A stretch of DNA of 39,749 bases, taken from positions 1 through 39,749 of the forward strand of contig SLCY01000051.1 of assembly GCA_007125585.1 (NCBI GenBank), in the 5' to 3' direction. This document shows positions 1 to 39,749 of the stretch, one piece after another (within the stretch, counting starts at the first letter, position 1; the number at the start of each line of letters is the position of its first letter). The DNA is from Bacteroidales bacterium (GTDB lineage Bacteria > Bacteroidota > Bacteroidia > Bacteroidales > UBA7960). The notes below the pieces were generated by a model that searched no databases, had not been told where the DNA came from, and saw nothing but the letters and a program-made list of their open reading frames with translations. Made by a program: the position numbers and the translations under genes.

Positions 1-1160
1 TCCCAGGGAAAATCGCTGATGGTGGCATCGAACGCTTCGCCGCTGATGGTGGCTTCATGGCCGTGTACTGACAACACGACCTCTTTCATCCCAACGGTTT
101 GCGGGGTAAACGACACGTTTGCCGTGACGCTATCCTGTGGCTGTAGCTCGACGCTCTCTTCCGAAAAACAAAGCATGAAGTCAACGTCGTCGGCCAGCAG
201 GTCAAAGGTGGCGAACACGCCAAAGTGGTCATTCTCCATGTCGGGGTCTTCGTGTTCCTGGTCCATCACGATCTCTGCCGACAGCGGGACAAGCAGGTCG
301 AGGCTTGCCTTGTTGAAAAAGACGTAGTCTATCCTCCGCATCTGGTGTCCCAGGCGGTGGTTGAGGGTGGCATGCTCAGGGTCGAGGTGGTTGTCGTGAA
401 AGAGCGGATAGACATCCTTCAGGGTGGCATACATCTGTTGCATCTCTTCCCAGTCGGGGTTTGCGTTAAAGTCGCCGGTAACGAAGATGAAGCCTCCGCT
501 GTTTGTCTCTTCGATAAAATCGAGCAGGTCGGCGATCTGTTCCTCACGGATATGGTGGTCGAGACCGGGGTGGTGCAGGTGGGTGTTATACATGTCGACG
601 CTGTGCCCGTTCACGTTGACCAGGGCATGGATGGCGTTGCGGTGATGGGTCAGCGGCTGCAGCACACGGAAGTTGGTCTCTTCGATGGGGTAGCGGCTCA
701 CGATCGCGTTTCCGTACCTAAATGCCTGGTGTTCATCATCGACCGAATCGAAGTAATAATAAAAACCGAGTGAGTCGGCCATCTGCATGGCTTGGTTGTC
801 GAGGTGTTCTCGCTGGATCACCTCCTGAAGTCCCATGATGTCCACGTCCATCGCCCTGATCTCTTCAAGCATAAAGGCAAAACGTCCGGGCCAGTTGCCG
901 TCGTCGGCTTCAATATTATAGGAAAGAACGGAGAAACGGGTTGTTTGTGAATGTTTTCCTTCCAGGACAACATTTTCAGGATGAATGACAACAGGCGTGT
1001 CACCCACATTTTTTATCATAAAGGGATGTGCATCCGATTCCGTGAGCGTCTGTTGCGGGGGGAAGGTAAAGGATGGAGGATGGATCTCTGTCTGGGCACG
1101 GATGCCTGCGGCAGAGAACAAAAGAAGCAGTAAAAGGAATGGATGTAGCTGTTTTTTCAT
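1..1160 (-). CDS. Secreted endonuclease/exonuclease/phosphatase (EEP) family protein, 3' end cut by window edge
   Basis: Reverse translation starts MKKQLHPFLLLLLLFSAAGIRAQ (signal peptide), then FSVLSYNIEADD...MGLQEV...NTHLHHPG...VTGDFNANPDW...RRIDYVFF (EEP motifs). Open at position 1; not in the ORF track because it has no stop inside the window. Confidence 0.85.
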   Translation of the reverse strand, partial: MKKQLHPFLLLLLLFSAAGIRAQTEIHPPSFTFPPQQTLTESDAHPFMIKNVGDTPVVIHPENVVLEGKHSQTTRFSVLSYNIEADDGNWPGRFAFMLEEIRAMDVDIMGLQEVIQREHLDNQAMQMADSLGFYYYFDSVDDEHQAFRYGNAIVSRYPIEETNFRVLQPLTHHRNAIHALVNVNGHSVDMYNTHLHHPGLDHHIREEQIADLLDFIEETNSGGFIFVTGDFNANPDWEEMQQMYATLKDVYPLFHDNHLDPEHATLNHRLGHQMRRIDYVFFNKASLDLLVPLSAEIVMDQEHEDPDMENDHFGVFATFDLLADDVDFMLCFSEESVELQPQDSVTANVSFTPQTVGMKEVVLSVHGHEATISGEAFDATISDFPW

Positions 1161-1180
1161 ACCCTGTTGTGTTGCAGCAA

Positions 1181-2563
1181 CTAATTTTTTTCTGATGTAT
1201 CGTAATAGAAGCCAAGCCTTTCAAGTCCGGTGTGCACCTCTTCATTTTTCATGAAGACATCCCACAGCAGGCCGCTCCTGTAGTTTTCGATCATCACCAC
1301 GATGGGGCCCTGGTCGATGGCGATATAGCTGTCGGCGAACCAGTTCTCGTCGAAGTTGAAAGCATCGTAAAATCCGTATGGCCCCCACAGGTCATTGTAC
1401 AGATAGTAATAGAATGTCCTGAGTGCACTGATGCTTTCTTCCGGTGTATATGGCATTGATCCCAGTGCTGCTGTCGGGGTGATGGTCCCGTTATCCTCGC
1501 CGTAATAGCCGTGGGGGGCGTGGGCCCTGTATCCGAAGGGGTCGTCACTGGCGGTGAGGCCCCATAGCGAGTCGCTGTAGTGACAATGGTTGCCGGGGTT
1601 TAATTCACAGTATCGATGGTTGATGAGGCTGTGGTTTCTGTTTTGTTTCCAGTAGTCGGCATACTGGTCATGGAGTCCTCGCGGGTCAAGGCCGAGAAAG
1701 GAGTAGTGGGCAAAGAACAGCGGTCCGCCAAAGTGGGGGCCCAGGGGCAGCTCCATGTAATAGTAATGGTTTCCGTTGACGATATTGCCGTTGCGTGCCC
1801 ATCCCTGGTGGTACACTTGCGGATCGATGGGGTGTGTCGGTGAGGCAGCTGCCAGCACATAGATGATCATCGCCTCATTCCAGCCCCTGATGTGCATGTT
1901 CATCTCAAACCCGTAGTTGGGCGACCAGTGCCAGTACAGCACGTTCTGTCCGCGGGTGTACCATTGCCAGTCGACACCGTGCCAGAGATGATCGACAAGG
2001 TCCCTGAGCTCGGTCTCCTCCGGTGTGTCGCGATGAAAGTATTCGCGTGCAGCGATGAGTCCCTGCACCAGGAAGGCCGTTTCCACCAGGTCGCCGCCAT
2101 CGTCTTTGGCACTGAAAGGGAGGGCGCTGCCCGTGGTGCCATCCATCCAGTGTGCCCAGGCCCCGTGAAAACGGTCGGCCCCTTCAAGGAATTGTCCTAT
2201 TTGCAACACCCTGTCGCGCACCTCTTCCCGCTCAAGGAATCCCCGCTCCACGCCGGCTATCAAGGCCATGATGCCAAACCCGGTACCGCCGCTGGTAACC
2301 AGGTTCCCTGATGTGTTACGCTCACGGGCCATCCCCGAGTTGGGCTCGGCAAAATCCCAGAAATATTTAAGGGTCTGCTCCTGAACCAGGTCAAGCAGTT
2401 CATCCAGCGGAAGCTCTTCTTCAATCACACGCTCCAGGGGCGGACACCCGTGGCCATTGCCCGGGGGTGGCTGGTGGTTGTCATTGTCAACATCGTCATC
2501 TTTCGAACATGCGACAAAAACCAGGGTGAGGAGAAAAAGAACTGTGGGTATGAGGCGATCCAT
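1181..2563 (-). CDS. Glucoamylase-like lipoprotein, probable GH144 (beta-1,2-glucan active)
   Basis: ORF 1181..2647; internal Met at 2563 gives MDRLIPTVLFLLTLVFVACSKDDD (lipobox). Body TLKYFWDFAEPNSGMARERN...SGGTGFGIMALIAGVERGF...WSPNYGFEMNMHIRGWNEAMIIYVLAAASPTH...IDQGPIVVMIENYRSGLLWDVFM is typical of the glucoamylase-like domain/GH144. Confidence 0.8.
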   Translation of the reverse strand: MDRLIPTVLFLLTLVFVACSKDDDVDNDNHQPPPGNGHGCPPLERVIEEELPLDELLDLVQEQTLKYFWDFAEPNSGMARERNTSGNLVTSGGTGFGIMALIAGVERGFLEREEVRDRVLQIGQFLEGADRFHGAWAHWMDGTTGSALPFSAKDDGGDLVETAFLVQGLIAAREYFHRDTPEETELRDLVDHLWHGVDWQWYTRGQNVLYWHWSPNYGFEMNMHIRGWNEAMIIYVLAAASPTHPIDPQVYHQGWARNGNIVNGNHYYYMELPLGPHFGGPLFFAHYSFLGLDPRGLHDQYADYWKQNRNHSLINHRYCELNPGNHCHYSDSLWGLTASDDPFGYRAHAPHGYYGEDNGTITPTAALGSMPYTPEESISALRTFYYYLYNDLWGPYGFYDAFNFDENWFADSYIAIDQGPIVVMIENYRSGLLWDVFMKNEEVHTGLERLGFYYDTSEKN

Positions 2564-2793
2564 AGGTCCGGGATTTTTAGGATTCCATTGCCCGCTTCCG
2601 GGATTCAGTACACCCATAAATATACGGAAAAAGTTGAAGGAGGCCAAACCCTGGAACGCATAACATCATCTCAATCACCCCTTTGACAAAACAACCCTTT
2701 TCACAATGCCACTACAACGCTTTGTTAGCACCTGTCAAACAGTGGTATAAAAACAACAAAAAGGGTTGGACAAAACACAGGGGGGTGGCCTGC

Positions 2794-5595
2794 TCAGCTC
2801 TTTTCCGACATGCCGAGCTCCTCGCGCATTAAAAAATCAAACAGATGTTCATCTTTTGTGAGGTTGAGTTTTTTTCTCAGGCGATGCCTGCTTATTTCGA
2901 CACCCCGGGGAGAGATGTTCAGCAACCGTGCGATCTCTTTTGTGCTCAAATTGAGCCTTAAATAGGCACACAGCCGCAGGTCGTTGGGTGTCAGGTCGGG
3001 ATATTTCTCTTTCAGGGCCAGGAAAAACCCTTGCTGGGTGAGTTTGAGGTTTTTTGCAGCGTTTTCCCATTCAACATTATGATGGCCAAGGCTTTCTTTG
3101 ATGATCTTTTCCATCTTTTTTATTTGCTTCACCGGATAGCGTGCATATTGTTCCTTGATGGCATTGATCTGTTTTTGCAAATTGTTCAGTATATCGTCTT
3201 TTTGGATCAGATGTCGCATTGTAAACATCAGCTCCTGGCTTGTATAGTCCAGTTCTTTTTCAAGGTCGTTCTGTCTCAGCTCCATTGCCACCAGCTCTCT
3301 TTGTCTGTTCACTTCAAAGCGAAAGAACGCATAAAGAGCATAAACAACTGTAAGAAAGAGCAATGCATAACCCACCAGGGCAAAATTTGTATAGAACCAG
3401 GGCTTTGCAATAACAAATGGCTGGGTGATGACATTCTCGTTGTCAACACGTATTTCGAGCGTATAATGGCCGTGATTGAGGTCCAGATAGGTAAACTGAT
3501 CGCCGGTTGTGTTTTGCCAGGCAGCGTCGAGCTCCCTGATTCGGTATTCATAAGTCCTCTGCGTTTTGCCGAAGTGTGACGGGTCACAAAAAGCAACCCT
3601 CAGGTTGTTGTTATTCCATGGGGCTTTCACCTCCTCAAAGGAACGGAAATACACGATGCTGTCGTTGTCCCTGTAAAAAAGCATCTTCCCCAAACCAAGC
3701 CTTACGGTGTCCTTTCTTGTCCTGTGTTTGGCCAGGTTATAGGCATCGAAGCTGTGCGGATTGGGGATCAGGATGGTGTTGTCATCCGGATAGGCCAGAT
3801 CTATGTTGCGTTGAGGCAAATTAATGCCCTCATGAACAATTTCATAGACCTTGCTGGCGGAAAAGTCCAGCCCGACTTCAAACAATGCCAGCTTGTCCTC
3901 TTTGAGGAACCAGTATTCGTTTCCCTGGCGATGGCTTATCTGGGAAGCATTGCTATATTCTCCAAGATGACTGGTAAGTGCAGTGAAGGGGATGATCTCG
4001 TTCCTGACAAAATCGAACGTATAGATGTCTTCACCTGTTAAAAAAACAATGCGGTTATTGACTTTGAACACCCTGATGTTAAAGCTTTTATCATTAATAC
4101 TTGGATAATAGGTCGTCTCCCTGGCGCTGTAAAGGTCATCGGAGAGCTCAATCTTATAAATACCTTTCTGGTGGTGAGATGCCCAGATATATCCGAGGTA
4201 ATCTGTTTCAAGGTACCTTGTGGGCTGGGCGTAGTTTCCCAGTTTGTTGCGAAACCGGATGGTGCCTTGTTCGTCTTTTTCAAAAACAATGATATCGGTG
4301 TAGGTTCCCCCGAGAATATAATCATCATATGGTATGTAAGACCAGCCCCCGCTGACGTCCGAAATTGTTTGCAAGCCCGTGTCGCTGACCAGGAATGTGC
4401 CATCGTTATGGCCGCAAATCACTTGGTCTTCAATGCTTAACAAAGTCCACACCTGGCCATGGCTTCCGGGGATAAACTCAAGGTTGTGAAAATGGTAAAT
4501 GTCGCCCACAGGTTCCATTTCAGTACGAAACAACCCGTGGTTGGTGCCTATATACAACCAGTCGCCATGCTCCAGCAGGGCATAGATGGTCCCGAGTGTG
4601 CCATTTCTGCTCTTGTAATGCGTGAAGGGTGACATCAGGTCAATATAGTTTACCCCCTGGTCCATACCGATCCACAGCCCCAGGTCAGCATCCATGAAGA
4701 GTGAAAGCACCGTGTTGTTGTCCAGCCCGTTATCCGTATTGTACCGTCTTTGAATGCTGCCATGCTGATCGGTAATGATCAATCCGTTCAGAATGCTTCC
4801 GAAGGCAAAGCTTGTATCATTGAGCTGCCTGGCAGCATTAAAGGTTTGTCTTGCCAAAAAATCGGATGCCGCTGAATCGAAATAGGAGAAGTGCTCTCCG
4901 TCGAAGAGATAAAGGCCCTCGTTGGCTGTACATACCAGCCAGCGGCCCGCATCATAAGGTATGATGTCGTGCACTTTTTTGTGCGCCAGGAAACCACTGC
5001 TCTCAATGAAGTGGAAGTCCCCCTCCTCAAACCAGTACAACCCACTCTCAAGAATCTGGGCCATCAGTCGGCCATCCAGTTTATGCAGAAAAAGCATGAC
5101 GTATGGTGCCTTTACTTTTTCTATCCCCTCAAAATCATAAATATATATAGAGGTGAAGGACTGAAAGTATATCTTGCCATCCAGAGCATGGATCTTCCAT
5201 ATTTCGTCATTTTTTTCTATGGATGCATCTTCGGCAAGTGAATGGTAGACAAGATCACCCTTTGCATCGTGCCGCCAAAAGCCGAATTCCTCAAAAGAGC
5301 CTGTGAAGATATCCCCGCCATGATGTGCTTTAACCGACCGTACCGGCATTGGTTCCTTCAGGGTATGCCTTTGCCAGCTAATGCCGTTGTATTTGATCAG
5401 TCCTTCCGAATTGGCAAAATACACCACATGGCTCCCGGGGTCCTGCGAGATGTCCCAGTTCTGGTTTTGCAGGTCATAACGGTTAAACAGGAAAGGCCTG
5501 AGTTCCATACGTCCCTGCTGTAATGCAAAAACGCAGAACCAGGGCATGCAAATAAAGATGAGCAGAACAATATACGGGCAGGGATCTTTTTTCAT
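2794..5595 (-). CDS. Ligand-binding sensor (beta-propeller + Y_Y_Y) transmembrane regulator with C-terminal LuxR-type HTH
   Basis: 933 aa; repeats such as NGLDNNTVLSLFMDADLGLWIGMDQGVNYID, triple-Tyr region, TM segment ALVGYALLFLTVVYALYAFF, C-terminal LTPNDLRLCAYLRLNLSTKEIARLLNISPRGVEISRHRLRKKLNL (LuxR HTH). Confidence 0.85.
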   Translation of the reverse strand: MKKDPCPYIVLLIFICMPWFCVFALQQGRMELRPFLFNRYDLQNQNWDISQDPGSHVVYFANSEGLIKYNGISWQRHTLKEPMPVRSVKAHHGGDIFTGSFEEFGFWRHDAKGDLVYHSLAEDASIEKNDEIWKIHALDGKIYFQSFTSIYIYDFEGIEKVKAPYVMLFLHKLDGRLMAQILESGLYWFEEGDFHFIESSGFLAHKKVHDIIPYDAGRWLVCTANEGLYLFDGEHFSYFDSAASDFLARQTFNAARQLNDTSFAFGSILNGLIITDQHGSIQRRYNTDNGLDNNTVLSLFMDADLGLWIGMDQGVNYIDLMSPFTHYKSRNGTLGTIYALLEHGDWLYIGTNHGLFRTEMEPVGDIYHFHNLEFIPGSHGQVWTLLSIEDQVICGHNDGTFLVSDTGLQTISDVSGGWSYIPYDDYILGGTYTDIIVFEKDEQGTIRFRNKLGNYAQPTRYLETDYLGYIWASHHQKGIYKIELSDDLYSARETTYYPSINDKSFNIRVFKVNNRIVFLTGEDIYTFDFVRNEIIPFTALTSHLGEYSNASQISHRQGNEYWFLKEDKLALFEVGLDFSASKVYEIVHEGINLPQRNIDLAYPDDNTILIPNPHSFDAYNLAKHRTRKDTVRLGLGKMLFYRDNDSIVYFRSFEEVKAPWNNNNLRVAFCDPSHFGKTQRTYEYRIRELDAAWQNTTGDQFTYLDLNHGHYTLEIRVDNENVITQPFVIAKPWFYTNFALVGYALLFLTVVYALYAFFRFEVNRQRELVAMELRQNDLEKELDYTSQELMFTMRHLIQKDDILNNLQKQINAIKEQYARYPVKQIKKMEKIIKESLGHHNVEWENAAKNLKLTQQGFFLALKEKYPDLTPNDLRLCAYLRLNLSTKEIARLLNISPRGVEISRHRLRKKLNLTKDEHLFDFLMREELGMSEKS

Positions 5596-5655
5596 GTATT
5601 CGTTGTACTATTTTAATTCCAGTCACATGCAGCTCGCCATGCAATGATCACAGGT

Positions 5656-7059
5656 TCATTCTGTAGTCAGCACCGACTGAACGGGCCAGTGGTCGGAAAT
5701 ATACACATCGCCATCCATGACCTCATCCACGGCATACCTTTCAACGCTGAAATGCGGGCTCACAAAGATATAATCAATGACCCGTGGTTCAATGCCGGCG
5801 CGAAAGCCATTGAATGTCGTCCCTGTGCCAGTTTCTTTTTCCCGGGCAAGATAATCGGCGTTTGTCAAGCGGTTCTGATGCAGAAACCGATCGCGCATCT
5901 CTTCGTAGAGGGCAGACCCTTTCCTGATATTGAAATCGCCCGTTACGATGATCTTGCTGTCGCCGGCAATCTCAGCGATCTTTTCCGACATGAATATCAT
6001 GCTTTGTCTGCGGGCCTTGTCGCTTACATGGCTGAAGTGGGTATTGAAAACATATATTTCTTTGCCGGTGTCAATATGTTTCAGCTTGATCCATGTGACA
6101 ATCCTTGGGAGCACGGCTTCCCAGCCAATGCTTCCGGGTTCATACGGCGTTTCCGACAACCAGAACTGACTGTCTTCCAAAGCTTCAAAACCATCCTGAC
6201 GATAAAAGACGGGCGTAAACTCCCCTCCTTTCTTTCCATCATCGCGCCCTGTGCCCACGTAAGTATAGCCGGGCATGATCTCCAGCAGGTCCTCGTTCTG
6301 ATGGTGGAGATTTTCCTGCATCCCTATGATGTCGGGGCGTTCCGACGCCATGTATTCCCTGATGACAGGAATGCGGTATTTCCACTGGTTGATCCCGTCA
6401 TCCGGGTTGTCGAACCGGACGTTGAAAGAGATCACTTTGATCTTTAGCTTTTCTATATTAACGGGGTTCCTGCCATTTTCATATTCATCCACCACGTTCC
6501 TGACATCGTCCATTGCCAGTCCGTAAGCCCTGACCAGGGGACCCAGCCTTTGGTGGATGGAGGTTGATGCAGGCAGGCTGAGGGCCTCCAGAACATAGGA
6601 AGACGGCACAGCGGTTTTCTCTTCCAGTTCTGCCAGGGTCATTGAGCCCTGTATGATCACCTTATCATTGGTGCGGGCCGACAGGGCGGTTGTGGTTACC
6701 CTTTCCGGGTCATATTGCACCGCCGGGAACAAAGGAGCCAGGGCCATGACCAAAACAGCAGCCAGGCCTGCAATTCCCAGTCCCGCGCGCACCCCGGAAC
6801 CTTTCCGGTTTTTGCCGGTGACAACAGCTGCGATCCACCTCCAATGCAGGAATAGATGCAGGGCTATCAGGCCAAAAAATACGATGGCGACCCAAAAGTG
6901 CACCCCTGCCCATTCGTGCCGGTCTAGTCCCAGGATGGTAAGGTAATGCCCGCTCCCCGGCGGCAGGATATAACGCATCAGCACCCCGGTGGTGACAAGA
7001 AATAGAAAGGCAATGAATGAGAAAGCATCGATCAGAAAGTTCAGATGGGTTTTATTCAT
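5656..7059 (-). CDS. Fusion: N-terminal DUF4405-like membrane domain + C-terminal EEP domain
   Basis: N-terminus with TM helices and HEWAGVHFWVAIVFFGLIALHLFLHWRWI; middle SMTLAELEEKTAVPSSYVLEALSLP...RLGPLVRAYGLAMDDVRNVVDEY; C-terminus IKVISFNVRFDNPDDGINQWKYR...DIIGMQENL...NTHFSHVSDKARRQS...VTGDFNIRKGS...VIDYIFVS...SDHWPV. Confidence 0.85.
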   Translation of the reverse strand: MNKTHLNFLIDAFSFIAFLFLVTTGVLMRYILPPGSGHYLTILGLDRHEWAGVHFWVAIVFFGLIALHLFLHWRWIAAVVTGKNRKGSGVRAGLGIAGLAAVLVMALAPLFPAVQYDPERVTTTALSARTNDKVIIQGSMTLAELEEKTAVPSSYVLEALSLPASTSIHQRLGPLVRAYGLAMDDVRNVVDEYENGRNPVNIEKLKIKVISFNVRFDNPDDGINQWKYRIPVIREYMASERPDIIGMQENLHHQNEDLLEIMPGYTYVGTGRDDGKKGGEFTPVFYRQDGFEALEDSQFWLSETPYEPGSIGWEAVLPRIVTWIKLKHIDTGKEIYVFNTHFSHVSDKARRQSMIFMSEKIAEIAGDSKIIVTGDFNIRKGSALYEEMRDRFLHQNRLTNADYLAREKETGTGTTFNGFRAGIEPRVIDYIFVSPHFSVERYAVDEVMDGDVYISDHWPVQSVLTTE

Positions 7060-7064
7060 GGTTT

Positions 7065-7907
7065 TCAGGTTTCAAACAACAAACTCATATAATTCACCAC
7101 TTTGCGCGAGGGGGACACCTCGCCTGAGTGGCCCCTTCGCAGCAGGTACACCTTGTATTCAGGGTTGCACAGGCGCGCATATTCCATCAGCGCCATGATG
7201 GGGCCATGGCCGCATACCGACACCCTGTGTTTGTTAACGGTTTGGTAAACCCCTTCGGTATCTTTTTCCAGTATTTTATTCAACACCATATCATCAAGGG
7301 GCTCAGCTTCCTCAGGGCTAAGAAAATGGGAAAAGTCGGAAGAGGCGAGAAACAGGAGCTCCCTGTTCAGCCGTTTGGATGCTGCGAACACTTTTTCGGC
7401 CAGCCTGCTCGCGGCTTCTTCATTCTGCCGGAGGATGTTCACCGGGATGATCCTGAATTCCGTGGGAAGGAAATATTGAAGGTATGGCAGCAGCACTTCG
7501 GCCGAATGCTCCTGTTGCTGTGCTTCTGCTGACACCGGAAGGTCGAGTGCGGCGGCCAGCTCAAGGTCTGCCGGCACGCGGCCCATGGGTGTTTCCCAGA
7601 AGTGATGGCCATCTGTCGACATGGCCGGGCCGTAACCCGAGTGGTTCGGATGGGCAATGACCACTGTGCCGGGTTGCTGTCCCGATCGCCGGACCTGTTC
7701 AAAGAGATGGACAGCCTGTGTTGCACAGTATATCATGCCGGCATGTGGAACGATGCCCCCGATGATGGTGCCGCTGAACGTTTGATTGTCAATGGCATCA
7801 CCTTCTTTTTCCAGGGCATTTTCAAGAAGATAATGTATTTCATCTGCACTGGCCGGATAAAACATGCCAGCCACACCGGGCTGCCTGATGGAGGGATGTG
7901 TCTGCAT
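7065..7907 (-). CDS. amrB: AmmeMemoRadiSam system protein B (MEMO family)
   Basis: 280 aa; RQPGVAGMFYPA, GGIVPHAGMIYCATQA, HPNHSGYG, QEHSAEVLLPYLQYFLP, LASSDFSHFLSPEEA, VCGHGPIMALMEYA. Confidence 0.85.
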   Translation of the reverse strand: MQTHPSIRQPGVAGMFYPASADEIHYLLENALEKEGDAIDNQTFSGTIIGGIVPHAGMIYCATQAVHLFEQVRRSGQQPGTVVIAHPNHSGYGPAMSTDGHHFWETPMGRVPADLELAAALDLPVSAEAQQQEHSAEVLLPYLQYFLPTEFRIIPVNILRQNEEAASRLAEKVFAASKRLNRELLFLASSDFSHFLSPEEAEPLDDMVLNKILEKDTEGVYQTVNKHRVSVCGHGPIMALMEYARLCNPEYKVYLLRRGHSGEVSPSRKVVNYMSLLFET

Positions 7908-7974
7908 GATTGTCGGTTTTTAGATGGTTTACAATATATGCTGGTTACGTGTTTGCAGGTTGATCTGGCCGTTC

Positions 7975-10900
7975 TCAAAACTGTTTTTGACTATTCTTAT
8001 TGAGGTCTCCGGGGGTCTCACCAAAAACCTCCTTGTAGGAACGATAAAAATAAGTTCGATTGTTAAACCCTGTCATGTATATGATGTCCGATATGGAGTG
8101 CACATCTTCCGCGATCATCTGCCGGGCCATTTTTAGTCTGAAGTTCTTAATCAGAGCGTGTGGCGTAAGTCCCGTCAGGGCCTTGATTTTCCTGTATAAC
8201 TGCGGTTTGCTGAAGGCAAGGTGGGAAGCCAGCTGCCCTGCATCCAGGGTTTCATCCTGATAGTTGGACTCTATGAAGGCAACGCATTTTTCCAGCAACT
8301 CCCTGTCGCGCGGTGAGATGGTTTGTTGAAGGTCATAGGAGGGAGTACCGAAATTCGCTTTAAAGTATTCGGCGACCTGCTCGCGCGCCTTCAACAACCT
8401 TTCAATCCGAACAAAAAGATGTCTGGGGTGAAAAGGTTTCGGGATATAGGAGTCTGCCCCCATTTCCAGGCCCTCTATCCGGTTTTCGATCTCTGTCCTT
8501 GCAGTCAGCAAAATTACCGGAATATGGCTGGTAAGATGGTCGGACTTAATGGTCCTGCACAGGCTTAAACCATCAATTTCAGGCATCACGATATCACTCA
8601 CCACAACATCAACCTTTGTGTTCTGAATTTGCTTCAGTGCCTGTTCTCCATCCGGCACAACAGTCACATCATATTGTTCCGAAAGCAGGTTCAACAGCAA
8701 ATTGGATAGCTCCGAATCATCTTCTGCCACCAAGATTCTGTATTTTTTTGGGGTAGTCCACAAATCGGGCCGGCTATTGGCCTTTTTTCTTTGTTCGCCC
8801 CTGGTTGAAATTAGTGCTTCCGCCAGCATCTCGGACAAATTATTCTGTGTGAGCAGTTCTGCTTCATCTTGTTGTGATATATTGCCTGGTTCAGCTGCAT
8901 TGTACGGAAGGGTGATCACAAAGGTGCTGCCCTCACCTGTTTTGCTTTTTACGCTGATGGCCCCGCCAAGCAATTCCACAAGACTCTTTGCATAGGCCAA
9001 GCCTATCCCGATCCCTTTGAAAGAAACCATATTTTTTTGCACCCCGGGCTCTTGCTGGTAATAGCTGTCAAAGATGTATGGCAGCACATCTTCAGGGATT
9101 CCCACGCCGGTATCCACAACCTCCAGAATGACCTTATCCTCCTTTTGATACAGCATTAGCTTGATAATCCCACCCGGTGGTGTATATTTGATGGCATTGC
9201 TCAGCAGGTTAAGCAAGATCTTTTCCAGCTTTCCCTGGTCCAGAAAAACCCACAGTTCATCATGGTCAGGTTCAAAGCTCAATTCGAGTTCATTTTGCTG
9301 GACGAAATGGGTAAATATCTGTACGATGTTATTCAGGGTGGTTACCAGCTCTGTTTTCTTGCTGATGATTTTTTCCCTTCCGGTATCAATTTTCCGAAAT
9401 TCCAGTATTTCCTGGACAAGCCGCTGCATCCTCCGGGAGTTCTGATAAATGGTTGTGACCAGGGAGGATGACTCCCCGGGTTTCTTGTTCGGGTTTAACA
9501 AGCTGGCAGCAGAGGCAAAAATAAGGGTAAGCGGAGTGCCGAATTCGTGGGCCAGGTTGGTAAAAAACTGCAGTTTGTACTGGTGGAGCTCTTTTTCCTT
9601 TTGCCGCTGCATCCGCTCCATGGCTTGCTGTTGTTTTCTTTGTATCCTGCGGGACTGATAGCGATAGATGGCATATAGGGTCAGGACAAGCCCAATCGTA
9701 TAGAGGACATACGCCGGCCAGGTTCTCCAGAAAGGTGGGAGTATGATGATGGCAAGCTCCTTCACCTCGTCCGACCACAGGCCGTCCTCGTTCGTGGCAC
9801 GCACCATCAGCCTGTATTTGCCATCGGGAACGTTCGTAAAAGAGGCCTCCCGTTGATTGCCCACACGGATCCAGTCGGTATTGAAATGCTCGAGCTTGTA
9901 CTCAAACAGGCTCTTTTCGGGGTTAACGAAGTTGAGTGCCGTAAATTCTATGTCAAAGAAGTTCTGGTGGTGCCGGAGGACGATCCTGTCGAGCTCATTG
10001 ATATTTTTCGCCAGGATACCGGTGGTGTCGCCGGGAATAATAAGGGTGTTGTACACTCTAAGTCCTGTGAACAGCAGCGGTGGCAGGCGGTCCGACACAA
10101 TGATCTCCTCCGGATGGAACCAGTCGAGTCCGTTGATACCGCCAAAATAGAACCGTTCGGTTTTCTGCCCTATTGCCGCAGCACCGTCGGCATATTCGTT
10201 GCTTTGCAGTCCGTCGGCATGGTTGAAGTTGACAAACTGCCCCGTTTGGGTGTTCAGCTTGCTCAGCCCTTTGTTGGTGCTCACCCACACCTTTCCCTGC
10301 CGGTCCTGGAGGATGGCATGGATCGTGTTGTTGGGTAGTCCGTCGTGCGTGGTGTAATGGCTGAACGAATAGGGTTTATGCCGGATGTCCACCCGGTTGA
10401 GTCCCCCGCTTGTCCCCACCCATACTATGTTGTCTTTACCCATATAGAGGCTGAGCACATCATCGTCGTTCAGCCCTTCTTCTGAAGCATCCGCCAGGCT
10501 GTAGTTCTCCAGTTCCCCCGACAGGGTATTCATCCGGTAGATGCCACCACCGCGGGTGCCCAGCCACAGTACGTTGGGTTTCTCCTCTACGATCGAATAT
10601 ACAATATTGCTGCGCAACATATCGTCCGGACCGGCTCCGACGATATGGGTGTGGTCAAGCAGTCTGTAGCCCTCCCCGGTCCTTTCAATATCCAGGCCCA
10701 TAACGCCATACCCGCTGGTTGCAAGCCAGACCGTGCCGAACATGTCGACACAAATGTCGTACACCGATCCGAATTCCAGATCTTCCCCTCCTTCAAGATC
10801 GCGCGGGAAATGGAAAAATCTTCCCGACGACCGGTCAAAAATATCTATCCCCCTGCCGTCGTGTCCAATCCAAAGGATCTCATGGTGATCCTCCGCAACC

Positions 10901-12219
10901 GACAATACGGCGTCGTTTGTCAGGCCGTTGGCGGTCGTATAGTAGCGTGTCGGACCCTCTGCGCTGGGGATGTAGTTCAACCCCGCACCCCGGGTCCCCA
11001 CCCACAGGTTGCCGCGGGAGTCTTCATAAATGGCACGTACGATCTGATGGTTCAATTGCCGCTTTTCCGCAGCCCCCCTGCTTATTTGAAAGAACGGTTT
11101 GGGGTTGAGCAACGTTCTGAAAACCCCTTCGCCGTCGGTACCGACCCAGAGAATATCATCGGGCGTCTCAAATAACGACCATATCTTCACTTTCTTGTCT
11201 GCCAGCGCAGGTATCATTTGCATCACCGGCTGCAGTGCAAACCCGTCACCGGCAACCATCCGGAAAACATTCCCGTCGTCGGTACCAAGCCAGTATTGCG
11301 TATGGTCGGCCGACCTGTTGAGCGCCGTGACACGGAAGCTCCAGTCGCCCAGATGCAACACCTCCGATGTCTTTGTATGGAGGTCGACGATCACCAACCC
11401 ACCCTCCAGCATACTGAAAAAAAGATAGTCCCTCTCCCCGGCAGAACAAAACCAGCTGGTCTTGACACGCATGGTGCCCAGCACAGGGTTTATATCCATC
11501 AGGTCATAGGAACGTGGGGGTCCTTCCGGATAAGGAACATGGAACAGGGAGTCCTCCGTTAGCAAGAACAACCCGTTATCGCGGACAAAAAAATCTTCTG
11601 TCCGCCTGACCGTTTCACCGGTAATCCCCTCCGGCGATACGGCTGCAAACTCTTTTTGCCCCTGATCGTAACGAAACAGGCCCATTCCACGGGCCAACGC
11701 CCACACATCGCCATCGGGACAAGCCACAGCTCTCAGGCTGTGTTCCCTGAGCGCCAGCTCAGGATATTCACCAAACCAGCTGGTGAAACTTCCCGTATGC
11801 CGGGAGTACTTATTGATCCCTTTCTCTGTTACTACCCACAAGTTGCCCCCTCCATCCTCAAACAATTGACGGATAATATTACTGCTGATGGCCTGATCGT
11901 CATAAAAGTCGGGATGAAACGTCTTTATCTGGTTGCCGTCAAAGCGATTCAGCCCATCCCAGGTACCAAACCACATAAACCCGTCAGAATCACGGTAAAT
12001 ACTGTTCACGGCACTGTTGGAAAGCCCATCCTCGTTGGTTATGACGGTCGACCGCCAGACCCGGTCCGCCGTTGCGTGCACCACCCCATGAAAAGGCAAC
12101 CACAATGCCCCAAAAAGCACGATCAGCTTTGCTGGCATGGAACGACGGAATATCCGGCAAAAAGTCCAAACATTTCCGTGTTTTTCACCATTTTTATGGT
12201 TCATACTGTAAAGATACAT
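7975..12219 (-). CDS. Hybrid two-component system (HTCS) regulator: sensor propellers, Y_Y_Y, HisKA/HATPase, REC, AraC-type HTH
   Basis: 1414 aa; repeated LWVGT/LWLGT propeller motifs, LAHEFGTPLTLIFASAASLL, HATPase (LLNLLSNAIKYTPPGG, VVDTGVGIPEDVLPYIFD), REC (ILVAEDDSELSNLLLNLLSEQYDV...VVSDIVMPEIDGLSLC), C-terminal AraC (ASHLAFSKPQLYRKIKALTGLTPHALIKNFRLKMA...DIIYMTGFNNRTYFYRSYKEVFGETP). Start may be an internal Met (about 12138). Confidence 0.92.
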   Translation of the reverse strand: MYLYSMNHKNGEKHGNVWTFCRIFRRSMPAKLIVLFGALWLPFHGVVHATADRVWRSTVITNEDGLSNSAVNSIYRDSDGFMWFGTWDGLNRFDGNQIKTFHPDFYDDQAISSNIIRQLFEDGGGNLWVVTEKGINKYSRHTGSFTSWFGEYPELALREHSLRAVACPDGDVWALARGMGLFRYDQGQKEFAAVSPEGITGETVRRTEDFFVRDNGLFLLTEDSLFHVPYPEGPPRSYDLMDINPVLGTMRVKTSWFCSAGERDYLFFSMLEGGLVIVDLHTKTSEVLHLGDWSFRVTALNRSADHTQYWLGTDDGNVFRMVAGDGFALQPVMQMIPALADKKVKIWSLFETPDDILWVGTDGEGVFRTLLNPKPFFQISRGAAEKRQLNHQIVRAIYEDSRGNLWVGTRGAGLNYIPSAEGPTRYYTTANGLTNDAVLSVAEDHHEILWIGHDGRGIDIFDRSSGRFFHFPRDLEGGEDLEFGSVYDICVDMFGTVWLATSGYGVMGLDIERTGEGYRLLDHTHIVGAGPDDMLRSNIVYSIVEEKPNVLWLGTRGGGIYRMNTLSGELENYSLADASEEGLNDDDVLSLYMGKDNIVWVGTSGGLNRVDIRHKPYSFSHYTTHDGLPNNTIHAILQDRQGKVWVSTNKGLSKLNTQTGQFVNFNHADGLQSNEYADGAAAIGQKTERFYFGGINGLDWFHPEEIIVSDRLPPLLFTGLRVYNTLIIPGDTTGILAKNINELDRIVLRHHQNFFDIEFTALNFVNPEKSLFEYKLEHFNTDWIRVGNQREASFTNVPDGKYRLMVRATNEDGLWSDEVKELAIIILPPFWRTWPAYVLYTIGLVLTLYAIYRYQSRRIQRKQQQAMERMQRQKEKELHQYKLQFFTNLAHEFGTPLTLIFASAASLLNPNKKPGESSSLVTTIYQNSRRMQRLVQEILEFRKIDTGREKIISKKTELVTTLNNIVQIFTHFVQQNELELSFEPDHDELWVFLDQGKLEKILLNLLSNAIKYTPPGGIIKLMLYQKEDKVILEVVDTGVGIPEDVLPYIFDSYYQQEPGVQKNMVSFKGIGIGLAYAKSLVELLGGAISVKSKTGEGSTFVITLPYNAAEPGNISQQDEAELLTQNNLSEMLAEALISTRGEQRKKANSRPDLWTTPKKYRILVAEDDSELSNLLLNLLSEQYDVTVVPDGEQALKQIQNTKVDVVVSDIVMPEIDGLSLCRTIKSDHLTSHIPVILLTARTEIENRIEGLEMGADSYIPKPFHPRHLFVRIERLLKAREQVAEYFKANFGTPSYDLQQTISPRDRELLEKCVAFIESNYQDETLDAGQLASHLAFSKPQLYRKIKALTGLTPHALIKNFRLKMARQMIAEDVHSISDIIYMTGFNNRTYFYRSYKEVFGETPGDLNKNSQKQF

Positions 12220-12295
12220 GAAATTATTTCATACAGGAATCCGGACTGTCGAACAATGAAAGCAGCAGCGATATCTTTTTGAGCCCTTTAAGCGG

Positions 12296-12321
12296 TTTTG
12301 ATAACAGGGTACATAGATTTG
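12296..12321 (+). promoter_or_regulatory. Candidate promoter/operator ahead of the PUL: TTTTGATAA...TAGATTTG
   Basis: TTTTGATAACAGGGTACATAGATTTG in the divergent HTCS/PUL intergenic region; TAGATTTG fits the Bacteroidota -7 consensus TAnnTTTG; near-matching element at 15576..15601. Confidence 0.35.
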
Positions 12322-12391
12322 CGACCATGGTTTACACCCGTGTACGTATTGTTGCTTACTTTCGACCATAAACCAAAATCCAGCACAACCC

Positions 12392-15300
12392 ATGAGAAAA
12401 ACCACCGCTTTGGTTCTTTTTTCCTTTTTCTGTCTGCTGCCTGCTTTTCCCGTTTCGTCGCAGCAGATCACCATTCCCCGTATCAACTCCATGCCCGACC
12501 TGCCTTCACCCTATGTGATGCGCGACTGGACGGACGTTGCCCATACTTACGATTCGCTTGTCTTTGACAAGGGACTGGAGGGTCAATACCTGCCCCTGCT
12601 CTTCTTCCGCGACCAGTCGGTAAATTATCCCGGCCATCCCAGTTTTGGCCTCCATACGGCGGTAGGCACAGTATACCCTGCATCAGGCGAGGCCATCAAT
12701 GTGATCCCCGCCGTGGTAGGGGCCACGCTGGCAGGTATCGACAAGTCGGACCAGTTCGATGAGAATTGGGCATCCATGGTGCGGGAATTTTTCAACCGGC
12801 GACCGGAGGAGAACATCTACCTGAACCATCCGGTTACCAGCTCCGGCCACGACTGGTGGTACGAGACCATGCCCAACATTTTTTACATGCAGGCACGGTA
12901 CCTGTATCCGGATATTGCTGTCTTTGACGAGCAGCTGCCCGTTATGGCTTCGCAGTGGGAGCGTGCCCTGCGTGCCATGGGGGCGTCCGATACGCCCTGG
13001 ACAGTCCCGTACATGAACTACAGGGCATGGAACATGTCGCAGATGGAACCTCTCGACAGCGGGGTGCGGCAACCCGAAGCAGCGGGGGCATTGGCCTGGA
13101 TCCTGTATAATGCCTATGTGGAGACTGGCGACATGATCTACCTGAGGGGTGCGGAATGGGCCATGGAGTTCCTCAACGGGTGGGAAGAGAACCCGTCGTA
13201 TGAGCTCCAGCTGCCCTACGGTGTCTACACGGCAGCCCGCATGAACGCCGAGCTGCATACCGGCTATGACATTGAAAAGATGGTCAACTGGTGTTTCGAC
13301 AGGGGCCCCTTACGGGGATGGGGTGCCATCAGCGGCAACTGGGGAGGCTACGACTGCCATGGACTCATCGGCGAAGCCAACGATCAGGGGAACGATTACG
13401 CTTTTATGATGAACGGCTACCAGCAGGCTGCAGCGCTCGTCCCCATGGTCCGCTATGACCACCGTTTCGCCCGGGCCATCGCCAAGTGGGTGTTGAACAT
13501 GGCCAGCGCGTCCAGGCTCTTTTACTCCCAGTACCTCCCCGACACCATGCAGGACAACGCCGAATGGTCACAAGCCTACGACCCCGGCTCGGTCATCGGT
13601 TACGAGGCGCTGCGCGAAGTGAAGCACGGACACAGCCCCTTTGCCACGGGCGATGCCATCGACGGGGGATGGGCCCATACCAACCTGATGCTGTACGGGT
13701 CCTCGCACGTGGGCTACATGGCGGGCATCATCAACACCACCAACATGGAAGGGATCCTGCAACTCGATCTGCTGGCAACCGACTTCTACCGCGACGATGC
13801 CTATCCCACCTTCCTGTACTTCAATCCGCACGACCAGCATCATCCCGTCGACCATGCCCTTCCCGAAGGGGTTTTCCGGGTGTACGACGTCATTGGCAAA
13901 GAGTGGGTGCACACCAATGCGTCGGGACACTTAAGCCTGACATTACCCCCCGGCGATGTGGTGATGCCGGTGATCGTCCCCCACGATGCCGATATTTCAC
14001 AAGAAGGGCGGAGGACCCTTGCCAACGGGGTGATTATCGACTATGACAACGGCCAGGCGACCGGTGCATTGCCTCCGCGCATCCAGTCGCTTGCCGTGCA
14101 AGACAGCATCATCGTTACCGGAAGCACCACCGACGTATACTGTACCGCAACAAGTCCCGACGGGACAGACATTGAATACCTGTGGTTTATCGACGGAGAT
14201 GCCGTGGAAGGGGACAGCCGGATCACTTTTTCCGCCCCTGACGAGGAAGGGGAGCACACCATCTCGTGCAAGGTGCTTAGCAGCAACGGGTTGTCTGACT
14301 CACTCGCCGTTGTGGTGCAAGTAAGCGAGAAGATCCCCGTGCCTCCCGCGATCGTTTCCCTGGAAGCGGAAAAACGCAAGCTGCGGCCGGGAGAGACAAC
14401 ACAGATCGTGTGTGTTGCAGAAGACCACTACGACGCCCCCCTTGGGTACGAATGGATTGCCGATAGCGGCACCATCTCCGGTGAAGGGGAAAGCGTTACC
14501 TTTATCGCACCGGCAGAACCCGGCAACCCGCAGGTACAGTGCCGGGTCACCAACCCCGACGGACTCTGCGACGAAGCAGTCCTCCGGATGATGGTGCGCG
14601 ACTACCCGGACGACATGGACAGGGATCCCGTGGCATACTATCCGCTCAGGGGAAACACGCGCGACTACGGTGGTAACGGGCTGGACGGGACAGCAGGCGG
14701 AGGACTGTCATATACCGTTGACATGGCCGGGAGGCCGGACCATGCCGCCTGGTTCAACGGCACATCTGCTTTCGTGCACATGCCGGACGATGAAAGGTTG
14801 AACTTCTCCGACGCCATCTCTGTTGCGGCTTTTATTCAGGTCGACGAGCACCTTCCCCGTGAGCAACACCCCATATCGCACGGTAGCTGGCAGAGCAGGT
14901 ACAAGGTGTCGGTAGGCAGCAACCACCTGCGGTTTACCCTGAACACCAGCGCCGGGATCACCGACCTCGACACCGAATCGCCACTGGAAGAAGGTCGCTG
15001 GTACCATATGGCCGTCGTATACGACGGGAACGACATGGAGCTGTGGATCGACGGAAAACTGGACGCTTTCACCGCCCATACCGGAGAGATCAACCAGTCG
15101 CCGCACCCACTGGCGTTCGGGCAAAACCTCCCGGGTAACAACGACTACAACTTCAGGGGGGCAATGGCGATGGTCCATATCTATGATCATGCCCTCACGC
15201 CGGAAATGATCAGCGACGAGCTGGCAGTCAGCCTGCCCGGACCGGATACGCAGTACCGCGCCGGAATGACAGTCTATCCAAACCCGGTTTCCGGCGGCTA

Positions 15301-15517
15301 CCTGGTTGCGCGTACTGACCTTCCTCTGGAAGGCCGCGCCACCTATACCCTGTTCAACGCATTCGGACAACCCATCGCATCGGGTGCTGCAACGGCCGGC
15401 GGAGGGATAAACACACTGGCCATCCAGCTGGGCCCCGGTATCACCAATGGGTTATACCTGCTACGGATCGTAACGAAAGAACAAACCTACGTCGAACCCA
15501 TCATCGTGTCGCGATGA
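12392..15517 (+). CDS. Large secreted protein: uncharacterised N-terminal (probably enzymatic) domain + two Ig-like domains + LamG + T9SS type A sorting domain
   Basis: Signal peptide MRKTTALVLFSFFCLLPAFPVSSQQ; N-terminal region homologous to 18127..19854 (GHDWWYETMPNIFYMQ; PMVRYDHRFARAIAKWVLNMASASRLFY; LLATDFYRDDAYPTFLYFNPH); LamG (DPVAYYPLRGNTRDYGGNGLDGTAGGG...WYHMAVVYDGNDMELWIDGKL); C-terminal YPNPVSGGYLVART...FNAFGQPIASG...GLYLLRIVTKEQTYVEPIIV. Confidence 0.85.
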   Translation: MRKTTALVLFSFFCLLPAFPVSSQQITIPRINSMPDLPSPYVMRDWTDVAHTYDSLVFDKGLEGQYLPLLFFRDQSVNYPGHPSFGLHTAVGTVYPASGEAINVIPAVVGATLAGIDKSDQFDENWASMVREFFNRRPEENIYLNHPVTSSGHDWWYETMPNIFYMQARYLYPDIAVFDEQLPVMASQWERALRAMGASDTPWTVPYMNYRAWNMSQMEPLDSGVRQPEAAGALAWILYNAYVETGDMIYLRGAEWAMEFLNGWEENPSYELQLPYGVYTAARMNAELHTGYDIEKMVNWCFDRGPLRGWGAISGNWGGYDCHGLIGEANDQGNDYAFMMNGYQQAAALVPMVRYDHRFARAIAKWVLNMASASRLFYSQYLPDTMQDNAEWSQAYDPGSVIGYEALREVKHGHSPFATGDAIDGGWAHTNLMLYGSSHVGYMAGIINTTNMEGILQLDLLATDFYRDDAYPTFLYFNPHDQHHPVDHALPEGVFRVYDVIGKEWVHTNASGHLSLTLPPGDVVMPVIVPHDADISQEGRRTLANGVIIDYDNGQATGALPPRIQSLAVQDSIIVTGSTTDVYCTATSPDGTDIEYLWFIDGDAVEGDSRITFSAPDEEGEHTISCKVLSSNGLSDSLAVVVQVSEKIPVPPAIVSLEAEKRKLRPGETTQIVCVAEDHYDAPLGYEWIADSGTISGEGESVTFIAPAEPGNPQVQCRVTNPDGLCDEAVLRMMVRDYPDDMDRDPVAYYPLRGNTRDYGGNGLDGTAGGGLSYTVDMAGRPDHAAWFNGTSAFVHMPDDERLNFSDAISVAAFIQVDEHLPREQHPISHGSWQSRYKVSVGSNHLRFTLNTSAGITDLDTESPLEEGRWYHMAVVYDGNDMELWIDGKLDAFTAHTGEINQSPHPLAFGQNLPGNNDYNFRGAMAMVHIYDHALTPEMISDELAVSLPGPDTQYRAGMTVYPNPVSGGYLVARTDLPLEGRATYTLFNAFGQPIASGAATAGGGINTLAIQLGPGITNGLYLLRIVTKEQTYVEPIIVSR

Positions 15518-15575
15518 GTGCCCCGGACACCCTTCATTGCCCCGGAAAAGAAAACCGTTATTCGTTTTTGGCCCA

Positions 15576-15601
15576 TTTTGATAATATACTGTACATCTTT
15601 G
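15576..15601 (+). promoter_or_regulatory. Candidate promoter/operator ahead of GH130: TTTTGATAA...CATCTTTG
   Basis: TTTTGATAATATACTGTACATCTTTG; shares the TTTTGATAA start, TTTG end and identical 21-nt offset with 12296..12321. Confidence 0.3.
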
Positions 15602-15615
15602 CAACCCCTGTACAT
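15589..15615 (+). repeat. Direct repeat CTGTACAT x2, 19-nt period, upstream of GH130
   Basis: CTGTACATctttgcaacccCTGTACAT at 15589..15596 and 15608..15615. Confidence 0.6.
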
Positions 15616-15676
15616 AACACCAATACAGCTTCCCCTTATATTTGATGCCGTACAAGTGAAAAAATAAAAACAGGCA

Positions 15677-16726
15677 ATGATGGATCTCGGAAAACGGTTT
15701 GACAACAACCCCATACTCAGGCCCCGCGACATTCGACCCAGCATGGAGGGGATGCAGGTAGAATGCCTGCTGAATCCAGGGGCTTTTCGCCATGATGGCA
15801 AGATCTGGCTGCTTTGCAGGGTTGCAGAACGGACCCGGCAGGACCCAGGCACTATCAAGGTACCGGTATTCAACGACGAGGGCAAAACGGAAATACGTAC
15901 CTTCTCCAAAGACGACCCCCTGCTGGATGCATCCGACCCCCGTGTGATCGCATACGATGGCAAGAATTACCTGACCACGCTGTCGCACCTTCGCCTGGTA
16001 AGCAGCGAAGACGGGCGGTCTTTCAGGGAAGACCCCGCCTATCCTCCCATCACGGGCGAAGGGATGCTGGAGTCGTTCGGGATCGAGGACTGCCGCGTTA
16101 CCGAAATGGAGGACGGCTTTCACCTGACCTACACCAAAGTATCGGAGATCGCCGTAGGGGTCGGGTATATCTTTACGCGCGACTGGAAAGCCTATGAGCG
16201 GAGGGGCATGATCTTTCCGCCGCACAACAAGGACTGCGCCATATTTGAGAAAAAGATCAACGGCAAATACTATGCGCTACACCGGCCAAGTAGCCCGGAA
16301 CTGGGCGGCAACTATATCTGGATCGCTGAGTCGCCCGACCTGCTGCACTGGGGCAACCACCAATGCGTGGCGATAACACGCCCTGGCATGTGGGACAGCG
16401 CCCGGGTGGGGGCCGGTGCCGCACCCATCGAAACATCCGAAGGATGGCTCGAGATATACCACGGAGCCACCGCAGAGAACCGCTACTGCCTGGGGGCCCT
16501 GCTGCTCGATAAAAACGACCCGTCGAAAGTGCTCGCCCGAAGCCACGATCCGATCATGGAGCCGGTCATGGAATACGAAAAAACCGGATTCTTCGGGAAC
16601 GTGATCTTCACCAACGGACATATCGTCAATGGCGATACCACTACAATTTACTATGGAGCCAGCGACGAAGTGATCTGCGGCGCAGAATTGTCGATCAGCG
16701 ATATCCTCAAAAGCCTTGATATATAA
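15677..16726 (+). CDS. GH130 family glycoside phosphorylase/hydrolase (DUF377-type), predicted cytosolic
   Basis: 349 aa, no signal peptide; NPILRPRDI, VECLLNPGAFRHDGKIWLLCRVAER, ASDPRVIAYDGKNYLTT, GIEDCRVTEMEDGFHLTYT, KDCAIFEKKINGKYYALHRP, WDSARVGAGAAPIETSEGWLEIYHGA. Confidence 0.88.
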   Translation: MMDLGKRFDNNPILRPRDIRPSMEGMQVECLLNPGAFRHDGKIWLLCRVAERTRQDPGTIKVPVFNDEGKTEIRTFSKDDPLLDASDPRVIAYDGKNYLTTLSHLRLVSSEDGRSFREDPAYPPITGEGMLESFGIEDCRVTEMEDGFHLTYTKVSEIAVGVGYIFTRDWKAYERRGMIFPPHNKDCAIFEKKINGKYYALHRPSSPELGGNYIWIAESPDLLHWGNHQCVAITRPGMWDSARVGAGAAPIETSEGWLEIYHGATAENRYCLGALLLDKNDPSKVLARSHDPIMEPVMEYEKTGFFGNVIFTNGHIVNGDTTTIYYGASDEVICGAELSISDILKSLDI

Positions 16727-16806
16727 CCGGCAGCAAAAAATGTTGCAGACACCACGAACAATAAAGAAGCAACAAAAGACACAACGTAAGAAATAAACTG
16801 ATAGGA

Positions 16807-18102
16807 ATGAAAAACAGACTGTTAGGCGAATACCGTTTTTTTATGACCATGCCGCGATTGATGCGATTGGTGCTGATCACCAACATGATATATGCCTTTG
16901 TGTTGCCGGTGATCGATATTTTTGTTGGGGCGTATATCATGCGCAGCGCCGACAGTCCGGCTATGGTTGCCGTTTATCAGCTGTGCGTGTATACCGGCAT
17001 CCCGTTCACCTTTGCCATCAACGGCTATCTGCTAAAAAAGTTCAACGTTTCCCGCCTCTACAGCTTCGGCATGCTGCTGAGCGGTGTTTCCATGCTCTTT
17101 ATGATGTCGCTGCGACACATGAGCTTTACCGGCGTCGCCGTTGCCGGTTTTATAATGGGTGCCTCGTTTGGCTTTTTCTGGGCCAACCGCGACTTCCTTG
17201 CACTGGATACCACCAACGACAAAAACCGCAACTACTATTACGGCGTTGAAACTTTTTTCTATACCATCACCTTCATCCTGGTGCCCGCAGCTATAGGCTG
17301 GTTCCTTGTCAGCAGCACCCGTCACGGCTGGTTCGATGGCAACATCACCAGCGCCTACCGGATTGTTGCCTATGCAGTGATCGTACTTACCATCCTGGCC
17401 AGCATAGTGATCCACCAGGACAAGTTCAGAAACCCCAAGCAAAAGAAATTCATCCACTGGAGGTATGACTGGCTCTGGAACAAGTTCCTGGTTCTGGCGG
17501 CTCTGAAAGGTTCGGTGCAGGGCTACCTGGTCACGGCACCCGCCATCCTGATCATGCGGCTGGTGGGCGACGAAGGGTCGCTGGGACTGATCCAGAGTGT
17601 CAGCGGTATCATCACCGCCTTTATGCTCTACCTGCTGGGAAGGACGGCAAAGCCACACCACCGCCTCTACATTTTCGCCGCCGGCATCATCGTCTTTTTC
17701 ATCGGTGCGTTGACCAACCAGCTACTGTTCTCTGCCCTGGGAGTCATCGTGTTCGTGCTGTGCAAGGTGCTCTTCATGCCCCTGCACGACATCGCTTACT
17801 TCCCCATCCAGATGCGTATCATTGACGTACTCTCGGTAAAAGAGAACCGCAGCGAGTTCGCCTATATATTCAACCATGAATTCGGACTGTACCTGGGCCG
17901 TTTCCTCGGTCTCGGCCTGTTTATCTACCTGGCCTTTTTTGTGTCGGAAGAGGTAGCCTTGCGGTACTCCCTGCTGGTGGTGGCAACCATACAAATAATG
18001 TCGATACCGCTGGCAAAAAATATTATCCGGCATGTGAACAGGACAATTGACCAGGTAAAAAAGAACAATCCCGATCTCGATGCACCAAAACTGAACGTTT
18101 AA
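16807..18102 (+). CDS. MFS transporter
   Basis: 431 aa multi-helix hydrophobic protein: VTNMIYAFVLPVIDIFVGAYI-type N-terminus, GFIMGASFGFFWANRDFLAL, about 12 hydrophobic segments; sits between GH130 and a secreted protein. Confidence 0.8.
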   Translation: MKNRLLGEYRFFMTMPRLMRLVLITNMIYAFVLPVIDIFVGAYIMRSADSPAMVAVYQLCVYTGIPFTFAINGYLLKKFNVSRLYSFGMLLSGVSMLFMMSLRHMSFTGVAVAGFIMGASFGFFWANRDFLALDTTNDKNRNYYYGVETFFYTITFILVPAAIGWFLVSSTRHGWFDGNITSAYRIVAYAVIVLTILASIVIHQDKFRNPKQKKFIHWRYDWLWNKFLVLAALKGSVQGYLVTAPAILIMRLVGDEGSLGLIQSVSGIITAFMLYLLGRTAKPHHRLYIFAAGIIVFFIGALTNQLLFSALGVIVFVLCKVLFMPLHDIAYFPIQMRIIDVLSVKENRSEFAYIFNHEFGLYLGRFLGLGLFIYLAFFVSEEVALRYSLLVVATIQIMSIPLAKNIIRHVNRTIDQVKKNNPDLDAPKLNV

Positions 18103-18126
18103 CAGAAAAAAAACACTCCCTTTGGT

Positions 18127-19854
18127 ATGAAGCACAGCATAATAATACGTTTCCTTTTTCCTGTACTAACCATATGGTTGGTTTCGTGCCAGCAGCATCA
18201 CGAAGTGCACCAGGTGCACATCGACCGTGTGCTTGACATGCCGGATACACCCGAACCATATAAGATGCTTAACTGGGGGGAGCTGGCCCGCCATTTTGAC
18301 CAGTACGTATTCAACCATGATGCCAGGGGCGACCATATGCCGTTCATCTGGCTGGATGACAGCGGCCGCAACTTCGATCAGCAGACCTTTGGTCTCTTTA
18401 CCGCCATCGGTGATGTGCGGCAGGGGCCCGGCACGCATGGCGGGGAGTTCCATGAGGCGATCAACACCCTGGGGGCCCTGATGAGCGCCGGGCTCGTCGG
18501 CATCGACAAACGCGATCAGGACGGGTTCAACTACGTGTTGATGGCCCAGAACTATTTCAACAGCGACAACGGATGGAACATCGTGATGAACAACACGTCA
18601 GAACGTGTCGGACACCTTGGTGGCGGTTACGCGCGCGACTGGTGGTACGACATCTTCCCCAACATGTTGTTTTATGCCGTCAACGACCTGTTTCCCGGCG
18701 TGGAACGCGCCGACAGCATCATGCGCATTGTGGCCGATCAGTTCATGCAAGCAGATAGTGTCCTGAACGGCAACTACCACTATTCGTTCTTTGACTACTC
18801 GGAGATGGAGGGGAGGCGCAGCCATATACCCTTCCAGGAAGATGCCGCGGCCGGTCACGCCTGGGTGCTCCTTTCGGCCTATAACCATTTCGGCGACGAA
18901 AGATACCTGGAAGGTGCCCATTCGGCCGTTCAGGCGCTGTTAGCCCAGGATGAAAGCCGTTTCTACGAGGTGCTCATGCCCTTTGGCGCTTATGTGGCCA
19001 GCCACCTGAACGCCCTGCACGGGGGGGAATATGACTTTCACAGGATACTCGACTGGACCTTCGACGGAACCCACGCGGAAGACGGCCGATATGGCTGGGG
19101 CATCATCAATGAGCGGTGGGGCAGTTACGACGTGCACGGCCTCCAGGGAAGCTGGGCACATGACGGAGGATACGCCTTCCTGATGAACACCTTCGATATG
19201 GCCTGGCCGTTGGTCCCCATGGTACGCTATGCACCCCGGTACGCTGAGACTATCGGAAAATGGATGCTCAACGCGGCAAATGCAGCCCGCCTGTTCTATC
19301 CCAACGAGATACCCGATGACCACCAATACCTGCCTCACAAGAAAAACCTGACGCGCAATGTTATCGGGTACGAGGGACTGAAAAAGACTGACCTGTTCGG
19401 TGAAGAACGGTTCGAGAATGTTTCACCCGTTGCTCTCGGCGACGGTCCGCTTTGGGTGGAAGGAAATCCCGATGTGTCGATGTTCAGCCTTTACGGATCG
19501 GCACACGCTGGCATATTCGGAGCCATCATCGAGAAGACGAACGTAGAAAAGATCCTGCGCCTCAATTGCCTGGCCACCGACTTCTTCCGCGGTGACGCAT
19601 ATCCCACATACCTCCTGTACAACCCTTACGGGGAAGAGCAACAGGTAGACTATGTATACCAAGGCGAGCCCGTGGTTCTCTATGACATCATTTCCGGCAG
19701 GATACTGGCTGAAGAGGTGTCAGGCACCACCACCATAACGGTCCCCGGAACAGGGGCGCGCTTGATTACGGAAATACCACACGGGATCGCAATACAGAGA
19801 AAGGATGGCATGGTGATCGCGGGTGATGTGGTGGTACACTATGGACGGCAATGA
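18127..19854 (+). CDS. Lipoprotein paralog of the N-terminal domain of 12392..15517; uncharacterised, probable carbohydrate-active enzyme
   Basis: 575 aa; MKHSIIIRFLFPVLTIWLVSCQQHH lipobox; co-linear homology to 12392 product (MPDTPEPYKMLNW, ARDWWYDIFPNMLFYA, FGAYVASHLNA, WGSYDVHGLQG, PMVRYAPRYAETIGKWMLNAANAARLFY, CLATDFFRGDAYPTYLLYNPY). Confidence 0.8.
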   Translation: MKHSIIIRFLFPVLTIWLVSCQQHHEVHQVHIDRVLDMPDTPEPYKMLNWGELARHFDQYVFNHDARGDHMPFIWLDDSGRNFDQQTFGLFTAIGDVRQGPGTHGGEFHEAINTLGALMSAGLVGIDKRDQDGFNYVLMAQNYFNSDNGWNIVMNNTSERVGHLGGGYARDWWYDIFPNMLFYAVNDLFPGVERADSIMRIVADQFMQADSVLNGNYHYSFFDYSEMEGRRSHIPFQEDAAAGHAWVLLSAYNHFGDERYLEGAHSAVQALLAQDESRFYEVLMPFGAYVASHLNALHGGEYDFHRILDWTFDGTHAEDGRYGWGIINERWGSYDVHGLQGSWAHDGGYAFLMNTFDMAWPLVPMVRYAPRYAETIGKWMLNAANAARLFYPNEIPDDHQYLPHKKNLTRNVIGYEGLKKTDLFGEERFENVSPVALGDGPLWVEGNPDVSMFSLYGSAHAGIFGAIIEKTNVEKILRLNCLATDFFRGDAYPTYLLYNPYGEEQQVDYVYQGEPVVLYDIISGRILAEEVSGTTTITVPGTGARLITEIPHGIAIQRKDGMVIAGDVVVHYGRQ

Positions 19855-19934
19855 GGGGGGGATCCGGACAAGCACACGAAATAAAGACAATACAAACATA
19901 CAGACCGGCGTTATCCGGTAAAAAACATCAGCAT

Positions 19935-22900
19935 ATGAAAACATTACTGCGATTTATTCTTTCATGGTGGTTTTGTTTTATTTGGTTTCCGCTGTTGCTC
20001 CAGGGTCAGCCCGGCCTCGTTGAAGTAGGGGGCAGGGTAACTGACTCCGAAGGGCTTGGCTTACCCGGAGTGACCGTCCTTGTGGAAGGGACATCCGTGG
20101 GGACCACCACCGACATCGAGGGGGAGTACTCCCTTGCGATCCCGGAAGAAGCTGAAGACCCGGTACTTGTCTTCAGCTATATCGGCTTTATTACCCAGCG
20201 GCACCAGGTGGGCGACCGGACACGCATCGATATCCGTATGGAAGAAGATGTACGGTTGCTCGATGAGTTCGTGGTCGTGGGATACGGTATTCAACGAAAG
20301 GTGGACCTTACGGGCGCCGTTTCGAGCATCAGTGCGGAAGAGATGCGGATGCTTCCTGTCGGGGGCGTTGACCAAGCCTTGCAGGGGCGTGCCTCAGGGG
20401 TGAATATCACCCATAACACGGGGATGCCCGGCGAGGGGGTGAACGTACGCATCCGTGGCGTAGGATCCATCAACAGCAGCAACGACCCGCTTTACATCGT
20501 CGACGGCGTCCCCACGACCGACGCGCTGAGCACCCTCTCGCCCAACGACATCGAATCGGTCAGTATCCTTAAGGATGCTGCCTCGGCGGCTATTTACGGT
20601 GCCAGGGCCAACAACGGTGTGATCCTGATCACCACACGCAGTGGCGAGAAAGGGAGACCACGGATAGAGTTCTCGTCGCAAACGGGGTTCCAGTCCCACG
20701 GAAGGCTTACCCCCATGACCAACCGTGACCAGTACATTGAGATGTACAACGAGGCGGCGGAGAACGACAACGCCTTTATCGACAACCCGCGGCTGCAACG
20801 CCAACTGATCAACAACGAGCATGCAGCCACGCTGCCTGATGTGGACCACATGGATGCCATCTTCCGCAGAGGCCTTATAATGAACCAAAGCCTGACGGTC
20901 AGCGGCGGCACCGACGACCTCACCTATATGGTATCGGGTAACCGCTTCGAGCAGGAAGGGATCGTCATAGGCAGCCACTACGACCGCTACTCGGGACGCC
21001 TGAGCCTGTCCAGCAGGGTGAACGATAACATACGTATCGGTGTCAACGCCAACATGTCGAGAAGCGACAACGACATCATCGGAAGCAGCGGCGACGGCTT
21101 CGGAGGCAACGGCGGAAGCGTGGTGCGCTACGCGTTCTTCCGCACACCGCCTATCCCGATATATGACGACGATGGCAACTACGTGGACCTGCCCTCCCAT
21201 CCTGCATTTTTTGGCGACGGATACAGTCCCGTCGGACTGGCCGACAAGATGAACAACAACATACAGCAGAACCGGCTCTTCGGTGATGTCAACACGCATA
21301 TACAGATCCTGCCCACCCTGCACTTCTCCGGAACCTACGGCCTCGACCGCACCGACTTCTTTAACCGCCGGTTCAACGAAAACTGGGGGTCGAACAACCG
21401 CATCAACAACCCAAACTCACTGCAGATAAACAATGGTTTTTACCAGGCAATGACCGCGAGCAACGTCCTGTCTTACAACAACTCCTTCGGCGACGTCCAT
21501 GAGCTGTCGGCCATCGTTGGTACGGAAGCGATCCGCAACAACGGCTACAGCGACAACGCCACACAACGCGAATTCCCCGACCAGGACGACAACCTCATTT
21601 TTCTTGGCAACGGCCTGGGAAGCGTGGTGGTGTCGGAACACCGGTGGGCCAACACATTGCTTTCGTTCTTCGGACGTGCCAATTATACGTACGACAACAA
21701 ATACCTGCTGTCAGCCACATTGCGCCGCGACGGTTCATCCCGCTTCAGTCCCGACAACCGCTGGGGCACCTTCTATAGCATCTCGGGCGCATGGCGGATC
21801 GACAGGGAAGGGTTCATGCAGGACAATGACTTTGTTGACATGCTGAAAATCCGGGCCGGATACGGTGCCATCGGCAACCAGGAGGTAGGCAACTATGCCT
21901 ATTCCGACCAGATATCACCCAACTTCAACTACCCGTTCGGGGGCATCATGCATACAGGGTATGCGATCTCCGTATTAGGGAATGCCGGTCTGCAATGGGA
22001 AACCAGCACCCAGCTTGACATCGGCCTCGACCTGTCGGTGTTGGATGGCCGGATCTTCATGGCCATGGACTATTTCCGTAAGGTCACCGCCAACATGCTG
22101 GTAAAAGAGCCGATCCCCCCGTCAGCAGGCTATGCAAGTCCCGCGTGGGTAAACAACGGCGAGATCCTGAATGAAGGGGTGGAGATGGAGCTCACTTACC
22201 GCGACCAGCTGGGCAGTGTGGGTGTACAGTTTTCGGGCAACATAGCATACCTGCATAACGAAGTGCTGAGTCTCGCAGCCCCCATCGTTGGTGGACGTAT
22301 CGACCATGGGGTCTATGCAACGCGTACAGAAGTAGGCTTTCCTGTGGGGTCATTTTTCCTTTATGATATGGCCGGCATCTTTCAGAACAACATGGAGATC
22401 ATAACCAGCGCCTACCAGGGTGTGAACATTCGTCCCGGCGACGTCCGCTATGTCGACCAGAACGGCGACGGCATGATCGACGAACAGGACAGGGTTCACG
22501 TGGGCAGCGCCATCCCCAGCGTAACAACAGGGTTTGAAATGGCGGCCGCATACAGGAACTTCGACCTGTCGCTTTTCTGGCACGGTGCCTTTGGTCACCA
22601 GATCTATTACCAGGTAGCGACCGACATTGAAGGGTTCTACCGCCCGTTCAACCTCACCAAGCGTTACTACAACGAACGGTGGACCGGTGAGGGGACGAGC
22701 GACACCCAGCCCAGGGCATCGTGGAGCGCAAAAGCGAACAACACCAGGCCTTCTACGCGGTTTCTCGAAGACGCCTCGTTCCTGAGGCTTAAAAATGTCC
22801 AGCTGGGATACACCTTGCCCGCCGGACTGACAGAGCGGCTGAGGATGGAAAGCGCACGGGTGTACTTCATCGCGCACAACCTGATCACCCTCACGAACTA

Positions 22901-23030
22901 CCCGGGACTGGATCCCGAGATGACCACCAGCGACAACTCGAAAGAGGAAGGTGATGCAGCGGCAGGGATCGACTGGGGGACATACCCCGTGGCGCGATCA
23001 TTCAACCTGGGGATACGGATAAACTTCTGA
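19935..23030 (+). CDS. SusC/RagA family TonB-linked outer membrane protein
   Basis: ORF 19851..23030; likely start at 19935 (MKTLLRFILSWWFCFIWFPLLLQGQ). VTDSEGLGLPGVTVLVEGTSVGTTTDIEGEYSL carboxypeptidase-like domain, DEFVVVGYGIQRKVDLTGAVSSI TonB box/plug, SAAIYGARANNGVILITTRSG, C-terminal beta-barrel end SFNLGIRINF. Confidence 0.95.
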   Translation: MKTLLRFILSWWFCFIWFPLLLQGQPGLVEVGGRVTDSEGLGLPGVTVLVEGTSVGTTTDIEGEYSLAIPEEAEDPVLVFSYIGFITQRHQVGDRTRIDIRMEEDVRLLDEFVVVGYGIQRKVDLTGAVSSISAEEMRMLPVGGVDQALQGRASGVNITHNTGMPGEGVNVRIRGVGSINSSNDPLYIVDGVPTTDALSTLSPNDIESVSILKDAASAAIYGARANNGVILITTRSGEKGRPRIEFSSQTGFQSHGRLTPMTNRDQYIEMYNEAAENDNAFIDNPRLQRQLINNEHAATLPDVDHMDAIFRRGLIMNQSLTVSGGTDDLTYMVSGNRFEQEGIVIGSHYDRYSGRLSLSSRVNDNIRIGVNANMSRSDNDIIGSSGDGFGGNGGSVVRYAFFRTPPIPIYDDDGNYVDLPSHPAFFGDGYSPVGLADKMNNNIQQNRLFGDVNTHIQILPTLHFSGTYGLDRTDFFNRRFNENWGSNNRINNPNSLQINNGFYQAMTASNVLSYNNSFGDVHELSAIVGTEAIRNNGYSDNATQREFPDQDDNLIFLGNGLGSVVVSEHRWANTLLSFFGRANYTYDNKYLLSATLRRDGSSRFSPDNRWGTFYSISGAWRIDREGFMQDNDFVDMLKIRAGYGAIGNQEVGNYAYSDQISPNFNYPFGGIMHTGYAISVLGNAGLQWETSTQLDIGLDLSVLDGRIFMAMDYFRKVTANMLVKEPIPPSAGYASPAWVNNGEILNEGVEMELTYRDQLGSVGVQFSGNIAYLHNEVLSLAAPIVGGRIDHGVYATRTEVGFPVGSFFLYDMAGIFQNNMEIITSAYQGVNIRPGDVRYVDQNGDGMIDEQDRVHVGSAIPSVTTGFEMAAAYRNFDLSLFWHGAFGHQIYYQVATDIEGFYRPFNLTKRYYNERWTGEGTSDTQPRASWSAKANNTRPSTRFLEDASFLRLKNVQLGYTLPAGLTERLRMESARVYFIAHNLITLTNYPGLDPEMTTSDNSKEEGDAAAGIDWGTYPVARSFNLGIRINF

Positions 23031-23085
23031 CAGGGTAATGCAGCCACCCTTCAAAAAGAAGTATAACGCGCAAAAAATACAGACC

Positions 23086-24564
23086 ATGAAAAAAACAATA
23101 GCCATACTAAGCATCATAATTTTTTCAGCTTGCAGCGATTTCCTCGATGAAAGCATGCAGGGGATATACACCAGCGAGACGTTCTTCAAAACCGATGACC
23201 ATGCCATCCTCGCCCTTAACGCCGCCTACCAGCCTATAGCGTTCACCAACATCCGGAACGCATTGTGGGTCTTCGGCGACGTGGCCTCCGACGATGCTAT
23301 CAAGGGCGGCATTCCTGGCGACCAGAGCGAGATCGAGTTCATCGAGCAGTTCACCTACACCCGCGACAACGGGTTCCTCGAACATATCTGGCAACGGTAT
23401 TACGAAGGGATATCCCGTTCCAACGACGCGATCCACCGCCTGGGCAACAGGGTCAACGACGACGTTCGGGAACGGGTACAGGCCGAAGCGAAATTTTTAC
23501 GGGCGTACTATTATTTTCACCTGGTGAACATCTTTGGAGAAATACCGCTTAAAGCGGAGCCTGCTTATGCTGCGGCAGACCTGCACGTGCCCGTATCTCC
23601 GGCAACAGATATTTACGAACAGATCGTTCGGGACCTCCGGGATGCGGCCGACGACCTTCCTGTCTCGGTCGGCGGACAGCACGGAAGGGCAACAAAAGGG
23701 GCGGCTCTCGGGTTGATGGCGAAAGCGTACCTCTTCCTTGAAGACTATGACGCAACGCTCGACGCCATTGCAGAACTGGAAGAGCTGGGTCTTTACGGCC
23801 TGATGCCTGTTTACAGCCACAACTTTATGGAGGCAACCCAGAACAACCAGGAGTCGGTCTTTGAGATACAGCACCTGAGCGACCAGGACCCGTTCCAGGG
23901 GAACGTGCTGAACCAGTGGTTCGCCCCCCAACCCGAGAACGGATACTTCTTCAATGTGCCTGTCGACGATTTTGTTGATGCCTTCGAAACAAGCCACGAA
24001 GGGGTGGTGGACCCGCGCCTGGATTACACCATTGGCAGGGAGGGACAGACATGGATCAACGGCGAGCCGTTCGACCCCGCATGGTCGCCCACCGGCTATA
24101 TCAACAAGAAGCACCTCCAGCCTCTCGACGAGATCCCGGCAGGCTCCAAAGGCGACGGGAGCCTGAACTACGTTTTCATGCGTTATGCCGAGGTGCTGCT
24201 GATGAAAGCCGAAGCACTCAACGAGCTGGGCCGCAGCGCGGAAGCACTCGAGCCTCTGAACGAAGTAAGACGCCGGGCGCGGGAAAGTTTCCTTCACGAT
24301 GAAACGCTCGAGGGTTTCGGAGAAGTCCCCGATGGATTGCTTGCCGACATCACCACAACGAACCAGGCAGACCTGCGCGGGATCATCCGGAACGAACGCC
24401 GCACAGAACTCGGCTTTGAGTTCCACCGGTTCTACGACCTGATGCGTTATGGCAAGGCATACGCCGAAGCACGACTCGGCGACACCAACTTCGTCTACGA
24501 CCAACACCGATATTTTCCCATTCCACAGAGTGAGGTAGATATAAACAATCAAATCAACTTTTAA
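23086..24564 (+). CDS. SusD/RagB family nutrient-binding outer membrane lipoprotein
   Basis: ORF 23038..24564; likely start at 23086 (MKKTIAILSIIIFSACSDFLDES). ALWVFGDVASDDA, RSNDAIHRLGN, EAKFLRAYYYFHLVNIFGEIPL, YAEVLLMKAEALNELG, IRNERRTELGFEFHRFYDLMRYG, YFPIPQSEVDINNQINF. Confidence 0.95.
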   Translation: MKKTIAILSIIIFSACSDFLDESMQGIYTSETFFKTDDHAILALNAAYQPIAFTNIRNALWVFGDVASDDAIKGGIPGDQSEIEFIEQFTYTRDNGFLEHIWQRYYEGISRSNDAIHRLGNRVNDDVRERVQAEAKFLRAYYYFHLVNIFGEIPLKAEPAYAAADLHVPVSPATDIYEQIVRDLRDAADDLPVSVGGQHGRATKGAALGLMAKAYLFLEDYDATLDAIAELEELGLYGLMPVYSHNFMEATQNNQESVFEIQHLSDQDPFQGNVLNQWFAPQPENGYFFNVPVDDFVDAFETSHEGVVDPRLDYTIGREGQTWINGEPFDPAWSPTGYINKKHLQPLDEIPAGSKGDGSLNYVFMRYAEVLLMKAEALNELGRSAEALEPLNEVRRRARESFLHDETLEGFGEVPDGLLADITTTNQADLRGIIRNERRTELGFEFHRFYDLMRYGKAYAEARLGDTNFVYDQHRYFPIPQSEVDINNQINF

Positions 24565-24592
24565 TTTTTTTCTAACCAAAACCCTTAAAACT

Positions 24593-25660
24593 ATGAAAAA
24601 GCACAAATTCTTTCAATTTCTGATGATCGCGCTGATCGCGGGTGGTTTAATGACTTTCCCGGCATGCAGCGACGATGATGATGATGACGACATTGTTGTT
24701 GACAAGACCGAACTGGCTACCTTGATCCAGGAAGCGGAAGGCCTTATCGAGAACACCACCGAGGGGACGGCCGAAGGACAGTACCAGTATGGTTCCCAGG
24801 CTGCCCTGCAGGAGGTGATCGATCTTGCCAAAGCTGTCTACGATGACGAGAACGCTACACAGACAGAGGTCGACAATGTGGTGATCGCCCTGGATCAGGC
24901 CATCCAGGACTATGAAGCAGCCAAGGTGGTACCCATTGCCCCGGAGGCACTTGTCGGCCACTGGACCTTTAACGAGGGCGAGGGCACCCAGGTGATGGAC
25001 TTCTCCGGCAACAACTTCAACGGAGAGTTTAAGACCGGACACAGCCACTGGGGAGAAGGCTCCCCGCAGTGGGCCACCGACCGCTACGGAAATGAAAACC
25101 AGGCGCTCTACTTCAACGAAGGAGCCAATGTGGAGATCCCGTTCAGCACACAACTCAACCCGCAAGAGATCAGCATCTCCCTGTGGATGAAGCCTGACGA
25201 TCTCGCCGAGCCCTGGGCAAACAACTACATGGTGTCGCTGAACCGCTGGAACGGATACAAGCTGCAGCTGCAGGATTCGCCGAAGGTGTTCTTCACCATT
25301 AAGGCACTGCATGAGGGAGATCCGGTATGGCACGACCGCGACAACGTATCACCCGAAATCAATCTCGGCGAATGGTACCATGTGGCTGTTACCTATAAAG
25401 ACGGTGAGATGGGGTTCTATCTCGACGGCACGCAGGTACACCTCTGGGACAATACCCCGGGCACAGCCATTGCGCTCGATGAGCCCATCAACCTGACCAT
25501 CGGCCAGGACCTGCCCACCGATGTGTATACGACCGACGAAGGAGACTTCTTTGTAAACTGGGGCGGATACTTCCAGGGTGTCCTCGACGATATCCGCATT
25601 TACAATACTGCACTTAGCGCTTCGCAGGTTGAAAGCATCTATGACCTGGAGAAGCCCTAA
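24593..25660 (+). CDS. LamG-domain outer membrane lipoprotein with N-terminal FIVAR-like repeat (putative surface glycan-binding protein)
   Basis: 355 aa; lipobox and poly-Asp FPACSDDDDDDD; LIQEAEGLIENTTEGTAEGQYQYGSQAALQEVIDLAKAVYDDENATQTEVDNVVIALDQAIQDYEAA (FIVAR-like); LVGHWTFNEGEGTQVMDFSGNNFNGEF...WYHVAVTYKDGEMGFYLDG...GVLDDIRIYNTALSASQV (LamG). Confidence 0.85.
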   Translation: MKKHKFFQFLMIALIAGGLMTFPACSDDDDDDDIVVDKTELATLIQEAEGLIENTTEGTAEGQYQYGSQAALQEVIDLAKAVYDDENATQTEVDNVVIALDQAIQDYEAAKVVPIAPEALVGHWTFNEGEGTQVMDFSGNNFNGEFKTGHSHWGEGSPQWATDRYGNENQALYFNEGANVEIPFSTQLNPQEISISLWMKPDDLAEPWANNYMVSLNRWNGYKLQLQDSPKVFFTIKALHEGDPVWHDRDNVSPEINLGEWYHVAVTYKDGEMGFYLDGTQVHLWDNTPGTAIALDEPINLTIGQDLPTDVYTTDEGDFFVNWGGYFQGVLDDIRIYNTALSASQVESIYDLEKP

Positions 25661-25717
25661 ACAGACCAACACCGCAAGGCAACCCGTATAACGGGCTTGC
25701 ACAAACGTGTGGCAATC

Positions 25718-25757
25718 AAAAAAACCGCTTGTTGGGAAAGCCGACAGGCGGTTTTTC
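25718..25757. terminator. Bidirectional intrinsic terminator between convergent genes
   Basis: AAAAAAACCGC ttgttgggaaagccgacag GCGGTTTTTC: GC stem with T tract on either strand, between the stop at 25660 (+) and the stop at 25768 (-). Confidence 0.75.
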
Positions 25758-25767
25758 GTTTTGCCAT

Positions 25768-26634
25768 TCACCTGACGTTTCCCAGGTATACGTGCGACAG
25801 CTCTTCACCGGCCATTGATTTCATCCTGTTCATCAACGCGATGGGGGTTGGCGGGGCGGCATGCTTCCATGAGGGGAAATAGCGGTTGATGTGCAACACG
25901 ACATCCTTCCCGAGCTCCCTGCGGATCCAGCGGACCATTTGAACAAAAAGGTCCGTATCGTCATTCAGCTCGGGTATTACCAAAAATGCGATTTCCAGGT
26001 GGAGGCCCGCGGAAACGATTGCATGCATTGTGTCAAGAACCGGCTGCAGCTTTCCACCGGTATATTGCCGGTAAAAAGCGTCACTGAACGATTTCAGGTC
26101 AACATTGAAAGCATGGCTTACCCGCAGCAACTCATCAAGAGGCTCCTTATTGATAAACCCGTTGGTCACCACCACATTTTTCATCCCTGCCCCGTACACC
26201 AACCCTGCGGTATCGACCATGAACTCATACCACACAGTGGGCTCGTTATATGTATATGCGAGCCCGATACTGTCGGACCTCAACATTCTGTCAACGATCT
26301 CTTGCGGTTCGATGCGGCGGGTACCGGAAGCCCGCCCGGTTCCGCACTGCGATATGTCTGCATTCTGGCACCATGCACACCGGAAGTTGCACCCGTAGCT
26401 TCCCAGCGACAATACCTGGCTTTCGGGGAAATACCGGTACAACGGCTTTTTCCGGATGGGGTCCATGTGGAGCGCCGACACCACGCCATACGTATCGGCG
26501 ATCAAACGGCCCCCGTCATTGCGCCGCACCCGGCAGCGCCCGGTCTGGCCGGGGCGGAGCATACAGCCATGCGGACAGAGGCCGCACTGAACTGTTTGTT
26601 CTGCCCTCACCGTATAGTAACTGGCCTCTTTCAT
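25768..26634 (-). CDS. amrS: AmmeMemoRadiSam system radical SAM enzyme
   Basis: ORF 25768..26751, likely start at internal Met 26634 (MKEASYYTVRAEQTVQCGLCPHGCMLRPGQTGRCRVRRN). Radical SAM CNFRCAWCQN; LAYTYNEPTVWYEF; VTNGFINKEPLDELL. Confidence 0.88.
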   Translation of the reverse strand: MKEASYYTVRAEQTVQCGLCPHGCMLRPGQTGRCRVRRNDGGRLIADTYGVVSALHMDPIRKKPLYRYFPESQVLSLGSYGCNFRCAWCQNADISQCGTGRASGTRRIEPQEIVDRMLRSDSIGLAYTYNEPTVWYEFMVDTAGLVYGAGMKNVVVTNGFINKEPLDELLRVSHAFNVDLKSFSDAFYRQYTGGKLQPVLDTMHAIVSAGLHLEIAFLVIPELNDDTDLFVQMVRWIRRELGKDVVLHINRYFPSWKHAAPPTPIALMNRMKSMAGEELSHVYLGNVR

Positions 26635-26755
26635 CTGTTTGTATTTTGAAAAATAGGTTTGAAAGTTTAAGGGTTGTTGCCTGAGGGACAGGAACACTGA
26701 AGCAACATCCTGAAAGTGTATATCCTGCGGCAGATGGCCGGCAGCAAGCATTAGG

Positions 26756-28045
26756 CTATCTCAATATCAACTCCTTGCTCCACCTTATCAGCCATTCATC
26801 ATGGCCCTGCAAGGCAGCAGCCTGCAAGCCCAGCGGAAGTCCGCCGCCATTCATTCCGGCAGGGATCGACAGGGTCGGCACCCCCAGAAAGGTCCATGGC
26901 AGGTTCATCAGCGGACTGCCTGTCGAATGCAATCCCTTGGGCGCTGTATCAACCGAAGAAGGGCTGAGCCAGAGAGCTATCCCCTCTTTGTGGGTAACCT
27001 GTTCCAAACGATTTTTTATTTCAGCCTGCAAGTTGCGCGCATCCGCAATGGCTTTCCCGGAAACATTCCTGCCTTCCGTGATCAGCTCTTTTGCGTGCCG
27101 GCCATAGCGTTCTGTGAACGCACGGTGCCAGTTATGGTGAACTTCTGCAAAGTCGCGCGAAACGATGTTCCGGTGTGCAGCATTGATGGACAGGATGTCA
27201 CCAAAAACGTCCTTTTCAACAACCCTGAACCCCGCCCTTTCCAGCTCCTCTGCCTTTCGGAAAAACCAGTGCAATATTTCCGGTTCAGCCTGCTTCATGT
27301 ATTCTCCGGCAGGGATGCCAATGACCGTTTGTCTGCTTTTGTCAACCGGTTGTTTCCAGTCGTCGACCAACAATGTGCACACCAGTTCAATCCCTTCGAT
27401 ATCTTGTGTAAAGAACCCGACATGGTCGACGGTGGGCGACAGAGGGATCACCCCGCTGGTGGGGATCCTGCCCAGGCTTGGCTTGAATCCATATACTCCG
27501 CAATAGGATGCCGGCCTGGAGATGGAGCCTATTGTCTGTGTTCCCAGGGCCAGGGGGGTCAGTCCTGCGGCAACGGCCGCTGCAGGGCCGCTGCTCGAGC
27601 CACCGGGGGTATGCTCAATATTGTGCGGATTGCGGACAGGTCCCGGCTGGAAGTAGGCAAATTCCGTTGTAACGGCTTTCCCAAGGATCAGCGCACCGGC
27701 ATTTTTCAGTGCAGAAACGGAGGCAGCCTCCTTCCCTTTAAACACTGCAGGCGGCAACCGGGATCCCGCACGGGTCTCAAAGCCATCAACAACAAAAATA
27801 TCTTTCACCCCCACTGGGATGCCAAAGAGGGGCGGTCTCAAGCCCGGATCAGGATACTTCCTGACCAGCACAGCAAGCTCCGACAACAAACGTTTGCGCC
27901 GGTTTGGTTCCGGCAGCAAGGATTGTATTTGTCCGTCAACCGCTTCAATCCTGTCACATAGATCATTGATAAAACCTTCCGGCGGCAACGCCCCATCCCT
28001 GAGCCTCTGTACAGTTTCTGAAAGCGATAAATGGAGGGCAAACAT
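26756..28045 (-). CDS. Amidase signature family protein
   Basis: 429 aa; GIPVGVKDIFVVDGFETRAGSRL, HTPGGSSSGPAAAVAAGLTPLALGTQTIGSISRPASYCGVYGFKPSLGRIPTSGVIPLSPTVDHVGFF. Confidence 0.88.
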   Translation of the reverse strand: MFALHLSLSETVQRLRDGALPPEGFINDLCDRIEAVDGQIQSLLPEPNRRKRLLSELAVLVRKYPDPGLRPPLFGIPVGVKDIFVVDGFETRAGSRLPPAVFKGKEAASVSALKNAGALILGKAVTTEFAYFQPGPVRNPHNIEHTPGGSSSGPAAAVAAGLTPLALGTQTIGSISRPASYCGVYGFKPSLGRIPTSGVIPLSPTVDHVGFFTQDIEGIELVCTLLVDDWKQPVDKSRQTVIGIPAGEYMKQAEPEILHWFFRKAEELERAGFRVVEKDVFGDILSINAAHRNIVSRDFAEVHHNWHRAFTERYGRHAKELITEGRNVSGKAIADARNLQAEIKNRLEQVTHKEGIALWLSPSSVDTAPKGLHSTGSPLMNLPWTFLGVPTLSIPAGMNGGGLPLGLQAAALQGHDEWLIRWSKELILR

Positions 28046-28167
28046 ATTTATGGATGTTGTATTTTTAATCCTTTACATAAACACCATCCCTCGAACCATC
28101 CACCCTTAAGGCAATCATCCTGGTATTCCTGACCTTACGGCGTTTCCCTGTTTTTCTTGTCAACGGC

Positions 28168-28199
28168 AAAAAGCCGATGATCCTTCTTCTGGGCTTTTT
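28168..28199 (-). terminator. Intrinsic terminator downstream of the CoA-transferase gene
   Basis: AAAAAGCC gatgatccttcttctg GGCTTTTT perfect 8-bp inverted repeat, in the 187-bp gap after the minus-strand stop at 28233. Confidence 0.6.
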
Positions 28200-28232
28200 C
28201 TTTCCGACACCAGGGCAGAATCAGCACATCTC

Positions 28233-29420
28233 TTAAAGTACGCCGTTGTCCTTCAATGTCTTGACCTCTTGCTCCGTCAGTCCCAGCATCTGGGAAAGCA
28301 CCTCGAGGTTATGTTCCCCTATCTCAGGGGCGGGCCCGCGTGAGGCGTTGTCTTGCAGAAAGCTCATCTTTATGGGATTGCCGGCAATTTTTACTGTGCC
28401 GGCCTGTTTGTCGTCCACTTCCACGATCATGTTTCGCGCGTTGACCTGCGGCTCTGTCAGCACTTTGTCAATGGTGTTGATAGGGCCACAGGGAACGCCG
28501 GCCCCGTCGATGACAGCCACCCATTCATCGGCCGTCTTTGTGCAGAACGTCTTGTCAAGCTCCCCCACAAGCGACTGCAGGTTTTGGGTACGCAGCTCGT
28601 TGGTGGCGAAGGCATCGTTCTGCAGTAGGTCGGGTCGCTGGATGGCCTCGCACAGCCTTTGCCACAATGAGTTGTTGCCGCATGCCACCACGAAATAGCG
28701 GTCGCTGGCCTTGAAAGCCTGGAAGGGGGCGATGGTGGGATGGCGGTTGCCGATAGGCCCCGGGGGGGTTCCCTCCACCTGGTAGCGGGTGATGGCGTTT
28801 TCGAGGATAGACACCTGGCAATCCAGCATGGACACATCCACTTTTTGCCCTATGCCGGTTGCGTTGCGGTATTGCAGGGCTGCCAGTATACCTATGGCAG
28901 CATACAGTGAGGCGGTAATGTCTCCCAGCGACATGCCCACACGGGTTGGGGGCGTGTCGGGCCACCCGGTGATGCTCATGATGCCACCCATGGCCTGTGC
29001 CAGGATATCGTAGGAGGCCTTTTTGGAGTGGGGTCCGGAATGGCCGTACCCGGATGAAGCGGCATAGATCAGCTTGGGATTCAGCCCCCTGAGCGTTTCA
29101 TAACCAAGGCCCAGCCTTTCCATGGTACCGGGCCGGAAATTTTCCACCAGCACATCGAAATGTTTTACAAGATCCCTGAAAACAGCTTTTCCCCTGTCTG
29201 TCTTAAGGTTCAGCGAGACACTTTTCTTTCCCCGGTTAATACTGAGGAAATAGAGGCTTTGCCCGTTCCTGAACGGCCCAAAGGAGCGGGCGTCATCCCC
29301 TGTGCCGGGAACTTCCACCTTAACCACCTCGGCACCCAGGTCGCTGAGGATCATTGTACAGAAAGGACCGGCAAGCACCCGTGACAGATCCAGGACTTTG
29401 ATGTTTTGCAACGGTTTCAT
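28233..29420 (-). CDS. CaiB/BaiF (class III) CoA-transferase
   Basis: 395 aa; KVLDLSRVLAGPFCTMILSDLGAEVVKVEVPGTGDDAR, SINRGKKSVSLNLKTDRGK, LVENFRPGTMERLGLGYETL, YDILAQAMGG, KVDVSMLDCQVSILEN. Confidence 0.93.
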   Translation of the reverse strand: MKPLQNIKVLDLSRVLAGPFCTMILSDLGAEVVKVEVPGTGDDARSFGPFRNGQSLYFLSINRGKKSVSLNLKTDRGKAVFRDLVKHFDVLVENFRPGTMERLGLGYETLRGLNPKLIYAASSGYGHSGPHSKKASYDILAQAMGGIMSITGWPDTPPTRVGMSLGDITASLYAAIGILAALQYRNATGIGQKVDVSMLDCQVSILENAITRYQVEGTPPGPIGNRHPTIAPFQAFKASDRYFVVACGNNSLWQRLCEAIQRPDLLQNDAFATNELRTQNLQSLVGELDKTFCTKTADEWVAVIDGAGVPCGPINTIDKVLTEPQVNARNMIVEVDDKQAGTVKIAGNPIKMSFLQDNASRGPAPEIGEHNLEVLSQMLGLTEQEVKTLKDNGVL

Positions 29421-29444
29421 GATTTAACGTTTTTCTGTGGTTTC

Positions 29445-29511
29445 GCCCCGGTGGGGCATTCTTGCCATGACAACGCCCCGGCCGGTTTTGGTCGTGGGGC
29501 TCAGACCGGCC
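29445..29511. repeat. Cluster of overlapping GC-rich inverted repeats
   Basis: GCCCCggtGGGGC (29445..29457); GCCCC(29475..29479)/GGGGC(29496..29500); GGCCGGT(29480..29486)/ACCGGCC(29505..29511), in the CoA-transferase/molybdenum-subunit spacer. Confidence 0.55.
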
Positions 29512-29565
29512 CCGGTCATTCCGTCCGAAGGGAGGAGTTGCCGGGCGTGAGGCTTTAAGATGGCT

Positions 29566-31914
29566 TCACCTTTTATCGGCCTTTCGCATCATCGCCAGGC
29601 ATATCTTCTCGGCAGTGACAGGCATTGAGGTCACCCTGATGCCCAGCGCATTGTCAATGGCGTTTGCGATCACCGGTGCGACCGGTATCATCGTATGTTC
29701 GCCCATTCCCCTTGCACCATAAGGGCCATCCGGTTCAGGGACCTCAATGATGATCGGTACCACTTCGTCAGGTATATCCAGGGCTGTCGGGATCTTATAG
29801 TCGGTGAAGTTGGGATTGAGCATTTTTGCACGGTGGTCAAACTTCATCTCTTCGTAGAGCACCGTCGAAATACCCTGTAAAATGCCTCCTGTGATCTGTG
29901 CTTCAACCATTTGAGGATTTATGGCCTTGCCACAGTCTACCGCTTCGACAATTTTTTTCACCTTCACCTTCCCGGTCTCTTTGTCAATCTCGATGATTGC
30001 CGCTGCAGCCCCTACGGTGTAGTGTACATTGGGATGCCCGCCCTGGCTGGTTTCCGGGTCAGCCTTTGCAGAGGCATATTCGGGCATGAACATGCCCCGG
30101 CCCATGACTGGCCCGCCTTTAAAGGTACCATCATTCATCAGAATACCGTGGATTACAAAGTCTTTTAAAGGCAATGCAAAGTCAGGTTGTGTTTTGCACC
30201 TAACCGTTTCATCTTCCAGATACAGTGCCTCTTTTGGCAAATGTTGCGTTCGTGCCACCAGTGAGAATATTTGATCGCGGGCATCGAGCGCGGCAAGTTT
30301 CACGGCATTGCCGCAACCCCATGTTACGTGCGATGCGACAGTTTGCCACTCATAAGGGTTTCTGTCGGTATCCGGGTTTTCTGTCCGGATTTTTGAAACA
30401 GGCACCGAGAGGACCTCTGCGGCGATCTGGGCCATCACAGTCAGGAAGCCCTGTCCCAGGTCCATTCCTGATACCAGGAGGTTGATACTGGCATCTTCGT
30501 TGAATTTCAGAAAGCAAGATGAAGATGCGTTGGGTGGCATGGCGGGGGCTTTCCAGAAAAGGGAAAATCCCATCCCCACTGCCATGTTGGGGCCGGAAGG
30601 CTTAGGTTTTTCGTGCCATTTGATCTTTTTTGCCACGGCGTCAATGGCATGATGCAGTCCGTTTGGGTTCATCTTCGCCCCATACGCTGTCAGGTCGCCC
30701 GTCCGTATTGCGTTTCGGCGGCGGATCTCCGGCGGGTCAATGCCTAGGTGCACGGCGATGCGTTCCATATGCGACTCCAGCCCAAACAGAAACTCAGAAT
30801 AGCCAAATCCCCGGTAAGGACCACCGGGCGGCAGGTTGGTATAGATACAATAAGAGTCTATGGAAGCATTTTCCACACGATAGGGGCCGATGGCCGACAG
30901 TCCCACTGCATTTACGACATTGGCACCGTATTCAACATAAGCGCCGGCATCCCAGTAGAGTTCATGGTGCAATGCGGTGATGCGCCCGTCTTTCTTCACG
31001 CCGACCTTTAGCCTGGCAACGACGCCGAGGCGCTGGTAGGTGTTATAGAATTCACGCTCCCGGTTCCACAGCACCTTGACCGGGTGGCCCTGAACCCTGG
31101 TAGCGATTGCGGCAGCGATGATCTCCATTGTCACGCCCGCTTTGGAGCCAAACCCACCCCCTACATGCGGCGCGATAACACGCACGTCATTGTGCCTGAT
31201 CCCTAATGGCGCAAGCGCGCTGGCAAAAAGGTTTCGCTGGGTATGGGGCGACTGTGAAGAGGCATAGACTGTCAGCCTGCCCGAATGGTCATATTTTGCA
31301 ACGGCGGCATGGAATTCGATGGCGCAATGTGCATAACGCGGAACATCATAGGTGTCATCCAGAACATAATCGGCTTCGGCAAAGCCTTTTTCAACATCCC
31401 CCTTGCGGATTTTCCGGTGGTGGGCGACGTTGGAGTCCGGTTTAGGGAAGAACCACGGGACGTGCTCGTAATGTTTCAGGTCAGGATGGATAAGGTCGGC
31501 ATCGGCCTTAAAGGCATCCAGCGGGTTGATCACCTTGGGCAGCGGCGAATAGTTGACCTTCACCAGCCTGGCCGCCTTTTTCGCGGCCTGCGGGGTGCGT
31601 GCCACCACGGCAGCGATCTGTTCACCGAAAAACCGGACCCTGTCCTGCGCAAAGATAAAACGATCTTTCATGTAAAGTCCGAAGTTGTACGGGAAGTCCT
31701 TGCCGGTCACAACGCAAAGCACCTCAGGCACTTTTTCGGCTTCAGAGGTGTCAATGCTGTTGATCATGGCATGTGCGTGAGGGCCTTCAACGATTTCCGC
31801 ATAGAGCAGGTCGGGACCGAACTCCAGGTCATCGGTGAAAAGTGCAGCGCCTGAAACCTTTTCCTTTCCGTCAACACGGACAGCCGACTGTCCTACATAT
31901 TTTAGCTCTTCCAT
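29566..31914 (-). CDS. Xanthine dehydrogenase family molybdopterin-binding subunit
   Basis: 782 aa; SAVRVDGKEKVSGAALFTDDL, VGGGFGSKAG, PPGGPYRGFGYSEFLFGLESHMERIA, DLGQGFLTVMAQIAAE, VKKIVEAVDCGKAINPQMVEAQITGG, GARGMGEHTMIPVAPVIANAI. Confidence 0.93.
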   Translation of the reverse strand: MEELKYVGQSAVRVDGKEKVSGAALFTDDLEFGPDLLYAEIVEGPHAHAMINSIDTSEAEKVPEVLCVVTGKDFPYNFGLYMKDRFIFAQDRVRFFGEQIAAVVARTPQAAKKAARLVKVNYSPLPKVINPLDAFKADADLIHPDLKHYEHVPWFFPKPDSNVAHHRKIRKGDVEKGFAEADYVLDDTYDVPRYAHCAIEFHAAVAKYDHSGRLTVYASSQSPHTQRNLFASALAPLGIRHNDVRVIAPHVGGGFGSKAGVTMEIIAAAIATRVQGHPVKVLWNREREFYNTYQRLGVVARLKVGVKKDGRITALHHELYWDAGAYVEYGANVVNAVGLSAIGPYRVENASIDSYCIYTNLPPGGPYRGFGYSEFLFGLESHMERIAVHLGIDPPEIRRRNAIRTGDLTAYGAKMNPNGLHHAIDAVAKKIKWHEKPKPSGPNMAVGMGFSLFWKAPAMPPNASSSCFLKFNEDASINLLVSGMDLGQGFLTVMAQIAAEVLSVPVSKIRTENPDTDRNPYEWQTVASHVTWGCGNAVKLAALDARDQIFSLVARTQHLPKEALYLEDETVRCKTQPDFALPLKDFVIHGILMNDGTFKGGPVMGRGMFMPEYASAKADPETSQGGHPNVHYTVGAAAAIIEIDKETGKVKVKKIVEAVDCGKAINPQMVEAQITGGILQGISTVLYEEMKFDHRAKMLNPNFTDYKIPTALDIPDEVVPIIIEVPEPDGPYGARGMGEHTMIPVAPVIANAIDNALGIRVTSMPVTAEKICLAMMRKADKR

Positions 31915-31917
31915 GAC

Positions 31918-32376
31918 TTAATGCTTTTTGGTGACTTCTTTGATGGCATCAATGACAGGCTGGTAACCTGTGCAACGGCATAAGTTGCCTGCAATGGCCT
32001 CTTTGATCTCATGTTCGGAAGGGTGCGGGATCTCAGAGATCAGCCCGGTGGCCGACAGTATCATGCCCGGCGCACAATAGCCGCACTGGAATGCATTTCG
32101 CTCCACCAGAACCTTTTGCAGGGGGGTCAGCCCATCCTGCGAAATGCCCTCAAGCGTCAGGACCTCCTGACCATCCACCTCTATGGCGAAGATCAGGCAG
32201 CTCCTGACTGCCCTGCCATCCAGGATCACGGTACATGCACCGCAATCGCCAGTATCACAACCACACTTGGGACTTTTTACCCCCATTTTGTAACGTAGCA
32301 CTTCCAGCAGCATATCACTGGGCGCCACATATACGTGCCGATGCTCTCCATTCAGGGTAAAGGATATCTTTTTCAT
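31918..32376 (-). CDS. (2Fe-2S)-binding subunit of molybdenum hydroxylase
   Basis: 152 aa; CGCDTGDCGACTVILDG, AFQCGYCAPGMILSATGL, AIAGNLCRCTGYQPVIDAI. Confidence 0.95.
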   Translation of the reverse strand: MKKISFTLNGEHRHVYVAPSDMLLEVLRYKMGVKSPKCGCDTGDCGACTVILDGRAVRSCLIFAIEVDGQEVLTLEGISQDGLTPLQKVLVERNAFQCGYCAPGMILSATGLISEIPHPSEHEIKEAIAGNLCRCTGYQPVIDAIKEVTKKH

Positions 32377-32446
32377 CTGTTTATATTTTTACAGCCGTTT
32401 GTTTTTCAGCACCTTGTGTGTTGACTCCCGTTTTTTGACGCCCTGT

Positions 32447-33325
32447 TTACCCTCCGATCAGTTTCGGTTTCTTCAAGCGTTCCACAGCAGCGGTCATTGC
32501 ACGTTCAAACATTACCTTGGTCATGTGCATCCGGTATTCTTTGGATGCCCTTACGTCGGTAATGGGTTTTATGATGCTGTCGATCATCTCCTTTGCTTCG
32601 GCGATGCTTTCGGCACCGGTTTCTTTGGCTTTAAGGTGTGCTTCCAGTTTTGGTGAACGTTTCGGCACCGGGCCAACTGAGCCGAAGGCCACATGGCACG
32701 TGCCATCGGCAAAAAGCAGCACCCCGACATTGGCCTGCGCCAGGTCCTCGCCCGCATAACGCATCATCTTCTGATATGCACCGGCATGCTTTATTTCTGG
32801 CAAGGACAGGCTCACATGGGTCACCATCTCGTTTTCCCTGATCAGTGTTTTCCTGTTGTCAACGAACCACTTTTGAACAGGCACTTCCCTTGCACCCTCT
32901 TTGCTCAGGCAGTGTATAACGGCATCATGCACCAGCAGGGGAGCGGCACTGTCCATGCAGGCGACCGCCGAACAGATGTTTCCCACCATGGTGGCACGGT
33001 TTCGTATACCTGACGAGGCAACCAGGCCTGCCGCCTCATAAAGGATATAGGCGTTGTCGCGGATCAGCCTCGACCTGCGGATCATGTCAAAAGTGACCAG
33101 CGCACCGATGTGCAGCCTGTTGCCCACAGTTTCAATCTTCTCCAGGGCATCGAGGCCTTTGATGTCTATGAGGAGCTCCGGCACCCGGAAACCCTGCTTT
33201 ATTTCATTGGCCAGGTCGGTGCCACCGGCCAGTAGCCTGGCAATCATATCCTTATTGTCAAGAAGCTGTAAAGCATCTTCAAGGGTGGCCGGCTTTTCGT
33301 AACCAAATTCATAGGGGATAGCCAT
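32447..33325 (-). CDS. FAD-binding subunit of molybdenum hydroxylase (xanthine dehydrogenase family subunit M)
   Basis: 292 aa; ARLLAGGTDLANEIKQGFRVPELLIDIKGLDAL, HIGALVTFDMI, SSGIRNRATMVGNICSAVACMDSAAPLLVHDA. Confidence 0.93.
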   Translation of the reverse strand: MAIPYEFGYEKPATLEDALQLLDNKDMIARLLAGGTDLANEIKQGFRVPELLIDIKGLDALEKIETVGNRLHIGALVTFDMIRRSRLIRDNAYILYEAAGLVASSGIRNRATMVGNICSAVACMDSAAPLLVHDAVIHCLSKEGAREVPVQKWFVDNRKTLIRENEMVTHVSLSLPEIKHAGAYQKMMRYAGEDLAQANVGVLLFADGTCHVAFGSVGPVPKRSPKLEAHLKAKETGAESIAEAKEMIDSIIKPITDVRASKEYRMHMTKVMFERAMTAAVERLKKPKLIGG

Positions 33326-33410
33326 GGTTCAGGTTTTTTTAAAAACAGTTTGTTTGTTCAGCATCAGGACCGGGCACTTCAGCACTATTAAGCCCTGCCG
33401 TTGTAAACAA

Positions 33411-34223
33411 TCATCCCTCGATGGCGATCATCCTGCACATCGACGACTCCATCTCAATGCCTTTGAGGGGGAACAGTCCGATCCACACCCTTTTGTTGCT
33501 TACATTGTTGATCTCACCACCCACATTTTCGGCGTGCACCAATCCTTTGGGAAAGAGTTTAAGATGCATCACCTGGTAATATTCCTCAAGCGGGAACATC
33601 TCGTCCCATGCTTTCCCATACTTCTCTTTCAGCTTTGCCTCCGCTTCCTGAAAAGGTTTGGGGTGCCAGTCACGGATGATGGTATTCATCGGGTGGTCGG
33701 CACTGCCGCAATCTACACCGATCCATTTTATCTTCATGTCGAGGGCCCACTGGTGGAAGTCGGGATCCGGCCCGGGGTGCTTTACGAAGTAACGCACTTC
33801 GTCAGACTCCGGCTGATCCCATCCATACCTGTGGTACCCCGTATTGATGATCAGTATGTCGCCCTCTTTGATCTCCGCCTTCCGCATCAACATCTCCGGA
33901 GAGTAAAGGCTATAATCCTCCACTTCATCCGAAATATCCACAACGACGCCCGGGCCATACCAGAAATCGAGCGGGGTGTCGCCGATAGAGCGTCCGCTCG
34001 AATGGAAATGTATCTCACCGTCAATATGGGTTCCCACATGATGGCTGCTTGTCATAATCTGGCCATTGGCCCCCTGCCCCATATGGGCGCCGGCGATCCG
34101 TTTGAAATATTGCAGCTGCAACGGCACATAGCTTGGCCAGGGTGGGGTGTGTACGCTCAATGTTTGTGTTAAATCGTGGATCTTTACATCCTTCATCATC
34201 TTAAATAATTCTTCTGCATTCAT
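33411..34223 (-). CDS. Cyclase family protein (kynurenine formamidase/isatin hydrolase-like metal-dependent hydrolase)
   Basis: 270 aa; IHDLTQTLSVHTPPWP, SSHHVGTHIDGEIHFHSSG (HxGTHxD motif), GDILIINTGYHRYG, WIGVDCGSADHP. Confidence 0.88.
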   Translation of the reverse strand: MNAEELFKMMKDVKIHDLTQTLSVHTPPWPSYVPLQLQYFKRIAGAHMGQGANGQIMTSSHHVGTHIDGEIHFHSSGRSIGDTPLDFWYGPGVVVDISDEVEDYSLYSPEMLMRKAEIKEGDILIINTGYHRYGWDQPESDEVRYFVKHPGPDPDFHQWALDMKIKWIGVDCGSADHPMNTIIRDWHPKPFQEAEAKLKEKYGKAWDEMFPLEEYYQVMHLKLFPKGLVHAENVGGEINNVSNKRVWIGLFPLKGIEMESSMCRMIAIEG

Positions 34224-34287
34224 GGTTAAAACATTTTTTTGTGAACAATTGAATATAAATAAGTTTGGGTATTCTCTCTTTTGCTTA

Positions 34288-35691
34288 TCAGCTCATTGCC
34301 CGGGCCAGTCCTTCGAAGGCTTTCCTGAACGGTTCCATCGGGGCGCTTAACACCCCGGCACCCACTTGTCCCACCCCGGGATTTTTATGGGCCACCCCCG
34401 TATCAATGAAGGGGGTGATATTTTTTTCGATCACCTTACGCACATCGATGCCTGTGGGGGTGCCGCGGAAGTTAAGATAGGGGATCTGGTAGACGTTGTT
34501 TTCGCCTGCAGTGATCTCGTACATATCCATGGTATACTGGAAGGCATCTTCGGCTGTTCCGCCAACGAATTGCACGATGGCGGGGGATGCCGCGATGGCG
34601 AAGCCTCCCAGGCCAACGGTCTCGGTTACAGAGCTGTCTCCGATATCAGGATTTGCATCCGCTTTGGTATAACCGGGAAAGAAGAGCGCGTCGGGGACCA
34701 GGGCTTCTCCTGTAAACCATTTGTCGCCGGTCCCGGCAAGCTGAACACCAAAATCTGTCCCGTTGCGTGCCATCACCAGCACGAGGCTGCTGCAGGGAAT
34801 ATTACGGGCAGCGTCGAGGCAGCATTTGGCGGCGGGCATGGACAGGTTCAGGAAAAAGTGATCATTCCCGTTGATGAAGTCCAGCACACTGACGGCAGCC
34901 TCTTTATTGGGGGCTGTTTCCACAACAGCAGGCGCCACCGTTCTGTAAAACAGCGAGTTGGCCGCGCGATTGCGGTTGTGTACCTCATCGCCCATATGCA
35001 GCGCCTGCGCAATGATGTTTTTCAGGTCAACCTTTCCAAGCCGTTCAACAGCAGACCTCAGCACGGGATACAGCCCTTCCTCCATCCATTTGAGTCTTTG
35101 AATCACCTCCGGGGCATAAGCGCCGTAACGCAGCACCTTGCCAAGTCCTTCGTTCAGGGTACAAAAAGCAACATTGCCATGGGCCTCATTCTCTACAATG
35201 AACACCGGCATGGATGCCGAGACAATGCCTGCCATGGGTCCGACAGCAGAATGTTCGTGGCAGGGTGCAAATTCTACCTCTCCGGAGGATGCAAGTTTTT
35301 TGGCTTCCTCCACCGTACCGGCCATGCCCTCGTAGATAAGTGCGCCGATGACCGCACCGCGCGTCGGCCCGCACATCCTGTCCCAGGCAATGGGCGGCCC
35401 TGAATGCAGGATCAGGTTCTTTCTCATCCGCGGGATGACTTTTTCGGCAACATCCAATCCGGTCAGCATGGGTTTGCCTTCCAAAACGATATTGAGGGCC
35501 CTGGCATTGGCCGCATCTGTCCTGTCCCTGTTTGAAGCGATCTTTTCAATCGCCTTGCTGTCGACATCAACAGGGGGTTTCCATTGAAGCTGAATGGCAT
35601 CCACACCAAGCTGGTCGAGGTCCTCCCTGAAAGACAACAGTCCTGCGTTGATCACCTTCAGCGGTTTATTAAAAAGGTCGTTTATTGACAT
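34288..35691 (-). CDS. DUF1116 family protein (YlbE/AllG-like)
   Basis: 467 aa; LDQLGVDAIQLQWKPPVDVD, LHSGPPIAWDRMCGPTRGAVIGALIYEGMA, FAPCHEHSAVGPMAGIVSASMPVFIVEN, RNGTDFGVQLAG; adjacent to FdrA-like and DUF2877-like genes. Confidence 0.85.
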   Translation of the reverse strand: MSINDLFNKPLKVINAGLLSFREDLDQLGVDAIQLQWKPPVDVDSKAIEKIASNRDRTDAANARALNIVLEGKPMLTGLDVAEKVIPRMRKNLILHSGPPIAWDRMCGPTRGAVIGALIYEGMAGTVEEAKKLASSGEVEFAPCHEHSAVGPMAGIVSASMPVFIVENEAHGNVAFCTLNEGLGKVLRYGAYAPEVIQRLKWMEEGLYPVLRSAVERLGKVDLKNIIAQALHMGDEVHNRNRAANSLFYRTVAPAVVETAPNKEAAVSVLDFINGNDHFFLNLSMPAAKCCLDAARNIPCSSLVLVMARNGTDFGVQLAGTGDKWFTGEALVPDALFFPGYTKADANPDIGDSSVTETVGLGGFAIAASPAIVQFVGGTAEDAFQYTMDMYEITAGENNVYQIPYLNFRGTPTGIDVRKVIEKNITPFIDTGVAHKNPGVGQVGAGVLSAPMEPFRKAFEGLARAMS

Positions 35692-35702
35692 GGTCAGGCG
35701 AT

Positions 35703-37253
35703 TTATCGGGCAATGTTCTGTATTATTTTACCTGTCAGCATGGCAGCGGCACTATTCGAACGCATTACGACAACGCCGGCATTTTCAAGCTGTTGTATCA
35801 CATTTCTTCTGTTTTGCGGGTCACCATCGGTACCTGTTACCGAACAAACGAATAACAGTCCGGGAGCTGCCGCTGTTGCTTCCCTGATTGCCGGGACCAG
35901 TTCATCAGCAGGCGACAGGTGGGCCCCGTGGCCCAGGACCACGTCAAAAAGAATGACAGCCACCTCTTTGTCTGCAGCCTCCTCACCGATCCTTTTGTTT
36001 CGAAGAGAGAAGTCGATCATGGGATGGGGCCTTCCTGTGGTAAATGCATCCTCACCCATGTCGATGACGGTATGGCCCTTGCTCTTCCAGGGATCCTTTA
36101 ACCGGTAGTCATCGTGCAAGGGTGTGTTGCTCCACACATATCCTGCTGCCCCTTTCAGCAGCAGCTGTGCCTCATCGCACAGGGTTCCCCCGCTGAACAG
36201 TCCACGTACGAACCTGCCTTTTCTGCCTGTCGACAGCTTTTCGGCCAGCACGGATATTTCATTTTCCCTCTCTGTCAACTTCTCTTTGACTATTTGAACG
36301 TCCTCACCCCGTGAAATGTTTGTTGCCACCAGTGCCGCCTCCTCCAGGTCAGCCACCGGGATGGCGCCTGAACGGCGGACCTGCTCAAGGTTTCCGCCAA
36401 TAAAAATCGCGACGACGGGTTTTTTGACGCGCCGGATCTCCACGGCAATCTTTTCAAGGACCTCATTGTCGGGGGGTTTGCTTATCAGAAGGATACAATG
36501 GGTGTCCTCATCGTTATTCAAGGCTTTCAGTGCTTCGATGAACATCATGCCCCCGACCTCCTTTTTCACATCTCTGCCACCTGTGCCGATGGCCTGGGAT
36601 ATGCCGGCGCCATGGTTGGAAATGATGCTGCTGGTCTCCTGCAATCCCGTTCCGGATGCAGCCACAATACCGATATGGCCCCTGCCGGCCACATTGCCAA
36701 AAGCAAGCGGCACACCGTTGATGATCGCGGTGCCACAATCGGGGCCCATCATCAACAGGCCCTTGCTTTTTGCATACGATTTGAGCACCACCTCCTCTTC
36801 GATGCTTACGTTATCGGAAAAAAGCATCACATGCAGCCCCTGCTCCAGGGCTTTCCTGGCCTCTGCGGCGGCATATCGTCCGGCGATGGAAACAAGCGCA
36901 AGGTTAGCACCTTCAAGTTGCTCCATGGCCTGTGTCCAACTCCGGGGGGCAGAAGCAGACTGACGGCCCTGCTTTTTCGTCACCTCCCCAAGAAGGGTCT
37001 CCGCTTCTTCAACGGCCCGCGCAGCAACATCCTCCGATCCCGCTTTGATGCTGATCAGCAAGTCAGTGTCTGTCGCCGGCGAAAATTCAGGCACCAGCAG
37101 CCCTGCAGCCTTCAGGATCGCCTTGTTTTCACGGGTGCCCATCACCACAGAAGAATCTGTCACACCCTCCATCTCGTTGATGCGTTTTGAAACGATCATC
37201 AATGTCACCGAATCATAATAAACACCCCTCTTTGTAACACCTTTCAGAACCAT
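35703..37253 (-). CDS. fdrA: Acyl-CoA synthetase-like FdrA (AllF-like)
   Basis: 516 aa; VVMGTRENKAILKAAGLL, LMMGPDCGTAIINGVPLAFGNVAGRGHIGIVAASGTGLQETSSIISNHGAGISQAIGTGGRDVKKEVGGMM, RGLFSGGTLCDEAQLLL, GRPHPMIDFSLRNKRI. Confidence 0.9.
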   Translation of the reverse strand: MVLKGVTKRGVYYDSVTLMIVSKRINEMEGVTDSSVVMGTRENKAILKAAGLLVPEFSPATDTDLLISIKAGSEDVAARAVEEAETLLGEVTKKQGRQSASAPRSWTQAMEQLEGANLALVSIAGRYAAAEARKALEQGLHVMLFSDNVSIEEEVVLKSYAKSKGLLMMGPDCGTAIINGVPLAFGNVAGRGHIGIVAASGTGLQETSSIISNHGAGISQAIGTGGRDVKKEVGGMMFIEALKALNNDEDTHCILLISKPPDNEVLEKIAVEIRRVKKPVVAIFIGGNLEQVRRSGAIPVADLEEAALVATNISRGEDVQIVKEKLTERENEISVLAEKLSTGRKGRFVRGLFSGGTLCDEAQLLLKGAAGYVWSNTPLHDDYRLKDPWKSKGHTVIDMGEDAFTTGRPHPMIDFSLRNKRIGEEAADKEVAVILFDVVLGHGAHLSPADELVPAIREATAAAPGLLFVCSVTGTDGDPQNRRNVIQQLENAGVVVMRSNSAAAMLTGKIIQNIAR

Positions 37254-38194
37254 ATCCCAATTTTGTGTTTGACAGAAAAAATATATCCGGACAACAGGTC
37301 TGCCCCGGACGTGGCACCCATTGTAAGCAGCATCTTCAGGCTTTCAGTGGCTTTCTTTTTTTGGGGTGATGAATATACAAAATTTTTAAACAAGTAGAAG
37401 TAATGGCCCTCTTTAGCATGCCGCAGAAAGGAATTGACAAGGGGATTGTCTCCGCAGGCTGCCTGATATATGGCGTTTTGCAGATCCGACAAGCTCTCCT
37501 TTTCTTTGAACGCGGTAAAATGCAGCCCTAAAAGCAATCCCGCGATAAAATCATCCCCTGCCGGGGTCAGCCCTCTCCCTGTCCCTTTTAATAAGCCGAC
37601 AGCTTCTTTTGTATTTTTCGCCAAAAGGCGATCTGCGGCCTTCAAGGCATTGTCCATGAAATGAATGTCAAACCCCCCGGAAAAATTCCTGCACCTGTCG
37701 GGCTGCAGTAGAAAAAGCAGGCTGTGGGGCGCAAACAGTGCCCCGTGTTTCTCGGGTATTTCGAGGAGATAGCGTTCAAATTCACCGCAATGTATTTCAT
37801 GAAATGACAACTGTGAGCAGTAGGTGGCTGTTTGATGCCTGTTGATTTTCTCTTTACCGAAGAGAACATGGTCATTCTCAATGGTCAATGATACGGATCC
37901 CGGGAGGCTGCCATTCTTTATACAGATCCCGTTGGCCGACATGTTTTGCTCTTTGGTGGTAACATAAACCATATCATTGCCTTGACCGGCGAAGTTCGCC
38001 ACATCCCTGAAACGTGAATGCAGGTGGAAGGTTCCTGAAGGCAGGTTGTCGCCCAACACAATCTCTTCAGATAAACTTTCTGCTGGCATGGGTTTGAAAG
38101 GGTTGTTCATCACTTTATTCGGATAACAGACGGGTCGCATTATGTTTTTTAACCTTCGTACGGCTTTTTGATGACCGGTATTTTTCTTTGACAA
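37244..38194 (-). CDS. DUF2877 family protein (YlbF/AllH-like)
   Basis: 316 aa; LLKGTGRGLTPAGDDFIAGLLLGLH and LTMGATSGADLLSGYIFSVKH; 10-bp overlap with fdrA. True start probably internal (Met at 38140 or 38110). Confidence 0.8.
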   Translation of the reverse strand: MSKKNTGHQKAVRRLKNIMRPVCYPNKVMNNPFKPMPAESLSEEIVLGDNLPSGTFHLHSRFRDVANFAGQGNDMVYVTTKEQNMSANGICIKNGSLPGSVSLTIENDHVLFGKEKINRHQTATYCSQLSFHEIHCGEFERYLLEIPEKHGALFAPHSLLFLLQPDRCRNFSGGFDIHFMDNALKAADRLLAKNTKEAVGLLKGTGRGLTPAGDDFIAGLLLGLHFTAFKEKESLSDLQNAIYQAACGDNPLVNSFLRHAKEGHYFYLFKNFVYSSPQKKKATESLKMLLTMGATSGADLLSGYIFSVKHKIGIWF

Positions 38195-38238
38195 AAGATT
38201 TCCTAATTTTACAAAGCAAAATTAACAAGTAAAAGGCA

Positions 38239-38919
38239 ATGGTCAACATAATCTGGGACTGGCACCTGGTGGTGCAATTGTTGTTGGCGACTGTTCTGGG
38301 TGCATTGGTGGGCCTGGAACGGGAAATTCATGGCCGGCCGGCCGGACTGAGGACGCACATTTTGGTGTGTCTTGGTGCGGCGCTTATCATCGTTGCGTTT
38401 GAAGAGCTGCAGGCAGCCCTTGTCCGCGATGGCGGGGACATTCTGGCAATGGACCCGGCCCGGGCGGCAGCTGGAGTCATTACGGGCATAGGCTTTCTGG
38501 GGGCAGGGACGATTTTAAAGGGCAAGGACCACGTCATGGGCCTTACCACTGCTGCCTCTATATGGGTGGTCGCTGCCATAGGGATCACCACCGGTCTGGG
38601 GCAATATTTTTTGGCGATCATCGCCACCGCACTGGTGCTCTTTGCCTTGTTCGTACTACACAAGATCGACATCAAATCGGAACATTACGGGGAGATCTTC
38701 CTGAAAGGCACAGGCGGGATCTCCTTTTATGAAAGCTCCCGTGAACAGATCACCCTTATGGGCTTTCAGATAAAAGGCTATGACATCGAAGCAGTTACGC
38801 AGGACGGCGAAATAAAAATCCGTTTCCTGGTAAAATACAAACAGCCCGAGATCGGGGCCAGGGTCATTGAAAGACTGTTCCTGATCAAAGGTGTCACTGC
38901 TGTTTCATGGGAAAAATAA
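38239..38919 (+). CDS. MgtC/SapB family protein
   Basis: 226 aa; LLLATVLGALVGLEREIHGRPAGLRTHILVCLGAALI, GVITGIGFLGAGTILKGKDHVMGLTTAASIWVVAAIGITTGLG. Confidence 0.93.
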   Translation: MVNIIWDWHLVVQLLLATVLGALVGLEREIHGRPAGLRTHILVCLGAALIIVAFEELQAALVRDGGDILAMDPARAAAGVITGIGFLGAGTILKGKDHVMGLTTAASIWVVAAIGITTGLGQYFLAIIATALVLFALFVLHKIDIKSEHYGEIFLKGTGGISFYESSREQITLMGFQIKGYDIEAVTQDGEIKIRFLVKYKQPEIGARVIERLFLIKGVTAVSWEK

Positions 38920-38942
38920 CCGGACAAACATCCACCATTCAC

Positions 38943-39506
38943 CTATATCAAACTCCTTGATACCAGCACGGCCACCAGGGCAGGCAAGGTGATATCGCCC
39001 AAAACCAGCGGGACAACGACCTTCCGGAAAGGATATCCCGTAAACGCCAGGATCCCGGTCAACAGGTTATTCGGAAACGGGGTAAAAGCCACATAAAAAT
39101 ATATAAAAGCCTGTATTGCAATCTGTGGCAGTCTTGTCAGGCGCTGCAGGATTTTTTCAAGCCGTTTTTCGAGTGAGCCCCCCGCCAGTTCCCTGGCGGC
39201 AAACCCAAAATAATAGAATAAAATATCGCCGGCTGACAATCCCAGGCCGGCGACGACCCCGATAGCAAAAGGGTGCGGGTGGCCTGCCGCCATGGCAACA
39301 ACCACCGGATAGGTCGTTAAAGTAGTGAAGGAGGTGAAGGCCCCGATCAGGGAAACAAAAAATACGATGAGGTAACTGTTCCGAAGCCCAAGGATACCCA
39401 CCATCTCTACCGGACTATATACAAGGACCATCACCATACAGCCTGTAACCAGCAATGAAAGCAGGACAAACAAGGCAATGCGCAAAGATGAAGGGTGTAT
39501 TTTCAT
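38943..39506 (-). CDS. VTT/SNARE-associated-like small membrane protein
   Basis: ORF 38943..39575; internal Met at 39506 (MKIHPSSLRIALFVLLSLLVTG) is a plausible start. AMAAGHPHPFAIGVVAGLGLSAGDILFYYFGFAAREL, VAFTPFPNNLLTGILAFTGYPFRKVVVPLVLG. Confidence 0.65.
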   Translation of the reverse strand: MKIHPSSLRIALFVLLSLLVTGCMVMVLVYSPVEMVGILGLRNSYLIVFFVSLIGAFTSFTTLTTYPVVVAMAAGHPHPFAIGVVAGLGLSAGDILFYYFGFAARELAGGSLEKRLEKILQRLTRLPQIAIQAFIYFYVAFTPFPNNLLTGILAFTGYPFRKVVVPLVLGDITLPALVAVLVSRSLI

Positions 39507-39623
39507 CAATAAAGCGGGGACATAGGGGGTCACAAAGATAGGTGTTTCAAAGAAAAAACAAACCGCATGCCTCACCGGTTACCGTCATGGCTTGGTTCAC
39601 ATGAAAAAAATTCATGTATATTT

Positions 39624-39686
39624 CTCCTGTAAAAAAACACCATCATTTTGTAAAAAAACAATATACAAAATGCTGGTGTACAGGAG
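39624..39686. repeat. Long imperfect hairpin
   Basis: CTCCTGT(39624..39630)-A7-CACCATCATTTTGTA(39638..39652)-loop-TACAAAATGCTGGTG(39664..39678)-T-ACAGGAG(39680..39686): 7 bp + 14/15 bp pairing. Confidence 0.8.
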
Positions 39687-39710
39687 GAACCGCTTCGCTT
39701 TCACATGATC

Positions 39711-39748
39711 TTTTTTCATTCGTCTGTGTGTAATTTCGAATGAAAAAA
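39711..39748. repeat. Perfect 12-bp inverted repeat, terminator-like on both strands
   Basis: TTTTTTCATTCG tctgtgtgtaattt CGAATGAAAAAA at 39711..39722 / 39737..39748. Confidence 0.75.
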
Positions 39749-39749
39749 A

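Follow-up and report, generated by a model that had tools for sequence, protein, structure and literature searches.

A Bacteroidales PUL with two paralogues of an unnamed toroid family suggests beta-1,2-mannan as a target

Introduction

Which glycan is served by a PUL whose only candidate depolymerases, apart from a GH130 phosphorylase, are two proteins without a family name? The question is raised by contig SLCY01000051.1 of a Bacteroidales bacterium of gut/sediment type, of which a stretch of 39,749 nt (the window) was analysed. A first-pass annotation of this DNA had singled out these two proteins, here termed A and B, as the only such candidates, and the present analysis supports that view. 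The reading preferred here, held with a probability of roughly 0.5, is that A and B represent a glycoside hydrolase family not described so far, in which a toroid is combined with a beta-sandwich, and that the PUL serves the utilisation of beta-mannosides, most likely a beta-1,2-linked mannan or oligomannoside.

Organisation of the locus

The complete PUL occupies positions 7975-25660 of the window. Its HTCS regulator (7975-12219, minus strand), in which Pfam recognises propeller repeats, Y_Y_Y, HisKA, HATPase, a receiver and an AraC HTH, diverges from seven co-oriented plus-strand genes, all of them present where the first-pass annotation had placed them in what it described as a standard PUL. 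Protein A (12392-15517, 1041 aa) is followed by the GH130 phosphorylase (15677-16726; PF04041, 3.7e-47), which is of the Uhgb_MS/Lin0857 type and lacks a signal peptide, and by an MFS transporter (16807-18102; PF07690, 1e-15), a putative disaccharide importer. Downstream of these lie protein B (18127-19854, a lipoprotein of 575 aa), the SusC TonB-dependent transporter (19851-23030; TIGR04056, 2.7e-278), whose true start is probably a Met downstream of the listed ATG, the SusD glycan-binding lipoprotein (23038-24564; PF07980, 1.3e-35) and a lipoprotein with FIVAR and LamG_3 domains (24593-25660; PF13385, 1.2e-22; PF07554, 2.7e-6). The last carries the surface-export signal CSDDDDD and may be a surface glycan-binding protein. 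With SusC and SusD adjacent (19851-24564) and the regulator co-located with a CAZyme, the GH130, the locus is a Sus-type PUL. The PGM/PMM and manA families are encoded elsewhere in the genome.

Proteins A and B are paralogues

A full-length alignment of residues 1-573 of A with B gives 35% identity at an E-value of 3e-104, which places the paralogy proposed by the first-pass annotation beyond chance. The conserved motif blocks quoted in that annotation are likewise present in both proteins, except that DWWYxxxPNxxY is exact in A only, the block of B reading DWWYDIFPNMLFY. Protein A has a signal peptide and an orphan alpha/alpha-toroid plus beta-sandwich domain (about residues 25-555), together with two Ig-like stretches, a LamG_3 domain (789-941) and a T9SS sorting tail that had previously gone unrecorded; on these features it is a candidate extracellular depolymerase. 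Protein B, in which the same toroid and beta-sandwich follow the lipobox LVSC, lacks an acidic surface-export signal and is probably periplasmic, where it may act as a depolymerase or oligosaccharidase.

The LamG and Ig-like domains of A would also suit a purely glycan-binding pair of proteins devoid of catalysis. Such a role is barely plausible, as many carboxylates and aromatics are invariant across the A and B clades, which are separate within the family; among 78 relatives the invariant positions include E110, D171-Y174, E281, E416, D439 and D485 (B numbering). Furthermore, a PUL stripped of A and B would retain no secreted degradative enzyme, and the GH130 cannot fill that place because it is exo-acting and, here, cytoplasmic.

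Searches for a known family

The region shared by A and B has no match above cut-off in Pfam or NCBIfam, sequence searches of the PDB retrieved nothing for either protein at E<=10, and a profile built from the aligned 78 relatives found only chance matches there. RefSeq calls the relatives "hypothetical protein", and the literature searched, which comprised open-access journal papers, yielded neither a beta-1,2-mannanase nor a description of the A/B family. The family is thus without a name in Pfam, NCBIfam and the PDB. GH144-type proteins (PF10091) and other (alpha/alpha)6 glucanases are helical-barrel glycan hydrolases of Bacteroidota and resemble A and B in that barrel, but Pfam finds no PF10091 match in either protein. 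A separate PF10091 gene lies elsewhere in the window (1181-2647).

Predicted fold and its nearest relatives

The helical barrel foreseen in the first-pass annotation is predicted with high confidence: the AlphaFold models (pLDDT 92 for A and 96 for B) display an alpha/alpha toroid with a C-terminal beta-sandwich. That annotation had taken such a fold, combined with the lack of a family match, as a sign of novelty; the fold is predicted for both proteins, and the lack of a match holds across Pfam, NCBIfam and the PDB. In Foldseek, the best PDB folds are those of GH127/GH146 (E 2.5e-8 for B and 6.7e-7 for A), with GH9 and GH78 glycosidases ranking lower; the top folds are all glycosidases, while a viral fold library gave nothing useful.

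These matches raise the alternative that A and B are a member, or a remote branch, of an existing CAZy family, either near GH127/GH146 or recently described, that lies outside Pfam and NCBIfam coverage. The closest solved folds, the GH127/GH146 beta-L-arabinofuranosidases HypBA1, BT3674 and Bll3HypBA1, appear to share the order of an (alpha/alpha) barrel followed by a beta-sandwich. However, the superpositions are poor (TM <=0.39, rmsd near 15, about 9-13% identity), sequence similarity is absent in Pfam, NCBIfam and the PDB, even by profile, and no description of the family emerged from the literature searched. The GH127/GH146 mechanism employs a catalytic cysteine with a zinc-binding Cys/Glu set, whereas none of the cysteines is invariant or nearly invariant among the 78 relatives, and the neighbourhood of A and B points to beta-mannosides rather than arabinofuranosides. 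Membership of GH127 itself was therefore rejected on the missing cysteine and the low TM, and placement in any existing CAZy family is considered unlikely. Since TM is low to all solved glycosidases, active-site residues cannot be read from a template.

The first-pass annotation had left glycosidase and lyase side by side; the former is favoured here. A role for A and B as polysaccharide lyases or epimerases, with uronic-acid glycans as substrates, finds an echo in the D-glucuronyl C5-epimerase family PF06662, which gives a weak C-terminal match in 27 of the 78 relatives (E<=0.01, best E 3.9e-5) and scores 16.9 bits against B, under the cut-off of 23.3; lyases, too, can combine a toroid with a beta-sandwich. 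Nevertheless, lyases are absent from the PDB fold matches at E<=0.001, uronate-catabolism genes were not recognised in the related loci, and the GH130 partner appears to act on neutral beta-mannosides. The best folds being glycosidases and the partner a neutral beta-mannoside phosphorylase, a lyase or epimerase is highly improbable.

Distribution and conservation of the locus

The A/B family is widespread in Bacteroidota and is not special to the locus in the window: one genome scan found relatives encoded in at least 547 candidate stretches, including Bacteroides xylanisolvens, and they occur in gut, rumen, soil, sediment and marine genomes of the phylum. No match to B was found in IMG/VR, and a plasmid search retrieved only two Persicobacteraceae records, both with the same PUL. 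Long loci with B relatives carry GH130 in 42 of 44 cases, MFS and SusC with SusD in 43 each, and HTCS in 40. Across 395 genomes, GH130 is present in all 19 that are A/B-positive vs 130 of the 376 others (p=4.2e-9), and in 17 of the 19 it lies within a neighbourhood of about 20 kb around A/B.

Other companions are sparser. Secreted GH13 alpha-glucosidase-like genes, resembling oligo-1,6-glucosidase or sucrose isomerase, occur in 11 related loci, mostly adjoining LamG, so that the glycan may also hold alpha-glucose; a second secreted orphan of about 820 aa is found in seven, and GH2 mannosidase-like and GH94-like neighbours appear in related loci of the ABC type. All three observations would suit a mixed beta-mannose/alpha-glucose polymer. 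In that case A and B, still members of a glycosidase family not yet described, would act on some linkage that is not beta-1,2-mannosyl, and only the last beta-mannoside would be left to the GH130. This version is possible, if somewhat unlikely: GH13 is missing from the window and from most related loci, which leaves A, B and GH130 as the core, and conserved debranching or uronic-acid genes are absent from the related loci, where GH13 is the only recurrent companion glycosidase.

The GH130 partner as a substrate clue

The GH130 of the window is a close relative of the phosphorylases Uhgb_MS (565 bits) and Lin0857 (334 bits); the former (9eqq/9erg/9erh) was solved with 1,2-beta-mannobiose and the latter is 5b0p. 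By alignment, it keeps, in the NKD motif column, the lysine equivalent to BT3780 K199, which sets beta-1,2 specificity in BT3780 (PMC4599007), while the hydrolase glutamates E227/E268 of BT3780 are absent and basic residues stand in that region (alignment by eye). A beta-1,2-mannoside phosphorylase acting on neutral beta-mannosides is therefore its probable identity, and as a beta-propeller it differs from the helical toroid of A and B.

Three kinds of GH130 stand beside A/B relatives, namely Uhgb_MS/Lin0857, Teth514-like (in loci paired with an ABC sugar importer) and BT3780-like, and the specificity lysine is common to all of them in the alignment. As all three point to beta-1,2-mannosides, the substrate is less open than the range from mannans to N-glycans offered by the first-pass annotation. 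A PUL for N-glycans or plant beta-1,4-mannan was rejected: the GH130 lies closest to enzymes specific for beta-1,2 linkages and is distant both from Uhgb_MP and from those acting on beta-1,4 linkages, and GH13 is the only other glycosidase that recurs beside it. The Bacteroides yeast-mannan PULs, whose GH130 enzymes BT3780/BACOVA_03624 are beta-1,2-mannosidases, are likewise Sus-type and remove beta-1,2-mannosides, and one related locus (L053) carries a BT3780-type GH130; in contrast to those PULs, GH92 and GH76 were not recognised in the annotated A/B loci, and the passages of PMC4599007 consulted do not mention A or B.

That a Uhgb_MS-type GH130 always implies A/B was rejected, for many genomes carry the GH130 alone outside a PUL, and GH130s of 59-62% identity are present without A/B in many Bacteroidota. 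These relatives, together with the description of Uhgb_MS as a mannoside synthase of mixed products (PMC8950772), mean that the GH130 may be an imprecise guide to the linkage of the polymer.

Proposed pathway

For the preferred reading of a beta-1,2-mannoside PUL, the hydrolytic action of A and B, the linkage, the endo and exo roles, the compartments and the import route are proposed as follows. Protein A, secreted through T9SS and bearing LamG, would cut the polymer outside the cell; SusC/SusD and the LamG lipoprotein would bind the fragments and import them; and B, probably facing the periplasm, would trim them to beta-1,2-mannobiose. The MFS transporter would carry this disaccharide into the cytoplasm, where phosphorolysis by the GH130 may release mannose 1-phosphate and mannose, and the phosphomannomutase and ManA encoded elsewhere could lead both into glycolysis. 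More tentatively, a secreted endo-beta-1,2-mannanase may be among the members of the new glycoside hydrolase family that A and B would found, one whose fold superposes poorly on solved glycosidases.

Significance

A large, unnamed enzyme family thus resides in a small and strongly conserved PUL of Bacteroidota, for which the gene neighbourhood suggests beta-1,2-mannan, a little-understood polymer, as the target. Such glycans include Candida mannan and Leishmania mannogen. An endo-beta-1,2-mannanase, if true, would provide the opening step that has been missing from beta-1,2-mannan breakdown: should the A/B family cut this polymer, it would supply the secreted depolymerase that the known GH130 exo-enzymes lack, and would offer a means of studying a glycan of fungi and parasites that resists analysis. 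It would also show beta-1,2-mannans to be a common natural nutrient.

Gene content of the window

The window is an entire contig of 39,749 bases from a Bacteroidota assembly of 2.57 Mb, and Bacteroidales is the label on most of its closest relatives among the matches listed in genome_contigs. Gene and domain calls bear out the seven co-oriented genes and divergent HTCS regulator of the first-pass annotation, and the PUL with A and B (7975-25660) is real. An AmmeMemoRadiSam system protein B gene (7065-7907, reverse strand) and a radical SAM protein gene (25768-26751, reverse) lie one on each side, as if the PUL had been inserted in a housekeeping module. Separate from the PUL are a lipoprotein-like PF10091 'glycoamylase' (1181-2647, reverse; E 6.9e-79), of a family that includes GH144 beta-1,2-glucanases, and an adjoining Y_Y_Y/LuxR-type regulator (2794-5595, reverse). 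At 26756-38194 (reverse), genes for an amidase, a CoA-transferase III, subunits of xanthine-dehydrogenase type, a cyclase-family hydrolase, AllG, an FdrA-like protein and AllH form a cluster that looks like an allFGH (oxamate carbamoyltransferase) module of purine/ureide catabolism that includes a molybdenum hydroxylase.

Proteins A and B

A (12392-15517, 1041 aa) and B (18127-19854, 575 aa) share 35% identity over the whole length of A(1-573) against B; the extra length of A lies beyond the shared domain and consists of two stretches that are Ig-like, a LamG_3 domain and a sorting tail of the T9SS type. The shared region has no Pfam/NCBIfam match above cut-off, neither protein matches PDB sequences at E<=10, and a 78-member family profile yielded chance matches only against PDB. 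Judged by sequence, the family is unnamed in the libraries searched (Pfam, NCBIfam, PDB). The only recurrent trace of a known family, a weak C5-epimerase C-terminal match in 27/78 members (best E 3.9e-5), accords with a common helical-barrel shape more than with family membership.

AlphaFold models of B (pLDDT 96, pTM 0.94) and of A's shared domain (pLDDT 92, pTM 0.91) both predict a helical toroid and, C-terminal to it, a beta-sandwich, in agreement with the helical barrel suggested earlier. GH127/GH146 are the nearest solved folds by Foldseek (E 2.5e-8 for B, 6.7e-7 for A), and GH9, GH78 and epimerase toroids rank below them, yet TM to PDB folds, by query length, is <=0.39. Furthermore, the GH127 mechanism relies on cysteine, whereas the 78 sequences hold no invariant cysteine, which argues against this mechanism for A/B; their invariant residues include E110, D171, W172, W173, Y174, E281, E416, D439, T484 and D485 (B numbering).

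The host genome encodes 46 T9SS sorting tails, making T9SS export of A plausible. An acidic surface-export signal behind the lipid cysteine occurs in 37/44 LamG lipoproteins with a lipobox and in B in 6/67; together with the tail of A, this pattern match suggests that A is extracellular and B mostly periplasmic. PGM/PMM-family and manA genes are present in the genome.

Family distribution and conserved loci

The family has many members: at least 547 stretches encoding a relative turned up in a single scan of genome_contigs, and Bacteroides xylanisolvens XB1A, Dysgonomonas, Proteiniphilum, Flavobacterium cellulosilyticum, Labilibaculum and Chryseolinea are among the organisms represented in 80 of them. 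Of 395 genomes drawn evenly across the phylum Bacteroidota, 19 carry it, among them the host genome, where A and B are the only members. A and B form two clades (support 1.0 and 0.99), so the duplication is old. The same PUL occurs on large plasmids of Persicobacter psychrovividus, with an alpha-glucosidase gene, and Aureibacter tunicatorum (L155, L156).

Among the 44 related loci long enough for judging gene content, 30 hold both A and B or a second B-like copy. The order, which is strongly conserved, is GH130-MFS-B-SusC-SusD-LamG, with A upstream or downstream; GH130 is present in 42, MFS in 43, SusC and SusD in 43, HTCS in 40 and LamG in 36. Across the 395 genomes, a GH130 gene occurs in 19/19 A/B-positive genomes vs 130/376 others (Fisher p = 4.2e-9; p-values overstate the strength, since the genomes are kin by descent and not independent). 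GH130 lies within the ~20-kb A/B neighbourhood in 17/19, beyond what a generous background rate accounts for, and the association spans several families of the phylum.

GH130 type and proposed substrate

Among solved structures, the window's GH130 (15677-16726) comes closest to Uhgb_MS (565 bits across 347 residues), for which one entry contains 1,2-beta-mannobiose, and to Lin0857, a beta-1,2-mannobiose phosphorylase (PMC8950772). Cuskin et al. (PMC4599007) identify K199 of BT3780 as the determinant of beta-1,2 specificity; with 5a7v numbering anchored on E141/D142, the window's GH130 has a lysine in that column. It lacks the hydrolase glutamates and a signal peptide, as would be expected of a cytoplasmic phosphorylase, and the gene points to the linkage.

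In another locus class, an A-type protein is accompanied by an ABC sugar importer, by GH2 mannosidase-like genes and by GH130s whose nearest matches are Uhgb_MS/Lin0857 and Teth514-type beta-1,2 enzymes; these GH130s retain the specificity lysine. A further relative (L053) has a BT3780-type GH130 alongside a ROK kinase and MFS. These three separate GH130 contexts point to beta-1,2-mannosides. GH130s 59-62% identical to the window's also stand alone in genomes devoid of A/B, so this type has other roles too. In one genus, ~60%-identical GH130s that lie alone and outside a PUL share a syntenic chromosomal spot (L160, L162, L166, L170-L172), possibly as biosynthetic mannoside synthases.

A secreted GH13 oligo-1,6-glucosidase-like gene is found in 11 related loci, downstream of LamG in most, and a second orphan secreted protein (~820 aa, no Pfam/NCBIfam match) in seven B loci (L086:16694-19153, L122:17697-20180, L138:6215-8683 and four further). 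The proposed beta-1,2-mannan mechanism is the best-supported reading, with about even odds for beta-1,2-mannan as the substrate of the locus; given the GH13 and orphan genes, the natural glycan may hold alpha-glucose in some species.
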